Positions 1 to 64,000 of a stretch of DNA of 64,000 nt are shown here, piece by piece (positions within the stretch are counted from its first letter, which is position 1; each line of letters starts with the position of its first letter). The stretch is taken from positions 247,257 through 311,256 of the forward strand of contig JAHCID010000003.1 of NCBI GenBank assembly GCA_026129405.1. Direction: 5' to 3'. A model generated the notes under the pieces. The model did no database searches, was not told the DNA's origin, and was given only the letters and a program-made list of their open reading frames with translations. The DNA comes from a bacterium. Lineage in GTDB: Bacteria; Desulfobacterota; Binatia; DP-6. Position numbers and translations under genes: made by a program.

Positions 1-169
1 CTGCCGGGCGCGAGCGGAGCGCAGGATCCGGTGCAGTTCGCCCGGGCGCCGCCTCCGCAGCGCGGCCCGCGAGGTGCCGAGCTGGCCTGCAGCAGCGACC
101 GCGTCGGCAAGGCCCAAGCGTGCGCGCAGCGCGGGCGCTGCGGTGGATCGCGACGGGCGGGCGGACGGC
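1..169. other. Left host flank, no gene recognised
   Basis: This is the chromosome just outside the left attachment repeat of E1. I see no ORF with a convincing ribosome binding site and no RNA gene here. The long frame crossing it is only an open frame in GC-rich DNA. Confidence 0.5.
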
Positions 170-214
170 GCATGCCCCCGGCAGGAATCGAACCTGCGAC
201 CCCCTGCTTAGGAG
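170..214. repeat. attL of E1 (3' fragment of tRNA-Arg)
   Basis: These 45 bases are identical to 10659-10703. They correspond to the tRNA-Arg sequence from the anticodon loop to the 3' end plus two bases. The fragment lacks the 5' half, so it is not a functional tRNA. Identity stops at 215, inside the anticodon loop, which is a usual crossover location for tyrosine integrases. Confidence 0.92.
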
Positions 215-468
215 TTCCCCCCGGCCTCGGATGCGAGGCGCCGCGCGCCGCTATCATCGCGTCTTTCCACGCAACGCACGCTGCACCTGAGGCACCGGCA
301 CGTACCGGCACGCATCGAGCGTGTGACCGTCGCGTGACTGACCGGGATGGCGCACTACCCAGCGAGCCCGGTATGTTCGCGCCGTGTCGAGCAGGCGCCG
401 GGAAGCACGACCATCGTCGTCTGCCAGCTCGTACTGGTTCGGATTCAACGTCCGAAGGAAACTGCGTC

Positions 469-753
469 GTGCACGAGAACGGCATCGTGGCGAAGGCCAA
501 AGGCGAAAAGCGCCGCCGCAGGGGCCTCAACGTCCACGACATCCTCGCTGGCGAGAAAATACCTGGCATGACCCTCCGTGGCAGCGACGTTCACATCAAC
601 CCCGGCTCGATACCGCAGCTCGCGAGCGAGGCGCAGGCGTGGCTCTCGGACCTGGCCAAGGCGGTAGTCGACCGCATCAATGCGGAGACGTCCGAGAGCA
701 AGGTCGGCGGGCGGAAAAGGTCCCCACGGGCGAGCGCCCGCGTGTCAAGCTGA
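469..753 (+). CDS. Hypothetical 94-aa basic protein, accessory gene of E1
   Basis: The GTG start at 469 is chosen because AAGGAA (455-460) sits 8 bases upstream; the longer open frame has no such signal. The product has a lysine/arginine-rich N-terminus, a short segment predicted helical around residues 45-70 (AQAWLSDLAKAVVDRI), and a basic tail. I do not recognise a family. The basic ends and single amphipathic helix would fit a small DNA-binding protein, but that is weak. It occupies the slot just inside attL. E2 has an unrelated membrane protein in this slot, so this position behaves as a variable accessory locus. Confidence 0.5.
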   Translation: MHENGIVAKAKGEKRRRRGLNVHDILAGEKIPGMTLRGSDVHINPGSIPQLASEAQAWLSDLAKAVVDRINAETSESKVGGRKRSPRASARVSS

Positions 754-861
754 CCCCCTGCTGAATTGGCAGGACGGCCCCCGCAAGCGCCTGTGCTACA
801 ATGCCTTTCGGAGCGCGGTCACAAGGCGGTCACGCGCCGCTCGGCCGCAGGAAGGCGCGCG

Positions 862-1353
862 ATGCCCATGAAGACCCCCACGATGCCGCCGGATCCGCCG
901 CCGAAGGTCGCCCGATCGAAGCGTCGTCGAGGCCGACCGACGGCACACGGGCTCACGACCATGCGCCGCGCGCTCGCCGTGCTCGGCACCGATCGGCTCG
1001 ACGGCCGCAGCGCCATCGCGCAGGCAGCTCGCCGCTTCAAGCTCGACCTCGTGCGCGACCTCGGAGGCGACCCGTCGGCGCAGCAGCTCGCGATCATCGA
1101 GGTTGCGGCGCGCACCATGCTGCTGCTCTCGTCGGTGGACGACTGGATCATGCGCCAGCCGTCGCTGGTGAACGCGCGCAAGAAAGCGCTGCTGCCGGCC
1201 GTGCGCGAGCGCCAGCAGCTCGCCGACTCACTGGCCCGGATGCTCGGCCAGCTCGGCCTGGCGCGAAAGGCGGCGCCCGTCGAGAGCCTGGACGCCTACC
1301 TTGCCCGCCGCGCTGCGGAGACGGCCGCGCAGAATGCGCAGAACCCCGGGTAA
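862..1353 (+). CDS. Small terminase candidate (E1 copy)
   Basis: The protein has 163 residues. The ATG at 862 follows AGGAAGG at 849-855. The N-terminus carries a basic AT-hook-like stretch (KRRRGRPT) and the rest is predicted helical, as in many small terminase subunits that bind packaging sites. It lies upstream of the large terminase, the usual position of terS. No direct sequence match to a named family is claimed, so the assignment rests on position, size and DNA-binding character. From position 961 onward it is nucleotide-identical to the E2 copy except one silent A/G change at 1026; upstream of 961 the two copies diverge strongly, so a recombination junction lies inside this gene. Confidence 0.55.
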   Translation: MPMKTPTMPPDPPPKVARSKRRRGRPTAHGLTTMRRALAVLGTDRLDGRSAIAQAARRFKLDLVRDLGGDPSAQQLAIIEVAARTMLLLSSVDDWIMRQPSLVNARKKALLPAVRERQQLADSLARMLGQLGLARKAAPVESLDAYLARRAAETAAQNAQNPG

Positions 1354-1463
1354 GGTCGTCCAGGTCGTCCACCTCGTCCAGAACGTCCGCCCCGCGGGCC
1401 TTATTCGCGGACGAGGTCTGGACGAGAGGTCGTCCGAGGTCGTCCGAGGTCGTCCAGGGAGCG
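1340..1463. repeat. GGACGACC-type repeat cluster between terS and terL (copy A)
   Basis: This segment holds clustered GTCGTCC/GGACGACC units arranged in both orientations around a GC-rich centre. Its reverse complement aligns with 50711-50840 in E2 at roughly 80% identity over about 120 bp with small gaps. Copy A is almost entirely non-coding and follows the small-terminase stop codon. Candidate roles are a packaging (pac/cos) site, since such sites often lie in or beside terS, or replication iterons. Confidence 0.7.
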
Positions 1464-1644
1464 GCCGTCCTGCGCGCGTAGCCGGCTCGTGCGCCTCGCG
1501 CCGTCGAGACGTGCACCGTCGGAGAGGCCGCATCGACACGGGCCGTCTCTGGCGCCGCATCACATGACCGGTCATCCCGTCACGGGGATCTAGCTCCACG
1601 GGAAGCAACGTGACGAGCGCCGGCCATCCGCGCACGATCGCGCC
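1464..1644. other. Non-coding remainder of the terS-terL gap
   Basis: Nothing convincing is encoded between the repeat cluster and the terL start. The stretch contains short palindromes such as TGACCGGTCA near 1564-1573 and may belong to the same cis-acting site as the repeat cluster. Confidence 0.4.
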
Positions 1645-3138
1645 ATGCAGCTTCTCGCCGCGCTCGACGATCCCAAGCTGTTTGCGCCGTTCTTCCCGAG
1701 CCCGGCGTGGGATCGGTGGCGGACGTTCTTGCGCGTGCTCACCGGACAGCCGTTGTCGGGCGACGAGCTGGCGGTGTTCACGCAGGCGACCGGGCGCACC
1801 ACGGCGCCGACGGTGCCGGCGGCGGAAGCGTGGGTCGTGTGCGGCCGGCGTGCCGGCAAGTCGCGGGTCGCGAGCGTCGTCGCCGCCTACACGGCCGCGC
1901 TCGCCGATCTGTCCAAGCTCGCGCCCGGCGAAACCGGCGTCGTGCTCTGCTGCGCCGTCGACAAGGCGCAGGCCGGCGTCATCCTCGGCTACATCCGGGC
2001 GCTCTTCTCGGACGTGCCGTTGCTGCGGTCGCTGGTGAGCAACGAGACGGCCGAGAGCATCGAGCTGCGGCGCCGGGTGCGGATCGAGGTGAAGAGCAGC
2101 AACTATCGGGCCGTCCGTGGCGTGACGCTGCTCGCCGCGGTGCTGGACGAGTGCGCGTTTCTCCGCGACGAGGCGAGCGCGCTGCCCGACGTCGAGCTGT
2201 ACCGGGCGCTGAAGCCCGCGTTGGCCACGACCGGCGGGCTCATGCTCGGGCTCTCGTCGCCGTGGGCGCGTCGCGGGTTGCTCTGGACGAAGTACCGGAA
2301 GCACTGGGCGCAGGACGGGTCGGTGCTGGTGTGGCAGGCGCCGTCGACCACGATGCACCCCGGGCTCGATGCGGAGCTGATCGCCGAAGCGCGGGAAGAC
2401 GACCCGGAGGCGGCGGCGGCCGAATGGGATGCCTGTTTCAGAGCCGACCTCGAAAGCTACTGCTCGGCCGACGTGCTCGACGCCTGCACGGCCAACGGCG
2501 TGACGGAGCGCCCGCCGATCGACGGCGTGGCCTACGTGGGCTTTCTCGATGCCGCGGCGGGCAGCGGGCGCGATAGTTTCACGGCCTGCGTGGCGCATGC
2601 CGAGCTGCGCGGCAGCGGACCGCCCTTCGTGCTGGTCGACGCCGTGCGCGAGTGGCGACCGCCCTTCGATCCGCTGGCCGTGGCCGAAGAGGCGGCCACC
2701 TTCCTGCGCGGGTACCGGATCGAGGTGGCGCAGAGCGATGGCTACGCCGGTGCATGGGTCTCCGAGGCCATCGCCCGGCACGGCGTGCACGTCCTGCAAG
2801 ACGCGGAGCCGCGCTCGTCGCTGTACCTCGCGGCGTTGCCGTTGCTCACGGGCAGACAGTGCGAGCTGTTGGACCTGCCGCGAATGCGCACACAGTTCGC
2901 GCAGCTCGAACGGCGCCGCCGCGCCGGAGGCCGGGACGTCGTCGACCATCCGCCGGGCGGGCACGACGACCTGTGCAACGCGGTCGCGGGTGCCATGGTC
3001 CGCGCCGTCGCCTTCGCCGACGAGGGTCGGGCGCTCCCCGAGCTGGTCCGCCACCACGGCACCGACGACGCGACCGAGACGATGCGCGAGCACCTGGCGA
3101 CGTTGCCGAGCTGGGTGGCACACGGCGACCCGCCCTGA
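1645..3138 (+). CDS. Phage terminase large subunit (E1 copy)
   Basis: This 497-residue protein is the ATP-driven DNA packaging motor and headful/cos nuclease. Walker A is CGRRAGKS (residues 66-73), Walker B is LLAAVLDE (162-169), and a GLSSPWARRG coupling segment lies near 202-211. The C-terminal RNase H-like nuclease shows the expected acidic residues: D302 in FLDAAAGSGRD, D365 in SDGYAGAW and the HDD at 440-442. Length and motif order are normal for the family, so it looks intact. It heads a tightly packed operon. The copy at 44071-45564 is identical. Confidence 0.95.
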   Translation: MQLLAALDDPKLFAPFFPSPAWDRWRTFLRVLTGQPLSGDELAVFTQATGRTTAPTVPAAEAWVVCGRRAGKSRVASVVAAYTAALADLSKLAPGETGVVLCCAVDKAQAGVILGYIRALFSDVPLLRSLVSNETAESIELRRRVRIEVKSSNYRAVRGVTLLAAVLDECAFLRDEASALPDVELYRALKPALATTGGLMLGLSSPWARRGLLWTKYRKHWAQDGSVLVWQAPSTTMHPGLDAELIAEAREDDPEAAAAEWDACFRADLESYCSADVLDACTANGVTERPPIDGVAYVGFLDAAAGSGRDSFTACVAHAELRGSGPPFVLVDAVREWRPPFDPLAVAEEAATFLRGYRIEVAQSDGYAGAWVSEAIARHGVHVLQDAEPRSSLYLAALPLLTGRQCELLDLPRMRTQFAQLERRRRAGGRDVVDHPPGGHDDLCNAVAGAMVRAVAFADEGRALPELVRHHGTDDATETMREHLATLPSWVAHGDPP

Positions 3139-3179
3139 GGCGTGACCACCTTTGCCCATCCACGTAACCACGACGGTGG

Positions 3180-3602
3180 ATGGACACCGCCTGCACCGTC
3201 GTCGCTCCCGCTGCGATCGAGCCGCGCGCCCTCGTGCCGGACGGGAGTGGGCCGCGCCGCCATCGCCGTGCCGTTTCGGAGCCGGCGCTGGTCGTGGCGC
3301 TCGTGCCGGACGTGGAGCGCCGCCGGGCGCTCGCCGCGCGCTTCTGGCGCTACGTGCGGCGCGGCGACCTGCGGGCGTGCTGGCCGTGGGTGGCATCGAC
3401 GAACCTGCACGGGACGGCGCGCTTCAAGATCGACGGCTCGCGCGAGGTGCCGGCGCCGCGCGTGGCGTGGCTGCTCGTCCACGGTGGCGTCCCGCTCGGC
3501 TGCATCGTGAAGCACCTGTGCGCCGATGCGACGTGCTGCAATCCGTCGCACCTGACGCTCGACCCTCCGGTGCGCCCGGCGCGGCTCCGGGAGCTGCCGT
3601 GA
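3180..3602 (+). CDS. HNH endonuclease (E1 copy)
   Basis: The protein has 140 residues with an HNH_3-type nuclease core in the C-terminal two thirds: CWPWVAS, a GTARFKIDG strand, the HLCADATCCNPSHL metal-binding segment and the preceding VAWLLVHGG helix. HNH nucleases next to terL are common in cos-type phages, where they assist terminase cleavage. The gene is 41 bases downstream of terL. The next gene starts within its stop codon, which indicates translational coupling. Confidence 0.88.
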   Translation: MDTACTVVAPAAIEPRALVPDGSGPRRHRRAVSEPALVVALVPDVERRRALAARFWRYVRRGDLRACWPWVASTNLHGTARFKIDGSREVPAPRVAWLLVHGGVPLGCIVKHLCADATCCNPSHLTLDPPVRPARLRELP

Positions 3603-3847
3603 CGCTCTCGCCCTGCGGCGCGTGGATCGCGACCGCATGGCGCCGGCTCGGCGAGCTGGCCGAGGCCGTCGCCGTCCCGCCGAGCTTCCGGCCCGACGTC
3701 GCGCTCATGGCGAGCGAGGAGCTGCGGCGCCGCCTCTACGTCGCCGAGCACACGGCCGCGGGCCGCTTCTGGTGGCGCGAGCTGGAGCGCGCGTGCGTCG
3801 ACCTCTCCGAAGGCACCTGGGACCGCCCCGCGTGGGGGCTCTCGTGA
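3599..3847 (+). CDS. Hypothetical 82-aa protein (E1 copy)
   Basis: A GTG start at 3599 overlaps the HNH stop by four bases (GTGA), and the stop overlaps the next start in the same way. The small helical protein is rich in Trp, Arg and Glu and has no recognised domain. Its place between HNH and the protease/scaffold is where head-completion or regulatory genes sit in phages, but no function can be assigned. Confidence 0.65.
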   Translation: MTLSPCGAWIATAWRRLGELAEAVAVPPSFRPDVALMASEELRRRLYVAEHTAAGRFWWRELERACVDLSEGTWDRPAWGLS

Positions 3848-4935
3848 TCGATCTCCGCATCGCCAGCGGCACGCCGGAGGAGCTGGCCGCGATCGTCGAT
3901 CGCTTCGAGCGGTTGCGCGGCGTGATTCAACCGCCGTTGACCGTGCCGGGCGCGATCATCGACCAGCCCGACGGCCAGCCTGCTCTGGGCTGGGTGTCCG
4001 CGCTGCGCCGCCTGGGCGACACGCTCGTGGCGACAATCACCGGGGCGCCGCGCCTGGTCGCGGACGTGCTCCGCGCCGGCGCCTACGAGGCCGTTCGCGC
4101 CGGGTTCTATCCGCACTGGGAAGAGACGACCGCGGAGACGAACGTGCAGAGCGGCGTGCGCGGCAAGGTGCTCGCGGGCGTGACGCTCGTGGGCGCCGCG
4201 CTGCCGACCGCCGCGACGCTCGACGACCTCGCCCGCATCCTGGCCGCCCGCGAGCTGCGCACCGTGCCGCTCGGCGGGCTCACCTTCACCGACTACCGTC
4301 CGAAGGAGGACGACATGCCCTTGCGTTTCGATGCCGAGGCCGCGCAGCGCGCGCTCGACGGCTACGCCGAGCAGATCATGGATAAGCACCACTGGCCCCG
4401 CAGCTCCTCCGCCTGTTGGCGCCGCGCCTTCGCGGTCGCGCTGCACGAGCATCCGGAGCTGGACGTGCGGCTGGCCGAGGAGGTGCAGCTTCGCGAGGCC
4501 GTGCGCGTCATCTGCCGCGAGAACGGCCTGAACGCGAGCGATCCGAAGGACCGGGCGCAGGCGCTCGGGATGCTGAACGAGCTGGCCGAGTACGAAGCCC
4601 TGATGCCGGCGTCGCTGCTCGCCGAGAAGCGTGCCCGCCGGAAGCGGCGTGAGGGGCCGCCGGGTACGGTGCAGACGCGCTACAGCGAGCGGGCGCCGGT
4701 CGTGCCGCCCGAGGTGCGCGACCTCGTGCAGCGCTTCGCCGACGAGCTCGGCGTCACGTGGGACGACCGCGCCGGGCGCGAGTGCATCGTGCGGTGCATC
4801 GAGCGCCAGTACCCCGAGCGCGCCACGGCGCTGCCGCCGGAGCTGCGTCGTCCGGATCCGCGTGGGTACAGCGTCGGGCTCGCCCCTCGCCTGCCGGGCG
4901 GCGGCGCGACCGGCGTGCCGCGGATGATGGGCTGA
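3844..4935 (+). CDS. Mu gpI-like head protease/scaffold protein (E1 copy)
   Basis: The protein has 363 residues and a GTG start overlapping the previous stop. Residues 1-150 resemble phage protease/scaffold N-termini of the Mu gpI type. They show PPLTVPGA, then a GWVSALRRLGDTLVATIT strand pair, then VADVLRAGAYEAVRAGFYPHW, then KVLAGVTLVGAALP and a TLDDLARI helix. The C-terminal part is charged, helical and low in hydrophobics, as expected of scaffold. A catalytic serine is not obvious, so proteolysis is uncertain. The normal partner, a major capsid gene, is missing from the element, which suggests the product acts on a helper phage's capsid. That is an inference. Confidence 0.65.
   Translation: MIDLRIASGTPEELAAIVDRFERLRGVIQPPLTVPGAIIDQPDGQPALGWVSALRRLGDTLVATITGAPRLVADVLRAGAYEAVRAGFYPHWEETTAETNVQSGVRGKVLAGVTLVGAALPTAATLDDLARILAARELRTVPLGGLTFTDYRPKEDDMPLRFDAEAAQRALDGYAEQIMDKHHWPRSSSACWRRAFAVALHEHPELDVRLAEEVQLREAVRVICRENGLNASDPKDRAQALGMLNELAEYEALMPASLLAEKRARRKRREGPPGTVQTRYSERAPVVPPEVRDLVQRFADELGVTWDDRAGRECIVRCIERQYPERATALPPELRRPDPRGYSVGLAPRLPGGGATGVPRMMG
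4315..4935 (+). CDS. Nested in-frame scaffold-like product (E1 copy)
   Basis: An in-frame ATG at codon 158 of the protease/scaffold gene is preceded by a near-perfect Shine-Dalgarno sequence, AAGGAGGA (4303-4310), five bases from the start when measured from GGAGG. It would yield a separate 206-residue charged, helical protein. Nested scaffold genes inside protease genes are known in lambda (C/Nu3) and Mu (I/Z). The strong internal signal is the main evidence; actual expression is inferred. Confidence 0.6.
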   Translation: MPLRFDAEAAQRALDGYAEQIMDKHHWPRSSSACWRRAFAVALHEHPELDVRLAEEVQLREAVRVICRENGLNASDPKDRAQALGMLNELAEYEALMPASLLAEKRARRKRREGPPGTVQTRYSERAPVVPPEVRDLVQRFADELGVTWDDRAGRECIVRCIERQYPERATALPPELRRPDPRGYSVGLAPRLPGGGATGVPRMMG

Positions 4936-5099
4936 TGCCGCGCGATCCGCACCTGCGCGCCGCGCTCGACACGTTGACCGGCGCGACCTGCACCTTGCCG
5001 CGCCCGGCCCGCCAGACGCTCGCGGAGGAGCTGCGGCAGGCACGCATCGCGCTCGCGAAGTTCGACGAAACGACGGAGGACACGACCCATGCGGTATGA
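4935..5099 (+). CDS. Hypothetical 54-aa protein (E1 copy)
   Basis: The ATG at 4935 overlaps the preceding TGA by one base. The product is a short helical protein (PARQTLAEELRQARIALAKF is one amphipathic helix). No family is recognised. It overlaps the next gene by 11 bases and belongs to the chain of coupled micro-genes after the scaffold. Confidence 0.6.
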   Translation: MPRDPHLRAALDTLTGATCTLPRPARQTLAEELRQARIALAKFDETTEDTTHAV

Positions 5100-5256
5100 C
5101 CAGAACGCGGTGGACGCCCACGGCAAGCTGACCGAGGCGCTGCGGTTCCTCGACGCCGCCTGTACCCACACGGACGCCGACGAGGCGGTGCGCGCCGCGC
5201 GGACGAAGGCGCAGGAGGCCGCGGCGCTCCTCGCGACGAACGGCTACTGCGGGTGA
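5089..5256 (+). CDS. Hypothetical 55-aa protein (E1 copy)
   Basis: The ATG at 5089 follows GGAGGA at 5075-5080. The product is almost all helix (KLTEALRFLDAA and RAARTKAQEAAALLA) with two cysteines. No family is recognised. Its size suggests a small adaptor or regulator. Confidence 0.6.
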   Translation: MRYDQNAVDAHGKLTEALRFLDAACTHTDADEAVRAARTKAQEAAALLATNGYCG

Positions 5257-5260
5257 CGCC

Positions 5261-5335
5261 GTGTCCGTGATCTTCGCGCCGATCGCGGCCGGGCAGAGCG
5301 TCAGTTCGGCGTACGCGATCGAAGAGTTCGCGTGA
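5261..5335 (+). CDS. Possible 24-aa mini-protein (E1 copy)
   Basis: A GTG at 5261 opens a 24-codon frame whose TGA overlaps the GTG of the next gene by four bases. The mini-ORF may serve translational coupling rather than make a functional peptide. Support is limited to this spacing. Confidence 0.35.
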   Translation: MSVIFAPIAAGQSVSSAYAIEEFA

Positions 5336-5619
5336 CGGGCGAGGCGGCGGCGTTCAGCGCGGAAGCCGTGCTGCCGGTGCAGCTCGTGGCGGGCCGCGCC
5401 GATAGCCCCGAACGGGCGCTCGCCCGGGCGGTGCTCGGCCAGGCGGTCGAAGATGCGGCCCGGGGCGATCGGGCGGCGCTCCGGTGGATCCACTCGGAGA
5501 GCCGCGCGTGGCCGTTCGCGTTCCTGAATCTGTGCGATGGGCTCGCCGTCGAGGCGCAGGCGCTCCGACGGCGGGTCGGACGGGCGACGCGGGCGCGGCG
5601 CTCGCGCCTGCGGGCGTGA
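5332..5619 (+). CDS. Hypothetical 95-aa phage-type protein (E1 copy)
   Basis: The GTG at 5332 overlaps the preceding mini-ORF stop. The product has an alanine/arginine-rich helical core (residues 28-70) with the pattern DAARGDRAALRWI followed by WPFAFLNLCDGL, a layout I have seen in small phage proteins of unknown role. It ends with a very basic tail. It is the last plus-strand gene of the packaging module, and the antisense zinc-finger gene converges on it. Confidence 0.65.
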   Translation: MTGEAAAFSAEAVLPVQLVAGRADSPERALARAVLGQAVEDAARGDRAALRWIHSESRAWPFAFLNLCDGLAVEAQALRRRVGRATRARRSRLRA

Positions 5620-5644
5620 CGGCGGGGCGGCAGCGCTCGTACCA

Positions 5645-6202
5645 CTAGAACGGCAGCGCGTCCTCGTCGGCGTCGCCGCCGATGTCCCACTCGACGACGT
5701 GCAGGGGCGGCGCTTCGCGAGCCGTGCGCCAGTCGCCCCCCGGCGCGCGGGTCGGGGCCGGCGGGTCAGGCTCGCCCGGCGCGACGAAGACGACGGTGGC
5801 GCGGCGAGGATGGGACGGACCGCCGCGCTTCGCCTGCATCGCGGCCGTCTTGCGCTCGCGGCGGGCACGGCGCCCGCAGTCCGCCGAGCACGACTCGGGC
5901 GGGCGCCCACGGCCGCCGGTGCGGGGCTGAAGGAAGATCGCTCCGCAGGCGGGACACTCGCGCAGCCGGCGGCGCAGGCTCTCGTCGCGCGCGAGGAGCT
6001 GCACGGTGCTCCACTCGGCGGACGCGCGTTCGCCAGCGATCTCGGCCAGCTCGGCGGCGTCGTGCGGATCGTTCGGGACGAGCGTCACGGCGGCGTCGGA
6101 AAGGAGGCTTGCGAGCGCCCAGCGCAGGCGCCGGCGCGTGGTCGCGGCCGTGAGGAGCGCCGTCACGGCGGCGTCGGAATTATCGACCACCATTTTTCTC
6201 AT
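5645..6202 (-). CDS. CGNR-like zinc-finger protein, antisense (E1 copy)
   Basis: This 185-residue protein is the only minus-strand gene of E1. The N-terminal 90 residues are helical. A treble-clef-like zinc site follows, CPACGAIF...CSADCGRRARRERK, whose spacing resembles CGNR zinc fingers of transcription regulators. The C-terminus is acidic and proline-rich. The start at 6202 is preferred because it leaves an intergenic region with the AlpA gene; an upstream in-frame start at 6277 would overlap it. The gene diverges from the AlpA/replication operon, the arrangement of a repressor or switch regulator. The regulatory role is inferred. Confidence 0.6.
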   Translation of the reverse strand: MRKMVVDNSDAAVTALLTAATTRRRLRWALASLLSDAAVTLVPNDPHDAAELAEIAGERASAEWSTVQLLARDESLRRRLRECPACGAIFLQPRTGGRGRPPESCSADCGRRARRERKTAAMQAKRGGPSHPRRATVVFVAPGEPDPPAPTRAPGGDWRTAREAPPLHVVEWDIGGDADEDALPF

Positions 6203-6215
6203 TTTGTGACCACCA
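6185..6215. promoter_or_regulatory. Divergent control region with GACCACCA direct repeats (E1)
   Basis: Two exact GACCACCA copies (6185-6192 and 6208-6215) have starts 23 bases apart, about two helical turns. They flank the most AT-rich run of the element, which includes TTTTTCTCATTTTGTGACC. They lie between the divergent zinc-finger and AlpA genes, so an operator is likely. The protein that would bind is unknown. Confidence 0.5.
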
Positions 6216-6270
6216 CTTTCCGGATCGTCGCTCTCGACCTCCGGCACCCATCCACACACCATCTCGTCGC

Positions 6271-6510
6271 ATGGCAACCGACGAGAGCAACAGCAGCACG
6301 GTGCTCCGCATCCGTGACGTCTGCAACCGGCTCGGGATCTGCCGCCAGACGCTCCAGCGCTGGCGCGACAACGGCAGCTTCCCGGCCCCGATCATCCTTG
6401 GGCCGCGCACCGTTGGCTGGACGGTCGCTGCCCTCGACGAGTGGATTCGCAACCGTCCGCACGGCAACGCGGCCGTGACGCCGCCGATGAAGCGCGAGGC
6501 GACGCCGTGA
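6271..6510 (+). CDS. AlpA-family HTH regulator/excisionase (E1)
   Basis: The 79-residue protein matches the AlpA/MerR-like winged helix: VLRIRDVCNRLGI, RQTLQRWRDNGSFPAPIILGPRTVGW and a final recognition helix AALDEWIRNRP. AlpA proteins in P4-type elements activate or assist integrase/excision and replication genes. It begins the rightward operon leading to the ATPase and integrase, and its stop overlaps the next start. The E2 protein differs at only one residue near the end, although nucleotide identity is already falling here. Confidence 0.88.
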   Translation: MATDESNSSTVLRIRDVCNRLGICRQTLQRWRDNGSFPAPIILGPRTVGWTVAALDEWIRNRPHGNAAVTPPMKREATP

Positions 6511-6806
6511 CGGCGTACACGGTGCCCGTCGAGGGGCGCTCGGACGAGGACGACGCGCGCCTCGTGCACGCGGACCTCGACGGCATGAGCCTCGACGACT
6601 TGGAGCACGAGTTGTGCCGCGTCGTGGTCGCGCTCGCCGCCGTCGACCGTCACGACGTCGATCGTTGGTGGCTTCTCGCGCGGCTGCGCCGCGTGCGGGC
6701 CGCCATCCGCAAGGTCAACGCCGAAAACGACAACGCCCGCCGGACGAGGGCGGGCGCTGTCTCAAGGATCCAGGATGATGACCGCCGCTACCGTAGCGCA
6801 AGCTGA
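6507..6806 (+). CDS. Hypothetical 99-aa helical protein (E1)
   Basis: The GTG start overlaps the AlpA stop (GTGA). The protein has an acidic N-terminus, then helices DDLEHELCRVVVALAAVDR and LLARLRRVRAAIRKVNAE. It overlaps the ATPase gene by 32 bases. The E2 homologue (48933-49232) is clearly related but diverged, especially in the first 30 residues. It always sits between AlpA and the replication ATPase in this pair, so it may be a replication accessory factor. No family is recognised. Confidence 0.65.
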   Translation: MTAYTVPVEGRSDEDDARLVHADLDGMSLDDLEHELCRVVVALAAVDRHDVDRWWLLARLRRVRAAIRKVNAENDNARRTRAGAVSRIQDDDRRYRSAS

Positions 6807-8082
6807 CCCGTCGGTCCACGTCGCGCCGCTCCTCGACGCGATCGACGACCTGGTCGCGATGTACGTCGTCATGGGCGCCGCCGAGCGCACGGCCGTCGCG
6901 CTGTGGGTGGCCCACTGCTTCGTGCTCGACGCCTTCGACGTGAGCCCGTACCTGAACGTCCGCAGCGCGGAGAAACGCTCGGGCAAGACGCGACTCCTCG
7001 AAGTGCTCGGCGAGCTGGTGCCGCGCCGCTGGCATGCGATCCAGCCGACCGAGGCCGTGCTGTTTCGGAAGATCGAGCGCGACACGCCGACGCTCCTGCT
7101 CGACGAGGTGGACGCGATCTTCAAGGGCCCGGCGTCGGAGCGCACGGAGGGGCTGCGCGCGGTGCTCAACAGCGGGTATCGCCGCGGCGTTACGGTCGAT
7201 CGGTGCGTCGGCAAGGACAAGGACCGGCTCGCGTCGTTCCACACGTTCTGTCCGAAGGTGCTCGCCGGCATCGGCACGTTGCCCGACACGGTGGCCGATC
7301 GGTCCATCCCGATCGTCCTGTCCCGCCGCAAGAAGGGCGAGGCCGTCGCCCGGTTCCGCCTGCGGGACGTGACGCCCCAGGGCGCCGCCATCCACACGGC
7401 GCTGGAGGCGTGGGCGGCGACGGCCGTGGAGCCCTTGCGGGCGATGATGGGCAACGTCGTCATGCCGGAGGTGCTGGGCGACCGCGCCGCCGAGGTGTGG
7501 GAGCCGCTGGTGGCCGTCGCCGAGCTGGCCGGCGGGGACTGGCCGAGTCGGGCGCGGGCGGCGGCCGTGGACCTCAACGGCGCGGCGCCGGACGTCGAGT
7601 CGACTGGCGTCCAGCTCCTCGCCGCCGTCGCGGCGATCTTCGCGGCGCGGAAGACCGATCGCCTGTTCAGCGTCGAGTTGTTGGACGGGCTGATCGGGCG
7701 GGAGGGCGAGCCCTGGGGCTCGTGGTGGGGCCAGGACGTGGACCGCCGGAACATCCGCGGGCCGGGGTACAAGCTGTCGAGGTTGCTCAAGCCCTACGAC
7801 ATCGCCCCCAAGTCCATTCGGGTGGGGACGGAGCACGGTTCGGGCTACGAGCGAACGCAGTTCAGCGACGCCTTCGCTCGATATCTCGCAGAACGATCTG
7901 ACAACGTGACAACCGTTGTGCCGCAAGGGTTTGAGGCGTCAGGACTTGGTGCGGGCGGAAACCACGTCCTGACGCATGAAGTGCAAGGGGCTCTAGGCTT
8001 GTCAGGTCGTCAGGTCGTTGAGACGGTTTCTACGGGATCGGCGACGGAAACGCCGTGCCGCGAGCCCGGGGAGGAAGGCTGA
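6775..8082 (+). CDS. DUF3631-type P-loop replication ATPase (E1)
   Basis: The protein has 435 residues. A P-loop lies at SAEKRSGKT (residues 64-72), Walker B is TLLLDEVDAIF (106-116), and the C-terminal DUF3631 segment includes IRGPGYKLSRLLKPYDIAPKS. DUF3631 proteins usually act as helicase-like modules with phage or plasmid primases. No primase domain is attached here, so host or helper primase may be needed. The last 60 codons diverge into repeat-bearing sequence (see 7936-8016). E2 has a different ATPase at this position, so the replication gene is the swapped module. Confidence 0.8.
   Translation: MMTAATVAQADPSVHVAPLLDAIDDLVAMYVVMGAAERTAVALWVAHCFVLDAFDVSPYLNVRSAEKRSGKTRLLEVLGELVPRRWHAIQPTEAVLFRKIERDTPTLLLDEVDAIFKGPASERTEGLRAVLNSGYRRGVTVDRCVGKDKDRLASFHTFCPKVLAGIGTLPDTVADRSIPIVLSRRKKGEAVARFRLRDVTPQGAAIHTALEAWAATAVEPLRAMMGNVVMPEVLGDRAAEVWEPLVAVAELAGGDWPSRARAAAVDLNGAAPDVESTGVQLLAAVAAIFAARKTDRLFSVELLDGLIGREGEPWGSWWGQDVDRRNIRGPGYKLSRLLKPYDIAPKSIRVGTEHGSGYERTQFSDAFARYLAERSDNVTTVVPQGFEASGLGAGGNHVLTHEVQGALGLSGRQVVETVSTGSATETPCREPGEEG
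7936..8016. repeat. Candidate origin iterons of E1
   Basis: GCGTCAGGAC (7936-7945) and its exact inverse GTCCTGACGC (7966-7975) form a 10-bp inverted repeat with a 20-base spacer. GTCAGGTC is then repeated in tandem at 8001-8016. All four copies fit GTCAGGWC. They sit in the 3' end of the ATPase gene, a place where satellites often carry the replication origin. The function is inferred from the arrangement. Confidence 0.5.
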
Positions 8083-8753
8083 TGCCCTACTTCGATGCGC
8101 TCGCACTGGGCGCCATCCATGAATCCGGCCACGCCGTGGCCGACATCGTCCTCGGCGTCCCGCTTGAGTTCGTGTGCCTGGACGACGATGGCACCGGTCT
8201 CACGCGAGCCTGGTACGAGCATCGCCGTCGAGAAGACGACTACCTGCACGCCGCCGACGATGGCGCCCGACTGACCGACGAGGTGGCGCACTTCCTCCGG
8301 CGCGAGGTCGTCCGACGGCTCTGCGGTGGCGTCGCTGAACACGTCGCCACGAAGCGCCGATTCCGCCACTACGGTGACGCTGGCGACGACAACGACTTTC
8401 TCGGCGCCCTGCCCGCCGTGCGCGTCCTTACGGGGCGGCCCTCGAACGTGGCGCAGATCCGCCAATGGCAGTGGGCCACGGGGCGGCCCCAGCAGCTTGT
8501 CCTTGAGTGCTTCGAGTGGCTCGAATTCGAGCGGGCCAGGCGGCGCGGCCGAACCGTTCTTCGCCGGCACTGGTCTGCTGTGGAGCGGGTCGCTGCGGCC
8601 TTGCGCCGCCACCGGCTCTTGCGTGGCGACACGGTGCGAGACCTCGTCAACGAGGCCGCCAAGCTGCGCGCCCCGACGGCGCAACCCCCAAGCCGGCACG
8701 ATGCCCGCGTGACACGTGCCCGGTCAAATGTTGTGAGGAGGAGGCCGCGATGA
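8082..8753 (+). CDS. Stand-alone M41-like zinc metallopeptidase (E1)
   Basis: The 223-residue protein starts one base inside the ATPase stop (TGATG). It carries the zinc motif HESGH in AIHESGHAVADIVLGVP (residues 11-27). A later segment, RRLCGGVAEH followed by YGDAGDDNDF, matches the G-x-AAE and GA-x-NDL segments of FtsH-type M41 peptidases, with a candidate third ligand Asp. There is no AAA+ domain or transmembrane helix, so it is an orphan peptidase domain. E2 has no counterpart. It may process a repressor or a helper protein, which is a guess. Confidence 0.7.
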   Translation: MPYFDALALGAIHESGHAVADIVLGVPLEFVCLDDDGTGLTRAWYEHRRREDDYLHAADDGARLTDEVAHFLRREVVRRLCGGVAEHVATKRRFRHYGDAGDDNDFLGALPAVRVLTGRPSNVAQIRQWQWATGRPQQLVLECFEWLEFERARRRGRTVLRRHWSAVERVAAALRRHRLLRGDTVRDLVNEAAKLRAPTAQPPSRHDARVTRARSNVVRRRPR

Positions 8754-9118
8754 GTGCCGATCTTGAAGCCCTGAAGGCGAACCCGGAGCTGGTCGACCGG
8801 CTCGACGCCGCGTGCTTGCCCAGCGTGCTCGATCGGGCCAGCGCCGAGCACGGGCGGCTGGCGGTGCTGGAACGCGCGGTGCACCGGCGGCTGCGCAGCG
8901 TTCAGGCAACCGCCGCGCTGGCCGGCGATGACGACGAGCTGCTCGACGACACCGCGGTGGCGCGCTTGCTGAGCGTCCCGACGAGCCACGTCGCGGACCT
9001 GCGGCGGCGCGGGGACCTGCGGGAGACGCCCGTGGGCGGGAAGTACAAGCGCGTGCGGCGCGGCGACCTCCGCGACTTCGTGCAGCGCCAGGGTGCGGCC
9101 GGGCGGGTCGCGCGATGA
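8750..9118 (+). CDS. Helix-turn-helix protein, possible excisionase (E1)
   Basis: The 122-residue protein starts at the ATG at 8750 with GAGGAGGAG just upstream. The C-terminal half is a MerR/excisionase-like HTH: DDTAVARLLSVPTSHVADLRRRGDL, then KYKRVRRGDLRDFV. The N-terminal half is a plain helical region. Its position just before the integrase fits a recombination directionality factor. E2 carries a different HTH protein in the same slot. Confidence 0.7.
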   Translation: MSADLEALKANPELVDRLDAACLPSVLDRASAEHGRLAVLERAVHRRLRSVQATAALAGDDDELLDDTAVARLLSVPTSHVADLRRRGDLRETPVGGKYKRVRRGDLRDFVQRQGAAGRVAR

Positions 9119-9207
9119 CGAGGGACAACCCGATGACCGCCAGGGGCGAGGCCCGACGCCCGTTCCTGGCCCAACCGCGCCGGACTCGGCGCAGCAAGGG
9201 GAGGTGA
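9115..9207 (+). CDS. Possible 30-aa leader ORF before the integrase (E1)
   Basis: The ATG overlaps the previous stop (ATGA), and the TGA lies four bases before the integrase ATG, within its ribosome binding site (GGGGAGGTGA). The peptide is basic and featureless. It may only couple translation of the integrase to the upstream gene. Confidence 0.25.
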   Translation: MTRDNPMTARGEARRPFLAQPRRTRRSKGR

Positions 9208-9211
9208 CGGC

Positions 9212-10516
9212 ATGGCCGTCTACAAGAGCACGGCCCCACGGCGGCGAAAGAAGCCGTGGGTCCACGACGTGACGGAGGTGCTGGCCGACGGTACGAAGCG
9301 GCGGCACCAACGGTTCTACGCGACGGAGGACGACGCCTGCGCGGCCGACGCGCGCTGGCGGAAGGGGGTCCGGCACGGGCCGGTGGCCGTCTCGCGCGCC
9401 ATCACGTTCGCCGACTACGTGACCTTGCTCACGCAGCGGCACCAGGGACAGCCGCGCACCATCGAGTCCTTCGCGACGACGTGTGCGCTGCATCTGCTGC
9501 CGACCTTCGCGCGCCGACGGCTCGTCGACATCACGCGGGCCGACGCGAAGGCGCTGCTCGCGACCAAGAAGGCCGAACCCGTGTGGCGCCGCGTCCACGG
9601 GAAGCTCGTCCTCGACGCCGAAGGGCAGCCGATCGCACAGCGGGCGAAGCGGGCGGGGGCCTCGGTGCGGATCATGTACTCGGTCCTGCGCTACGTCGGC
9701 AGCGAGGCCGTCGAGGACGGGCTGCTCGACCACAACCCCTTCGCGAAGCTCGGGCGCCGCCTGAAACTGGAGATCGAGACGAAGGCGCGGCAGCACGCGA
9801 TCAAGAAGCGGGCGATGACGGCCGGCCAGCTTCGGCGCTTCCTGGCCGGCGCGCAGCAGTGGACCCCGCGGTTCTACCCGCTCTTCCTGTTCCTGGCCCG
9901 CACGGGGCTGCGCATCGGCGAAGCGCTGGCGCTGCGGGTGCACGACGTGGCGCCGGACTTCCGCGCGGTGCACGTCGAGCGCGAGCTATCCGACGGGCGG
10001 ATCAAAGCCCCGAAGACGCCGAGCAGCGTGCGCGACGTCCAGGTGACGGCGCAGGCGGCGGCCGTGCTGCGCCGGTCGATCGAGACGCAGCGCAAGGCCG
10101 ACAAGCTCGCCCACGGCTGGCGGCGGCTGCCCGAGTGGGTGTTCTACGCCGAGACCGAGCCGCCGGAGTGCACGCTACTGCCGGACGAGACGTTCAATCC
10201 GGCAGGGACGCTCGACCCGCACAACGTCCGGCGCGTGATGCGGCGCGTGCTCCGGGCACTGCATCGGCAGGACGCGGAGGCCGGCGTGTCCCCGGACGCG
10301 CGGTTCCCGGTGCACTTCTCGCCGCACTCGTGCAGGCATTCGTTCGCGTCGTTGAACGTTCAGGCGGGTAAGAGCCTGGAGTGGGTGCAGCGGCAGCTCG
10401 GGCACGAAGACTTCGCGCTGACCGTGAACTGCTACGGGAGCTGGTTGCCGGCCCAGACCGGCGACGCCAGCGACGTGCTCGACGACGCCGATTGGCAGGA
10501 CGCGGAGCACGGCTAA
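9212..10516 (+). CDS. Tyrosine integrase of E1
   Basis: This 434-residue site-specific recombinase has an arm-binding N-terminus (1-60), a SAM-like core-binding domain (about 65-200) and a catalytic domain. Catalytic residues visible in order are Arg in ARTGLRIGEALAL (about 234), the HSCRH box, and the LGHED-then-NCY segment with the nucleophilic Tyr. The gene lies beside attR and points toward it, as expected for an integrase that uses the neighbouring tRNA-Arg site. It is only distantly related to the E2 integrase. Confidence 0.95.
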   Translation: MAVYKSTAPRRRKKPWVHDVTEVLADGTKRRHQRFYATEDDACAADARWRKGVRHGPVAVSRAITFADYVTLLTQRHQGQPRTIESFATTCALHLLPTFARRRLVDITRADAKALLATKKAEPVWRRVHGKLVLDAEGQPIAQRAKRAGASVRIMYSVLRYVGSEAVEDGLLDHNPFAKLGRRLKLEIETKARQHAIKKRAMTAGQLRRFLAGAQQWTPRFYPLFLFLARTGLRIGEALALRVHDVAPDFRAVHVERELSDGRIKAPKTPSSVRDVQVTAQAAAVLRRSIETQRKADKLAHGWRRLPEWVFYAETEPPECTLLPDETFNPAGTLDPHNVRRVMRRVLRALHRQDAEAGVSPDARFPVHFSPHSCRHSFASLNVQAGKSLEWVQRQLGHEDFALTVNCYGSWLPAQTGDASDVLDDADWQDAEHG

Positions 10517-10580
10517 GCGATGCTCCCAGGGCCGCGGCAGATCCTGACCGATTCATTAGACACGCCGCCGGTCCCATTTC

Positions 10581-10602
10581 TTTGTGACCTGTTTGTGACC
10601 TG
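10581..10602. repeat. Tandem TTTGTGACCTG repeat near attR of E1
   Basis: TTTGTGACCTG occurs twice back to back in the 142-base gap between the integrase stop and attR. Such short direct repeats near an att core are typical arm-type integrase or excisionase binding sites. A related TTTGTGACC lies in the AlpA control region at 6203-6211. Confidence 0.5.
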
Positions 10603-10658
10603 AGGCCGGACGGGGACTCCTAAGCCGACGCGTGGGGCGCGAAATCGTTACAGATTCA

Positions 10659-10703
10659 GCATGCCCCCGGCAGGAATCGAACCTGCGACCCCCTGCTTAG
10701 GAG
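10659..10703. repeat. attR of E1 within tRNA-Arg
   Basis: This 45-bp copy is identical to 170-214. It overlaps the tRNA-Arg gene from the anticodon loop to its 3' end, so the integrated element restores an intact tRNA on this side. Confidence 0.92.
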
Positions 10704-10734
10704 GCAGGTGCTCTATCCACTGAGCTACGAGGGC
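10662..10734 (-). tRNA. tRNA-Arg (CCT anticodon)
   Basis: The 73-nt gene reads on the minus strand. The acceptor stem is GCCCTCG with CGGGGGC, the anticodon arm is CCTGC-CTCCTAA-GCAGG with anticodon CCT, and the T arm contains TTCGATTC. No CCA is encoded. The gene is the integration target of E1 and is intact, because attR supplies its 3' half. Confidence 0.95.
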
Positions 10735-10742
10735 GCGCCGCG

Positions 10743-10771
10743 CTTAAATCGCAGGCTGGTCGGGGGGTCAA
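10743..10771 (-). promoter_or_regulatory. Promoter of tRNA-Arg
   Basis: On the minus strand TTGACC (10771-10766) and TTTAAG (10748-10743) are separated by 17 bases, a good sigma-70 promoter ending 8 bases before the mature tRNA. It lies outside the element, so integration leaves the native promoter in place. Confidence 0.65.
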
Positions 10772-10777
10772 ACCCGG

Positions 10778-11161
10778 TCAGTGGAGGATGCCGGGGACCT
10801 GGAGCTGGAAGCGGGGGATCGTGGCCTGGAAGACGCGGCCGCCGGACTCGTGCATCTCGTAGCTACCTTCCATGGTGCCGAAGGGGGTCGGGATGACGGC
10901 GCCGCTGGTGTAGCGGTGCTCCTCGCCGCGATCGAGGATCGGCTGCTGGCCGACGACCCCGGGGCCCTCGACCTCCTGCACAGCGCCGTTGCCGTCGGTG
11001 ATGACCCAGTGGCGGCGGCGGAGCTGTACCCGGGGGGCGTCCTCGTTCGCGATCGTCACCGTATACGAGAACGCATACGTATTCTCTCCCGGGTCGGAAC
11101 GCTCGGGGAGGTACGTCGATTCGACGGTCACACGGACGCCGTGTGTGACGGCGGAAGGCAT
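10778..11161 (-). CDS. ApaG family protein
   Basis: The 127-residue protein matches ApaG (DUF525) over its whole length: the VRVTVESTYLPERSDPGENTYAFSYTVTI strands, the RRRHWVITDGNG segment, VVGQQPILDRGE and the PFGTMEGSYEM core. The family has an immunoglobulin-like fold and is linked to divalent cation and ApaH-related phenotypes in enterobacteria; its biochemical role is not settled. It is a stand-alone gene next to tRNA-Arg. Confidence 0.9.
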   Translation of the reverse strand: MPSAVTHGVRVTVESTYLPERSDPGENTYAFSYTVTIANEDAPRVQLRRRHWVITDGNGAVQEVEGPGVVGQQPILDRGEEHRYTSGAVIPTPFGTMEGSYEMHESGGRVFQATIPRFQLQVPGILH

Positions 11162-11278
11162 GGGCGGTGCTTCCTACCAGCCGCAGCGACCGGGTCAACC
11201 CGCGCGGAGCGCATGGCAGCGAATCCGATTCCCGTCTACGAATATGGCATTGCCCTTGCTGAAGGGGAAGCAGATCGC

Positions 11279-12055
11279 ATGAGCATACTGGTGGTCGAAG
11301 ACAATCCGCTGAGTGCGACGGTGCTCGAAACCCATCTGTCCAGGCAGGGTTGGGACGTCCTACATGCGGCGGACGGGCGCGCCGCGCTCGAGGTCCTGGA
11401 GCGCGCGCCGGACGTCGAACTTTTGATCACCGACATTCAGATGCCGCAGCTCGACGGCCTTGAGCTCATCACGCTGATTCGCGCGCGGGCGGAGTGGAAG
11501 ACCTTGCCCATCCTGGTGGCGACCGCCCGCGCGAGCGCGGAGCTGGTGACGCGGGTGGCGATGCTCGGGGTACGGCACATGGCGGTGAAGCCGTTCAACG
11601 TTCCCCAAATCGTTCAGCAGGTCCGGGAGGTACTCCGCACGGAGGCGCCTACCTTGCGGCCTCGCCAGCAGGTCCAGGTCGCCCTGGGAGTGGACGAGAC
11701 GGCCTATCGCGGCCTGCTGCGCGGCTTCGCCGACCTCGTCGCCGGTCGCCTCGTCGAGCTCGAGGCGGCCCTCGCCGGCGGCCCGGCCTCGACGGCCGCG
11801 GTCGGTTCCGGCCTCGTCGAGCTGCGCGAGAGCGCGAGCCTGGCGGGGGCGGATCGGGTGGTCGTCGCGATCGACGGCGTGCTGGCGGCGGCGCGCGGGA
11901 CCTCGGGGGAGACGGCCTCGCTGGGACCGCTCATGCGTGAGCTCCATCGGGTGGGCGTTGCGGTGGGGCGCATCGTCGGACGCCCGCCGGCGGCGGCGCC
12001 CGAAGCGCCGGTCGAGCCGGCGGCCGAGCCGGCGATCGACGAGCCCGGCGCCTAG
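11279..12055 (+). CDS. Response regulator with C-terminal helical domain
   Basis: The protein has 258 residues; the start at 11279 follows GAAGGGGAAG. Residues 1-120 are a receiver domain with the VEDN acidic pair, phospho-acceptor Asp in LLITDIQMPQLDG and Lys in AVKPF. The remaining 130 residues are helical with alanine/valine-rich repeats and a proline-rich tail, without a DNA-binding motif. This part could be an Hpt-like or dimerisation domain, but a phospho-accepting His is not evident. No partner kinase is adjacent. Confidence 0.8.
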   Translation: MSILVVEDNPLSATVLETHLSRQGWDVLHAADGRAALEVLERAPDVELLITDIQMPQLDGLELITLIRARAEWKTLPILVATARASAELVTRVAMLGVRHMAVKPFNVPQIVQQVREVLRTEAPTLRPRQQVQVALGVDETAYRGLLRGFADLVAGRLVELEAALAGGPASTAAVGSGLVELRESASLAGADRVVVAIDGVLAAARGTSGETASLGPLMRELHRVGVAVGRIVGRPPAAAPEAPVEPAAEPAIDEPGA

Positions 12056-12182
12056 ACTGCATCGACCACGCGCGCGCAGTCGCCACGGGCAGCGGCCTGC
12101 TCCGCTCGTCCAGGCAAGGGACGGAGCGACACGTCGCCGCGATCCTTGGCGGCGATCGGTCGATCGAGCTAATACGCCGGTG

Positions 12183-13880
12183 ATGGCCGATCTCGTGATC
12201 CGCGACGCGCTCCTCGTCGACGGCACCGGCGCCCCGGCGCAGCGCGGCGATCTCGCGATCGACGACGGCCGCATCGCCGCGATGGGCGCGGGCGCCGCTT
12301 GCGGCGACCGCGAGCTCGCCGCCGACGGCCTCGTGCTCGCGCCCGGCTTCATCGACCTGCACACGCACTACGACTGCCAGCTTTTCTGGGACGCCACGGC
12401 CAGCCCGTCGCCGTGGCACGGCGTCACCACGGTCGTGATCGGCAACTGCGGCTTCACCGTCGCGCCGTGTCGGCCCGAGCACCGCGAGACGCTGATGCGG
12501 CTGCTCTCGTTCGTCGAGGGCATGCCCCTCGACACCCTGCGCGCCGGCCTGCCGTGGTCGTGGGACGACTACCCGTCGTACCTCGCGGCGCTCGACGCGC
12601 AGGGGGTGGGCGTCAACGTGGCGTCCTTCGTCGGCCATTCGGCCATGCGCGTCGAGGTGATGGGCGCGGACGCCGTGGAGCGTGCCGCCACGCCGGCCGA
12701 GTGCGAGGCGATGGCCCGGCTCGTGCGCGAGGCGATGGACGCCGGCGCCATCGGCTGGTCGACGTCGATCTCGCCGACGCACTTCTTCGCCGACGACGGC
12801 AAGCCCGCACCGAGCCGCCTGGCCGCCGCCGCCGAGCTCGACGCGATGGCCGGCGCGCTGCGGGCGAGCGGGGGGGGCGTGATCGAGGTCGCGCCGGTGA
12901 CGACCGTGATGGGGACGACGGAGGAGCGGCTGGCCGAGGTCGCGCGCTTCGCCGACCTCGCCCGTCTGAGCGGCGGCCCGGTGGTCTTCGCGCCGCTGTT
13001 CCAGAACCCGTTCGTCGACGGTTACGAGGCGCAATGCCTCGCCGAGGTCGCCCGGCTGCAGGCGGAGGGGACGGCGGTGATTCCGCAGGTCGGCTGCCGG
13101 CCGCTCGAGCTGCGCTTCGATTTCGCGACGCCGGGCTTCGGCCTCGACAACAACCCCTTCTGGAAGCCGTTCATGGCGCAGCCGCGCGCCGCGCGCCGCC
13201 GCCTCTTCGCCGATCCGGCCTTCCGCGACGAGCTGCGCGCCATGTCGGCGGGCTACAAGATCGCGCTGGCGGCGACGTGGGAGCGGCTCGTGCTGCGACT
13301 GCCCGGCTCGGAGCGTACGGGCCGCTGGCAGGATCGCAGCGTCGTCGAGATCGCGGCCCTCCGTGGCGGGGATCCCGTCGACGCCTTCTGCGACACGGTG
13401 CTCGACGACGACCTCGAGGGCCAGTGGGGCGCCCTCGTGCTGAACGTCGACGAGGACGTGATGGCGATGATGATGCGCCATCCCGCCGGCGTCATCGCCC
13501 TGTCCGACGCCGGCGCGCACATGGACACGCTGTGCGACCAGGGCTTCACCACCTGGCTGCTCGGCCACTGGGTGCGCGAGCGCGGCCGCTTCGGGCTCGA
13601 GGAGGCGGTGCGGCTCGTGACCAGCGTCCCGGCCGACCGCTACGGCCTGCGCGCCCGGGGCCGCCTCGCCCCCGGACACGCGGCCGACCTCGTGCTCTTC
13701 GACCCGGCCCGCGTCGGGACGCGCAAGACCGAGATGGTGCACGACCTGCCGCAGCGCCAGCGGCGTCTCCTCCAGGGGGCCGACGGCGTCGAGTGGGTCT
13801 TCGTCAACGGCATGCCCGTCGTCGAGCGCGGCGTGCCGAACGGCCGCCGGCCGGGGCGCGTGCTCCGCGGCGGCATCTGA
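12183..13880 (+). CDS. Amidohydrolase, N-acyl-D-amino-acid deacylase type
   Basis: The 565-residue protein belongs to the amidohydrolase 3 / D-aminoacylase group. An N-terminal beta-sandwich strand set (MADLVIRDALLVDGTG) precedes the metal motif GFIDLHTHYD (about 55-64). Later metal and active-site segments include the SDAGAHMDTL box, and the C-terminal GHAADLVLFDP closes the sandwich. The enzyme likely hydrolyses N-acyl-D-amino acids or a related cyclic amide. It is followed 21 bases later by a class II aldolase, which suggests a shared catabolic unit. The exact substrate is unknown. Confidence 0.85.
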   Translation: MADLVIRDALLVDGTGAPAQRGDLAIDDGRIAAMGAGAACGDRELAADGLVLAPGFIDLHTHYDCQLFWDATASPSPWHGVTTVVIGNCGFTVAPCRPEHRETLMRLLSFVEGMPLDTLRAGLPWSWDDYPSYLAALDAQGVGVNVASFVGHSAMRVEVMGADAVERAATPAECEAMARLVREAMDAGAIGWSTSISPTHFFADDGKPAPSRLAAAAELDAMAGALRASGGGVIEVAPVTTVMGTTEERLAEVARFADLARLSGGPVVFAPLFQNPFVDGYEAQCLAEVARLQAEGTAVIPQVGCRPLELRFDFATPGFGLDNNPFWKPFMAQPRAARRRLFADPAFRDELRAMSAGYKIALAATWERLVLRLPGSERTGRWQDRSVVEIAALRGGDPVDAFCDTVLDDDLEGQWGALVLNVDEDVMAMMMRHPAGVIALSDAGAHMDTLCDQGFTTWLLGHWVRERGRFGLEEAVRLVTSVPADRYGLRARGRLAPGHAADLVLFDPARVGTRKTEMVHDLPQRQRRLLQGADGVEWVFVNGMPVVERGVPNGRRPGRVLRGGI

Positions 13881-13901
13881 GCGGAAGGGGAATCGTCCGT
13901 C

Positions 13902-14537
13902 ATGCAGACCGACGCCGAGGCGCGACGGCAGATCGTCGAGATCGCCGGCGACCTGTTCGCGATGGGACACCTCACCCCCACCGGCGGCAACATCAGCGCC
14001 CGCGGGACCGACGAGGACAAGCTCTGGATCACACCGAGCCAGCTCTACAAGGGCACGCTCACGGAGGACTCGCTGCTGTGCATCACCGGCGACGGCGCCG
14101 TCGTCGCCGGCAGCGGCAAGCCGTCGATCGAGTTCCAGATGCATTGGCAGTCGTACCGCGCGCGGCCGGACTCGTTGGCGGCGGTGCACACCCACAGCCC
14201 CGCGGCGACCGCGTTCGGCATCACGAACCAGAGGTTCCCGCCCATCAACACCGACGCGGTCTTCCTCGCCGATACCCAGATCGTCCCCTGGTCGATGCCG
14301 GGCTCGAAGGAGCTGGCCGACGCGGTCGAGGAGGCGCTCAAGCTGAGCCGCGGCGCCATCCTCCAGTGTCACGGCCTCATGGCCGTCGGGAAGACCATGC
14401 GCGACGCCGCCACGCGCGCGATGATGCTCGAGGAGACGGCGAAGCTGGTGCTCTACTGCAAGCAGTTCGGCGGCGAGCTGGCGCTGCTCCCTGACGAGTG
14501 GGTGGAGAACCTGGCCTCGATCGCGAACTTCCTCTAG
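13902..14537 (+). CDS. Class II aldolase/adducin family protein
   Basis: The 211-residue protein shows the class II aldolase fold: GHLTPTGGNISAR at the N-terminus, the zinc-binding AVHTHSPAATAFG segment and a CHGLMAVGKTM histidine box near residue 160. Members cleave or epimerise sugar phosphates such as fuculose- or ribulose-phosphate, or dehydrate methylthioribulose-phosphate. The gene is in the same operon as the upstream amidohydrolase. The substrate cannot be read from the sequence. Confidence 0.85.
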   Translation: MQTDAEARRQIVEIAGDLFAMGHLTPTGGNISARGTDEDKLWITPSQLYKGTLTEDSLLCITGDGAVVAGSGKPSIEFQMHWQSYRARPDSLAAVHTHSPAATAFGITNQRFPPINTDAVFLADTQIVPWSMPGSKELADAVEEALKLSRGAILQCHGLMAVGKTMRDAATRAMMLEETAKLVLYCKQFGGELALLPDEWVENLASIANFL

Positions 14538-14541
14538 CCCG

Positions 14542-15006
14542 TCAGTACACCCCGGCGCCGAGCTTCTTGTGGTCCCAGCTGGCGACGCGCTCGGGGCGGA
14601 TGCGGATCACGCAGCGCTTCGCGGCCTGGCCGCGCACGGCCTCGCGGAAGCCCTCGGCGGGGCCCTGGGTGTACTTCTCGTTGACGCGCATGAGGACGTC
14701 GAGGACCTTCTCGGTATCGGCGTCGATCTCGGCGCGGCCGCGGATCATGAGGCCCTTCAGCTCGGGGTAGGTGCGGCCGCTCTCGATCAGCAGCGCGCAG
14801 CGCGGGTCGCGGCGCAGGTTCAGCACCTTCTGCGACTTCTGGAAGGTCGTCATCACCACCGAGCCGTCCGGGTCGACGACGAACCACATCGCCAGCGGGT
14901 GCGGGTAGCCGTGCTTGTCGTTGCTGACGAGGATGATGGTGTGCGATTCGGCGAGGTACCGGGTCTGCTCGTCGGGCGTGAGGGCGATCTGGTCGCGTCG
15001 GTTCAT
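14542..15006 (-). CDS. Pyridoxamine 5'-phosphate oxidase-fold protein
   Basis: The 154-residue protein has the split-barrel flavin/F420 fold pattern: ESHTIILVSNDKHGYPHPLAMWFVVD, GSVVMTTFQKSQKVLNLRRDPRCALLIE and the GLMIRGRAEI strand. Such PPOX-class proteins bind FMN, F420 or haem and often reduce small molecules. The Met at 15006 is preferred; a GTG 12 codons upstream is possible, and neither has a clear Shine-Dalgarno sequence. It converges with the aldolase gene. An FrhB-like gene at 23040 hints that F420 could be the cofactor, but this is speculative. Confidence 0.78.
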   Translation of the reverse strand: MNRRDQIALTPDEQTRYLAESHTIILVSNDKHGYPHPLAMWFVVDPDGSVVMTTFQKSQKVLNLRRDPRCALLIESGRTYPELKGLMIRGRAEIDADTEKVLDVLMRVNEKYTQGPAEGFREAVRGQAAKRCVIRIRPERVASWDHKKLGAGVY

Positions 15007-15067
15007 GCGTTTCGCGTAGTCGAAGCGCCTCTTTTTTTCCACCCGGCGAGCCGCTAGACCCGGCGGC

Positions 15068-15592
15068 GTGCGCCGGCCGATCTATCAGGGTCGCATCGTC
15101 GACCTCGGCATCGAGGACGTCACGCTGCCGAACGGGGCCCGCGTCGCGCTCGAGGTCATCCGGCATCCCGGCGCCTCGGCGGTGGTGGCGGTCGACGCCG
15201 CCGACGCCGTCGTCCTGATCCACCAGTACCGCCACGCCGCCGGTGGCTACCTCTGGGAGCTGCCGGCCGGGGTGCTCGACCACGAGGGCGAGGCGCCCGA
15301 GTCCTGCGCGGTTCGCGAGCTGCGCGAGGAGACCGGCCTCGTCGCCGGCGAGATGACCCCGCTCGGCAGCATCCTCACCACCCCGGGCTTCACCGATGAG
15401 CGCATCCATCTGTTCCTCGCCTTGCACCTGCGCGAGGAGGCGGCCGAGCGGGGCGAGGACGAGGACATCGCCGAGGTGGCGCGCGTCCCGTTCGCCGACG
15501 CGCTCGCGCGCGTGCGGCGCGGCGAGATCGTCGACGGCAAGACCATCGCCGGACTCCACCTGGCGGCGGCGCGCCTCGGGATCGGCGCCTGA
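15068..15592 (+). CDS. NUDIX hydrolase, ADP-ribose pyrophosphatase type
   Basis: The 174-residue protein (GTG start) carries the Nudix box as GEAPESCAVRELREETGL, preceded by LWELPAGVLD. The tail TTPGFTDERIHLFLA is typical of ADP-ribose/GDP-mannose pyrophosphatases. It probably hydrolyses ADP-ribose or related nucleoside diphosphate sugars. It is three bases upstream of the LnmK-like gene and likely co-transcribed. Confidence 0.88.
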   Translation: MRRPIYQGRIVDLGIEDVTLPNGARVALEVIRHPGASAVVAVDAADAVVLIHQYRHAAGGYLWELPAGVLDHEGEAPESCAVRELREETGLVAGEMTPLGSILTTPGFTDERIHLFLALHLREEAAERGEDEDIAEVARVPFADALARVRRGEIVDGKTIAGLHLAAARLGIGA

Positions 15593-15594
15593 CG

Positions 15595-16476
15595 ATGTAC
15601 GTCTCCCGCAGCCCGTGGCACCTCGGGATGCCGCACACGATCGCGGGGGCGATGTCGGAGATCGCGCTGCTCGCCCACGTGCAGGATCTCCAATGGAGCG
15701 AGATCGGGCGCCTCGTCGGCACACCGGCATCCCGGCTCCGCGACGGCGAGGGACGCGAGGTCTACGCGAGCATCTACTACGTCGAGATCGACGGCCTGCC
15801 CGAGGCGGGGCTGCGCGCGTTCGGGCCCGACGACGACCTCGACGTGCTCTCGTCGCTCGGCCGCTTCGGAACGACCATGCTCGAGGTCGACCACCTCCTG
15901 GTCTCGCCGGGCACGCCGGCCGCGCCGCTGCCCAGCGCGCCGCGCGTGCGGCTGTCGAACGTGCTCGTGGCGCTCGGCGGCGGGCCCGACGATCTCCGCA
16001 TCGCCACCCCGGCCAACGCCCGACTGGACGCCATCCCGAGCTTGCCGACCCAGCCCGAGTCGTATCGCGCCACCCGCGAGGCACAGGCGCGGGGCACGTT
16101 CGCGCCGCCCCCCACGGACGCGCGACCGCTCGGCATGTCCGGCTTCACCGTCACCCTGCCGATCAACCCCGACCGCGACCTCAACGGCGTCGGCCTGCTC
16201 TACTTCGCGAACTACGTCGCCTTCCTCGACGCCGCCGAGCGGGCGGCGCTGCTCGCGAGCGGCACGTACGCTGCCGGGGCGTTGGACGGGCGCGCCACCG
16301 TGCGTCGGCGGATCGGCTTCTACGGCAACTGCCGTGCCTCGGACACCCTCGGCGTCGAGGTCGACGCCTACGCCGTCGGACCCCAGCGGCTGCTCGTGCA
16401 CCACCGGGTGCGCCGGCAGAGCGACGGGCGCCTGATCGCGGTCGCGCAGGCCGAGAAGCAGCTGCGCGCCGGCTGA
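15595..16476 (+). CDS. LnmK-like double hot-dog acyltransferase (Pnap_2097 type)
   Basis: The 293-residue protein resembles LnmK/Pnap_2097 family proteins. The N-terminal hot-dog includes SPWHLGMPHTIAGAMSE, and the second hot-dog includes INPDRDLNGVGLLYFANYVAFLDAAERAAL and a YGNCRASDTL strand. LnmK is a bifunctional acyltransferase/decarboxylase that loads propionyl groups on an acyl carrier protein from methylmalonyl-CoA. A stand-alone ACP gene lies eight bases away on the opposite strand, which supports an ACP-loading role. The specific acyl group is unknown. Confidence 0.75.
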   Translation: MYVSRSPWHLGMPHTIAGAMSEIALLAHVQDLQWSEIGRLVGTPASRLRDGEGREVYASIYYVEIDGLPEAGLRAFGPDDDLDVLSSLGRFGTTMLEVDHLLVSPGTPAAPLPSAPRVRLSNVLVALGGGPDDLRIATPANARLDAIPSLPTQPESYRATREAQARGTFAPPPTDARPLGMSGFTVTLPINPDRDLNGVGLLYFANYVAFLDAAERAALLASGTYAAGALDGRATVRRRIGFYGNCRASDTLGVEVDAYAVGPQRLLVHHRVRRQSDGRLIAVAQAEKQLRAG

Positions 16477-16483
16477 GGGACGC

Positions 16484-16726
16484 TCACAGCCGATCGAGGT
16501 GTGCGACCAGCGCGCGCACGCTCTCCATGCGGCCGGCACGCAGCTCGGTGCCGTCGAACGGTACGCCGAACTGCTCCTCGACGAAGGTCGCGAGCAGCGT
16601 GATCCCCATCGAGTCGAGGATGCGCTCGCTGAGGAGCGGGGTATCGGCGGTCACCGCAGCGGCGCGGTCGCCCGCCAGGTACTGGCGGACGAAGTCGAGG
16701 AGCCGGGCCGCGCGCGGATCGTCCAT
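16484..16726 (-). CDS. Stand-alone acyl carrier protein
   Basis: The 80-residue protein has the ACP four-helix pattern with the phosphopantetheine attachment motif DSMGI (Ser about residue 39). It converges with the LnmK-like gene and lies downstream of the MBOAT gene on the same strand, 40 bases away. It probably carries an acyl group between these two enzymes, and is not the housekeeping AcpP. Confidence 0.85.
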   Translation of the reverse strand: MDDPRAARLLDFVRQYLAGDRAAAVTADTPLLSERILDSMGITLLATFVEEQFGVPFDGTELRAGRMESVRALVAHLDRL

Positions 16727-16766
16727 GCGCGGCGGGGATTAACATGGGACCCGCGGCGGGTCGACG

Positions 16767-18197
16767 TCAGCGCGGCAGCCCGAGGAGCGCGGGGAAGACC
16801 TCCGGGAAGCGCGCGAAGGCGGGGCCCTGGAAGTGGAGCAGGATGGGCGTCAGGGCGCCCAGGGCCCACATGAGGACGGTGCGCACGGTGTGCCCCGCGA
16901 CGCCGCCGTCGGGCGTGGGCGGCAGCGTGACGTGGAGCACGACGCCGAGTCCGTTGATCGCCGCCCAGAGTGCGATCGGCAGCACCTGGACGAGGGTGAA
17001 GTCGCCGCTCACGAACGGCAGGCCGGCGATGTGCCACAGGAAGCTCACGGCGAAGGCCGCGGCGATGTTGCGCACCGCGTGACGACGTGCGCCGAGCGGG
17101 GCGTACACGTGCTGGACGAGCCAGTTGGTCAGCGTGCCGCGCCATGCCCACCACAGCTCCGACGGGTTCTGGCAGCCGAGGAGGCCGCGGAAGTTGGCGC
17201 GCAGCTGGACGCCGAAGAAGAGCGCGACGCCATCGATGAGCGCCCAGCCGCCCATCACGGCGAGCGCCGTACGCAGAAAGAGAGCGATCGCGGTGGGCCA
17301 GGCGAGGAGCGGACCGCCGGCGGCGAGGACGTCGTCGACGGAGACCGGGATGGCGAGCGCCAGCCAGGTCTGGGCGGCGCCGAGCGCGACGCGGCGTACG
17401 GCCCGGCGCGGATCCGGGGCGGCGTCGCGGGCGAGGTTGCGGCGCGAGAACTCGGCGTACACCTCCGGCGCGCCGAAGAGGCCGAAGGCGCCGGGGTAGA
17501 ACGTCAGGTAGGCCGCCCAATCGACGAGCCGTCGCGGCGCGCGCACGGCCTCGACGAGGAAGCTCGCCTGGCGCAGCGCCGCGAACGCCAGCAGGCCCTG
17601 GACCTGGAGCGCGGCGAAGCCGCCGCTGCCGGTCCGCATCCGGAGGCCCCAGACGTACACCCCGACGAACAGGGCCGCCTGCACCGCGACCAGCACCCAG
17701 GGCCGGGACCGCAGCGGTCCGCGCACGAGCAGCGCACCGGCGAGACAGGCGCCGCCGACGCCGAGCACGGCGTGGGCGCCGGCGTACTGGAGGAGCACGC
17801 CGAGGCTCACGGCGACGAGCCCGGCCTTGCGGATCCACCCTGGCGCCCCCTCGAGCGCGAGGCCGCCGAAGGCCGCGAGGGCGAGGTGATCCCAGCGCGT
17901 GAAGAGGCCTTCGAAGCCGGGGCTCGGGTTGCGCACCAGCCAGGCGGCGAAGCCGACGGCGAGCACGGCGCAGCCGGCGCGCATCGCGAGGCCGACGGCG
18001 GCCGAGCGCTCGCCCAGCCGCCGGACCCCGAGCCCGATCCCGGCGAGCACGGCGGCGAGCGCCGCCAGCCCGCCCAGGTCGAGCAGGTGCCCGACCATCG
18101 GTGCCGCCGGTGCCGGCACCGGGGCGCGCAGCAGCGGCTCGAGCGCGTCGCGCAGCGGCGCGACGACGTCCTTCAGGAGATCGGAGGAGACGGCCAC
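16767..18197 (-). CDS. MBOAT membrane O-acyltransferase
   Basis: The 476-residue polytopic protein has about eleven hydrophobic segments. The MBOAT signature region contains YLTFYPGAFGLFGAPEVYAEF, then NPSELWWAWRGTLTNWL, then the catalytic His in SFLWHIAGLPF. AlgI/DltB-type members transfer acyl groups across the membrane to polysaccharides or teichoic acids. With the adjacent ACP and LnmK-like loader, a dedicated acyl-ACP to surface-acceptor route is plausible. The acceptor is unknown. Confidence 0.85.
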   Translation of the reverse strand: MAVSSDLLKDVVAPLRDALEPLLRAPVPAPAAPMVGHLLDLGGLAALAAVLAGIGLGVRRLGERSAAVGLAMRAGCAVLAVGFAAWLVRNPSPGFEGLFTRWDHLALAAFGGLALEGAPGWIRKAGLVAVSLGVLLQYAGAHAVLGVGGACLAGALLVRGPLRSRPWVLVAVQAALFVGVYVWGLRMRTGSGGFAALQVQGLLAFAALRQASFLVEAVRAPRRLVDWAAYLTFYPGAFGLFGAPEVYAEFSRRNLARDAAPDPRRAVRRVALGAAQTWLALAIPVSVDDVLAAGGPLLAWPTAIALFLRTALAVMGGWALIDGVALFFGVQLRANFRGLLGCQNPSELWWAWRGTLTNWLVQHVYAPLGARRHAVRNIAAAFAVSFLWHIAGLPFVSGDFTLVQVLPIALWAAINGLGVVLHVTLPPTPDGGVAGHTVRTVLMWALGALTPILLHFQGPAFARFPEVFPALLGLPR

Positions 18198-18210
18198 GGG
18201 CGGTGGCCCG

Positions 18211-18723
18211 TCACTCGGGCGCGGCGACGCCGAGGTGCTCGACGATCAGCTTCTCGAGGCCCGGGGGATCGAGGTACTTCGGGTGTCGCACGATCCGGTC
18301 CTTCCAGATGGCGAAGCTCGTGGGCAGCCCCTCGGGCATGATCCGCTGGGCGCGCTCCTGCGCGCCGGGGTGGATCCAGTACGTGTCGTAGTGGATGCCC
18401 CAGTCGGCGGCGACGCGCGCCACCTCGGCGGCGTCGCCGAGGTCGACGGCGACGCCGATGATGCGCACGTCGCGCGCCGCCCAGCGCCTGGCGGCCACGT
18501 CGAGGGTCGGGACCTCGGCGCGGCACGGGGCGCAGTAGGACGCCCAGAACGTCACCACGGCGCGGCCGTCGCCGACGACGTCGCGCAGGGGCACGGGCGC
18601 GGCGTCGCCGCGCCGCACGGGCAGGTCGAGCAGGTCGGCGGTCGCCGCGTCGGACGGCGCGGCGACCGCCGCCGCGCCGCTGCCGACGAGGAGCGCGAGC
18701 GCGGCGACGGCGAGCACGCGCAT
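18211..18723 (-). CDS. TlpA-like periplasmic thiol-disulfide oxidoreductase
   Basis: The 170-residue protein has a Sec signal peptide (residues 1-22) and a thioredoxin-like fold with active site WASYCAPC and the cis-proline segment EGLPTSFAIW. It likely acts in the periplasm as a reductant or in protein maturation. It lies between the MBOAT gene and a secreted protein gene, 13 and 6 bases apart, on the same strand. Confidence 0.88.
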   Translation of the reverse strand: MRVLAVAALALLVGSGAAAVAAPSDAATADLLDLPVRRGDAAPVPLRDVVGDGRAVVTFWASYCAPCRAEVPTLDVAARRWAARDVRIIGVAVDLGDAAEVARVAADWGIHYDTYWIHPGAQERAQRIMPEGLPTSFAIWKDRIVRHPKYLDPPGLEKLIVEHLGVAAPE

Positions 18724-18729
18724 GGGCGG

Positions 18730-19194
18730 CTACTTCACCGTGAGGGTGCCCTTGATGTCGAGCGTCCCCGTCACGACGTCGACCGAGTCGAGCTCCTTGC
18801 GGACCAGGAACGCGTAGCTGCCCGGGGCGAACGAGCACACGCTCGCGAAGCGGCCCGGCGGGATGAGGCCGACCAGACGGTCGCCCTCGAACTGGAAGAG
18901 CCCCCACGGCGGCCGCTTGCCGGGATCGGACGTCGCCCAGGTGCAGCGGATCTTGTCCTTCAGGTCGGGCGGCGGGATGAAGGCGACGCGGAGGAGATTG
19001 AAGGACTGGTTCTGGAACACGAGCACTTCGTCGGCGCTCATCGTGCTGTCCGAGGGGATGATGAGGTCCTCGCCCAGCGTGATGGTCTGCGTCTTGTGCT
19101 TCGCGTGCGACGAGGCGTCCTCGTCGGCACGCACGGGCACGGCGGCGACGACGAGGCTGAGACAAGCGGTGAGGACGAGGCTGCGGACGGTCAT
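18730..19194 (-). CDS. Secreted cupredoxin-like hypothetical protein
   Basis: The 154-residue protein starts at 19194, where GGAGGTG lies just upstream; the longer frame lacks support. It has a cleavable signal peptide (about 1-23). The mature part is beta-rich (LGEDLIIPSDSTMSADEVLVFQNQS and PPGRFASVCSFAPGSYAFLV), resembling a cupredoxin fold, but a complete type-1 copper ligand set is not visible. It is the first gene of the TlpA-MBOAT-ACP strand and may be a structural or redox partner of TlpA. Confidence 0.65.
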   Translation of the reverse strand: MTVRSLVLTACLSLVVAAVPVRADEDASSHAKHKTQTITLGEDLIIPSDSTMSADEVLVFQNQSFNLLRVAFIPPPDLKDKIRCTWATSDPGKRPPWGLFQFEGDRLVGLIPPGRFASVCSFAPGSYAFLVRKELDSVDVVTGTLDIKGTLTVK

Positions 19195-19315
19195 CGTGCA
19201 CACCTCCGGGTCGTTGGGGTTGCCGCGGTGTCTAGCGCCTTCGTCCGCGGGGCGCCAGGGTTGGCGAGATCGTCGGGTGTCCGGAGGGCCGGGCGCGGTG
19301 GTCCTCGAAGCGAGC

Positions 19316-20193
19316 GCCATGCTAGCCCCGCCGTCGTGCGAGGAGCGCTCGAGCGCGGAAGCCTGCGGGTCGGTGGGTTGGTCGCCGGACTCTTCCTCCT
19401 CGAGCTCGCGCTTCAGGGCGCGGCGCTCCTCGCGCGTCCGCGGTGAGCGCGCACGGTGAAGGCGCGCGGCGCGTCCTCGCCGTGGGCGACAGCAACGTCT
19501 TCGATCTGTTCGTCCCGCGGGGCGAGAGCTACCCGCACCGGCTCGGCGAGCGCCTCGCGAGCGCCGCCGTGATCAACGGGGGCGTCCCCGGCACGGCGAG
19601 CGCGCGCCTGCTCCGCGTCCTTCCCGCGCTCCTCGCAGAGCACCGGCCGACGGACGTGCTCGTGACCGTCGGGGTGAACGACTTTCTGGGTGGCGGGGGA
19701 GACCGGATCGAGCGCCCGTGGTGAGCGCGCCTGCGGAGCGTGCGCCTCGGCTACCTGATCGCGTGGCACCTGCGGGAAGATCGTCCGGAGACCGTGGACC
19801 CGGATCGCCCGCAGACCTTTTTTCGTCGGGGATGCGATCGTCGATGCGACGCCGCGCCGCCGCCGCGCCGAGGACGGCGCCCCCGACACGATCCGCAATC
19901 TCGTCGCCGTCGCCGAGACGATCCGCGCCGCCGGCGCCACGCCGTGGTTCGTCACCTACGGCAGCGAGACGCCCGTCTACCGCGTGGCGAGCAGGTGGCT
20001 TCGCCAGGCCGCCCAGCAGAGCGGCACCCGCGTGATCGCGGTTACCGTGCCGCCCGAAGAGCAGTTCCCGGACGGGCACCCGCGGGCCGCCGGCTATGCC
20101 CGCATCGCCGACGGCGTGGCGGCGGCGCTCGAGCGCGACGACGCCTCGCTCCGTGCCGGCGCGGCGGCCGGGTCGGCGAGCCACGGGCGGTAG
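19316..20193 (+). pseudogene. Decayed SGNH/GDSL hydrolase (copy of 21650-22507)
   Basis: The sequence is a diverged duplicate of the intact SGNH gene downstream, beginning at a shared CATGCTAG upstream motif. At least three lesions are visible: a stop and frame change near 19444-19446, a TGG to TGA change at 19722-19724, and an extra T in a homopolymer near 19820. The remaining frames still encode GDSN, GVNDF and the GHPRAAGY block. Similarity continues past the stop to about 20355, so the whole locus was duplicated. Confidence 0.85.
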
Positions 20194-21291
20194 ACGCGCG
20201 CCGCCCGTGCGCGGCGGCACGGGTGCGCCACATGGGGTGTCGCTTGCGCCTCGTCCGAGCTGACCGGTATCTCGGTAGTCGGCTCGCGGGACGCCCCGCG
20301 CCGCCGACGACGCCGGGCGGCCGGCGGGGAGGTGCAGTACGGCACACGTCACCTTCAAGCCGGCGGCCTGTGCCGACGTCGGTCGCAGGTCGACGGTCTT
20401 GTGCTGTGTGTTCATGAGCTCGCGGCCGTCGAAGGCGAGGTACACGCCGACCGCGCGGAAGCGGCAGTAGAGCGGCTCGCTCTCATCATCGACGCGGCCG
20501 GTGGCGAGGGGGTGCCAGGAGACACCGAGCGCGACCGCGAACTTGTCCAGGGCGATCTTGGTGAGCGCCCAGCCGCGCGACTGCTTCTCGCAGTAGAAGT
20601 CCGCCGACTCGCCGGGCTTGCGGATCGCCTCCCGGGGCAGGCGCGTCGCATCGATCGCGACGGTGCGGATGGCGAGCGAGTGGAACGGCGCGATGAAATC
20701 GGGCCGTGCGGCGGGGAAACACACGTTCGCGTGCGCGCGCAGCTCGTTCAGCCGATCGAGCGCGACGTTGAGGTCCGTCACGATGCCGCAGAGCTGCTCG
20801 ACGCGGGAGACCGCGGCCTCGGGGCGCACGGCGACGGCGCCGCCGTTGCTGGGACCAGTCGCCGGCGCGGCGGTGGTCGTCTGCGGCCGCTGATCACGGC
20901 CGGCGAAGGGCAGCCCGCCCTGACGACCGTTCGTCGGCTGGTCCTTTGCCTTCGCCCGCGCGATCGCAGCGTCGTAGACGGCGAGCACCGCGGCGTGCCC
21001 CTGCGTGTCGTCGACCGCGACGAACTCGGCCTCGAAGAGCGCCCGGGACGTCTGGTCGAGCAGCTGCACCGCCGCCGTGCACTTCTCGCCGAGCGCGAGC
21101 GCCTCGAGCGCGCCCCATCCGCTCCACTTGACGGCGGCGGGCAACTCCGGGGCGACGGACCCGCCCCGGCTGTCGTAGGCGGCCTCGCCGGGCCGGTACG
21201 TTTCCGCCGTGGCGATGCGCTCGCGCGCCATCGCGAGCACCTGCGACGTGGTGTAGGTGCGGGAGGGATCGGGCTTCGGGTAGGTGCCCAT
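19573..21291 (-). CDS. Phage-type DUF6197-like protein with run-on 3' end
   Basis: Residues 1 to about 317 (21291 to about 20340) look like a real phage gene. A DUF6197-like N-terminus (KWSGWGALEALALG and HAAVLAVYDAAIARAK) is followed by a domain with FYCEKQSRGWALTKIALDKFAVALGVSW. After about 20340 the frame simply runs on through the antisense of the SGNH pseudogene, with no stop until 19573. The native 3' end was probably lost when this fragment became joined to the duplicated locus. The start at 21291 lies three bases after the stop of the upstream small gene. Confidence 0.55.
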   Translation of the reverse strand: MGTYPKPDPSRTYTTSQVLAMARERIATAETYRPGEAAYDSRGGSVAPELPAAVKWSGWGALEALALGEKCTAAVQLLDQTSRALFEAEFVAVDDTQGHAAVLAVYDAAIARAKAKDQPTNGRQGGLPFAGRDQRPQTTTAAPATGPSNGGAVAVRPEAAVSRVEQLCGIVTDLNVALDRLNELRAHANVCFPAARPDFIAPFHSLAIRTVAIDATRLPREAIRKPGESADFYCEKQSRGWALTKIALDKFAVALGVSWHPLATGRVDDESEPLYCRFRAVGVYLAFDGRELMNTQHKTVDLRPTSAQAAGLKVTCAVLHLPAGRPASSAARGVPRADYRDTGQLGRGASDTPCGAPVPPRTGGARLPPVARRPGRRAGTERGVVALERRRHAVGDAGIAGGPRVPVRELLFGRHGNRDHAGAALLGGLAKPPARHAVDGRLAAVGDEPRRGAGGADRLGDGDEIADRVGGAVLGAAAARRRIDDRIPDEKRSAGDPGPRSPDDLPAGATRSGSRGARSAGALTTGARSGLPRHPESRSPRRSRARPSAGALRGAREGRGAGARSPCRGRPR

Positions 21292-21293
21292 CG

Positions 21294-21476
21294 TCAGCCC
21301 GCCGCCATCTGGTCGCCGAGCTGCTTCCGCAGGAGGCCCAGCACCTCCAGTGCGCGCGCGGCGGCGACCCCGGGGTCCGCGTCGTAGACCTTGACCTCGC
21401 ACTGCACCTTGCCCTTGGCGTTGGTGCTCAGCTGGACGCTGTGCGGGGCGACGTGCTCGACGAGCTGCTTCTCCAT
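21294..21476 (-). CDS. Small phage-remnant protein, 60 aa
   Basis: The 60-residue protein starts at 21476 behind AGAGG and ends three bases before the DUF6197-like start, so the two are coupled. It contains a beta-strand pair (SVQLSTNAKGKVQCEVKVY) and a helix (AAARALEVLGLLRKQL). It is probably part of the same phage remnant. No function is known. Confidence 0.6.
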   Translation of the reverse strand: MEKQLVEHVAPHSVQLSTNAKGKVQCEVKVYDADPGVAAARALEVLGLLRKQLGDQMAAG

Positions 21477-21487
21477 GGGAGCCTCTT

Positions 21488-21634
21488 TCAGGCGGACAGC
21501 CCAACCGCGCGGAGGCAGCTGGGGCAGAGGGTGAACGGGGGCCGGCGGCAGGCGCGCCGGCAGGCGAAGGTGCGCGGGCAGCGCGGGCAGCGGTGGTACC
21601 AGCGCGGCGAGCTGGTCTGTGACGCGACCGGCAT
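21488..21634 (-). CDS. Possible 48-aa cysteine-rich protein
   Basis: The frame from 21634 encodes a basic mini-protein with two CxxC-like pairs (CPRCPRTFACRRAC and LCPSC), compatible with a zinc knuckle. It lies directly upstream of the other phage-remnant genes on the same strand. No ribosome binding site is obvious, and the frame overlaps the upstream region of the SGNH gene. Confidence 0.35.
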   Translation of the reverse strand: MPVASQTSSPRWYHRCPRCPRTFACRRACRRPPFTLCPSCLRAVGLSA

Positions 21635-21649
21635 GCTAGTCCCGTCGTC

Positions 21650-22507
21650 GTGCGACGACTGATCGAGCGCGGCGGCCTGCTGGTCATCGGCCTGATGGTA
21701 GGACTCGCGGCCCTCGAGCTCGTGCTGCAGGGGGCGGCGGTCCTCATCCGCCCGGCCCCGAGCGCGAGCGGTGTGGGCGCTCGACGCCTGCTCGCCGTGG
21801 GCGACAGCAACGTGTTCGGCCTGTTCCTCCCCCGGGAGGCGAGCTACCCGCACCAGCTCGGCGCGCGGCTCTCGAACGCCACCGTCGTCAACTGGGGAGT
21901 CCCCGGGACGACGAGCGGGCGCTTGCGGAGCCTGCTGCCCGCGCTGCTCGCCGAGCAGCGGCCGACGGATGTCCTCGTGACCGTGGGCGTCAACGACTTC
22001 TGGGCCGCCGGCGACGACCGGATCGAACGCCCGTGGTGGGCGCGCCTGCGCACCGTGCGCCTCGGCTACCTCCTCGCGTGGTACCTGCGCGACGATCAAC
22101 CGGAGACCGTAGACCCGGACCGCCCGCAGACCTTCCTCGTCGGGGATGCGATCGTCGACGCACGGCCGCGGCGGCGCCGTGTGGAGGATGGCGCCCCGGA
22201 GACCGTCGCCAACCTGGTCGCGATCGCCGAGGCGGTCCGCGCCGCCGGCGCCACGCCCTGGTTCGTCACGTACGGGAGCGAGACGCCCGTCTATCGCGTC
22301 GCCAGCCGCCGGCTGCGCGAGGCCGCGGAGCAGACCGGGGCCCGCCTGGTCGCGGTCACCGTGCCGCCGGAGGAGCAGTTCCACGACGGCCACCCGCGTG
22401 CCGATGGGTACGCCCGCATCGCGGCCGCGGTCGCGGCGGCAGTCGAGCGCGATCACGCCTCAGCCCCCGTCGACGCGGCATCGAGCTCCGCGAGCCGCAA
22501 GCAGTAG
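21650..22507 (+). CDS. Membrane-anchored SGNH/GDSL-family hydrolase
   Basis: The 285-residue protein (GTG start) has one N-terminal transmembrane helix (about 9-32). The SGNH blocks follow: block I AVGDSNVFG, block II VPGTTSGR, block III TVGVNDFW and block V DGHPRADGY with the catalytic Asp-His pair. Members are esterases or sugar O-acetyl hydrolases/transferases, here probably facing the periplasm. A decayed paralogue lies 2.3 kb upstream. The 3' end overlaps the convergent XRE gene by 55 bases. Confidence 0.85.
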   Translation: MRRLIERGGLLVIGLMVGLAALELVLQGAAVLIRPAPSASGVGARRLLAVGDSNVFGLFLPREASYPHQLGARLSNATVVNWGVPGTTSGRLRSLLPALLAEQRPTDVLVTVGVNDFWAAGDDRIERPWWARLRTVRLGYLLAWYLRDDQPETVDPDRPQTFLVGDAIVDARPRRRRVEDGAPETVANLVAIAEAVRAAGATPWFVTYGSETPVYRVASRRLREAAEQTGARLVAVTVPPEEQFHDGHPRADGYARIAAAVAAAVERDHASAPVDAASSSASRKQ

Positions 22508-22713
22508 ACGCGCAGCGGCCGCTGGCCGCCGCGCTCCCAGCGCCCGACCGTCGCGGCCCGCGCACCGACCCGCACCGCCAACTCCTCCTGGCTCCAGCCG
22601 CACCGCTGCCGCAGGGCGCGGATGCGCTCCGGAGTCCACCGGGCGGGCGTAGCGTCGGCCGTCGTGTCGCTCGTCACAGCCGGTCCTATACGCCGGTCAT
22701 TTCTGAGCGTCAA
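22453..22713 (-). CDS. XRE-family HTH regulator
   Basis: The 86-residue protein has a Cro/C1-type HTH: IRALRQRCGWSQEELAVRVGARAATVGRWERG. It diverges from the small gene at 22765, with about 50 bases between them, the typical arrangement of a phage-like repressor/Cro pair. The corresponding region is deleted in the decayed upstream copy. Confidence 0.8.
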   Translation of the reverse strand: MTLRNDRRIGPAVTSDTTADATPARWTPERIRALRQRCGWSQEELAVRVGARAATVGRWERGGQRPLRVYCLRLAELDAASTGAEA

Positions 22714-22764
22714 GTGGGTGGGTCTATGTTGCTCGCGTCAGTGGTTTCGGCTAGACGGGACCCC

Positions 22765-23067
22765 ATGGCCGACGCGAAATCACAGACCGAGGTGAACTGG
22801 GTCGCGCGGGCGATCGATCAGCTGAACGGGCCGAGCGAAGCTATGCGGGCGGTATGGGGCAGGGGAGTCCGCGTCTCAGCGGCGACCCTCGGACGCGCGA
22901 AGCGTAGCGGCAAGGTGGGTGACGCAGACCTCGCTTGCGCCCTGTCCGAGCTGACCGGTATCTCCGTATTTCTGCTCGCGGGCCGCGACGAGCCGACCGA
23001 GGCACAGGCGAAGCGGCGCAAGCCGTCGAGAGGAGGATCGTGGCACACGTCACCTTCAAGCAGATGA
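22765..23067 (+). CDS. Small Cro/YdaS-like protein, 3' end overlaps next gene
   Basis: The 100-residue product from the ATG at 22765 has a segment VRVSAATLGRAKRSGKVGDADLACALSELTGISV that resembles small Cro/YdaS-like regulators. It is divergent from the XRE gene. The last nine codons overlap the FrhB-like gene, so its C-terminus may not be native. A degenerate copy of its central part (about 20245-20300) follows the SGNH pseudogene. Confidence 0.55.
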   Translation: MADAKSQTEVNWVARAIDQLNGPSEAMRAVWGRGVRVSAATLGRAKRSGKVGDADLACALSELTGISVFLLAGRDEPTEAQAKRRKPSRGGSWHTSPSSR

Positions 23068-24242
23068 TGAACGAGGTGGTCGCCTTCGGGAGCTGCTGCG
23101 AGTGTGGGACGTGCGTCCTCGTCTGTCCCCACAACGTGATCGACTACGTCGAGGGCAAGCCGAAGCAGGTGGCGAAGGCGTCGGCGGCGTTCGACTACTG
23201 CGGCATCAGCGAGGGCATCGGCTGCGACGTCTGCGCGCAGGTGTGCCCGCGGCTCGGCATCCGCGAGTTCGGCTTGCGCGACGCGGTGCATCCGCGGGCG
23301 CCCGGCGTCTACGAGGGCGTCTTCGGGCGCTACCGGCGGATCGTCGCCGCGCGCTGCACCGACCCCGATATCCTCGGGCGCGCGCAGGACGGCGGCGTGG
23401 TGACGGCCATCCTCGCCCATGGCCTGCGCGAGGGGCTCTTCGACGGGGCGGTGGTGTCGGCCGCCGACGACGCCACGCCGGCCGCCCCGAAGCCACGCGT
23501 GGTGACCACGGTCGACGAGGCGATCGCCAGCGCCGGCTCCTGGTACACCTACTGTCCGAACGACCTCGCACTCGCCGACGCCGCGGAGATGGGGCTGCAG
23601 AAGGTCTGCTTCGTCGGCGTGCCCTGCCAGGTGACGCCGGTGCGCAAGATCCAGCAGGCGGACACGGCTTTTCTCCACACGCCGCGCAAGAAGGAGCAGC
23701 ACGTCGCGCGGCAGCGGAAGTTCCTGAAGGGCTACGGCGAGATCGTCGACTTCACCGTCGGGCTCTTGTGCACCGAGGTCTTCACCTACCAGGGCCTCAT
23801 GGTCGAGAAGATCGAGCAGGGCATGGGCATCCCGCTGCGCGACGTGAAGAAGTTCAACGTCAAGGGGAAGGTCCTCGTCTACAAGAAGGACGGCGAGGTC
23901 AGCGAGATGAGCCTCCACAAGGCGCAGGAGTATGCCCGCCCCGAATGCCATCACTGCGGCGACTTCACCGCCGAGCTCGCGGACATCTCCTGCGGCGGCG
24001 TCGCCTGCCTCGACTGGACCATCACCGTGCTGCGCTCCGAGCGCGGCGAGGCGCTGTTCGACGACCTCGTGCGCCGTGGCCTCGTCGAGATGCGGCCGAT
24101 GGAGGAGTTCGAGCAGTCGCTCGAGGTGATGATCCGCCTGACGCGCAAGCAGCGCGACCGGGTTCCGGTGCCGCCGGGGCGGCCCGTGAGCTACGTGCGG
24201 CCGGCCGACTGGCCGCGTGTCGCGGCCGACCCGGAGCCCTGA
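23040..24242 (+). CDS. FrhB/FdhB-family F420 dehydrogenase beta-subunit-like protein
   Basis: The 400-residue protein starts at GTG 23040 behind AGGAGGA. A two-cluster ferredoxin-like N-terminus (CCECGTCVLVCP and CDVCAQVCP) is followed by the FrhB/FdhB N domain (RAQDGGVVTAIL) and C domain (FVGVPCQVTPVRKIQ, LLCTEVF and CHHCGDFTAELADIS). The family binds FAD, 4Fe-4S clusters and often F420, passing electrons between F420 or ferredoxin and a partner enzyme. No hydrogenase or formate dehydrogenase subunit is adjacent, so the partner is unknown. Confidence 0.85.
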   Translation: MAHVTFKQMMNEVVAFGSCCECGTCVLVCPHNVIDYVEGKPKQVAKASAAFDYCGISEGIGCDVCAQVCPRLGIREFGLRDAVHPRAPGVYEGVFGRYRRIVAARCTDPDILGRAQDGGVVTAILAHGLREGLFDGAVVSAADDATPAAPKPRVVTTVDEAIASAGSWYTYCPNDLALADAAEMGLQKVCFVGVPCQVTPVRKIQQADTAFLHTPRKKEQHVARQRKFLKGYGEIVDFTVGLLCTEVFTYQGLMVEKIEQGMGIPLRDVKKFNVKGKVLVYKKDGEVSEMSLHKAQEYARPECHHCGDFTAELADISCGGVACLDWTITVLRSERGEALFDDLVRRGLVEMRPMEEFEQSLEVMIRLTRKQRDRVPVPPGRPVSYVRPADWPRVAADPEP

Positions 24243-24249
24243 GGGGCGG

Positions 24250-25485
24250 TCACGGCGGCGGCGCCTGGTCGGCGAACAGCGCGACCAGCTCGTCCGCGCG
24301 GCGTGCGGCGTCGGCGCGGCCGAGCGTGATCAGGTGGCTCGCGTAGCAGCCGTCGAAGAGGAGGTAGGAGAGCAGGTCGGCCTCGGCGACGAGGCCCTGC
24401 ACGGCGTAGCGCAGGACCGCGTCGGAGATCCAGGCACGCAGGCTCTCGGGACGCTCCTTGTGCGCGTAGCACTCGGCCGCGAGGACACCGAGGTCCTGGG
24501 ACGGCCGCAGGTACACGGTATCGACGACCCGGTAGGGCGCGCCCCGCACCCGCTCCACGGTTTCGTTGACGTGGGCGAGAAAGCCCGCGCCGTAGGTCCG
24601 CACCCCGGCCTCCAGGACCGCGTTCGTGAGCTGGAGGCGGTCGACGTCGTAGTCGATGCGATCGAGCAGGAGCGCGTTCAGCATCTTGCCGGTGAGATAG
24701 GTGAGGGAGGCGTAGTTCGCCGTGCGCGCGGCGGCGAGCGCCGCATCCTCGGCGGGCGTCGGCACGTGGCGCAGGCCGATCACGAGGAGCCGGTCGCAGC
24801 CGAGCCGCAGCGCCGGCGCGAGCGGGGTGTTGAGGCGCAGGCCGCCGTCGCAGAAGAACTCGCCGTCGACGCGCAGGGCGGGGAAGAGGAACGGGATCGC
24901 GGCCGAGGCGAGGGCGTGCTCCGGCGTGAGCGCAGCGGGCCGGGCGACGACGAACGGATCGTTCGGCCAGACCGGCGTCGTGGGCTCGCGCCGGTCGACC
25001 CAGACGACGGAGCGGCCGGTCGCGATCTCGGTCGCCGCGACGGCGACCGCCTCGACGTCGCCGCACGCGACGCGGGTGCGCAGCCGATCCCAGGCGACCG
25101 TCTCGCGCACGAGCCGCTCCAGCGGCCGCGTGTCGAGGATGCCGGACAGGCGGTCCGTGCGGGGGGTCGGCTCGGCGGACCCGAGGCCGAGGGCCCGGCG
25201 CGGAATCGCGAGGAGGTCGCGCAGGCCCATGCGATACACGCCGGCCACCTCGAGGCTCCGCCAGATGGCTTCGAGGCGTGGCCCCGCGTCGGGTTCGTCG
25301 AGGGAGGCGGCGAGCCAGCAGGCATGGATGGCGCCGACGCTCGTGCCGGTGAAGACGTCGATACGCGGCGGCCGGCCGAGTCGCCGCGGCAGCTCCTCGA
25401 GCAGCCAGGCGAGGACCCCGACCTCGTAGGCCCCGCGGGCGCCGCCACCCGAGAGCACGATCCCGAACCGCCGCCGCTCGCTCAT
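24250..25485 (-). CDS. Patatin-like phospholipase
   Basis: The 411-residue protein starts at 25485. It carries the oxyanion loop GGGARGAYEVG (about 11-21), the nucleophile elbow GTSVG (about 48-52) and the DGG catalytic Asp motif (in FCDGGLRLNTPL). It is a serine lipid acyl hydrolase, probably cytoplasmic or membrane-associated. It converges with the FrhB-like gene, seven bases apart. The thiolase gene diverges from it. Confidence 0.9.
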   Translation of the reverse strand: MSERRRFGIVLSGGGARGAYEVGVLAWLLEELPRRLGRPPRIDVFTGTSVGAIHACWLAASLDEPDAGPRLEAIWRSLEVAGVYRMGLRDLLAIPRRALGLGSAEPTPRTDRLSGILDTRPLERLVRETVAWDRLRTRVACGDVEAVAVAATEIATGRSVVWVDRREPTTPVWPNDPFVVARPAALTPEHALASAAIPFLFPALRVDGEFFCDGGLRLNTPLAPALRLGCDRLLVIGLRHVPTPAEDAALAAARTANYASLTYLTGKMLNALLLDRIDYDVDRLQLTNAVLEAGVRTYGAGFLAHVNETVERVRGAPYRVVDTVYLRPSQDLGVLAAECYAHKERPESLRAWISDAVLRYAVQGLVAEADLLSYLLFDGCYASHLITLGRADAARRADELVALFADQAPPP

Positions 25486-25597
25486 CCCCGTCCCGATAGC
25501 GTCAACTTTGCGGGCTATGCTAGGGTCCCGAGACCCGACCCGATCGGTCGCGACCTCTGGCGCGACCCGTCGCTCGCCACTCGAAGGAGGTCCGTCC

Positions 25598-26785
25598 ATG
25601 GCCAAGGCAGTCATCGTCAGCGCCGCGCGTACCGCGATCGGCACCCTGGGAGGCGCGCTCGCGCAGCAGCCCGCCACCAAGCTCGGCGCCATCGCCGTCC
25701 GGGAAGCCATCGCACGCGCGAAGCTCACGTCGGAGCAGGTCGACGAGGCGATCCTCGGCCACGTCCTGCCCGCCGGGCTCGGGCTGAACCCCGCGCGCGT
25801 GGCGCAGATCGAGGCGGGCATGCCGAAGGAGAAGACCGCCTACGGCGTCAACAAGGCGTGCGGCTCGGGGCTGAAGGCCGCGATCCTGGCTGCCCAGGGC
25901 GTCCTGACGGGCGACAGCGAGATCGTCGTCGCCGGCGGCATGGAGAGCATGAGCGGCGCGCCGTACATCACGAAGAAGGCGCGCTTCGGCATCCGCATGG
26001 GCCACGAGCAGCTGCTCGACTCGATGATCGCCGACGGCCTCACCTGTCCGATCACGCTCGTGCACATGGGCATCACGGCCGAGAACGTCGCCGCCAAGTA
26101 CGGCATCTCGCGCGAGGCGCAGGACGAGTTCGCCGCCGAAAGCCAGGCGAAGGCCGGCGCCGCCATCGAGGGCGGCAAGTTCAAGGCCGAGATCGTCCCC
26201 GTCGAGGTCCCGGGTGCGAAGAAGGGCGAGACCTTCAAGTTCGAGGTCGACGAGCATCCCCGCCCCAGCACCACCGCCGAGAAGCTGAAGCCGCTGCGCG
26301 CGGCCTTCAAGCCGGACGGCGGCACCGTCACCGCGGGCAATGCGTCGGGCATCAACGACGGCGCCGCGGCGGTGGTCGTCATGACCGACGAGCGCGCGAA
26401 GGCGCTCGGCCTGACGCCGCTCGCGACCATCCGTGCGTGGGGCTCCGCCGGCGTCGATCCGTCGATCATGGGCATGGGTCCCTGGCCGGCGGTCGAGAAG
26501 GCGCTCGAGCGGGCCGGCCTCCGCAAGGAGGAGATCGACCTCTGGGAGCTCAACGAGGCCTTCGCGGCGCAGTCGCTGGGCGTGCTCGCCGAGCTCAAGA
26601 TCCCGAAGAACCGGGTCAACGTGAACGGCGGTGCGATCGCGCTGGGCCATCCGATCGGCGCCAGCGGCGCCCGCGTCCTCGTGACGCTGCTCTACGCCAT
26701 GGCCGATCGTGACGCGCGCCTCGGCGTCGCCTCGCTGTGCATCGGCGGCGGCCAGGGCATCGCGATGGTGGTCGAGCGAGCCTAA
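25598..26785 (+). CDS. Acetyl-CoA C-acetyltransferase (thiolase)
   Basis: The 395-residue protein starts at 25598 behind GAAGGAGGT. Active residues are visible: Cys in VNKACGSGLKA (about 89), His in GHPIGASGAR (about 351) and the second Cys in SLCIGGGQG. The GGMESMSGAPY and NEAFAAQ motifs are present, and length is normal. It condenses or cleaves acetoacetyl-CoA in fatty acid or polyhydroxyalkanoate metabolism. It stands alone, followed only by a HAD phosphatase. Confidence 0.93.
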   Translation: MAKAVIVSAARTAIGTLGGALAQQPATKLGAIAVREAIARAKLTSEQVDEAILGHVLPAGLGLNPARVAQIEAGMPKEKTAYGVNKACGSGLKAAILAAQGVLTGDSEIVVAGGMESMSGAPYITKKARFGIRMGHEQLLDSMIADGLTCPITLVHMGITAENVAAKYGISREAQDEFAAESQAKAGAAIEGGKFKAEIVPVEVPGAKKGETFKFEVDEHPRPSTTAEKLKPLRAAFKPDGGTVTAGNASGINDGAAAVVVMTDERAKALGLTPLATIRAWGSAGVDPSIMGMGPWPAVEKALERAGLRKEEIDLWELNEAFAAQSLGVLAELKIPKNRVNVNGGAIALGHPIGASGARVLVTLLYAMADRDARLGVASLCIGGGQGIAMVVERA

Positions 26786-26793
26786 GGGGGTCA

Positions 26794-27450
26794 GTGCGGG
26801 TCGCAGCGCTCTTCGACGTCGACGGCACGCTACTCGCCCGCAACTCGGCGCAGCTGTACATGCGTCATCTACGGCGAACCGGGCAGGCGCGTCGCCGCGA
26901 CGTCGCCCGCACGCTCTACTACCTCGCCCGCTACAAGCTCGGCCTGCTCGACGTGCAGGCCGCGCTCACGGCCTCGATGGAGTGGGTGCGCGGACGCTCC
27001 GAGGCCGACACCGAAGCCGACTGCCGGACCTGGTACGCCGACGAGATCCGCGGCTATCTGTACCCGGCGATGGCCGCGCTCGTGGCGCAGCATCGCGCCG
27101 CCGGGCACGTGCCGGCGCTGCTGACGAGCGCCACCCGCTACCTGGCCGAGCCGTTGGCCGCCGATCTGGGCGTGCGCGACGTGCTCGTGAGCCGCCTCGT
27201 CGTGCGCGACGGGCGCTTCACCGGCGAAGCGGTGCGGCCGATCTGCTATGGGCGTGGCAAGGTGTACTGGGCGGAGCGGTTCGCGGCCGAGCACGACGTC
27301 GACCTCGGGGCGAGCTGGTTCTACACCGACTCGATCACGGACATGCCGGTGCTCGAGCGGGTGGGGCACCCCGTCGCCGTCCACCCCGATCCACGCCTGC
27401 GACGGATCGCCCAGCAGCGTGCCTGGCCGGTCCTGCGCCCGAAGCTCTGA
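26794..27450 (+). CDS. HAD-IB family phosphatase
   Basis: The 218-residue protein starts at GTG 26794 after AAGGGGG, eight bases from the thiolase stop. HAD motifs are FDVDGTLL (residues 7-14), LTSATRYLAEPLA, a Lys in GRGKVYW and YTDSITDMPVLE. The helical cap between motifs I and II fits the SerB-like IB group, which includes acyltransferase-linked and phosphoserine phosphatases. The substrate is not determinable. Confidence 0.88.
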   Translation: MRVAALFDVDGTLLARNSAQLYMRHLRRTGQARRRDVARTLYYLARYKLGLLDVQAALTASMEWVRGRSEADTEADCRTWYADEIRGYLYPAMAALVAQHRAAGHVPALLTSATRYLAEPLAADLGVRDVLVSRLVVRDGRFTGEAVRPICYGRGKVYWAERFAAEHDVDLGASWFYTDSITDMPVLERVGHPVAVHPDPRLRRIAQQRAWPVLRPKL

Positions 27451-27512
27451 TCGTCGGAGGTGGCGGGCGTTCCCCTCATGGGCTAGAGAAGCACCTCGCA
27501 GGGACGCGTAGC

Positions 27513-27722
27513 ATGGGGCAGGCGGTGAAAAGGCGACGTGGGGCACCGGCACGAGCGTTCGTGCGCCCGCTCGTGATGCTGACGATCGGTGCGGTGGCGG
27601 GCGTCGCCATCTGGCGCGTCCTCATGGCCGACTCGGGCGTGCAGCCCGAGGAGCAGATCACGCGGCAGGATCGCCGGCAGCTCGAGCGGCTCCTCGAGCA
27701 GCGGACCGGCGTCGCGCGCTGA
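27513..27722 (+). CDS. Small single-pass membrane protein, 69 aa
   Basis: A basic N-terminus is followed by one hydrophobic helix (FVRPLVMLTIGAVAGVAIW) and a charged helical tail, so the topology is probably N-in. It lies 16 bases upstream of dnaB. No family is recognised. Confidence 0.55.
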   Translation: MGQAVKRRRGAPARAFVRPLVMLTIGAVAGVAIWRVLMADSGVQPEEQITRQDRRQLERLLEQRTGVAR

Positions 27723-27738
27723 ACGGGGCTCGTCGTCC

Positions 27739-29109
27739 ATGGCGAGCATCGAGGAGGGCTTTCGCCGGGTCCCGCCGCAGGCGCTCGACGCCGAGGAGAG
27801 CGTCCTCGGCGGCATCCTCCTCGATAATACGGCGATCGACCGCGTCCACGAGCTGATCACCGCGGACGACTTCTACCGCGAGGCGCACCGCAAGATCTAC
27901 CGCGCCATGCTGTCGCTCTCGGAGCGCAACGAGCCCGCCGACCTGATCACGCTGACCGAGGCGCTGCGCAATCGCGGCGAGCTGGCCGACGTGGGCGGCG
28001 TCGCCTTCCTGGCGGAGCTCGCCGAGCGCGTACCCACCGCGGCCAACATCGCGAACTACGCCCGCATCGTCCGCGAGAAGGCGATCCTGCGGAACCTCAT
28101 CACCACCGCGACCGGCATCGCGACGCGCGGCTACGACGGTCAGGGCGACGTGAAGGAGCTGCTCGACCGCGCCGAGTCGGAGATCATGCAGCTCTCGGAG
28201 CGCGAGGTGAAGCCGGCGTTCGTGCGCCTCGACCAGCTGCTCGGGCAGACGTTCAAAGACATCGACCGGCTGCACGAGCAGCAGAACGCGGTCACGGGCG
28301 TCACCACCGGCTTCATCGACCTGGACAAGCTGACGGCTGGGCTGCAGCCGTCGGATCTCATCATCATCGCCGGACGCCCCAGCATGGGGAAGACGGCCTT
28401 CTGCCTCAACATCGCCGAGAACGCGGCGCTCAAGGGCGACGCGGGCTGCGCCTTCTTTTCGCTCGAGATGTCGAAGGAGCAGCTGGCGATGCGCATGCTG
28501 TGCTCGCAGGCGCACGTCGACCTCGCCCGGGTGCGTACCGGACATCTGAACGACCGGGAGTTCCGTGAGCTCGCCGAGGCCGCCGCACGTCTCTCGTACG
28601 CGCCGATCTACATCGACGACACCCCGGCGCTCACGGTCCTCGACCTGCGCTCCAAGGCACGCCGCCTGCACCGCGACGCGAACGCGCGCCTGAAGCTCAT
28701 CATCGTCGACTACCTCCAGCTCATGCGGGGCTCGGAGGGACGGGACAGCCGCGAGCAGGAGATCTCGGAGATATCGCGCTCGCTGAAGGCGCTGGCCAAG
28801 GAGCTGCACGTGCCGGTGATCGCGCTCTCGCAGCTGAACCGGCAGGTCGAGAGCCGCAGTCCCCCGAAGCCGCGGCTCTCCGACCTCCGCGAGTCGGGCG
28901 CGATCGAGCAGGACGCCGACGTGATCGGCTTCATCTACCGCGAAGAGGTCTACGTCGAGGACAGCGACAAGAAGGGCGTCGCGGAGATCATCGTGGCGAA
29001 GCAGCGCAACGGCCCGATCGGGTCCGTCGAGCTCACCTTCCTGCGCGAGTTCACGCGCTTCGAGAACCGCGAGGTCATGCCCAGCGAGCCGGACACCCAG
29101 GTCGGCTGA
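27739..29109 (+). CDS. dnaB: Replicative DNA helicase DnaB
   Basis: The 456-residue protein has the DnaB N-terminal domain (PPQALDAEESVLGGILLDN) and a RecA-like motor with Walker A GRPSMGKTA (about 214-222), Walker B LIIVDYLQLM and the LSQLNRQVE motif, ending with the KQRNGPIG arginine-finger region. Length and order are normal. It unwinds DNA at chromosomal forks. Neighbouring rplI/rpsR genes, common in other bacteria, are absent here. Confidence 0.96.
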   Translation: MASIEEGFRRVPPQALDAEESVLGGILLDNTAIDRVHELITADDFYREAHRKIYRAMLSLSERNEPADLITLTEALRNRGELADVGGVAFLAELAERVPTAANIANYARIVREKAILRNLITTATGIATRGYDGQGDVKELLDRAESEIMQLSEREVKPAFVRLDQLLGQTFKDIDRLHEQQNAVTGVTTGFIDLDKLTAGLQPSDLIIIAGRPSMGKTAFCLNIAENAALKGDAGCAFFSLEMSKEQLAMRMLCSQAHVDLARVRTGHLNDREFRELAEAAARLSYAPIYIDDTPALTVLDLRSKARRLHRDANARLKLIIVDYLQLMRGSEGRDSREQEISEISRSLKALAKELHVPVIALSQLNRQVESRSPPKPRLSDLRESGAIEQDADVIGFIYREEVYVEDSDKKGVAEIIVAKQRNGPIGSVELTFLREFTRFENREVMPSEPDTQVG

Positions 29110-29115
29110 ACGCGC

Positions 29116-29732
29116 TCAGCGGGCGAGGCGGGCGACGACGTCGCGCACGGCAGCGGCCGGGTCCGGGGCGCGCACGAGCGCCCCGATCATGGCGACGGCG
29201 TCGGCACCGGCCGCACGCACGGCCGCCGCGGTGTCGGGTCCGATGCCCCCGATGGCGACCAGTGGGCACTCGGGGACCGCCGCCCGTACGGCGGCGACGA
29301 GATCGAGACCGCGTGGCGTGAGGGCGTTCGTCTTGCTGGTGGTGGCGTAGATCGGGCCGACGCCGAGATAGTCGGCCCCGGCGGCGGCCGCGGCCCGCGC
29401 CTGGGCCACGTCGTGCGTGGACAGCCCCACCACGACGCCCGGGCCGACGACACGGCGGGCGGCGGCGATCGGCAGGTCGTCCTGCCCGAGGTGAACGCCG
29501 GCGGCGCCGGCGGCGCGGGCGACGTCGGCGCGGTCGTTGACGACGAGGCGGGCGCCGGCGGCGCGGGCGCGAGCGACGAGCACGCGGGCGACGGCGAGCA
29601 CCTCGCGTGCGCTCGCGTCCTTCAGCCGCAGCTGGAGGATGCGCGCCCCTCCCGCGAGGAGCGCCTCGCCGAGCGCGACCGGATCGCGGGCGGTGTCGAG
29701 CGGGTCGACGATCGCGTAGAGCGGCGGGAGGG

Positions 29733-29736
<4 letters not shown>
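29116..29736 (-). CDS. thiE: Thiamine-phosphate synthase
   Basis: The 206-residue TIM-barrel protein couples HMP-PP and THZ-P to make thiamine phosphate. Visible motifs are LQLRLKDAS, VNDRADVARAAGAAGVHLGQDDLP, GADYLGVGPIYATTSK and AIGGIGPDTA near the phosphate site. The GTG start overlaps the ntrC stop by four bases, so it is translated in the same operon, an unusual pairing with nitrogen regulators. Confidence 0.93.
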
Positions 29737-31167
<1,431 letters not shown>

Positions 31168-31187
<20 letters not shown>

Positions 31188-32313
31188 GATCCTCACTCAC
31201 GGGGAGGGTGACACGAAAGACGCTGCCGCCGGTCGGTCCGGGCTCGTGGGCGATGGCGCCCCCGTGCTCGCTGATGATCCGGTGGCAGAGGGCGAGACCG
31301 AGCCCGGTGCCGCGGGCCTTGGTCGTGAAGAACGGGGCGAACAGGTTGGCACGATGCTCCTCGGCGACGCCGGGCCCGTCGTCCGCGATGCTGACGGCGA
31401 GGAACTGGCTGCGACCCTGACGCCGCCGCACGTGGTAGCGGGTGTCGAGCCGCGTGGCGATGACGAGACGTCCGGCCCCGGCGAGCGCCTCGAGGGCGTT
31501 GCGCACCAGGTTGAGGAACACCTGGGTCAGCTGGGCGCGGTCGCCCTGCACCGCCGGCAGGCTCGGATCGAACTCGCTGCGCAGTTCCACCGCTCCCCAT
31601 TCGGGGGCCTGACGCTGGAGCGATACGACGTCGTTCAGGATGCGGTGGATGTTCACGGCCTGCATCTGGAGCCGCGGCGGGGTGGCCAGGCTGCGCAGCT
31701 GCTCGACGAGGCCGTCGAGCCGCTCCACCTCGCGGACGATGATCTCCGTACATCGGATCTGCTCGGGGTCGGACAACGACGCCCGCAGGAGCTGCGCGGC
31801 ACCCTTGATCCCGCCCAGCGGGTTGCGGATCTCGTGGGCCAGGCCGAGGGCGACCGTGCCGAGCGCGGCGAGGCGATCCGCACGCCGGGTCGTCTCGTCG
31901 AGCGCCCGCTCGAGGGTCAGGTCGTGGAGGACGAGGACCGCGCCGCTGACCGTCCCGCGCTCGTCGTAGACGGGCGCGCAGGCCCCGCTCACCCGCACCT
32001 CGGTGCCGTGGACACGCAGGGTGCCCTCGCTGCGCCGGGCGAAGCCTTCGGCCAGGGTCTGGCGGGCGGTGTCGGCGAGCCACTCGGCCCCCTTCCGACC
32101 GCCGAAGAGCGTCGCGACCGCAACGCCGATGCCCTGGGACGCCGCAAGGCCCGTCATCTGCTCGGCGGCGGGGTTCATGTCGCTCAACGTGCCCTCGGCA
32201 TCGAGGACGATGACCCCGTCGCTGATGCTGGCGAGGACGTCGGCCCAGCGCAGGCGCTCGGCCTCGACCCGCTCGGGGCCGGACGGCGTGGGATGACCGG
32301 AAGGGGCCGTCAC
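31168..32313 (-). CDS. ntrB: NtrB-type sensor histidine kinase
   Basis: The 381-residue cytoplasmic kinase has a PAS domain (about 22-130), a HisKA domain with the phospho-His in LAHEIRNPLGGIKGAAQLLR (about 163) and a HATPase with NLVRNALEAL, DDGPGV and GTGLGLAL. There is no membrane segment, as in NtrB. The operon with ntrC makes the partnership clear. The stimulus is presumably nitrogen status; no PII gene is in the window. Confidence 0.9.
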
Positions 32314-32666
32314 TCGTCCCCACCGGCGCCGTCGTCGCTCGCTCCGGCGTCGTCGCCCGACTCCATGTCGTCGATCATGGCCTCGACGTCGTCGCCCCCG
32401 TCCTCGCCCAGCTCCTGGCCCATCTTGCGCATCCAGCGGGCCACGCTCCGCGGGTCGTTCTCGTCGATCCCACCCAGCGCGGAGTCGTCGGACAAGGCGT
32501 CCAGGCGGGCCTCCTCGGATCGCACCATGGCGAAGCGCGACATCAGACGGTGCAGGCGCGGGCTCCCGCAGTGCTCGCAGGTGGCGTCCACGGTCTCGCC
32601 GACACGCAGGGTGAGCACGGTCACCTTCCGGCGGCAGTCCTCGCAGCGATACTCGTAGATCGGCAC
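32310..32666 (-). CDS. FmdB-type zinc-ribbon protein
   Basis: The 118-residue protein begins with the FmdB zinc ribbon MPIYEYRCEDCRRK followed by ATCEHCGSPRLHRLMSRFAM. A charged region ends in an Asp/Gly-rich acidic tail. FmdB proteins are putative regulators of unknown target. It is the first gene of the fmdB-ntrB-ntrC-thiE operon, overlapping ntrB by four bases. Confidence 0.88.
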   Translation of the reverse strand: MPIYEYRCEDCRRKVTVLTLRVGETVDATCEHCGSPRLHRLMSRFAMVRSEEARLDALSDDSALGGIDENDPRSVARWMRKMGQELGEDGGDDVEAMIDDMESGDDAGASDDGAGGDE

Positions 32667-32729
32667 CGGGCGAAATTATAGCGTCCCGCGGGGGGGAGGC
32701 CAGTGACGGCTCGGCCGCCAGGGCCGGGG

Positions 32730-34157
32730 CTACTTCGCGGCCTTCGCGGAGAAGCCCCGCTCGCCGTAGCTGAGGGTCGCCTTCTTGCCGTTCAGGACCG
32801 TATCGAGCACCACCTCGCGGCCCCAGAGCCGGTGAACGTAGCTCAGGGTGCGCTCGGCGTACTCGAGCTGGAGGTCGCGGCCGTCGTGGACGTGGCCGAG
32901 CAGGAGCGTGCGGCTGCCGGAGAAGTCGGCGTCTTCCACCCGAATGACGGGGGTCGAGCCCATCCCGACGCTCTTCACGAGCAGCTCCTTCACTTCCCGC
33001 CAGCCCTGCTCGTCGGAGACGTGGCTGACTACGAGATCGTCGCCGCGCGACTCGTAGCGGATCAGGTCGAGGTCACGCATCTGCTTCTCGCCGAGCCAGC
33101 GGCGCAGAAAAGAGACGTCGCGGTCGACCTCGCGGGTATCGAACATGAGCTGGCGGCCGGTCTTGTCGGCGGGGAGGCGCTCACGCTCCTCGGGTGTGGG
33201 CTCGTTGCCGCGCCGCTCGATGTCGTCCCAGAGCTTCAGGCCGATGTGATACGGGTTGATACCCCCGGGATGCGGTCGCACCACCTGGTTGTGCCGGACG
33301 AGGAACTCGAGGTGCAGCCCCTGCGGTAGCTGGAGGCTCTCGAGGATCGTGCGGTGCCAGTAGGAGGCCCAGCCCTCGTTCATGATCTTCGTCTCGATCT
33401 GGGGGATGAAGTACTGGGCCTCCTCGTGGACGATCGTGAGGAGGTCGCGCTCCCAGTTCGTGAGGAAGGGGTTGTGGTCGCGGATGAAGAGCAGCAGGTC
33501 TTCGTCCGGCGACGGCGGCACCTTGGCAGGTGGTGGCGGCGGCGCGTCGGGGCGCCTGTGGATCTTCTGGAACGGGTCCGATCGCGGGTGCAGGGCTTCG
33601 TCGAGCCGGGCCTGCTCCGCCGGCTCGGAGAGCTTCTTCACCGCCATGTTGCGGCGGCACTGGAGGGAGAGCGCGTGGGCGGCGTCGAGGATTCCCTCGA
33701 TGCGCTCGTAGCCGATGCTCGGGTCCTCGATGTAGCGGCGGACGCGGTCCGCGTGCGCCTTGAACGTCGTGATGGTGTACTCGGCGCGGGTCGTCTGGAA
33801 CGTGAAGTTGTTCCGGAAGAAGTCGTTGTGCCCGTAGACGTGCGCGATCGTCAGTATCTGGAGGCACAGCGTGTTGTCCCGCATCAGGTAGGCGAGGGCG
33901 GGGCTCGAGTTGATGACCATCTCGTACGGCAGTCCCGAGACGCCGTGGTCGTAGAGCGTCTTCAGCTTCTCGTACGACTTGCCGTACGACCAATGCGGGT
34001 AGTGCGACGGCATACCGGAGTAGGCCATGTAGCCGAGCATCGCGGTGTGGTCGCATATCTCGAACTCCTGCGGATAGCAGGTGAGGCCGAACTCCTGGAC
34101 CTTGTCGCGGATGCGGGCGTCCCAGTACTCGAGGTCGCGGAGGGTGTAGTCGCTCAC
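32730..34157 (-). CDS. spoVR: SpoVR family protein
   Basis: The 475-residue protein (GTG start) shows SpoVR/YcgB motifs: CYPQEFEICDHTAMLGYMAYSGMPSHYPHW, YGHNDFFRNN, QYFIPQIETKIMNEGWASYWH and RHNQVVRPHPGGINPYHIG. The family is conserved with PrkA and YeaH and is linked to sporulation cortex or stress survival; its biochemistry is unclear. The start overlaps the yeaH stop by four bases. Confidence 0.92.
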   Translation of the reverse strand: MSDYTLRDLEYWDARIRDKVQEFGLTCYPQEFEICDHTAMLGYMAYSGMPSHYPHWSYGKSYEKLKTLYDHGVSGLPYEMVINSSPALAYLMRDNTLCLQILTIAHVYGHNDFFRNNFTFQTTRAEYTITTFKAHADRVRRYIEDPSIGYERIEGILDAAHALSLQCRRNMAVKKLSEPAEQARLDEALHPRSDPFQKIHRRPDAPPPPPAKVPPSPDEDLLLFIRDHNPFLTNWERDLLTIVHEEAQYFIPQIETKIMNEGWASYWHRTILESLQLPQGLHLEFLVRHNQVVRPHPGGINPYHIGLKLWDDIERRGNEPTPEERERLPADKTGRQLMFDTREVDRDVSFLRRWLGEKQMRDLDLIRYESRGDDLVVSHVSDEQGWREVKELLVKSVGMGSTPVIRVEDADFSGSRTLLLGHVHDGRDLQLEYAERTLSYVHRLWGREVVLDTVLNGKKATLSYGERGFSAKAAK

Positions 34158-35368
34158 GCCTGCACTCCCTGCCGCGCGCCGCGGTCCTTGCCGAGGAACG
34201 CCTTGAAGGAGGGCCAGATGTCCTCCTTCCGCTCGATCAGCACGGTCTGGAAGTTGTCGTCGTCGAGGCGGCGGAAGATGTTGAGCATCGAGCTCTCGTA
34301 GTAGCGCGACCCGAGCGGCTTGATCTCGCCGTAGCCGAACAGGTTGCATACCTGGCAGAGCTCCTTCGCCGCCTTCAGCGCCGCCGGGTTGTCGGAGTCG
34401 AAGTTGTCGCCGTCCGAGCAGTGGAAGGCGTAGATGTTCCACAGCGACGGGTGGTAGCGCGCCTGGATGATCTCGAGCGCCTTCGTGTAGGCGGACGAGA
34501 TGAACGTCCCGCCCGACTCGCCCTTGTGAAAAAACTCCTCCTCGGTGACCTCCTTCGCCTCGGTGTGGTGGGCAACGAAGGCGATCTCGACGTTCTGATA
34601 CTTCGTGCAGATGAACTGGTAGAGCAGGAAGAAAAAGCTCCGCGCGAGGTACTTCTTCATCGTGTCCATCGAGCCCGAGGTGTCCATCAGGCACAGGACG
34701 ACGGCATTCGACTCCTTGCGGACGTCGGTGACGATGTGGCGATAGACGAGGTCGTCGTCGTGGAACGGGAAGCGCCCGGCGCGCGGCCCCTGGCCGGCCG
34801 CCGGTGAAAACGCCGTCTCCTGCCGGCGGATCGCCGCCATGCGCCGCTTGGCACGCTCGCGTGCCGTGCGCCGCTTGTCGAGACGGATGCGGATGCCGAC
34901 CTGCCGGTAGCCCTTGCGCTTCGCCGTCCGGTAGGCCTCGATTTCGCGCAACGCCTTGCGCTCGAGGTCGGGCAGCTCGAGATCCTCGAACATGATCTCG
35001 ATCAGCTCCTCGAGCGTGACGTCCGTCTCGTAGAAGTCGCTACCGGGCGAGTCGCCGGCCTTGTCCTCGCCGCCCTGCTGCCCCTTGGCCTTGCCGACGA
35101 CCTGGCCCTGCTGGCTGTCGCCGTTGCCCTGGCCGACGCCCGGCGTGTTCTCGCCGTAGACGAAGCGGTACTCGCGGATGCCGCGGATCGGCACCTTGAT
35201 GATGCGATCGCGGTTCTGCCCTATGATGGATTCCTCCGCGATGATGTCGGCGATGTTCTCGCGGATCGACTCGCGGATCTTGAGACGGTGCCGGGCCCGG
35301 TCGCCGGCGGAGCGGTCGCTCCGCTCGGCGTCCGACGGCGTGTAGGGTCGAAAGATGGTGTCGCCCAT
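34154..35368 (-). CDS. yeaH: DUF444 family protein (YeaH/YhbH)
   Basis: The 404-residue protein has a charged N-terminus (IFRPYTPSDAERSDRSAGDRARHRLKI pattern) and a von Willebrand A-like domain with the metal site LMDTSGSMD (about 223-231). It partners PrkA in the conserved prkA-yeaH-spoVR unit. In E. coli yeaGH is expressed in nitrogen starvation and stationary phase. The acidic/glutamine linker near residues 75-105 is low complexity. Confidence 0.92.
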   Translation of the reverse strand: MGDTIFRPYTPSDAERSDRSAGDRARHRLKIRESIRENIADIIAEESIIGQNRDRIIKVPIRGIREYRFVYGENTPGVGQGNGDSQQGQVVGKAKGQQGGEDKAGDSPGSDFYETDVTLEELIEIMFEDLELPDLERKALREIEAYRTAKRKGYRQVGIRIRLDKRRTARERAKRRMAAIRRQETAFSPAAGQGPRAGRFPFHDDDLVYRHIVTDVRKESNAVVLCLMDTSGSMDTMKKYLARSFFFLLYQFICTKYQNVEIAFVAHHTEAKEVTEEEFFHKGESGGTFISSAYTKALEIIQARYHPSLWNIYAFHCSDGDNFDSDNPAALKAAKELCQVCNLFGYGEIKPLGSRYYESSMLNIFRRLDDDNFQTVLIERKEDIWPSFKAFLGKDRGARQGVQA

Positions 35369-35400
35369 GCGGCGTCAGGCGGCGCCCGCGGGCCGCCGCG

Positions 35401-37332
35401 TCAGTCCTTCCAGAGGTTGTTGGCTGCGTACTTGAGCACCACGTCGACGCAGCTCGTGCAGTAGCCGTTCTCGAGCAGGTTCTTCACCATGGCGTCGTAC
35501 TTCGACGACTGCTCCTCGTCCCGCGTGCGCGCCTTGGTGATGATCCGGCTGATGTCGCGCACCGACGACATGAGCTTCTTCTCGATGGCTTCCTTCAGCG
35601 GCTCGTAGCTCTTGTACGAGACCCGCTCGCCGCGGCGGCTGGCCGCCCACAGGTAGGCGATGACCTCCTGCCGGAAGCCCTCGGCGGCGGTGCCGATGAT
35701 GGCGATCTGCTCCTCGATCGACTTGAGGAAGCCCTCGTCGGGCTGGAGCTCTTCCTTGGTGTTGCGATCCTTCACCTTCGTCTTGTTCACGAAGGCCTCG
35801 GCATGGTCGAGGTAGTTCTGGAAGAGGGCCTCGGCCTGCTCCTGATAGGAGTAGACGAAGGCCTTCGTGATCTCCTTCTCGAGCAGCTCGAGGTATTCCT
35901 TGTGCAGCACGTCCTGGAGCAGCTCGAGGTAGTGCTTGCGCGTGTCGTCCGGGAGGTCCGTCTCCTTGGTCATGTTGATCAAGGCTTCGCGGACGTTGAT
36001 CGGGTTGATGCAGTTGCCCTCGACGTTGTCTGAGAGCGCGTTGTCGAGCGCCTTCATGATGAAGCGGGTGGAGATGCCGCTCATGCCCTCACGCTTGGTG
36101 TCGTCGCGCAGCTCCTGTACGTCGAGCTTCTTGGTGCGGCCCTTCTCGACGATCTCCTCGCCGTTGTAGAGCTTGAGCTTGGTCATGAGGTCGCACTTGG
36201 GCGTCGGCTCGAGGCGCGACAGGAGTGCGAACATCGACGCGACCTCGAGCGTGTGGGGCGCCACGTGCGCGTGGAAGTCCGAGTGGCGGATGATCTTCTG
36301 GTAGATCTTCACCTCTTCGGACAAGCGCAGGTTGTAGGGCACCTTCACGACCACGATGCGGTCGAGGATCGCCTCGTTCGTGTGGTCGGCCTTGAACCTC
36401 TGCCACTCCGCCTCGTTCGAGTGGGCGACGATGCAGGTGTCGACGTAGACCATGCCGTGGCGGCCGGGCGCGGGGATGACCTTCTCCTGCGTCGCCGTGA
36501 TCATGGCGTGCAGGTACTCGGTCTCGTTCTTGAAGACCTCGATGAACTCGACCACGCCGCGGTTGCCGACGTTCAGCGCCCCGTTGAGATCGAGCACGCG
36601 CGGATCGCCTTCGCTGTAGAGGTCGAGCTTCGAGATGTCCTCGCTGCCGATGAGGACCGAGGTGTCCTGGTTGTTCGGATCGACCGGCGGGACCACCCCG
36701 ACCCCGACGCGATTGCGCTTCGAGAATTCCTTCGTGACGATGGGGAACTCTTCGTACCGCGTGCCGAATTCCTCCTTCAGACGGAAGCGACACACGGGGC
36801 AGAGATCGCCCTCGATGTTCACGCCGAGCATCTTCTCGAACTCCTTGCGCAGGTGGCGCGGGAGGAGATGCAACGGCTCCTCGAACATCGGGCAGCCGTC
36901 GATCGCGTAGAACGGCTCGGAGTACTCCAGCCCACGCTGGAGCTTCTCGACGAGCGAGCTCTTCCCGGAGCCCACCGGTCCCATCAGGTAGAGCACCTGG
37001 CGGCTCTCCTCGCCCTTCAGCGAGGCAGAGTGGAAGTAGCGGACGATCTGACTGATCGTCTTCTCGATGCCGAAGAACTCGTCGCGGAAGAAGTTGTAGG
37101 TCTTCAGCGACTCGTCTTTGTACAGGCGCTTCGTCCGCGCGTCCGCGGACTCGAGCATGTCCTGTGACCCGTCCCGCATCATCATCTCGTACAAGCGGCC
37201 GTGCGCGAGACGGGGGAGGGTGGGGTCCTGGCGTACCAGCTCGAGGTATTCGAGGAACGTCCCGCGCCACTTGCGTGATTCGCGGTGAGCGCGGTCCTCT
37301 TTGATGATCTGCTCGAATGAGGGCTTGTCCAT
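35401..37332 (-). CDS. prkA: PrkA serine protein kinase
   Basis: The 643-residue protein has an AAA-like N-terminal module with the P-loop GPVGSGKSSL (about 118-127) and a zinc-like CPMFEEPLHLLP / CPVCRFRL region. A C-terminal PrkA kinase-like domain with ITKAFVYSYQEQAEALFQNYL follows. Length is normal. PrkA acts in stress and sporulation signalling; some members behave as AAA+ proteases. It leads the operon, and a sigma-54-type promoter lies about 150 bases upstream. Confidence 0.94.
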   Translation of the reverse strand: MDKPSFEQIIKEDRAHRESRKWRGTFLEYLELVRQDPTLPRLAHGRLYEMMMRDGSQDMLESADARTKRLYKDESLKTYNFFRDEFFGIEKTISQIVRYFHSASLKGEESRQVLYLMGPVGSGKSSLVEKLQRGLEYSEPFYAIDGCPMFEEPLHLLPRHLRKEFEKMLGVNIEGDLCPVCRFRLKEEFGTRYEEFPIVTKEFSKRNRVGVGVVPPVDPNNQDTSVLIGSEDISKLDLYSEGDPRVLDLNGALNVGNRGVVEFIEVFKNETEYLHAMITATQEKVIPAPGRHGMVYVDTCIVAHSNEAEWQRFKADHTNEAILDRIVVVKVPYNLRLSEEVKIYQKIIRHSDFHAHVAPHTLEVASMFALLSRLEPTPKCDLMTKLKLYNGEEIVEKGRTKKLDVQELRDDTKREGMSGISTRFIMKALDNALSDNVEGNCINPINVREALINMTKETDLPDDTRKHYLELLQDVLHKEYLELLEKEITKAFVYSYQEQAEALFQNYLDHAEAFVNKTKVKDRNTKEELQPDEGFLKSIEEQIAIIGTAAEGFRQEVIAYLWAASRRGERVSYKSYEPLKEAIEKKLMSSVRDISRIITKARTRDEEQSSKYDAMVKNLLENGYCTSCVDVVLKYAANNLWKD

Positions 37333-37791
37333 CGACGTCAGCTCCCTCTCGGCACGCCAGGGTTACGGAAGGTCAGGGCCCTGCTCGGCCGGTCCTCCCG
37401 CCCGCGGCAGCCGGGCGGATGTAATGCATGGGGATCATGGTTTCGCGGTGCACGAGGTCGGCGCACTCCGCGGAATGATCAAAGCAAGCCACGTGCCCGG
37501 AAAATACGCCGCACTGCGGTCGCCGTCGCGCCGATGCAACGGGAGCGGATGCCTGTCGAGGCAGCAGGGCTCGGTCTCCGAGCGCGTCCGCCATCCTCGT
37601 CCACTGCGTCCCTCCACTCACCCCGCACCACCCCGCATCTTCGAGCCGAACACCGAGCCGACCAACTCGCGCAGCTCCGACACGCAATGCGTGGCGACGG
37701 TACCGTCGCACCCAGCCGGTGTCAAGTTAATGGCGCCCAAACGAGACGCGCGTCACGTCGACCTACGACGAGACGCGCGTTGGACCGCTGA
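37333..37791. other. Intergenic region upstream of prkA
   Basis: This 459-bp gap between prkA and tRNA-Glu holds no convincing gene. It contains the sigma-54-like promoter at 37484-37498. A 13-bp direct repeat ACGAGACGCGCGT (37741-37753 and 37768-37780) lies just beyond the 3' end of tRNA-Glu; its role is unknown, possibly a terminator stem or an old insertion scar. Confidence 0.5.
37484..37498 (-). promoter_or_regulatory. Sigma-54-type promoter of prkA
   Basis: Reading the minus strand, GGGCACGTGGCTTGC matches the -24/-12 consensus TGGCACG-N4-TTGC with one mismatch and correct spacing, followed by a T. It would give a leader of about 140 bases. The ntrBC operon lies 5 kb away, and NtrC-dependent sigma-54 control of yeaGH is known in E. 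coli, so nitrogen regulation of this operon is plausible. Confidence 0.6.
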
Positions 37792-37863
37792 TGGTCCCAG
37801 GGGGAATCGAACCCCCGCTACCGACGTGAGAGGCCGGTGTCCTAGCCGCTAGACGATGGGACC
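37792..37863 (-). tRNA. tRNA-Glu (CTC anticodon)
   Basis: The 72-nt gene on the minus strand has acceptor stem GGTCCCA paired with TGGGACC and anticodon loop CTCTCAC with anticodon CTC. It follows tRNA-Gln by 11 bases, in the same direction as gltX. Confidence 0.93.
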
Positions 37864-37874
37864 GCAGTGTGAGC

Positions 37875-37946
37875 TGAGGCGGGAGGACTCGAACCTCCAA
37901 TACCCTGATCCAGAGTCAGGTGCCTTACCAATTAGGCCACGCCTCA
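37875..37946 (-). tRNA. tRNA-Gln (CTG anticodon)
   Basis: The 72-nt minus-strand gene has acceptor stem TGAGGCG with CGCCTCA and anticodon loop CTCTGGA with anticodon CTG. It lies 44 bases downstream of gltX and may be co-transcribed with it and tRNA-Glu. Confidence 0.93.
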
Positions 37947-37990
37947 ACGCCGCGAACGAGGGCGGACCATAGTGACCGGTCCCCAGGGAG

Positions 37991-39400
37991 TCAAGGCGCG
38001 GACGCGGTGCGTGCATGCGCGACAGCGAGGCGCGCGAGCGCACGCTCACGCCCGAGCAACTCGAGGACCTCGAAGATGCCCGGGCTCGCCGTGCCGCCGG
38101 TCGACGCGACGCGTACGGGCTGCGCCAGCTTACCGAGTGCGAGCCCGTGCGCCTCGACAACCGCGCGGAAGACCGACTCGATCGCGGCGATCTCCCAGCT
38201 GCCGAGGGCGCCGAGTCGCGTGTGCAGATCGTTGAGGGCGGGGGCGATCGCCGGCGTCAGGTGCTTTGCGGCCGCGGCGGCGTCGAGCGCGATCGGATCG
38301 ACGAGATAGGTGCGCAGCTGCGCGGCGAGCTCGACGAGCGTCCGCGCACGATCGCGCAGCAGCGCCACGGCACGCACGAGCCAGGTGTGGTCGGGCGGGT
38401 CGGGCACGCCGGCGGCGGGGAGAAACGCGCGCACCGCTGCCGCGAGGGTCTCCGGCGTCATCCCTTTGAGCCATTGAAAGTTCGTCCACAGGAGCTTCTC
38501 CGGATTGAAGACTGCGGGCGAGGCGCCGACGTGCTCGAGGCCGAAGTGCTCGACCAGCTCGGCGCGGGTGAACAGCTCCTGGTCGCCATGCGACCACCCG
38601 AGGCGCACGAGGAAGTTCACGAGCGCGTCCGACAGATAGCCGTCGTCGCGGTAGGACGTCACCGAGGTCGCGCCGTGCCGCTTCGAGAGCCGCGTCTTGT
38701 CGAGACCCAGGATCAGGGGAACGTGCGCGAAGCGAGGCAGCGGTGCGCCGAGTGCCTGGTAGAGCAGAATCTGGCGCGGGGTGTTGCTCAGGTGATCGTC
38801 GCCGCGGATGACGTCGGTCATGCGCATGTCGACGTCGTCGACGACGACGCAGAAGTTGTAGATCGGCGAGCCGTCGGAGCGTTGGATGATGAAGTCGTCG
38901 AGCTCGGCGTTGGCGAAGACGACGCGACCCTTGATCGCGTCGTCGACGACCGTCTCGCCGTCGGACGGCGTCTTGAAGCGGACCGTGAAGGTCTCGCGTC
39001 CGTCGGGCGCCGTCGGGCGCGTGCGACAGCGCCGGTCGTAGGCGGGCGAGCCGCCGGCTGCGAGCTGCGCCGCGCGCCGAGCCTCTAGCTCGTCCGATGT
39101 ACACCAGCAGCGATAGGCGTGGTCGTTCGCGAGCAGCTGCGCGGTGGCGTCGGCATACAGCGCGAAGCGCTGCGTCTGGTAGAAAGGCCCCTCGTCCCAG
39201 TCGATGCCGAGCCAGCTGAGGCCGTCGAAGATCGCCTGGATCGATTCCGGGGTGGAGCGGGCGCGATCGGTGTCCTCGATGCGCAGGACGAACGTGCCGC
39301 CGTGGCGTCGCGCATAGAGCTGGTTGAACAGGGCGGTACGCGCGCCGCCGATGTGGAGAAAGCCCGTGGGGCTCGGCGCGAAGCGCGTGCGGACGGACAT
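37991..39400 (-). CDS. gltX: Glutamyl-tRNA synthetase
   Basis: The 469-residue class I synthetase starts at 39400 (MSVRTRFAPSPTG); an in-frame upstream codon is less likely. Signatures are FLHIGGART (HIGH box) and TRLSKRHG (KMSKS box), with IEDTDRARSTPES between. Two tRNAs for Gln and Glu lie downstream on the same strand. In bacteria lacking GlnRS a non-discriminating GluRS charges both tRNAs, so this cluster is suggestive but not proof. Confidence 0.95.
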   Translation of the reverse strand: MSVRTRFAPSPTGFLHIGGARTALFNQLYARRHGGTFVLRIEDTDRARSTPESIQAIFDGLSWLGIDWDEGPFYQTQRFALYADATAQLLANDHAYRCWCTSDELEARRAAQLAAGGSPAYDRRCRTRPTAPDGRETFTVRFKTPSDGETVVDDAIKGRVVFANAELDDFIIQRSDGSPIYNFCVVVDDVDMRMTDVIRGDDHLSNTPRQILLYQALGAPLPRFAHVPLILGLDKTRLSKRHGATSVTSYRDDGYLSDALVNFLVRLGWSHGDQELFTRAELVEHFGLEHVGASPAVFNPEKLLWTNFQWLKGMTPETLAAAVRAFLPAAGVPDPPDHTWLVRAVALLRDRARTLVELAAQLRTYLVDPIALDAAAAAKHLTPAIAPALNDLHTRLGALGSWEIAAIESVFRAVVEAHGLALGKLAQPVRVASTGGTASPGIFEVLELLGRERALARLAVAHARTASAP

Positions 39401-39597
39401 CCACGGCACCTATGCGGGGCATTCCTGCAAGTCAAATTCGTGACCCCGCCTTCGCACGATTCGGGTTTGAGACCCGTTGTGCTCCTCTGCATACTCGGCC
39501 ACACGGCGGAGATGGCGGAGAGCGGGGCGATCGCCATGAGCGCGAGACAGTGCGCCGCGCGTGCGGCCCGGCGCGCGGCGGAGAAGGGGTGACCGGC

Positions 39598-39981
39598 ATG
39601 ACGCTCAAGAAGATACTGGTCGTGGAGGACAACGAGGACAATCGCCGCATCCTCGTGTACCGCCTGCGCAAGATCGGCCAGTTCGACATCCGCGAGGCGA
39701 CCAACGGCCAGGAGGCCATCGAAGCCGTCCGCGTCGACCCCCCCGACCTGATCTTCATGGATCTGAAGATGCCGGTGATGGACGGCTGGGAGGCGACGAA
39801 GCGCATCCGCCAGATGGACGGGGGCGACACGGTCCGCATCATCGCGCTGACGGCACAGGCGATGGCCGGCGACGAGGAGAAGGCGCTCGCGATCGGATGT
39901 GACGACTATCTCGCCAAGCCCGTCGTCGATCCCGCCCTCGTTCGCCAGAAGCTCGAGCGCCTGATCGGCGCCGCGGCCTGA
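39598..39981 (+). CDS. Single-domain response regulator
   Basis: The 127-residue receiver-only protein has VVEDNEDNRRIL, phospho-Asp in LIFMDLKMPVMDG and Lys in YLAKPV (DivK/CheY-like). The ATG at 39598 follows AAGGGGTGACC. No output domain is present, so it signals by protein contact. The hybrid kinase at 40232-41776 is a plausible partner. Confidence 0.88.
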   Translation: MTLKKILVVEDNEDNRRILVYRLRKIGQFDIREATNGQEAIEAVRVDPPDLIFMDLKMPVMDGWEATKRIRQMDGGDTVRIIALTAQAMAGDEEKALAIGCDDYLAKPVVDPALVRQKLERLIGAAA

Positions 39982-40030
39982 GTGCCTGCGCGGGGCTCGC
40001 GCGCCCCGGCTGCCGTGCTAGACGGGATGC

Positions 40031-40225
40031 ATGGCGATCGATGCGTCCCAGATCCGTTCCGCGCTCGAGGCAGGGCGCGCCCACGCCGTGCGCCGCTTGC
40101 GCGCGCTCGCGGACGACCTGGAGCGCGTGCCGGTCGACGACGCGGCCGACGCCCTCGCCGGCATCGTTCACCAGCTCGACGACGTCGTGCAGGCACTGCG
40201 TCGTGCCATGGGTGCGACGGCGTAG
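40031..40225 (+). CDS. Hypothetical 64-aa helical protein
   Basis: The protein is short and almost all helical (SALEAGRAHAVRRLRALADDLERV and GIVHQLDDVVQALRRAM), with no membrane segment. It sits between the receiver-only regulator and the convergent hybrid kinase. It could be an Hpt-like or adaptor protein, but the helices lack an obvious phospho-His pattern. No family is recognised. Confidence 0.55.
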   Translation: MAIDASQIRSALEAGRAHAVRRLRALADDLERVPVDDAADALAGIVHQLDDVVQALRRAMGATA

Positions 40226-40231
40226 CCCGGC

Positions 40232-41776
40232 TCACTGCGCCCGGCGGCGGAAGCGCGCCGGATCGCCGAGCACGTCCGTCAGGTCCTCGACACCGACGGG
40301 CTTCGTCAGGTGCAGATCGAAGCCGGCCAGGCGGCTGCGCTCCTTGTCCTCGTCCCGTCCGTAGCCGGTCAGCGCGACGAGCAGCGTCTCGGCGCCGCCC
40401 GGCTGCGCGCGGATGCGGCGAGCGACCTCGAGTCCGTCGATGCCCGGGAGCCCGATGTCCACGAGCATCACCTCCGGGCGCGCGCGCTCGCGTGCCACCA
40501 GCGCGCCGAGGCCGTCATGTGCGACCTCGACCTGGTGCCCGAGCACCTCGACGAGCATCGAGAGCGCGTACGCCGCATCGGTGTTGTCCTCGACCACCAC
40601 GACGCGGGTCGAGCGCGCGGCCGAGAGCGGCGGCGCGGTTGGCGGCGCCGGGTCCGCGCGCGACTCCGTCGCCGGCGGCGGTAGCGGAAGCCGCACGAGG
40701 AATTCCGCGCCCCGGCCGAGGCCGTGGCTCCGCGCCTCGACCCGGCCCCCGTGCAACTCGACCAGAGTACGAACCAGTGCGAGCCCGAGGCCGAGCCCGC
40801 CCTGGGCGCGATCGAGGCTCCGATCGGCTTGCGCGAACGTCTCGAAGACGTGCGCGAGCATGGCCGGCTCGATCCCCACGCCGGTGTCGCTGACCGCCAG
40901 CACCACCTCGGAGCCGTCGACCTCGGCTCGGACGTCGATGTGGCCACCGGGCGGCGTGTACTTGGCGGCGTTGCTGAGCAGGTTCGCGACGACCTGCTCG
41001 AGGCGCCCCGGATCGGCGTCGACGATGATCTCCTCGGCGACCGCCTGTGACAGCGTGTGTCCCTGCTCGGGTATCTGCGCGACCGCCTCGACCGCACGGC
41101 GCACGACCTCCCGCAGCGGGATGCGCACCTTGCGCAGCGTGATCTTGCCGTGCTGCACCCGCGCGACGTCGAGGAGATCGTCCACCAGCTGACGCAGCTG
41201 CGCCGTCTGGCGGCGGGCGATGTCGAGCGCCTGCTCGCGGCGTTCCGGATCGAGATACGCCGTGATGATCGCGCTCTGCACGGCCGCGAGGGGGTTGCGC
41301 AGCTCGTGGCCGAGCAGGGCGAGGAACCGGTCCTTCGCCTCCTCCGCCCGCCGCCGCTCCGAGACGTCACGGGCGATCTTGGACGCGCCGACCACGCGGT
41401 CGTCCGCGTCGCGGATGGGCGAGACCGTGAGCGAGACGTGCAGGCGCGTCCCGTCCTTGCGGACGCGCTCCGTTTCGAAATGGTCCACGCGGTTTCCCTG
41501 GCGGATCTGATCGAGGATCCGGCGCATGTCGTCGCTGCGCTCGGGCGGGAGGAGGCGCGTGATCGGAGTACCGATCATCTCCTCGGCGGTGTAGCCGAAC
41601 ATGCGCATCGCCGCGGCGTTCCAGCTCGTAACGATCCCGTCGAGCGTCTTGCCGATGATGGCGTCGTCGGATGAGTCGACGATGGCCGCAAGCAGGGCTC
41701 TGGCGTGCGCAAACGATAAGTCGCCTTCGACGCCGCGTCGGGTGGACTCGGTGCCGGCCTTCTTGGCACGGCTCAT
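40232..41776 (-). CDS. Hybrid PAS histidine kinase-receiver
   Basis: The 514-residue cytoplasmic protein has a PAS domain with PAC motif (about 25-145), HisKA with LLGHELRNPLAAVQSA (about 152-168), HATPase with NLLSNAAKYTPPGG, SDTGVGI and GGLGLGLAL, and a C-terminal receiver with MLVDIGLPGIDG and LTKPVG. It is likely a soluble redox/ligand sensor that relays to the nearby receiver-only regulator. Confidence 0.92.
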   Translation of the reverse strand: MSRAKKAGTESTRRGVEGDLSFAHARALLAAIVDSSDDAIIGKTLDGIVTSWNAAAMRMFGYTAEEMIGTPITRLLPPERSDDMRRILDQIRQGNRVDHFETERVRKDGTRLHVSLTVSPIRDADDRVVGASKIARDVSERRRAEEAKDRFLALLGHELRNPLAAVQSAIITAYLDPERREQALDIARRQTAQLRQLVDDLLDVARVQHGKITLRKVRIPLREVVRRAVEAVAQIPEQGHTLSQAVAEEIIVDADPGRLEQVVANLLSNAAKYTPPGGHIDVRAEVDGSEVVLAVSDTGVGIEPAMLAHVFETFAQADRSLDRAQGGLGLGLALVRTLVELHGGRVEARSHGLGRGAEFLVRLPLPPPATESRADPAPPTAPPLSAARSTRVVVVEDNTDAAYALSMLVEVLGHQVEVAHDGLGALVARERARPEVMLVDIGLPGIDGLEVARRIRAQPGGAETLLVALTGYGRDEDKERSRLAGFDLHLTKPVGVEDLTDVLGDPARFRRRAQ

Positions 41777-42068
41777 CGCGAGACGAGAGCGGGTTCGAGC
41801 ATGTCTGCGCGCTGCATCTCGGCTTATCGAGCCCCCTCGCGGGGGTCAAGCCGCATCGGCGTTCCGGCGGCCCGCGAGAATGAGGGTTCCGCTCGCACAC
41901 GTCCCGTGGCATCTTCGAATTCACGCACGCACTCGGCGCTGGCCATGCGCCTCGTTCGCCTCGCTAACTACTCATGGGGCCGTCTGTGAGGCGAGGTGTC
42001 TGTGGATACGCATTGTCTGTTCGGTCAGGCTGGCGCGCGGGACGTGATCGGGGTAGAGGGACCGGGAC
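41777..42068. other. Intergenic region before the small zinc-ribbon gene
   Basis: Nothing convincing is seen in these 292 bases. The region upstream of the hybrid kinase presumably holds its promoter, but no clear -35/-10 pair can be assigned. Confidence 0.4.
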
Positions 42069-42278
42069 ATGGTTCGGCGCTGGTGCATCGAGTGGAAGAC
42101 GCTGGCGCTCTACCGCCTCGACGCGGAGTCGCGCTGGAAGACGTTCCGCCTACGCTGCGCCGGATGTGGCCGCATGACCGTCGGCGGCCGGCGACGCTGG
42201 TTCGATGGCGTGTGCGGACGATGCCGCGGCGCACGCGTCGGTACGAGGCTCGCGCAGCGGCCGCACGCCGAGGCGTGA
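42069..42278 (+). CDS. Possible 69-aa zinc-ribbon protein
   Basis: A GAGGG lies about 10 bases upstream of the ATG at 42069. The basic protein has two CxxC pairs (CAGCGRM and CGRCRG) that could bind zinc. It lies 175 bases left of the E2 attachment site. It may be host or a remnant accessory gene. No function is known. Confidence 0.45.
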   Translation: MVRRWCIEWKTLALYRLDAESRWKTFRLRCAGCGRMTVGGRRRWFDGVCGRCRGARVGTRLAQRPHAEA

Positions 42279-42406
42279 GCGGCAGCGCTGGGATCGGGCC
42301 ACGCGCTCGGCACCGGGGGGCGCCGCGGGGCGCACGAGGCCCTGGAGCGAGGCTGGCGGCGATGGCGTTGCACGCCGCCTTCGGCTTGCCGCCCCTCGAC
42401 GATCGC

Positions 42407-42433
42407 TTGCACCGCGCGCGCGTTGCCGATAAC
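42407..42433 (+). promoter_or_regulatory. Native promoter of tRNA-Lys, now orphaned at E2 attL
   Basis: TTGCAC (42407-42412) and GATAAC (42428-42433) lie upstream of the truncated tRNA-Lys 5' half, with 19 bases between GATAAC and the tRNA start. Equivalent elements occur at exactly the same distances before the intact tRNA-Lys at the right end of E2. After integration this promoter reads into the element's left end. Confidence 0.55.
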
Positions 42434-42452
42434 GGCGCGTCATCGCACGCCC

Positions 42453-42491
42453 GAGCCGTTAGCTCAGTCGGTAGAGCAGCTGCCTTTTAAG
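42453..42491. repeat. attL of E2 (5' fragment of tRNA-Lys)
   Basis: The 39 bases are identical to 52720-52758 and contain the tRNA-Lys 5' half through the anticodon (CTTTTAA). The 3' half is missing here, so it is not functional. The identity block extends toward the tRNA 5' end, opposite to the usual 3' arrangement seen in E1. Confidence 0.92.
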
Positions 42492-42658
42492 ATTCGACGA
42501 AGGGGCGACGGGGTGCCACACGATGTCGCCGACGGACTCGAATCGAGCAGCGATCCGACGACTTGCGGGGCTCTCGCGGCGCGCGCCGACAACGCTCGGA
42601 CACCCCGCGTGGCAAGGCGTCGCTCCACAGCGCCTCCACATCGGACGGCGGTAAGATC

Positions 42659-43126
42659 GTGGCCGAGTGTCAGAGCATCCCGGCGCTGGAGGCGGCGTTC
42701 ATCGGCGCAGCCGGCGGCCTCGTCGTCGCGCTGCTCAACGCGCTCCTCACGCAACGGCGCGAGCACCGACAGTGGCTCCGCGACCAGCGCGTCGAAGTGT
42801 ACGCGCAGCTCCACCGTGTCGGCCGCGAGCTGGAGGACGCCGGGAACCAGCTCCATGGCGTCGTCACGGGACCGCACGGCGCCTACGACTGGGCCGTCGG
42901 TCCGGCCACTGACCGACTACGGACGTCCACCCATGACCTGTTGCAGATGTACGAGCGGCTGGAGCTGGTCGGCTCGCAGAGACTGGTCGACGTGGCGTCT
43001 CCGCTGTGGGAGCTGGCGTTCCACCTCAAGGACGACCTGACGCACGGCCCGTTCGATCGCACCGCCTTCGCGGACAGGTGGAATTCGCCAGACGAGGGGG
43101 GCGAGAGTCTGGCGTCCCCTGCGTAA
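42659..43126 (+). CDS. Membrane-anchored coiled-coil protein, accessory gene of E2
   Basis: The 155-residue protein starts at GTG 42659; the longer frame has no support. One N-terminal hydrophobic helix (AAFIGAAGGLVVALLNALL) is followed by a basic QWLRDQRVEVYAQLHRV segment and a long helical cytoplasmic region. Such proteins are common in phage and defence islands, but their role is undefined. It replaces the 94-aa gene of E1 in the slot beside attL, so it may be cargo such as an exclusion or defence factor. That is inference. Confidence 0.6.
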   Translation: MAECQSIPALEAAFIGAAGGLVVALLNALLTQRREHRQWLRDQRVEVYAQLHRVGRELEDAGNQLHGVVTGPHGAYDWAVGPATDRLRTSTHDLLQMYERLELVGSQRLVDVASPLWELAFHLKDDLTHGPFDRTAFADRWNSPDEGGESLASPA

Positions 43127-43263
43127 GCTCCGAGGGCGGCTCAAGGCGTGGGCGCGCGCGTCTACCCTGGCGCCGCGGAACCGTTGCCTAATTCGCAGCG
43201 GGGCTCGGAAAACCGACGCTCCGACGCCACGTTGCCGGGCGCTGTGGAGCCGTTGCGGAGCGC

Positions 43264-43779
43264 GTGCCACCCACTCACACTGCGCCCGTGGCAGACGAGA
43301 GCAACGCGATACCTTCCGGTGCAGCGTCGAAGGGCGGTGCATCGAAGCGCCGTCGCGGCCGGCCGACGCAGCATGGACTCAAAGCCATGCGCCGCGCGCT
43401 CGCCGTGCTCGGCACCGATCGGCTCGACGGCCGCAGCGCCATCGCGCAGGCGGCTCGCCGCTTCAAGCTCGACCTCGTGCGCGACCTCGGAGGCGACCCG
43501 TCGGCGCAGCAGCTCGCGATCATCGAGGTTGCGGCGCGCACCATGCTGCTGCTCTCGTCGGTGGACGACTGGATCATGCGCCAGCCGTCGCTGGTGAACG
43601 CGCGCAAGAAAGCGCTGCTGCCGGCCGTGCGCGAGCGCCAGCAGCTCGCCGACTCACTGGCCCGGATGCTCGGCCAGCTCGGCCTGGCGCGAAAGGCGGC
43701 GCCCGTCGAGAGCCTGGACGCCTACCTTGCCCGCCGCGCTGCGGAGACGGCCGCGCAGAATGCGCAGAACCCCGGGTAA
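43264..43779 (+). CDS. Small terminase candidate (E2 copy)
   Basis: The protein has 171 residues (GTG start). It shares the AT-hook-like SKRRRGRPT and the whole C-terminal helical body with the E1 protein, but the first about 45 residues differ. The recombination junction at 43387 falls just after the basic motif. If this is TerS, the N-terminal DNA-binding tip differs between elements while the rest is identical. Confidence 0.55.
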   Translation: MPPTHTAPVADESNAIPSGAASKGGASKRRRGRPTQHGLKAMRRALAVLGTDRLDGRSAIAQAARRFKLDLVRDLGGDPSAQQLAIIEVAARTMLLLSSVDDWIMRQPSLVNARKKALLPAVRERQQLADSLARMLGQLGLARKAAPVESLDAYLARRAAETAAQNAQNPG

Positions 43780-43889
43780 GGTCGTCCAGGTCGTCCACCT
43801 CGTCCAGAACGTCCGCCCCGCGGGCCTTATTCGCGGACGAGGTCTGGACGAGAGGTCGTCCGAGGTCGTCCGAGGTCGTCCAGGGAGCG
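43766..43889. repeat. GGACGACC-type repeat cluster (copy A, E2)
   Basis: This is identical to 1340-1463 and lies just after the small-terminase gene. E2 also carries the related inverted copy B at 50711-50840, so here the two copies bracket about 7 kb in opposite orientation. Confidence 0.7.
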
Positions 43890-44070
43890 GCCGTCCTGCG
43901 CGCGTAGCCGGCTCGTGCGCCTCGCGCCGTCGAGACGTGCACCGTCGGAGAGGCCGCATCGACACGGGCCGTCTCTGGCGCCGCATCACATGACCGGTCA
44001 TCCCGTCACGGGGATCTAGCTCCACGGGAAGCAACGTGACGAGCGCCGGCCATCCGCGCACGATCGCGCC

Positions 44071-45564
44071 ATGCAGCTTCTCGCCGCGCTCGACGATCCC
44101 AAGCTGTTTGCGCCGTTCTTCCCGAGCCCGGCGTGGGATCGGTGGCGGACGTTCTTGCGCGTGCTCACCGGACAGCCGTTGTCGGGCGACGAGCTGGCGG
44201 TGTTCACGCAGGCGACCGGGCGCACCACGGCGCCGACGGTGCCGGCGGCGGAAGCGTGGGTCGTGTGCGGCCGGCGTGCCGGCAAGTCGCGGGTCGCGAG
44301 CGTCGTCGCCGCCTACACGGCCGCGCTCGCCGATCTGTCCAAGCTCGCGCCCGGCGAAACCGGCGTCGTGCTCTGCTGCGCCGTCGACAAGGCGCAGGCC
44401 GGCGTCATCCTCGGCTACATCCGGGCGCTCTTCTCGGACGTGCCGTTGCTGCGGTCGCTGGTGAGCAACGAGACGGCCGAGAGCATCGAGCTGCGGCGCC
44501 GGGTGCGGATCGAGGTGAAGAGCAGCAACTATCGGGCCGTCCGTGGCGTGACGCTGCTCGCCGCGGTGCTGGACGAGTGCGCGTTTCTCCGCGACGAGGC
44601 GAGCGCGCTGCCCGACGTCGAGCTGTACCGGGCGCTGAAGCCCGCGTTGGCCACGACCGGCGGGCTCATGCTCGGGCTCTCGTCGCCGTGGGCGCGTCGC
44701 GGGTTGCTCTGGACGAAGTACCGGAAGCACTGGGCGCAGGACGGGTCGGTGCTGGTGTGGCAGGCGCCGTCGACCACGATGCACCCCGGGCTCGATGCGG
44801 AGCTGATCGCCGAAGCGCGGGAAGACGACCCGGAGGCGGCGGCGGCCGAATGGGATGCCTGTTTCAGAGCCGACCTCGAAAGCTACTGCTCGGCCGACGT
44901 GCTCGACGCCTGCACGGCCAACGGCGTGACGGAGCGCCCGCCGATCGACGGCGTGGCCTACGTGGGCTTTCTCGATGCCGCGGCGGGCAGCGGGCGCGAT
45001 AGTTTCACGGCCTGCGTGGCGCATGCCGAGCTGCGCGGCAGCGGACCGCCCTTCGTGCTGGTCGACGCCGTGCGCGAGTGGCGACCGCCCTTCGATCCGC
45101 TGGCCGTGGCCGAAGAGGCGGCCACCTTCCTGCGCGGGTACCGGATCGAGGTGGCGCAGAGCGATGGCTACGCCGGTGCATGGGTCTCCGAGGCCATCGC
45201 CCGGCACGGCGTGCACGTCCTGCAAGACGCGGAGCCGCGCTCGTCGCTGTACCTCGCGGCGTTGCCGTTGCTCACGGGCAGACAGTGCGAGCTGTTGGAC
45301 CTGCCGCGAATGCGCACACAGTTCGCGCAGCTCGAACGGCGCCGCCGCGCCGGAGGCCGGGACGTCGTCGACCATCCGCCGGGCGGGCACGACGACCTGT
45401 GCAACGCGGTCGCGGGTGCCATGGTCCGCGCCGTCGCCTTCGCCGACGAGGGTCGGGCGCTCCCCGAGCTGGTCCGCCACCACGGCACCGACGACGCGAC
45501 CGAGACGATGCGCGAGCACCTGGCGACGTTGCCGAGCTGGGTGGCACACGGCGACCCGCCCTGA
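44071..45564 (+). CDS. Phage terminase large subunit (E2 copy)
   Basis: The 497-residue packaging ATPase/nuclease is identical to the E1 protein, with intact Walker A (CGRRAGKS), Walker B (AAVLDE) and nuclease acidic residues (D302, D365, D441/D442). Two functional copies in one genome with identical DNA argue for very recent exchange rather than long-term duplication. Confidence 0.95.
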   Translation: MQLLAALDDPKLFAPFFPSPAWDRWRTFLRVLTGQPLSGDELAVFTQATGRTTAPTVPAAEAWVVCGRRAGKSRVASVVAAYTAALADLSKLAPGETGVVLCCAVDKAQAGVILGYIRALFSDVPLLRSLVSNETAESIELRRRVRIEVKSSNYRAVRGVTLLAAVLDECAFLRDEASALPDVELYRALKPALATTGGLMLGLSSPWARRGLLWTKYRKHWAQDGSVLVWQAPSTTMHPGLDAELIAEAREDDPEAAAAEWDACFRADLESYCSADVLDACTANGVTERPPIDGVAYVGFLDAAAGSGRDSFTACVAHAELRGSGPPFVLVDAVREWRPPFDPLAVAEEAATFLRGYRIEVAQSDGYAGAWVSEAIARHGVHVLQDAEPRSSLYLAALPLLTGRQCELLDLPRMRTQFAQLERRRRAGGRDVVDHPPGGHDDLCNAVAGAMVRAVAFADEGRALPELVRHHGTDDATETMREHLATLPSWVAHGDPP

Positions 45565-45605
45565 GGCGTGACCACCTTTGCCCATCCACGTAACCACGAC
45601 GGTGG

Positions 45606-46028
45606 ATGGACACCGCCTGCACCGTCGTCGCTCCCGCTGCGATCGAGCCGCGCGCCCTCGTGCCGGACGGGAGTGGGCCGCGCCGCCATCGCCGTGCCGT
45701 TTCGGAGCCGGCGCTGGTCGTGGCGCTCGTGCCGGACGTGGAGCGCCGCCGGGCGCTCGCCGCGCGCTTCTGGCGCTACGTGCGGCGCGGCGACCTGCGG
45801 GCGTGCTGGCCGTGGGTGGCATCGACGAACCTGCACGGGACGGCGCGCTTCAAGATCGACGGCTCGCGCGAGGTGCCGGCGCCGCGCGTGGCGTGGCTGC
45901 TCGTCCACGGTGGCGTCCCGCTCGGCTGCATCGTGAAGCACCTGTGCGCCGATGCGACGTGCTGCAATCCGTCGCACCTGACGCTCGACCCTCCGGTGCG
46001 CCCGGCGCGGCTCCGGGAGCTGCCGTGA
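45606..46028 (+). CDS. HNH endonuclease (E2 copy)
   Basis: The 140-residue HNH_3-type nuclease is identical to the E1 copy and lies directly downstream of terL. Its stop overlaps the next GTG by four bases. It is likely a packaging cofactor. Confidence 0.88.
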   Translation: MDTACTVVAPAAIEPRALVPDGSGPRRHRRAVSEPALVVALVPDVERRRALAARFWRYVRRGDLRACWPWVASTNLHGTARFKIDGSREVPAPRVAWLLVHGGVPLGCIVKHLCADATCCNPSHLTLDPPVRPARLRELP

Positions 46029-46273
46029 CGCTCTCGCCCTGCGGCGCGTGGATCGCGACCGCATGGCGCCGGCTCGGCGAGCTGGCCGAGGCCGTCGCCG
46101 TCCCGCCGAGCTTCCGGCCCGACGTCGCGCTCATGGCGAGCGAGGAGCTGCGGCGCCGCCTCTACGTCGCCGAGCACACGGCCGCGGGCCGCTTCTGGTG
46201 GCGCGAGCTGGAGCGCGCGTGCGTCGACCTCTCCGAAGGCACCTGGGACCGCCCCGCGTGGGGGCTCTCGTGA
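46025..46273 (+). CDS. Hypothetical 82-aa protein (E2 copy)
   Basis: The small helical protein is identical to the E1 copy and coupled by GTGA overlaps on both sides. No domain is recognised. Confidence 0.65.
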   Translation: MTLSPCGAWIATAWRRLGELAEAVAVPPSFRPDVALMASEELRRRLYVAEHTAAGRFWWRELERACVDLSEGTWDRPAWGLS

Positions 46274-47361
46274 TCGATCTCCGCATCGCCAGCGGCACGC
46301 CGGAGGAGCTGGCCGCGATCGTCGATCGCTTCGAGCGGTTGCGCGGCGTGATTCAACCGCCGTTGACCGTGCCGGGCGCGATCATCGACCAGCCCGACGG
46401 CCAGCCTGCTCTGGGCTGGGTGTCCGCGCTGCGCCGCCTGGGCGACACGCTCGTGGCGACAATCACCGGGGCGCCGCGCCTGGTCGCGGACGTGCTCCGC
46501 GCCGGCGCCTACGAGGCCGTTCGCGCCGGGTTCTATCCGCACTGGGAAGAGACGACCGCGGAGACGAACGTGCAGAGCGGCGTGCGCGGCAAGGTGCTCG
46601 CGGGCGTGACGCTCGTGGGCGCCGCGCTGCCGACCGCCGCGACGCTCGACGACCTCGCCCGCATCCTGGCCGCCCGCGAGCTGCGCACCGTGCCGCTCGG
46701 CGGGCTCACCTTCACCGACTACCGTCCGAAGGAGGACGACATGCCCTTGCGTTTCGATGCCGAGGCCGCGCAGCGCGCGCTCGACGGCTACGCCGAGCAG
46801 ATCATGGATAAGCACCACTGGCCCCGCAGCTCCTCCGCCTGTTGGCGCCGCGCCTTCGCGGTCGCGCTGCACGAGCATCCGGAGCTGGACGTGCGGCTGG
46901 CCGAGGAGGTGCAGCTTCGCGAGGCCGTGCGCGTCATCTGCCGCGAGAACGGCCTGAACGCGAGCGATCCGAAGGACCGGGCGCAGGCGCTCGGGATGCT
47001 GAACGAGCTGGCCGAGTACGAAGCCCTGATGCCGGCGTCGCTGCTCGCCGAGAAGCGTGCCCGCCGGAAGCGGCGTGAGGGGCCGCCGGGTACGGTGCAG
47101 ACGCGCTACAGCGAGCGGGCGCCGGTCGTGCCGCCCGAGGTGCGCGACCTCGTGCAGCGCTTCGCCGACGAGCTCGGCGTCACGTGGGACGACCGCGCCG
47201 GGCGCGAGTGCATCGTGCGGTGCATCGAGCGCCAGTACCCCGAGCGCGCCACGGCGCTGCCGCCGGAGCTGCGTCGTCCGGATCCGCGTGGGTACAGCGT
47301 CGGGCTCGCCCCTCGCCTGCCGGGCGGCGGCGCGACCGGCGTGCCGCGGATGATGGGCTGA
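46270..47361 (+). CDS. Mu gpI-like head protease/scaffold protein (E2 copy)
   Basis: The 363-residue protein is identical to the E1 copy. The N-terminal protease-like segment is followed by a charged scaffold-like half. No capsid gene accompanies it. Confidence 0.65.
   Translation: MIDLRIASGTPEELAAIVDRFERLRGVIQPPLTVPGAIIDQPDGQPALGWVSALRRLGDTLVATITGAPRLVADVLRAGAYEAVRAGFYPHWEETTAETNVQSGVRGKVLAGVTLVGAALPTAATLDDLARILAARELRTVPLGGLTFTDYRPKEDDMPLRFDAEAAQRALDGYAEQIMDKHHWPRSSSACWRRAFAVALHEHPELDVRLAEEVQLREAVRVICRENGLNASDPKDRAQALGMLNELAEYEALMPASLLAEKRARRKRREGPPGTVQTRYSERAPVVPPEVRDLVQRFADELGVTWDDRAGRECIVRCIERQYPERATALPPELRRPDPRGYSVGLAPRLPGGGATGVPRMMG
46741..47361 (+). CDS. Nested scaffold-like product (E2 copy)
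   Basis: The in-frame ATG preceded by AAGGAGGA gives the same 206-residue product as in E1. The signal's preservation is not independent evidence, because the module is a recent copy. Confidence 0.6.
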   Translation: MPLRFDAEAAQRALDGYAEQIMDKHHWPRSSSACWRRAFAVALHEHPELDVRLAEEVQLREAVRVICRENGLNASDPKDRAQALGMLNELAEYEALMPASLLAEKRARRKRREGPPGTVQTRYSERAPVVPPEVRDLVQRFADELGVTWDDRAGRECIVRCIERQYPERATALPPELRRPDPRGYSVGLAPRLPGGGATGVPRMMG

Positions 47362-47525
47362 TGCCGCGCGATCCGCACCTGCGCGCCGCGCTCGACACGT
47401 TGACCGGCGCGACCTGCACCTTGCCGCGCCCGGCCCGCCAGACGCTCGCGGAGGAGCTGCGGCAGGCACGCATCGCGCTCGCGAAGTTCGACGAAACGAC
47501 GGAGGACACGACCCATGCGGTATGA
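47361..47525 (+). CDS. Hypothetical 54-aa protein (E2 copy)
   Basis: Identical to the E1 micro-gene; one-base overlap with the upstream stop. Confidence 0.6.
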   Translation: MPRDPHLRAALDTLTGATCTLPRPARQTLAEELRQARIALAKFDETTEDTTHAV

Positions 47526-47682
47526 CCAGAACGCGGTGGACGCCCACGGCAAGCTGACCGAGGCGCTGCGGTTCCTCGACGCCGCCTGTACCCACACGGA
47601 CGCCGACGAGGCGGTGCGCGCCGCGCGGACGAAGGCGCAGGAGGCCGCGGCGCTCCTCGCGACGAACGGCTACTGCGGGTGA
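47515..47682 (+). CDS. Hypothetical 55-aa protein (E2 copy)
   Basis: Identical to the E1 micro-gene, with GGAGGA upstream. Helical, two cysteines, no known family. Confidence 0.6.
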   Translation: MRYDQNAVDAHGKLTEALRFLDAACTHTDADEAVRAARTKAQEAAALLATNGYCG

Positions 47683-47686
47683 CGCC

Positions 47687-47761
47687 GTGTCCGTGATCTT
47701 CGCGCCGATCGCGGCCGGGCAGAGCGTCAGTTCGGCGTACGCGATCGAAGAGTTCGCGTGA
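47687..47761 (+). CDS. Possible 24-aa mini-protein (E2 copy)
   Basis: Identical to the E1 mini-ORF; its stop overlaps the next GTG and it may only couple translation. Confidence 0.35.
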   Translation: MSVIFAPIAAGQSVSSAYAIEEFA

Positions 47762-48045
47762 CGGGCGAGGCGGCGGCGTTCAGCGCGGAAGCCGTGCTGC
47801 CGGTGCAGCTCGTGGCGGGCCGCGCCGATAGCCCCGAACGGGCGCTCGCCCGGGCGGTGCTCGGCCAGGCGGTCGAAGATGCGGCCCGGGGCGATCGGGC
47901 GGCGCTCCGGTGGATCCACTCGGAGAGCCGCGCGTGGCCGTTCGCGTTCCTGAATCTGTGCGATGGGCTCGCCGTCGAGGCGCAGGCGCTCCGACGGCGG
48001 GTCGGACGGGCGACGCGGGCGCGGCGCTCGCGCCTGCGGGCGTGA
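47758..48045 (+). CDS. Hypothetical 95-aa phage-type protein (E2 copy)
   Basis: Identical to the E1 copy; it is the last plus-strand gene of the shared module and converges with the zinc-finger gene. Confidence 0.65.
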   Translation: MTGEAAAFSAEAVLPVQLVAGRADSPERALARAVLGQAVEDAARGDRAALRWIHSESRAWPFAFLNLCDGLAVEAQALRRRVGRATRARRSRLRA

Positions 48046-48070
48046 CGGCGGGGCGGCAGCGCTCGTACCA

Positions 48071-48628
48071 CTAGAACGGCAGCGCGTCCTCGTCGGCGTC
48101 GCCGCCGATGTCCCACTCGACGACGTGCAGGGGCGGCGCTTCGCGAGCCGTGCGCCAGTCGCCCCCCGGCGCGCGGGTCGGGGCCGGCGGGTCAGGCTCG
48201 CCCGGCGCGACGAAGACGACGGTGGCGCGGCGAGGATGGGACGGACCGCCGCGCTTCGCCTGCATCGCGGCCGTCTTGCGCTCGCGGCGGGCACGGCGCC
48301 CGCAGTCCGCCGAGCACGACTCGGGCGGGCGCCCACGGCCGCCGGTGCGGGGCTGAAGGAAGATCGCTCCGCAGGCGGGACACTCGCGCAGCCGGCGGCG
48401 CAGGCTCTCGTCGCGCGCGAGGAGCTGCACGGTGCTCCACTCGGCGGACGCGCGTTCGCCAGCGATCTCGGCCAGCTCGGCGGCGTCGTGCGGATCGTTC
48501 GGGACGAGCGTCACGGCGGCGTCGGAAAGGAGGCTTGCGAGCGCCCAGCGCAGGCGCCGGCGCGTGGTCGCGGCCGTGAGGAGCGCCGTCACGGCGGCGT
48601 CGGAATTATCGACCACCATTTTTCTCAT
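48071..48628 (-). CDS. CGNR-like zinc-finger protein, antisense (E2 copy)
   Basis: The 185-residue protein is identical to the E1 copy from the chosen start. The upstream in-frame extension differs by one residue (D to A), which supports the view that the shorter start lies within the exchanged block. Probable regulator of the divergent AlpA operon. Confidence 0.6.
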   Translation of the reverse strand: MRKMVVDNSDAAVTALLTAATTRRRLRWALASLLSDAAVTLVPNDPHDAAELAEIAGERASAEWSTVQLLARDESLRRRLRECPACGAIFLQPRTGGRGRPPESCSADCGRRARRERKTAAMQAKRGGPSHPRRATVVFVAPGEPDPPAPTRAPGGDWRTAREAPPLHVVEWDIGGDADEDALPF

Positions 48629-48641
48629 TTTGTGACCACCA
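48611..48641. promoter_or_regulatory. Divergent control region with GACCACCA repeats (E2)
   Basis: The same paired GACCACCA sites and AT-rich run as in E1 (6185-6215). Just to the right the two elements begin to differ, so the exchange boundary falls at this switch region. Confidence 0.5.
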
Positions 48642-48696
48642 CTTTCCGGGTCGGCGCTCTCGACCTCCGGCACCCATCCACACACCATCTCGTCGC

Positions 48697-48936
48697 ATGG
48701 CAACCGACGAGAGCAACAGCAGCACGGTGCTCCGCATCCGTGACGTCTGCAACCGGCTCGGGATCTGCCGCCAGACGCTCCAGCGCTGGCGCGATAACGG
48801 CAGCTTCCCTGCGCCCATCATCCTGGGGCCGCGCACCGTTGGCTGGACGGTCGCTGCCCTCGACGAGTGGATTCGCAACCGTCCGCACGGCAACGCGGCC
48901 GTGACGCCGCCGATGAAGCGGGAGCCGACGCCGTGA
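48697..48936 (+). CDS. AlpA-family HTH regulator/excisionase (E2)
   Basis: The 79-residue protein differs from the E1 protein only by Pro for Ala near the C-terminus. It has the AlpA winged-helix pattern with LGPRTVGW and a C-terminal DEWIRNRP helix. First gene of the rightward replication-integration operon. Confidence 0.88.
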   Translation: MATDESNSSTVLRIRDVCNRLGICRQTLQRWRDNGSFPAPIILGPRTVGWTVAALDEWIRNRPHGNAAVTPPMKREPTP

Positions 48937-49232
48937 CCACGTACCGGGTGCCGCTCGCGACCGACAGCGCGGAGGACGCCGAGCGCGAGGAGCACGCCGA
49001 CCTCGACCGGATGGGGCTCGACGACCTCGAACACGAGCTGTGTCGCGTCGTCGTCGCGCTCGCTGCCATCGACCGCCGCGACCCCGCCCGTCCCTGGCTT
49101 CTGGAGCGGCTGCGCCGCGTGCGGGCGGCCATCCGGGAGCTGAACACCGAGATTGCGACGGCCCGGCGTGCAAGGCCGGGCGTCGCTCGAAGGACTGACC
49201 GCTATGACCGCCTCCGCTCTACCGGCTCCTGA
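48933..49232 (+). CDS. Hypothetical 99-aa helical protein (E2)
   Basis: This is the homologue of the E1 protein at 6507-6806, same length, with conserved DDLEHELCRVVVALAA and LRRVRAAIRE segments and a diverged N-terminus. It overlaps the AlpA stop and the ATPase start. Conserved position suggests a replication or control accessory role. Confidence 0.65.
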   Translation: MTTYRVPLATDSAEDAEREEHADLDRMGLDDLEHELCRVVVALAAIDRRDPARPWLLERLRRVRAAIRELNTEIATARRARPGVARRTDRYDRLRSTGS

Positions 49233-50940
49233 GCCCGTCGACAACGTGATGCACGCGCCGCCGCGCAGTGACCTCGTGGCGCTCGTCGATGACTGGCAGC
49301 TCTGGCACACGCCGGCTGGCGTGCCATTCGCGAGCATCCCCGTGGGCGACCACTGGGAGCATCATCCGCTGCTGTCGCGGGCGGCGCGCTCGGCGTTGGC
49401 GCGCACGGCCTACGAAGCGACGGGCCGCCCCCCTCGGAGCGCCGCGCGTGCAGAAGCGCTCGACGTGCTCGCCGGAACCGCGCTGTTCGCGGGGCCGACG
49501 CATGACGTGCACGTGCGCGTCGCGGCGCATGGGAGCGCGGTCTACCTCGACCTCGGCGACCCCGACTGGCGGGCCGTGGAGGTGACGGCGGACGGCTGGC
49601 GCGTCGTGAGCGACCCGCCGGTGCGTTTCCGCCGCCCGCGGGCGCTGGCGGCGCTGCCGGTGCCGGTGGCGGGCACGGTCGATGCGCTCCGTGCCGTCCT
49701 GCCCGTCGCCAGCGACGACGACTGGCACGTGCTCGTCGCGTGGCTGCTCGCGAGCCTCAGGCCGCGCGGCCCGTACCCGCTGCTCGCGCTCCACGGCGAG
49801 GCCGGCTCCGGCAAGAGCACCGCGGCGAGGGTGCTGCGCGCCGTGCTCGACCCCTCGACGGTGCCGCTGCGCTCGGCGCCGCACGATGATCGCGACCTCG
49901 TCATCGCGGCCCAGCATTCGTGGGTGCTCGCGGTCGACAACGTCTCGACCGTGCCGCCGTGGCTCTCGGACGCGCTGTGCCGCATCGCGACCGGCGGGGG
50001 CTATGGCGCGCGCGAACTCTATTCGGACGCCGAAGAGGTTGTGCTGGAGGCGCAGCGCCCGGTGTTGCTCACGGGCATCGAGGAGCTGGCGACCCGCGGC
50101 GACCTCGCCGACCGCACGTTGTCGGTTGTGCTGCCGCCGATCGCCGATGCGGAGCGCCGCACCGAAGCGGAAGTGTGGGCGGCCGTCGATGCGATGCGCC
50201 CCGGTGTGCTCGGCGCGCTCCTCGACGGCGTGGCGTGCGGGCTGCGCACGGAGGCGGCCGTCCAGCTCGCGCACCTGCCGCGGATGGCGGACGCGGGCCG
50301 CTGGGTCTACGCGGCGGCGCCGGCCGTCGGGTTGGATCCCGCCTGGGTGCTCGCGATCTGGGAGCGCCAGCGCGAGGAGGCCGCGACGACGACCCTGGAG
50401 GCGTCTGCCGTCGGTGCCGCCGTGCGAACGCTCATGGACGACGTGCCGATGTGGCGAGGTTCGATGGCGGCGCTTCTCGCGGCGCTCGCGGCCGGCCAGC
50501 CGGAGGCCGTCACGCGGGATCGCACGCGTTGGCCGCAGTCGACGCAGGCTCTCTCGGGTGCGTTGCGGCGCCTCGGGTCGGCCCTGCGCGCGGTCGGGAT
50601 CATCGTGGCGACGGGGCGCGAGGCGAAGGCCAGCCGCGCGCGGTGGGTGTCGCTGTGCCGGGAAGGTCGTCCACCTCGTCCACCTCGTCCGGATCTGAGC
50701 GCCGACGGGGCGGATCCTGGACGACCTCGGACGACCTTGGACGACCTCACCTCGTCCACCTCGTCCACGAATGAGGCCCGCCGGCCGGAGGTTTTGGACG
50801 ACCTGGACGACATGGACGACGTCGCCCGGGGTTCTACACACTGCCGGCACTGCCACGAGCCGACGCTGAATACCGGCGACGCCGGCCCGGAGTGCGCGCC
50901 CGGTCACGGGTGCGCCGGGGATGTGGAGGCGCCGCGATGA
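49204..50940 (+). CDS. P-loop replication ATPase, non-DUF3631 type (E2)
   Basis: The 578-residue protein starts at 49204. A Walker A GEAGSGKST (about 198-206) is followed by a Walker B-like WVLAVDNVST (about 240-249) and a STLSVVLPP-like sensor region, resembling phage/plasmid primase-associated ATPases. The C-terminus is unusual: an Asp-rich repeat LDDLDDMDD encoded by the GGACGAC repeat cluster, then a Cys-rich tail (CRHCHEP...CAPGHGC) that may bind zinc. It occupies the position of the DUF3631 ATPase of E1 but is a different family. Confidence 0.75.
   Translation: MTASALPAPEPVDNVMHAPPRSDLVALVDDWQLWHTPAGVPFASIPVGDHWEHHPLLSRAARSALARTAYEATGRPPRSAARAEALDVLAGTALFAGPTHDVHVRVAAHGSAVYLDLGDPDWRAVEVTADGWRVVSDPPVRFRRPRALAALPVPVAGTVDALRAVLPVASDDDWHVLVAWLLASLRPRGPYPLLALHGEAGSGKSTAARVLRAVLDPSTVPLRSAPHDDRDLVIAAQHSWVLAVDNVSTVPPWLSDALCRIATGGGYGARELYSDAEEVVLEAQRPVLLTGIEELATRGDLADRTLSVVLPPIADAERRTEAEVWAAVDAMRPGVLGALLDGVACGLRTEAAVQLAHLPRMADAGRWVYAAAPAVGLDPAWVLAIWERQREEAATTTLEASAVGAAVRTLMDDVPMWRGSMAALLAALAAGQPEAVTRDRTRWPQSTQALSGALRRLGSALRAVGIIVATGREAKASRARWVSLCREGRPPRPPRPDLSADGADPGRPRTTLDDLTSSTSSTNEARRPEVLDDLDDMDDVARGSTHCRHCHEPTLNTGDAGPECAPGHGCAGDVEAPR
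50711..50840. repeat. GGACGACC iteron cluster at 3' end of E2 ATPase gene (copy B)
   Basis: GGACGACCT occurs at 50719, 50729 and 50739 with 10-base spacing, about one helical turn. Inverted TCGTCCACC units and three further GGACGAC units follow near 50795-50821. The segment aligns with the reverse complement of copy A. It lies in coding sequence, which suggests the DNA pattern is what is conserved. Candidate replication origin. Confidence 0.65.
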
Positions 50941-51284
50941 CGCCCGAGCTGGCCGAGCTGCTGCGCCTCATCACGAACCCGGCGACCGTCCGCACCGTGC
51001 CGCCGGAGCGCATCGCGTCTTTGCGGGCGGCGGCGCGTGAGATGCACGCGGCGCTCGGCCGCGTAGAGGGGCAGCTCGATGCCCGATGGGAGCCCGCGAA
51101 GCCGGCCCCGGACGTCCTGCTCGACATGGAGGCGGTCGCCGCGCTCACGGGCTACTCGCCGAGCTGGCTCCGCAAGCGCGGGCACCAGCTCGCCGGCTTT
51201 CACCAGCCGCGCGGCCGGGGCGGGAAGGTCGGTTGGTGGCGGGCGCCCCTGCGGGCGGCGCTTGGACTTGCTAGCGATACATGA
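50937..51284 (+). CDS. HTH protein, possible excisionase (E2)
   Basis: The 115-residue protein starts at 50937, overlapping the ATPase stop (ATGA). The C-terminal half (DMEAVAALTGYSPSWLRKRGHQLAGF...GWWRAPLRAAL) resembles a MerR/excisionase-type winged helix. It occupies the slot equivalent to 8750-9118 in E1 but is clearly different. Confidence 0.65.
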   Translation: MTPELAELLRLITNPATVRTVPPERIASLRAAAREMHAALGRVEGQLDARWEPAKPAPDVLLDMEAVAALTGYSPSWLRKRGHQLAGFHQPRGRGGKVGWWRAPLRAALGLASDT

Positions 51285-51305
51285 TCGGGGATAGACGAGA
51301 CGCGT

Positions 51306-51479
51306 ATGCCGAAGCCGAGAAAGCCCGGGGCGCCGCTGGTGCGCACCACGTTGGAGCTGCCGCCTGCACTGTGGCGGGCGGCGAAGATCCGCGCCATGGA
51401 CGAGCGGCGCGACCTGCGCGCCGTCATCATCGACGCCCTCCGGGCCTACCTCGCGACACCCAAAGGAGGCAGCGCATGA
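51306..51479 (+). CDS. Ribbon-helix-helix (CopG/Arc-like) protein, 57 aa
   Basis: The frame from ATG 51306 encodes a basic N-terminus, a beta-strand VRTTLELP and two helices PALWRAAKIRAMDE and LRAVIIDALRAYLA, the typical RHH layout. Its TGA overlaps the integrase ATG (ATGA), and it carries the integrase ribbon of AAAGGAGG just before its stop. It is probably an autoregulator or excision factor of E2; E1 has none. Confidence 0.7.
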   Translation: MPKPRKPGAPLVRTTLELPPALWRAAKIRAMDERRDLRAVIIDALRAYLATPKGGSA

Positions 51480-52633
51480 AGACGCAACGGACCTTGGAAC
51501 CGGGGATATTCCAACGCGTCGATCCTCGCACCGGGAAGTGGCTCCCGAAGCTCTGGATCCACTATCCGAAGGCGACCGGCGGCACGCAGGACGAGCCGAC
51601 CGGCACGACCAGCCGCGTGCAGGCGCGCAAGCTGCGCGCGCAGCGCATGGCGGAGCAGTCGAGGGGCGAACCGGGCCGCGCCGCCGAGAAGGTGCGCGTC
51701 GGCGAGCTGCTCGCCGCGCTGCTCACCAACTACGAGGTGAACGACCGCGGCTCGCTGCGCACGCTCCGGTCGCATCTCAAGGTGCTCCTGCCGACGTTCG
51801 GCCACCTGCGCGCGATCGACTGCACGACGGACACCATCGAGCGCGCGCAGCTCCGATGGCAGCAAGCCGGCACGTCCAACGCGACGATCAACCGCCGCGC
51901 GAACATGCTGCGGCGGGCCTTCAACCTTGGCCGGCGGGCGCGGCGCGTGCACGTCGTGCCCTACGTGCCGCGGCTCGACGAGCACAGCACGCCGGGCCGC
52001 TACATCCCGGCGGCGGACGCCGCGGCGCTGCGGGCCGCACTGCCGCCCTACCTGCGCGAGTTTTTCATGTTCGCCTACGACCACGGCACGCGCCGCGGGC
52101 AGCTCTCCCGCACGCAGCGCCGCTTCGTCGACCTGGCGCGGGGCGTGATCGCGTGGCCGGCGGCCGAGTGCAAGGCGCGCGAGGCGCACACGGTCCCGTT
52201 GGAGGGCGACGGCCTGGCGATCGTGGAGCGGCTGATGGAGCGCCCGCCGCTCTGGTGCCCGTACCTGTTCCACGGCCCGAAGTGCCGCCCGGGGCAGGCG
52301 CCCTCGAAGGAATACGGCTGCATCGGCGACTTCAAGAAGGCGTGGGCGTCGGCCTGCGAGCGCGCGGGCCTCCCGGCCGGCCGGAAGGCGGGGGGTTTCA
52401 CGTTCCACGGAACGCGGCACAGCGCGGCGACGAACCTCCGGGCCGGCGGCATGGACGAGGCCGACGCCATGCAGATCACCGGGCACCAGACGGCGCACGT
52501 CTTCCGGCACTACAACATCGGCGACGTGGAGACGCTGCGCGCGCGCCTCGCGGCCGCTCGCACCGGGCAGCGCGGCACCGTGACGCCGCTGCGGGCGCGC
52601 GGCGGCAACGCGCGGCAGCCCGTTTCAACCTGA
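51476..52633 (+). CDS. Tyrosine integrase of E2
   Basis: The 385-residue recombinase starts at 51476 behind AAAGGAGG. A SAM-like core-binding domain (about 65-165) precedes the catalytic domain. Catalytic residues visible are Arg in DHGTRRGQLSR, the FHGTRHSAATNL box (HxxR) and GHQTAHVFRHY (His and Tyr nucleophile). It is shorter than and only distantly related to the E1 enzyme, consistent with use of a different tRNA. Confidence 0.95.
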   Translation: MKTQRTLEPGIFQRVDPRTGKWLPKLWIHYPKATGGTQDEPTGTTSRVQARKLRAQRMAEQSRGEPGRAAEKVRVGELLAALLTNYEVNDRGSLRTLRSHLKVLLPTFGHLRAIDCTTDTIERAQLRWQQAGTSNATINRRANMLRRAFNLGRRARRVHVVPYVPRLDEHSTPGRYIPAADAAALRAALPPYLREFFMFAYDHGTRRGQLSRTQRRFVDLARGVIAWPAAECKAREAHTVPLEGDGLAIVERLMERPPLWCPYLFHGPKCRPGQAPSKEYGCIGDFKKAWASACERAGLPAGRKAGGFTFHGTRHSAATNLRAGGMDEADAMQITGHQTAHVFRHYNIGDVETLRARLAAARTGQRGTVTPLRARGGNARQPVST

Positions 52634-52673
52634 CACCCGGCCCGTTTCTCCACAGCAACTCCACAGCGCTGGC

Positions 52674-52700
52674 TTGCCACGCGGGCCCCGAGCGGATAAC
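52674..52700 (+). promoter_or_regulatory. Element-borne promoter for tRNA-Lys
   Basis: TTGCCA (52674-52679) and GATAAC (52695-52700) lie inside E2 at exactly the same distances from the tRNA as the native copy at 42407-42433, and the two regions are about 65% identical over 52 bases. The element therefore supplies a substitute promoter for the tRNA it interrupts. Confidence 0.6.
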
Positions 52701-52719
52701 TGCGCGCAAACACACGCGA

Positions 52720-52758
52720 GAGCCGTTAGCTCAGTCGGTAGAGCAGCTGCCTTTTAAG
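52720..52758. repeat. attR of E2 within tRNA-Lys
   Basis: This 39-bp copy is identical to 42453-42491 and makes the 5' half of the intact tRNA-Lys; the host chromosome supplies the 3' half. Confidence 0.92.
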
Positions 52759-52792
52759 CAGCGGGTCGCTGGTTCGATCCCAGCACGGCTCA
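52720..52792 (+). tRNA. tRNA-Lys (TTT anticodon)
   Basis: The 73-nt gene has acceptor stem GAGCCGT with ACGGCTC, D arm AGCTCAGTCGGTAGAGC, anticodon loop CTTTTAA (anticodon TTT) and T arm TTCGATC. The gene is a hybrid: its 5' half and promoter come from E2, its 3' half from the host. Confidence 0.95.
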
Positions 52793-52836
52793 TCGGCGCG
52801 ATTCGACGTGCAGCGGGCGACGGGCGCAGCCGGGGT

Positions 52837-53328
52837 TCAGCCCGTGGCGTCGTCGTGGTCGGGGCGCGGTGAGGGGGCAGGGCTGTCGCGCAGCGCCGTC
52901 GCCGTCGCGCGGACGATCGACAGCAGCTGGTCGCGGAGACGATCGGGGACGGAGCGGTAGAGCTTCAGCAGCTCTTCGGAGCGCGGGTCGGCGGCCGGTG
53001 TGTAGGAGGCGAAGTCCCCACTGTCGGAGGCCAGGCCGGCGGTCAGCTCGACGACGCGGCGGGCTTCCGGGGAGAGGTGCGCGGGATCGAGTCGCGACAA
53101 GCCGGCACGAAGCGCTTCGTTCACCTTCAGCACGACCAGTAGCGGCGTGGCGAGACCACGGCCGTTCTCCAGGCGGCTGATCGCGCCCTGGCTGACGCCC
53201 GCGAGCCGCGCGAGCTGTTCCTGCGAGAGGCCGAGGAACTCGCGTAGCCGTTGTACCTGCCGGCCGAGACCGCGCATCCAGCGCGCCCAATCGAGCGGGC
53301 GGCGCTCCCGATCCGGCGGGGTGGTCAC
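52837..53328 (-). CDS. XRE-family HTH regulator with helical C-terminus
   Basis: The 163-residue protein (GTG start overlapping the dioxygenase stop) has a Cro/C1 HTH at residues 20-75: LREFLGLSQEQLARLAGVSQGAISRLENG. The rest is helical with a LLKLYRSVPDRLRDQLLSIVRA segment. It is downstream of, and coupled to, the dioxygenase-like gene, so it may control it. Confidence 0.85.
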   Translation of the reverse strand: MTTPPDRERRPLDWARWMRGLGRQVQRLREFLGLSQEQLARLAGVSQGAISRLENGRGLATPLLVVLKVNEALRAGLSRLDPAHLSPEARRVVELTAGLASDSGDFASYTPAADPRSEELLKLYRSVPDRLRDQLLSIVRATATALRDSPAPSPRPDHDDATG

Positions 53329-54437
53329 GCCGAGCGCCGCTCCGGTGGCGCCGCCGGGAAGCGGACGTACTCGTCGATGAGCATGAGCGCGAGGTCGGTG
53401 TCCGTGGGGCGCTCGTCGCCGAGCCGGCCGCGGGCGCGGAGGTCGGCCCTCAGGCGATCGAGGATGGTGTCGAGGGTGAGGTCGTCGGTGTGCTCGCGCC
53501 AGGCGGTACGCTCGGCCTCGTCGGCGAAGCAGTACGCCTTCCAGGACACCGAGAAGCGCAGATCGTTCCAGCGGTAGCGGGCCACGACGGTGTCGCCGTC
53601 GCGCACGCTCCAGCGATCGTCCCCGTCGTGGACGAGGAGCATGCCCGTATGGAGGTCGGGGAGGGGGACCACCTCCTCGACGAGGTCGACGCCGTGGAAG
53701 ACGGAGTCGGTATCGAGGAGGATGGCCGTGTTCGGCCGCGCCGGCAGGATATCGACGGCGCCTCCGGCGCCGTCCGGATAGAACGCGAAGCCGCCGCCCC
53801 CGCACGCACTGAACCAGGATACGCCCGTAACGATCGGCATGCGCCACGACGCGAACAGCCCGGAGTGGTGCATCACCACCATGAGCCACTGCGGGAAGCG
53901 CAGCCGATTCGCGCCGCGGAACTCGGGGACGTCGGTATGGACCGCGAGCTCCTGGCCGGGCAGCAGCACGTTGGCGTAGACGATCGCGGGCTCGATCACG
54001 GGGCGGTCGTGGATCTCGCGAGCACGCGCGACGAAGCCTTCGTGGTGCAGAAACGGCTCGATCCCCGGAATCAGCACGCGGTCGCCGTAGGCGTAGGACT
54101 CGCGGAAGTAGTGGGTGCGCGAGGCGAGCCGCGCCAGCGGCTCGTCGCGGCGCCCACGGCCGCCCGTGCACAGGAAGTTCAGCACCGCGTCGTGACGCTG
54201 GGCGAGGCCGTCGCCGATCTCGATCTCGGCCTTCTCCTGCGAGTAGAGGCCGTAGCGTCCGAAGCGGGCCGCGAGCGTGCTCATGCCGGCTGCGTCCACG
54301 TCCGAGAGCAGGGGATCGAACAGCGCGAAGCGGTGCCGGGCCACGTGCGGGGTATAGGCGGGGTCCCGGCGGAAGGCCAGAGGGCGCGTCCCCTGCCGCA
54401 GGCGCCCTCGCAGCCGCGCATGCGCCTGCTTCGGCAC
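53325..54437 (-). CDS. 2-oxoglutarate/Fe(II) dioxygenase-like protein
   Basis: The 370-residue frame contains an HTDVPEF segment (HxD metal pair), a distal His in SVFHGVDLV and strands typical of a double-stranded beta-helix. These fit a 2OG/Fe(II) hydroxylase, although the Arg for 2OG is not pinned down. The start is uncertain; an internal GTG at 54344 is possible, since the first 30 residues are basic and look untranslated. The substrate is unknown. Confidence 0.65.
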   Translation of the reverse strand: MPKQAHARLRGRLRQGTRPLAFRRDPAYTPHVARHRFALFDPLLSDVDAAGMSTLAARFGRYGLYSQEKAEIEIGDGLAQRHDAVLNFLCTGGRGRRDEPLARLASRTHYFRESYAYGDRVLIPGIEPFLHHEGFVARAREIHDRPVIEPAIVYANVLLPGQELAVHTDVPEFRGANRLRFPQWLMVVMHHSGLFASWRMPIVTGVSWFSACGGGGFAFYPDGAGGAVDILPARPNTAILLDTDSVFHGVDLVEEVVPLPDLHTGMLLVHDGDDRWSVRDGDTVVARYRWNDLRFSVSWKAYCFADEAERTAWREHTDDLTLDTILDRLRADLRARGRLGDERPTDTDLALMLIDEYVRFPAAPPERRSA

Positions 54438-54475
54438 ACAAGCGCGGGCTCGTGTGCTACGGTTGGCGTCTGCAC

Positions 54476-57400
54476 ATGCCGCGCCGGTCCCGTCTCTCCC
54501 TCCTCCTGCTGGCGCTCCTCGTCCTGGGATCGCGCGGGCCGCTTCGGGCAGCCACCTGTCCGGGGACGGCGACCGTGTCGCTCGCCATAGACAACCAGAG
54601 CAGCGACCAGAGCGTCTCGCTCGAGCTCGAGGGCGAGCTGCTGGACGCCGCGGCCACCTGCGACGGTGCTGGCGCCACGACCTACACCCGTGTCGTCGAA
54701 TGCAGCGGGCGCGGCGAAACGCGCTGCGGGCAGATCGACGGGCTGCGCCCGGGCGCGTGGGTGCATCGGCTGCGCGTGCACGTGAGCGAGTCGGCGTCGC
54801 CGCAGGTGCAGAGCCGGCGTACGGTCGTCCTCACCGGCGGCATCGGGGTGTCGAACCTCGTCGCCTGGACGATCTACCCGCGGAGCTTCCTCGTCACCGA
54901 AGTGCAGTTCGACGGGATGGGCGCGGGCGGCGACGTCCTCAGTCAGATCGCGGCGGCCGCCAGCTTCACCAGCGGCGGGCTCGACCGGCGTGCGTTCGTC
55001 GGCTTCGATCCCGACGTCTTCCCCGGTGCGCACGCGCCGAAGGTGGTGAACGTCTGGTTCGTGCCCGGGGGCGGCGGCACGGGGAATCAGTGTCTCACCT
55101 CGGGCCCGCTCTGTCCGGACGGGCGTGCCAGCGCGTTCTGCTTCACCGGCTCACGCGTCGTCGTCGACGGGCTGGATCGACTCGGGCGTCGGGGGGCAGT
55201 GGTACTGCGCACCGGCACGTGCCGGCGCTCGCTGATGCGTGTCTACGGCAGCGACAACGTCCTGCGCGGGCTCGAGCTGCTCGGCAGCGAGTACGTCGGC
55301 TCGACGATCCCCCTCGACACCATCGCCTTCACGGGCGAGGGCGCCCAGGGCAACCTCCTCGACCAGACGCTCGTCGTGGGTCCGACGCGCGGGGACGGCA
55401 TAAGCGTCGAGGCGGAGGCGGGGCAGTCCGCCGCGAACGTCGTCCTCGCCACCGAGGTCCGCGGCGCCGAGGACAAGGGCATCAAGGTCACGACGCTCGC
55501 ACGGGCGCAGGTGCGCGACAGCTGCGTGCACGACAACCAGAGCGGCGGCATCCAGGTCGTCGACGGCGCCAGCGTCACCGCCGTGCGCAACGTCGTGCAG
55601 CGCAACTTCAAGACCACCTCGGGCAGCGGCTTCGCGGAGCACGGGCTGCTGGTCGGGGTTCCGGAGCGTCTCGGCCAGCGTAGCTTCCTCACCACCGACG
55701 GCAACGTCGTGCGCTTCCAAGGCGCGCGCGGCATCTCCGTCGTCAACAGCGCCACGGCCACGCTGCGCCACGACGTCGTCACCGAGAACCGTGCCGCGGG
55801 CGCTCGCATCGAGACGACGCTCGCGGGGGTGCAGTCGCAGGCGAGCCTGCGCGGCCTGACGCTCGCCTGCAACCACCTCGGGAACTGCATGGCCGAGCCG
55901 GGACGCCCCTGCACGGCCAACGCCGACTGCGTCCTCACGTGCACGCTGCCGGTGGCCGAGCTCGGATTCGGAGCGGTGTTGTCGTCCTGCAGCGGCGAGG
56001 GGTGTCTCCTGCCCGGCGTCGACCTGGGCGCCGGCGGCGCCGATCCGGGGCGCAACGCCTTCGCCTACAATCCCAATCCGAACGGCCAGGCGCCCGGCGG
56101 CATCAACCTGAACCTGCTCCTCCCGTCGAGCGTCTTCCCGCTGCTCGCGCGCGGCAATCAGTGGGAGCACTGCGACGTCACCGCCAGCACCTGCCCGCCG
56201 GAGCCCATCCTCGCGCTCGACGTGCGGCCGCTGGCGCCGCCCGCGCCCGTCGACCTCGGCACCCCGACCGGCCACCGCAACGGGCCGGCGCCGCAGATCG
56301 CGCGCGTCTCGAACCCGCGTCCCCGCAAGGGCGACGTGGTGCACGTCTACAACGGCAGCCTGCAGGGCACGGGCGGACCGTTCAACGCCATCGACGGCAC
56401 GCTCAACATGAGCGATCCGGCGAAGCCGCGGCGGTGCTCCTTCGGCGACCTCGCCAACATCGCGGACCCGTCGGCCGGCATGCCGGACGATCCGTGCTCG
56501 CTCGACAGCGAGGGGGTCGCCCTCGCGAACGCCGGGCCCCGCGGCAATGGCGTCCGCATCGAGATGGGCGGCCTGTCGTACGTTCCGGCCGTCCAGGCCG
56601 TGACGCCGACGATGCTCGTCTTCCGTATGCCCGTCGACTGCCTCGCGCCGGCGACCCTGACCGTGGCGCGCGGCAACGCCGCGAGTGTGCCGGTGCCCTT
56701 CTGCGACCCCGGCGGCTGCGCGGGACGCCCGGCCGGCAGCCTGTGCGACGACGGCAACGCCTGCACGGGCGACGACCGCTGTAACGCCGCCGGGGCCTGC
56801 GTGCCGGGCGCGCCGGTGCGCTGCACCGGCACCTGTCGCACCGGCGTCTGCGACCCGACCTACGGATGCGCGATCGCGGAGGCGGGAACGCCCTGCCAGG
56901 ACGGTGACGCGTGCACGGTGGGCGACGCCTGCAGCGGCGTCGACACCACGTGTCTCTCGGGCAGCCCCCGCAACTGCGCCGGGCCGTGCTCCACCGGCGC
57001 CTGCAATCCCGGAACCGGCTGCGATCCTCTCCCGGCGACGGTGGTCTGCAACGACGGCAGCGTCTGTACGCAGGGCGACCATTGCAGCGGCGTCGACGAG
57101 ACCTGCGTCGGCACCACGAGCCTCGATTGCAGCGGCCAGTGCTTCCTCCCCGGTTGCGATGCGCAGGACGGCTGCATTCCGGCAGGGTCCGATACGCCGT
57201 GCGACGACGGCGATGCCTGCACCATCGACGAGCGCTGCACGGGCGTCGACGGCACGTGCGCCGGCGGCACGCCGATCACCTGCGCGGGACAGTGTCGAAC
57301 GGGCGCGTGCGATCCGGCGTCCGGCTGCACGCCGTCGCCCGTGGGCACGCCCTGCGACGACGGCGACGCCTGCACGGCCGCGGACGCGTGTACCGCGGAC

Positions 57401-57967
57401 GGCAGCTGCGCCGCGTCGCCGCGCGACTGCGACGACGGCGACGCCTGCACGGCCGATAGCTGCGACAGCAGCATCGGGTGCGTCCACATCCCGCTCGTCG
57501 AAGGCAGCGCCTGCGCCGCACCGGACCGCTGTCAGGCGCCGGGGACGTGTCGGAGCGGCGTCTGCGAGCCCGGCCCGAGCCTCGCCTGCGACGACGGCGA
57601 CGCCTGCACCGAAGACGGCTGCAACTCGGACGTCGGCTGCGTCAACACGCCCCGCAGAGGCATCGAGAGCGTGAGCTGCCGCCTTACGGGGATGCAGAAC
57701 CTGCTCGACGGGGTCGTCGGAGAGCCGGGTCCGCGCCAGAAGCGCCTGCGCAAGCGGCTGGCCCGCGCGGCCCGCGCGCTCGGCCGGGCGGCGACCGCCA
57801 CCGCGCCTGGCAAGCAGCGCCGCGAGCTCAAGAAGGCGAAGGCGGCCCTCAAGCAGGTGACGGTCGCGCTGCACGGCACGCGGCGCGAGCTGCCGTCGTT
57901 CGTTCAGCGCGCGCTCGAGGAGCTGGCCGCCGCCGCGCGCGCGGCCCTCGGCGATCTGCGGCGCTGA
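54476..57967 (+). CDS. Large secreted beta-helix protein with Dictyostelium-type cysteine repeats
   Basis: The 1163-residue protein has a signal peptide (1-29). The middle (about 200-480) is a right-handed parallel beta-helix-like region with repeated short strands such as VRDSCVHDNQSGGIQVVDGASVTAVRNVVQRN. From about 750 to 1070 there are around eight disulfide-rich units with the core CDDGDACT, as in the Dicty_CTDC repeat. The C-terminus is a basic helical tail. It is likely an extracellular surface or matrix protein; no catalytic motif is identified. Confidence 0.8.
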   Translation: MPRRSRLSLLLLALLVLGSRGPLRAATCPGTATVSLAIDNQSSDQSVSLELEGELLDAAATCDGAGATTYTRVVECSGRGETRCGQIDGLRPGAWVHRLRVHVSESASPQVQSRRTVVLTGGIGVSNLVAWTIYPRSFLVTEVQFDGMGAGGDVLSQIAAAASFTSGGLDRRAFVGFDPDVFPGAHAPKVVNVWFVPGGGGTGNQCLTSGPLCPDGRASAFCFTGSRVVVDGLDRLGRRGAVVLRTGTCRRSLMRVYGSDNVLRGLELLGSEYVGSTIPLDTIAFTGEGAQGNLLDQTLVVGPTRGDGISVEAEAGQSAANVVLATEVRGAEDKGIKVTTLARAQVRDSCVHDNQSGGIQVVDGASVTAVRNVVQRNFKTTSGSGFAEHGLLVGVPERLGQRSFLTTDGNVVRFQGARGISVVNSATATLRHDVVTENRAAGARIETTLAGVQSQASLRGLTLACNHLGNCMAEPGRPCTANADCVLTCTLPVAELGFGAVLSSCSGEGCLLPGVDLGAGGADPGRNAFAYNPNPNGQAPGGINLNLLLPSSVFPLLARGNQWEHCDVTASTCPPEPILALDVRPLAPPAPVDLGTPTGHRNGPAPQIARVSNPRPRKGDVVHVYNGSLQGTGGPFNAIDGTLNMSDPAKPRRCSFGDLANIADPSAGMPDDPCSLDSEGVALANAGPRGNGVRIEMGGLSYVPAVQAVTPTMLVFRMPVDCLAPATLTVARGNAASVPVPFCDPGGCAGRPAGSLCDDGNACTGDDRCNAAGACVPGAPVRCTGTCRTGVCDPTYGCAIAEAGTPCQDGDACTVGDACSGVDTTCLSGSPRNCAGPCSTGACNPGTGCDPLPATVVCNDGSVCTQGDHCSGVDETCVGTTSLDCSGQCFLPGCDAQDGCIPAGSDTPCDDGDACTIDERCTGVDGTCAGGTPITCAGQCRTGACDPASGCTPSPVGTPCDDGDACTAADACTADGSCAASPRDCDDGDACTADSCDSSIGCVHIPLVEGSACAAPDRCQAPGTCRSGVCEPGPSLACDDGDACTEDGCNSDVGCVNTPRRGIESVSCRLTGMQNLLDGVVGEPGPRQKRLRKRLARAARALGRAATATAPGKQRRELKKAKAALKQVTVALHGTRRELPSFVQRALEELAAAARAALGDLRR

Positions 57968-57980
57968 GCTGCCCCCGAGA

Positions 57981-58247
57981 TCAGGACGAGCACTCGTCCT
58001 TCGAGGGCGGCGTGCGCTCGCAGGCCATCGTCTGGGTGACGCCGGAGGCGAGGAACGCGCAGGTGTTGTTGATCGCCGATTGACGCGCCTCGCCCGCGGA
58101 GGCGCCGTCGACGGCCCGGCATGCCTGCCGGCCCTCGAACACGATACAGATCTCGCAGCGTACGCTGCCGACGTGCAGGCTCGACCAGACGACGAGGCCG
58201 ACCACGAGGGAGAGCGCGATCGCCGTCACCCACGACGTCCACTTCAT
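57981..58247 (-). CDS. Small single-pass protein with conserved cysteines
   Basis: The 88-residue protein has one N-terminal transmembrane helix or uncleaved signal (MKWTSWVTAIALSLVVGLVVW) and five cysteines in the exported part (VRCEICIVFEGRQACRAV...NTCAFL...MACERTP). It is convergent with the large secreted protein gene and divergent from the glycosyltransferase. No family is recognised. Confidence 0.6.
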   Translation of the reverse strand: MKWTSWVTAIALSLVVGLVVWSSLHVGSVRCEICIVFEGRQACRAVDGASAGEARQSAINNTCAFLASGVTQTMACERTPPSKDECSS

Positions 58248-58337
58248 GGGCGCAGTGCCTACGCGAGGGCCCCCGCCGGTACAACCGCGGCGACGTGGTC
58301 GCCGGACGGGACGACGCGTGCTAGCAGACGGACGCGG

Positions 58338-59495
58338 ATGGCCCCGTCGGTCTTCGTCGCGTCGGGATTCACCGCGCAATACCCGGAGGGGGGCGGCAGC
58401 CTGTGGGTGCCGCTCCAGTACGTGCGCGGGCTGCGCGATCTCGGCGTCGACGCGTGGTGGCTGGAGGTCCTCTGGCCGCACGGCGACGAGGCGCGCGACC
58501 GCGCCTACGTGGCGACGTTCCTGCGCACGATGACCGCCCTCGGGCTCGGCGATCGCACGGTCCTGCTCTATGCCCCGCGCGGCTCGCGCGACGACGTCCC
58601 CGACGTGATGGAGCACTACGGGCTCACGCCCGAGGCGTTGCGGGCGCGGGCGCGCGACGGCCTGCTCCTGAACCTCGCCCACAGCGTGCCGAAGCCCCTC
58701 CGCGGCGACTTCGCCCGCACCGTGCTCTTCGACATCGACCCGGGCGCGTTTCAGCTCTGGGCGCGCGAGTGGGACATGGGCGTCGGCAGCCACGACGTCC
58801 ACCTGACGATCGGCCAGAACCTCGGCGGCGCGGACTCTCCCGTACCGCTCGGCGATGTGACCTGGCACCGCACGTGGCCCGCGGTGCATCTGCCGAGCTG
58901 GCCGGCGCAGCCGCCGCCCGCGCCCGACGCCGCGTACACGACGGTGACGCAGTGGTGGAGCGGGCACTACGCCTTCCTCGACGGCGACGCCTACGACTGC
59001 AACAAACGCAGCGGCTTCGTGCCGCTGCTGCCGCTCGCGCGCCGCGTATCGGTGCCGCTCGAGCTGGCTGCGAACCTGCATGCGGACGAGCGCGAGGACC
59101 GTGCGCTGATCGCGGCCGCGGGGTGGCGTCTCGTCGATCCCGCGGAGGTGGCCGGCACGCCCGAGACGTTCCGCCGCTACGTGCAGGCGTCGCGCGGCGA
59201 GCTCAGCGCGGCGAAGCCGGCATACGTGAAGGCGCGCCCCGGATGGATCAGCGATCGTACGGTCTGCTACCTCGCGAGCGGCCGTCCCGCCGTGGTCGAG
59301 GAGACCGGAGTGTCCGCGCACCTGCCGGCGTCGTCCGGGCTGCGCTTCTTCCGCGGCGCCGACGAGGCGGCCGAGGCGATCCGCGCCATCGAGGCCGATC
59401 CCGTCGCGGCCGGCCGTGCGGCGCGGCGGCTGGCCGAGGAGGTGTTCGCCACGCGGGCCGTCCTGCCGCGCCTGCTGCGACTCGTCGGCGCTTGA
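58338..59495 (+). CDS. Glycosyltransferase-like protein (GT-B type)
   Basis: The 385-residue protein starts at 58338. N-terminal PEGGGSLWVPLQYVRGLRDLG fits a Rossmann-like donor domain, and C-terminal YVKARPGWISDRTVCYLASGRPAVVEETG resembles the acceptor/donor cleft of GT-B enzymes. No catalytic pair can be confirmed. It precedes a Gfo/Idh/MocA dehydrogenase, so both may act in sugar modification. Confidence 0.65.
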   Translation: MAPSVFVASGFTAQYPEGGGSLWVPLQYVRGLRDLGVDAWWLEVLWPHGDEARDRAYVATFLRTMTALGLGDRTVLLYAPRGSRDDVPDVMEHYGLTPEALRARARDGLLLNLAHSVPKPLRGDFARTVLFDIDPGAFQLWAREWDMGVGSHDVHLTIGQNLGGADSPVPLGDVTWHRTWPAVHLPSWPAQPPPAPDAAYTTVTQWWSGHYAFLDGDAYDCNKRSGFVPLLPLARRVSVPLELAANLHADEREDRALIAAAGWRLVDPAEVAGTPETFRRYVQASRGELSAAKPAYVKARPGWISDRTVCYLASGRPAVVEETGVSAHLPASSGLRFFRGADEAAEAIRAIEADPVAAGRAARRLAEEVFATRAVLPRLLRLVGA

Positions 59496-59528
59496 CAGCC
59501 GGGGTGGCCGCGCGCCAGACCGCCGCGC

Positions 59529-60524
59529 ATGGCGACGGTCGACGGCGAAGCGCCGTTGCGCATCGGGGTTCTCGGGGCGGCGCGCATCACGCCGATGGCG
59601 CTGCTGACGCCGGCGCGGCGCACGGCCGACGCGGAGGTCGTCGCGATCGCGGCCCGCGACCCGGCGCGTGCCGGCGCCTTCGCCGCACGCCACGGCATCC
59701 CGCGGGTGCACGCAGACTACGACGCCCTCATCGACGATCCGGCGATCGACGCCGTCTACAACCCCCTGCCGAACTCGCACCACGGCGTGTGGACGATTCG
59801 CGCCCTGGAAGCCGGAAAGCACGTCCTGTGCGAGAAGCCGTTCGCGGTCGACGCGGTGGAGGCGGAGGGCATGGCGACGGCGGGACGCCGCAGCGGTCGC
59901 GTGCTGATGGAGGCGTTCCACTACCGCTACCACCCGCTCTTCGCGCGGCTGCTCGCGATCATCGACGCGGGCGAGATCGGACAGGTGCGGCATCTCGAGG
60001 CGCACTTCTGCATCCCACTGCCGCGCCCGAGCGACATCCGCTACCGCGCCGACCTCGCAGGCGGTGCGCTCATGGACACGGGCTGCTACACGATCTCGAT
60101 CCTGCGGCACCTCGCGCGCGCCGAGCCCACCGTCGTCTCGGCACGCGCCCGCTGGACGCGCGGGGGCGTCGATCGCTGGTGCGCGGCGGAGCTCGCCTTC
60201 CCGGGCGGACGCACGGCGCGGCTCACGTGTGCGCTGTGGTCGGCGGTGGGCGTGCGCATGTCCGCGCGCGTCGTCGGGAGCGCGGGCACGCTCGGCGTGA
60301 TCAACCCGATCGCACCGCAGTTCTGGCACCGCCTGTCGGTGCGCACGGCGCGCGAGCGGCGCGCGGAGCGCGTTGCCGGACCGTCGAGCTACGCCGGCCA
60401 GCTCCGCGCCTTCGTCGATGCCATCCGCCGGGGGACGCCGTTCCCGACCACGCCGGAGGACGCCGTCGCGAACATGCGCGTGATCGACGCGATCTACGCC
60501 GCGGCCGGGCGGCCTCAGAGGTAG
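59529..60524 (+). CDS. Gfo/Idh/MocA family oxidoreductase
   Basis: The 331-residue protein has an N-terminal Rossmann fold (IGVLGAARITPMALLTPAR), the EKPF motif in CEKPFAVDAVEAEG (about 99) and the downstream beta-sheet domain with MEAFHYRYHPLF. It is an NAD(P)-dependent sugar or inositol-type dehydrogenase. Its 3' end overlaps the convergent gpmA gene by 10 bases. Confidence 0.9.
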   Translation: MATVDGEAPLRIGVLGAARITPMALLTPARRTADAEVVAIAARDPARAGAFAARHGIPRVHADYDALIDDPAIDAVYNPLPNSHHGVWTIRALEAGKHVLCEKPFAVDAVEAEGMATAGRRSGRVLMEAFHYRYHPLFARLLAIIDAGEIGQVRHLEAHFCIPLPRPSDIRYRADLAGGALMDTGCYTISILRHLARAEPTVVSARARWTRGGVDRWCAAELAFPGGRTARLTCALWSAVGVRMSARVVGSAGTLGVINPIAPQFWHRLSVRTARERRAERVAGPSSYAGQLRAFVDAIRRGTPFPTTPEDAVANMRVIDAIYAAAGRPQR

Positions 60525-61120
60525 CGCTTCTCGCGCACGGCTCCGTCGGGGCCGAGCACGTACGCGAGCGGCGCACCGGTCGGGATCTCGAGCTTCAGGA
60601 CCTCGTCGCGCGTGAGCCCGTCGAGGTGCATCACGAGCGCGCGCAACGAGTTGCCGTGCGCGGCGACGAGGACGTTCTTCCCCGCGCGCAGGTCGGGGAG
60701 GATGTGCCCCTCCCAGTAGGGGATGACGCGCGCCGCCGTGTCCTTCAGGCTCTCGCCGCCGGGCGGCGGGACGTCGAAGCTGCGGCGCCAGATGTGCACC
60801 TGATCGGCCCCGAACTGCTTCGCTGCCTCGGCCTTGTCGAGCCCCTGGAGGTCGCCGTACATGCGCTCGTTGAGCGCTGCGTCGCGCTCGACGAGCGGCA
60901 CGGTGATCGCGGCGGCCGCGAGGGCGAGGTCGGCGGTGTGGATCGCCCGCTGCAGCGTCGACGTGTAGAGCTTGTCGACGGTACGCCCGCGCAGCTTCAC
61001 GCCGGCGGCGCGGGCCTCCTCCTCGCCCTTCGGGGACAGCGGCACGTCGACCCACCCGGTGAAGCGGTTCTCGAGGTTCCACTGCGACTGGCCGTGGCGG
61101 AGGAGGATGAGATCGGGCAT
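60515..61120 (-). CDS. gpmA: 2,3-bisphosphoglycerate-dependent phosphoglycerate mutase
   Basis: The 201-residue enzyme starts at 61120 (MPDLILLRHGQSQWN). RHGQSQWNLENRFTGW carries the phospho-His, with ALNERMYGDLQGLDK and the later VAAHGNSLRALVMHL His. It interconverts 3- and 2-phosphoglycerate. It is shorter than the 250-aa enterobacterial enzyme but within the range of the compact form. Confidence 0.92.
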   Translation of the reverse strand: MPDLILLRHGQSQWNLENRFTGWVDVPLSPKGEEEARAAGVKLRGRTVDKLYTSTLQRAIHTADLALAAAAITVPLVERDAALNERMYGDLQGLDKAEAAKQFGADQVHIWRRSFDVPPPGGESLKDTAARVIPYWEGHILPDLRAGKNVLVAAHGNSLRALVMHLDGLTRDEVLKLEIPTGAPLAYVLGPDGAVREKRYL

Positions 61121-61226
61121 CGCGAGCACCATAGCGCGGCGCGGCGCGGGCCGCCAAGCAACGCCGTCCTCGTGGCGCGAACGGGTGGTTGCGCGGGTGC
61201 CGGACCGCTGCTACCACCGCCCCCCG

Positions 61227-61973
61227 ATGGCGATCATCGCGCTCTTCGTCGTCCATTGGTTCGCGAGCATCTTCTTCCAGTCGAGCTTCCTGCATCGCTA
61301 CGCGGCGCACCGGATGTTCACCATGGACCGCCTCACCGAGCGCGTGTTCCACTTCCTCACCTGGGCTTCCCAGGGGTCGTCGTATCTGCCACCGCGGGCC
61401 TATGCGATCCTCCACCGGGAGCATCATGCCTTCAGCGACACCGCGAAGGATCCGCACTCGCCGTCGTACTCACCGAACGTGATGGCGATGATGTGGAAGA
61501 CGGCGAAGCGGTTCACCGCGCACGTCGACGGGATCTCGAAGCCGGAGGCGCGCTTCCTCGGCGGCTACCCCGAGTGGCGCATCCTCGATCGCGTCGGCTC
61601 CTGGTGGACGACGCGGCTCGCGTGGGGCGGCGTCTACGTCGGGCTCTACTGGTGGCTCGCGACGGAGTGGTGGATGTTCCTGCTCCTCCCGTTCCACTTC
61701 GGCATGGGGCCGATCCATGGCGCGATCGTGAACTGGTGCGGGCACCGTTACGGCTACCGCAACTTCGCGACCCGGGATCAGTCGCGCAACTCGCTGCCGA
61801 TCGATCTGATCACGTGGGGCGAGCTGTTCCAGAACAACCACCACCACTACGCCGGCCGGGTGAACTTCGCGTTCCGCCGCTACGAGCTCGACGTCACCTA
61901 CCACATCCTCCGCGTCCTCGATCGCCTGCGCGTCATCCGCCTCCGACCCGAGGCGATCCGCGCCGCGGCCTGA
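61227..61973 (+). CDS. Fatty acid (acyl-CoA type) desaturase
   Basis: The 248-residue membrane protein carries the three histidine boxes: HRYAAHR (about 23-29), HREHHAF (about 63-69) and NNHHHYAGR (about 198-206). They define the di-iron integral-membrane desaturases (acyl-CoA/Delta-9 type). It has about four hydrophobic segments. It introduces a double bond into membrane acyl chains. Confidence 0.88.
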   Translation: MAIIALFVVHWFASIFFQSSFLHRYAAHRMFTMDRLTERVFHFLTWASQGSSYLPPRAYAILHREHHAFSDTAKDPHSPSYSPNVMAMMWKTAKRFTAHVDGISKPEARFLGGYPEWRILDRVGSWWTTRLAWGGVYVGLYWWLATEWWMFLLLPFHFGMGPIHGAIVNWCGHRYGYRNFATRDQSRNSLPIDLITWGELFQNNHHHYAGRVNFAFRRYELDVTYHILRVLDRLRVIRLRPEAIRAAA

Positions 61974-61982
61974 GGCCGTCTC

Positions 61983-63602
61983 TCAGGGGTCGATCAGCAC
62001 GCCGGGGTTCAGAACCCCGGCCGCATCGAGCGTCGTCTTCGCGGCGCGCAGCACGGCCCCGAACAGCTCGGGTCGCTGGCGGTCGTACCAGCGCCGATGG
62101 TCGCGGCCGACCGCGTGGTGATGGGTGATCGTCCCGCCCTCATGCAGGATGGCTTCGGCCGCCGCCTGCTTCACCTCGGCCCACTGCGCAAGCTCGCTCC
62201 CGCGGCACGCCGGCGCCAGCACGGTGTAGTAGGGCGCAGGACCATCGGGATAGACGTGCGTGAAGCGGCACGTCACCTGGCCGGCACCGCACACACGCCG
62301 TACGGCATCCGTCGTCGCTGCCATGACGGCGGCGTGGAACGCCGGGAACCGATCCCAGGTGACGGCGGTCTCGAACGTCTCGGAGACGAGCCCGAGACGC
62401 ACGAGTGCGTCGCGCAGATACGGGGCTTCGAGGAAGGCGCGGCGCCAGGCGCCGGCGGCGCCGTCGCGCGCCCCGGCGGCGTCGACGCGGGTGCGCCCCG
62501 CGTCCGCCGGCGCCGTACCGCCGTGCGCTCGTGCGCACGCGAGCGCGGCGTCCATCGCGTCGTCGAGGTCGCGGCTGGCGGACTCGAAGCCGACCAGGAG
62601 CACGGCGTGGGAGCCGTCGCCCGCCCCGGACGTCAGGGCCTCGAGCGCATCGAGCAGGCGGCAGTTCGTCGGATGGAGCCCCGCCTGCACGATGGCGCGT
62701 GCGGCGGTCGCACCGGCCGCGAAGTCGGTGAACGTGATGCTCGCCGAGGCCCGCCGGGTGGGGCGGTCCTGCAGCCGCATCCACGCCTCTACGATGACGC
62801 CCAGGGTGCCCTCGGAGCCGAGGAAGAGCCGGTCGGGGCTCGGGCCGGCGCCCGAGCCGGGCAGGCGGCGCGTCTCCAGCGTTCCCGCCGGCGTCACGAC
62901 GCGCAGGCCCTCGACGAAGTCGTCGATGTGCGTGTGCAGGGTCGCGTAGTGGCCGCCCGAGCGGGTTGCGAGCCATCCGCCGAGCGTCGAGAACTCGAAC
63001 GACTGCGGGAAGTGCCGCAGCGTCAGTCCGTGCGGGCGAAGCTGCTCCTCGAGAGCCGGACCGTAGATGCCGCCCTGGATGCGCGCGGCGCGACTCGTGG
63101 CGTCGACCTCGACGACGCGATCGAGCCGCGCCAGATCGATGGTGACCACGCCGGGCCAGGCGTCACGCGCAGGCGGCTCCACGCCGCCGACGACGGAAGA
63201 CCCACCGCCGTAGGGAATTGCGGCGAGGCCGGTGTCGGCGCACCACGCGAGGATGGCCGCGACGTCGGCCTCGTCGGCCGGGTACGCGACCAGGTCCGGC
63301 GGGTTCGGAAACTCGCCGCGCGCCCCGCGCACGACGTCGCGGAACGACTTGCCGTACGCATGGCCGGCGCGGGCCGCCGCATCGGTGCGGCACAGCGCCG
63401 CCAGGCGCGGCGGCGGCGTCACGCGCACCGGCGGCAGCGTGACGGCATCGAGACGTGGCCGCGGCAGCGCCTCCGGGAGGACGATGCCGAAGCGTGCCTC
63501 TATCAGCCGCGCGAGGGCGGAGCCGTGTTCGTCGGAGGGGCCGGCGTCGGACCAGCCCCAGCCCCAGAAGCTCCGCTCGCGCGGCGCGGGCGCCGCGCTC
63601 AC
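61983..63602 (-). CDS. FAD-linked oxidase, alkyldihydroxyacetonephosphate synthase-like
   Basis: The 539-residue protein belongs to the PCMH flavoprotein group. The FAD pyrophosphate loop is IPYGGGSSVVGGVEP, with FSTLGGWLATRSGGHYATLHTHIDDFV and FLGSEGTLGVI. The tail motif RCRFTHVYPDGPAPYYTV is AGPS-like, pointing to ether-lipid synthesis. The GTG at 63602 is chosen because the longer frame would overlap the RRM gene. FAR1 or PlsC partners are not in the window. Confidence 0.8.
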   Translation of the reverse strand: MSAAPAPRERSFWGWGWSDAGPSDEHGSALARLIEARFGIVLPEALPRPRLDAVTLPPVRVTPPPRLAALCRTDAAARAGHAYGKSFRDVVRGARGEFPNPPDLVAYPADEADVAAILAWCADTGLAAIPYGGGSSVVGGVEPPARDAWPGVVTIDLARLDRVVEVDATSRAARIQGGIYGPALEEQLRPHGLTLRHFPQSFEFSTLGGWLATRSGGHYATLHTHIDDFVEGLRVVTPAGTLETRRLPGSGAGPSPDRLFLGSEGTLGVIVEAWMRLQDRPTRRASASITFTDFAAGATAARAIVQAGLHPTNCRLLDALEALTSGAGDGSHAVLLVGFESASRDLDDAMDAALACARAHGGTAPADAGRTRVDAAGARDGAAGAWRRAFLEAPYLRDALVRLGLVSETFETAVTWDRFPAFHAAVMAATTDAVRRVCGAGQVTCRFTHVYPDGPAPYYTVLAPACRGSELAQWAEVKQAAAEAILHEGGTITHHHAVGRDHRRWYDRQRPELFGAVLRAAKTTLDAAGVLNPGVLIDP

Positions 63603-63621
63603 GGTGGTCGAGTCGCGCGGC

Positions 63622-63903
63622 TCAGTAGCGCGGCCGGGCGCCGCCGCCACCACCGCCGCGGTCGTGGGCCTCGCTGACGTTGAGCTTGCGGCCGTCGAAG
63701 TCCTGACCGTTCAGCTCCTCTACGGCGCGCCGCGCTTCGTCTTCGGAGCTCATCTCGACGAACCCGAACCCGCGCGACTGTCCCGTGGCCCGATCCATGA
63801 TCACGGCTGCCGACTGGATCGTGCCGACCTTCGCGAACAGATCCCCGAGCTGCTCGCTGGTCACACGAAACGGCAGGTTGCCCACGAAGAGCTTCTTGCC
63901 CAT
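63622..63903 (-). CDS. RRM-domain RNA-binding protein
   Basis: The 93-residue glycine-rich RNA-binding protein starts at 63903 behind AAGGAGAG. RNP2 is KLFVGNLPF, RNP1 is RGFGFVEM, and the C-terminus is a short GGGGGGARPRY tail. Such proteins in bacteria are often cold-induced RNA chaperones. It is the last complete gene of the window. Confidence 0.92.
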   Translation of the reverse strand: MGKKLFVGNLPFRVTSEQLGDLFAKVGTIQSAAVIMDRATGQSRGFGFVEMSSEDEARRAVEELNGQDFDGRKLNVSEAHDRGGGGGGARPRY

Positions 63904-64000
63904 CACCGAACTCTCCTTACCCCTGTAGGGCGCTCTCGACGACGCCTATCCGGCGCTCGCAGGACGAACGCGCTCGGAATGTCTCCCACGGTACGAAGAG

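Follow-up and report, generated by a model that had tools for sequence, protein, structure and literature searches.

Element E2 has integrated into the 5′ side of the tRNA-Lys(UUU) gene of its host, stranding the host promoter, and we consider it probable that a captured tRNA-Lys promoter carried by E2, together with the tRNA 5′ half that follows it, now drives the only tRNA-Lys(UUU) of the cell. E2 lies in a stretch of 64,000 nucleotides (the window), part of one contig of a 5.63 Mb genome in 15 contigs. It occupies positions 42453-52758 (10.3 kb) and is flanked by two identical 39-bp copies of nucleotides 1-39 of tRNA-Lys, a direct repeat of the tRNA 5′ end. Only the right-hand copy continues into a whole gene, the full-length tRNA-Lys(UUU) at 52720-52792. 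The features at the two junctions are as follows.

42406..42435, + strand: native tRNA-Lys promoter (predicted), at attL; TTGCAC 42407-42412, 17-bp spacer, TAACGG 42430-42435
42453..42491, + strand: attL core, displaced copy of tRNA-Lys nt 1-39; 39/39 identical to 52720-52758
52673..52702, + strand: E2-borne replacement promoter (predicted); TTGCCA 52674-52679, 17-bp spacer, TAACTG 52697-52702
52720..52758, + strand: attR core, tRNA-Lys nt 1-39 from E2, with the anticodon loop at its end
52759..52792, + strand: chromosomal 3′ part of tRNA-Lys(UUU), nt 40-73 (ARAGORN, Rfam)

In three relatives of the same family (G005, G006 and G002) the locus is free of E2 and reads gltX, response regulator, intact tRNA-Lys; the protein encoded at 57984-61469 of the window is the next after tRNA-Lys in G005 and G006. 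Because of this empty locus, the left side can be recognised as the native upstream region and the upstream region on the right as E2-borne. The native upstream sequence has thus stayed at attL and the intact tRNA-Lys(UUU) now stands behind E2-borne sequence, as the initial annotation had proposed when it described E2 as cutting off the native promoter through the tRNA 5′ half; all its coordinates are likewise correct. The gene is present in single copy, and the sole other tRNA-Lys of the genome carries the anticodon CUU. By standard decoding CUU cannot read AAA, and tRNA-Lys(UUU) is therefore expected to be essential. Judged from this gene content, the region supplied by E2 must support transcription of tRNA-Lys(UUU), as a single-copy gene expected to be essential.

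The arrangement suggests the following mechanism. The tyrosine integrase of E2, a terminase-bearing and phage-satellite-like element, would recombine in the anticodon loop of tRNA-Lys(UUU), on its 5′ side. The attP module, of about 90-95 bp, would be the diverged start of a host tRNA-Lys gene, comprising the promoter and tRNA nucleotides 1-39. On integration, the promoter and 5′ half of the host would remain at attL, while those of E2 would come to lie before the 3′ half in the chromosome. The gene would thereby be made whole again, and expression of the single tRNA-Lys(UUU) of the cell would pass to the E2 promoter.

A generic sigma-70 scan did not detect either promoter site, since it needs a TATAAT-like box that is absent from the tRNA promoters of this GC-rich organism. 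As the generic scan was unsuited to the host, a species-specific two-box model was trained (Gibbs/EM sampling) on the upstream regions of 35 tRNA genes of the genome, excluding tRNA-Lys(ttt). The best run yielded (C)TTG(A/C)C-17-TA, which we take as the tRNA promoter of the species. Across the window, on both strands, the E2 site (start 52673) ranked first of 127,944 positions with 15.4 bits and the attL site (start 42406) second with 14.9 bits; the native tRNA-Gln promoter was also near the top of the same scan. The best sites in random 70-mers had a mean of 2.3 bits and a 99th percentile of 9.6. According to this sequence model, a promoter lies inside E2 ahead of the rebuilt gene, and we predict that it is active.

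The TTG stands at −46 from the tRNA in both the native and the E2 promoter. Read from their sequences, the tRNA-Lys genes of G006, G001, G005 and G002 have TTG-17-TA at −46, −46, −47 and −49, respectively. The initial annotation had named relatives lacking E2 as a test of capture, and these combine an empty locus with the same layout 46-49 bp upstream, an outcome that speaks for its reading. It had also noted an equal distance of 19 nt from GATAAC to the tRNA, and this holds for both copies (42428-42433 to the core at 42453; 52695-52700 to the tRNA at 52720). Its −35 boxes, TTGCAC and TTGCCA, were confirmed; GATAAC as the −10 box, however, starts 2 nt too early, giving a 15-bp spacer where the model from the 35 tRNA genes has 17 bp.

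The upstream sequences of the two copies are themselves alike. Over 52 bp, E2 and attL agree at 35/52 positions (67%, counted without gaps, close to the 65% first estimated), and none of the 127,888 other 52-mers of the window equals this against the native sequence. The similarity falls to 5/10 and then to 2-4/10 per block beyond about −50. Outside the boxes the two agree at 24/38 positions (63%). The same comparison between other tRNA promoters of the host (351 pairs) gives a mean of 35% and a maximum of 58%, and in alignments anchored on the −35 box no other host tRNA promoter is more than 53% identical to E2. Descent from a tRNA-Lys promoter is likely rather than certain, since the native sequence outside the boxes is matched equally well at 10 of 127,886 window positions (the unaligned remainder being GC-rich).

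A working promoter could also have arisen by convergence, with selection having made a tRNA-type promoter in unrelated element DNA. The boxes and their spacing are what selection would build, and two other 5′-side elements of the class (G031 and G117) have weaker promoter-like matches, of about 11 bits, that overlap the integrase end (99th percentile of random 100-mers, 11.25 bits); that of G031 is unlike the native upstream sequence of its host (11/52). Convergence would leave unexplained, however, why the likeness outside the boxes exceeds that of any two other host tRNA promoters, why the −46 offset is the same and why the closest likeness is to the tRNA-Lys of its own lineage, and we regard it as unlikely. 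Descent of the E2 promoter from a tRNA-Lys promoter appears likelier, the sequence having been taken from a tRNA-Lys locus rather than evolved in place. The upstream sequences of the relatives' tRNA-Lys genes match E2 at no more than 26/52 positions, against 35/52 for attL (attL and G006 share 30/52), and the E2 5′ half has G27, which pairs with C43 of this host, where the family relatives have T27. Since attL is closer than any relative and G27 is the partner of the host C43, these comparisons, which cover one genome of the genus, favour capture of the promoter from the tRNA-Lys of this lineage or of one very close to it.

The genes of E2 lie nearly all on the tRNA strand and were assigned as follows.

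42659..43126, + strand: first E2 gene (ORF 42563-43126; GTG start inferred), reading in the same direction as the native attL promoter
43264..43779, + strand: small ORF ahead of terL, possible terminase small subunit (from position only); in E1 at 98%
44071..45564, + strand: terminase large subunit, TerL (PHROG 2, E 5.4e-20)
45606..46028, + strand: HNH endonuclease (Pfam HNH_3; PHROG 826)
46175..47361, + strand: head-maturation-protease-like protein (PHROG 3894, E 2e-6); start inferred
48071..48703, − strand: the one gene of E2 clearly on the minus strand; weak match to an HNH PHROG (E 0.007); conserved in E1
48697..48936, + strand: AlpA/excisionase-type regulator (Pfam Phage_AlpA, E 1.8e-10)
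49153..50940, + strand: AAA ATPase/replication-type protein (weak AAA_16 match)
51281..52633, + strand: tyrosine integrase, toward tRNA-Lys (Pfam Phage_integrase, E 1.2e-12; PHROG 1, E 1.6e-38)

Profile searches gave no family match for the ORF at 43264..43779, and Pfam and PHROG searches matched no capsid or tail genes in E2. With an integrase, AlpA, AAA protein, TerL and protease-like protein predicted, E2 appears satellite-like and may belong with the PICI-like phage satellites, helper-dependent elements that have integrase, regulator, replication and packaging genes but lack a full virion set. Homologues of the AAA protein occur in 11 other genomes of the class. Among viral contigs there was no relative of an E2-like integrase or TerL and no match to the promoter and core pattern; phage records matched just 15% of the E2 integrase, and genome contigs yielded one distant integrase. 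The integrase gene, which adjoins the rebuilt tRNA-Lys, is the last of a run of overlapping ORFs, and its ORF is whole.

The initial annotation had described insertion with 5′-side identity as less usual than the 3′-side kind. Among 148 genomes of the class, 8 related complete integrases stand beside a co-directional tRNA (5′-side) and 19 beside an opposed one; 5′-side insertion is thus a minority, as claimed, but a sizeable one for integrases of this family and class. A duplicated tRNA 5′ end was verified at Leu-taa in G051 (10.1 kb), at Arg-cct in G031 (5.6 kb) and G107 (10.8 kb) and, for elements whose integrase is more distant, at tRNA-Ser-tga in both G019 and G070. The E2 integrase clusters with that of a 3′-side element in the same genome (100/99), apart from those of the other 5′-side elements. 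Use of the 5′ side seems to have arisen more than once, on a tree in which the E2 integrase branch is long.

The integrase stop lies 11-15 nt from the tRNA in G051, G031 and G107 and, across all 5′-side elements of the integrase family apart from E2, usually 10-34 nt (73 nt in G042, where the duplication is unverified), as compared with 86 nt in E2, where the interval holds the promoter. Because the integrase abuts the tRNA in G051, G031 and G107, the promoter-holding gap of E2 can be regarded as an extra. From these comparisons, 5′-side insertion is common in this class and takes two layouts, one with a predicted promoter of its own (E2) and one with the integrase abutting the tRNA. A tRNA-type promoter in every 5′-side element was considered and rejected, as G051 and G107 score like random DNA and, besides E2 with 15.3 bits in this comparison, only G031 and G117 have promoter-like matches. 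A GTAAGT motif before several tRNAs was also set aside, being mostly integrase C-terminal codons adjoining the stop.

These distances bear on a further reading, in which most tRNA-Lys would come from read-through of the E2 integrase operon and the promoter-like sequence would be incidental. Expression from an integrase promoter has been reported for pTN3-like elements (PMC8371274). The short intervals in most other 5′-side elements leave little room for anything else, and the E2 integrase is co-directional with the tRNA, with no terminator-like site in the 86 nt between them. Integrase operons are, however, mostly quiet in the integrated state, and an essential tRNA encoded only once must be expressed strongly and steadily. 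Moreover, no position in the 64 kb, on either strand, scores higher as a tRNA-type promoter than the E2 site, which also agrees with the native promoter in its place and sequence, and we think a supply of tRNA-Lys mainly by read-through quite improbable.

A neighbouring element, E1 (173-10734), is 98.4% identical to E2 over 5,861 bp (E2 43325-49182, E1 899-6756), while the integrase, the replication gene and the ends differ. E1 duplicates tRNA-Arg nt 32-73, which places its cut in the same anticodon-loop region but with use of the 3′ side, and its right end has no promoter-like site under the tRNA promoter model (best 4.0 bits). An assembly mix-up of the two was ruled out, since matching tRNA halves lie at both ends of each and the shared core differs at 86 positions. 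As judged from this alignment, E1 and E2 have a single backbone in common and differ in their integration modules, which are of opposite polarity, and E1, a 3′-side element without such a promoter, is a natural control for E2. It also bears on the least probable account that we considered, namely that the promoter mainly serves the element by driving the left-end operon across attP in the excised circle, with rescue of the tRNA as a by-product: in the circle the promoter and the 39-bp core would directly precede the co-directional first E2 gene, and the first gene has the same direction in 4 or 5 of 6 duplication-verified 5′-side elements, but the packaging genes do not need a right-end promoter, because E1 shares the module without one, and the single-copy tRNA-Lys would require rescue in any case.

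The reading that we prefer, a captured promoter driving the rebuilt tRNA-Lys, can be set beside known systems. E2 resembles the tRNA-gene elements with tyrosine integrases (Campbell/Williams type; Islander) in its anticodon-loop crossover, displaced fragment, rebuilt tRNA and adjoining integrase; those usually replace the 3′ part, so that the original promoter is kept, whereas E2 replaces the 5′ part. Exceptions to the rule that a bacterial tRNA gene retains its original promoter after integration are very few (reviewed in PMC8371274), and the Islander configuration filter retains 5′ fragments situated upstream (PMC4383910). The archaeal pTN3/TKV4 elements in tRNA-Leu also share a core with their target, of about 41 bp, and cut the tRNA from its original promoter (PMC5495485, PMC8371274). 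Their integrase gene is disrupted on integration, while that of E2 is left whole; and their 5′-side rebuilt tRNAs, an arrangement seldom met in bacteria, are thought to use the integrase promoter (PMC8371274), where E2 has a separate predicted tRNA-type promoter between integrase and tRNA.

It is established that SXT in prfC and IMEVchUSA3 in dusA give an interrupted protein gene a new promoter (PMC8409611), and like them E2 supplies both a promoter and a 5′ end. The dusA promoter was shown by reporter assay (PMC8409611), that of E2 is predicted by a sequence model, and the target of E2 differs in being a single-copy tRNA gene whose supplied promoter resembles the native one. Actinobacteriophages with tRNA-dependent lysogeny likewise replace an essential tRNA that the host has lost, frequently tRNA-Lys(UUU), using a promoter of their own (PMC10865867); these carry a whole tRNA gene elsewhere, whereas E2 rebuilds the gene at attR. 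The principle is thus known, and an element that carries a promoter of tRNA origin dedicated to a single-copy tRNA would, as far as our literature search went, be a new variant. Insertions on the 5′ side of tRNA genes are described as rare in bacteria and the expression of the severed gene is generally left open; E2 offers a testable answer, a predicted captured promoter of the host tRNA type.

At the left end, the native attL promoter now faces the first E2 gene through the 39-nt tRNA fragment, and no terminator-like site was found between them. The first gene is likewise oriented in the G107, G051 and G031 elements. Tentatively, and with rather little confidence, one may picture an exchange of promoters, in which the host receives E2's copy of the tRNA-Lys promoter and E2 gains that of the host. 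In the integrated state the host promoter would read via the fragment into the left-end E2 operon, and in the circular form E2's copy would do likewise. If this were true, a growth-linked tRNA promoter would always drive the element genes, and the host range would depend in part on how well the tRNA half brought by E2 fits the host (G27 with C43).

In the region 42492-43126, integration of E2 leaves its first gene downstream of the native tRNA-Lys promoter stranded at attL, which points into the gene, and no terminator-like site was found between the two. The same arrangement is present in the duplication-verified 5'-side elements of three other genomes of the class (G107, G051 and G031).

Two related elements (L256 and L257) lie in tRNA-Ser(UGA) of G019 and G070. 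Their nt 1-39 duplicates match at only 95% (L256) and 90% (L257) identity, indicating divergence between the tRNA half carried by the element and the one it displaced.

E2 (42453-52758) and the neighbouring satellite-like element E1 (173-10734) have 5,861 bp in common at 98.4% identity, and differ in their integrases, replication genes and ends. Judged from sequence, this pattern would reflect either the recent replacement of one integration module by another or an exchange of DNA between two resident satellites. A repeat of ~120 bp (85% identity) is found late in E2 (50658-50835) and again, inverted relative to that copy, early in E1 (1340-1458); it is a possible origin or packaging signal.

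The nearest relative of the E2 integrase in the tree is that of a third element in the same genome, at which nt 31-85 of the tRNA gene are duplicated:

G000:C3:78896-82954, L150, a 4 kb element on the 3' side of tRNA-Leu(CAG)

Elsewhere in the class, a second copy of tRNA-Lys(UUU) nt 32-73 lies ~3-10 kb downstream of the gene (L103 on G002:C147, G037:C64 and G027:C134); tRNA-Lys(UUU) therefore seems, from these copies, to be an insertion hot spot used from both sides.
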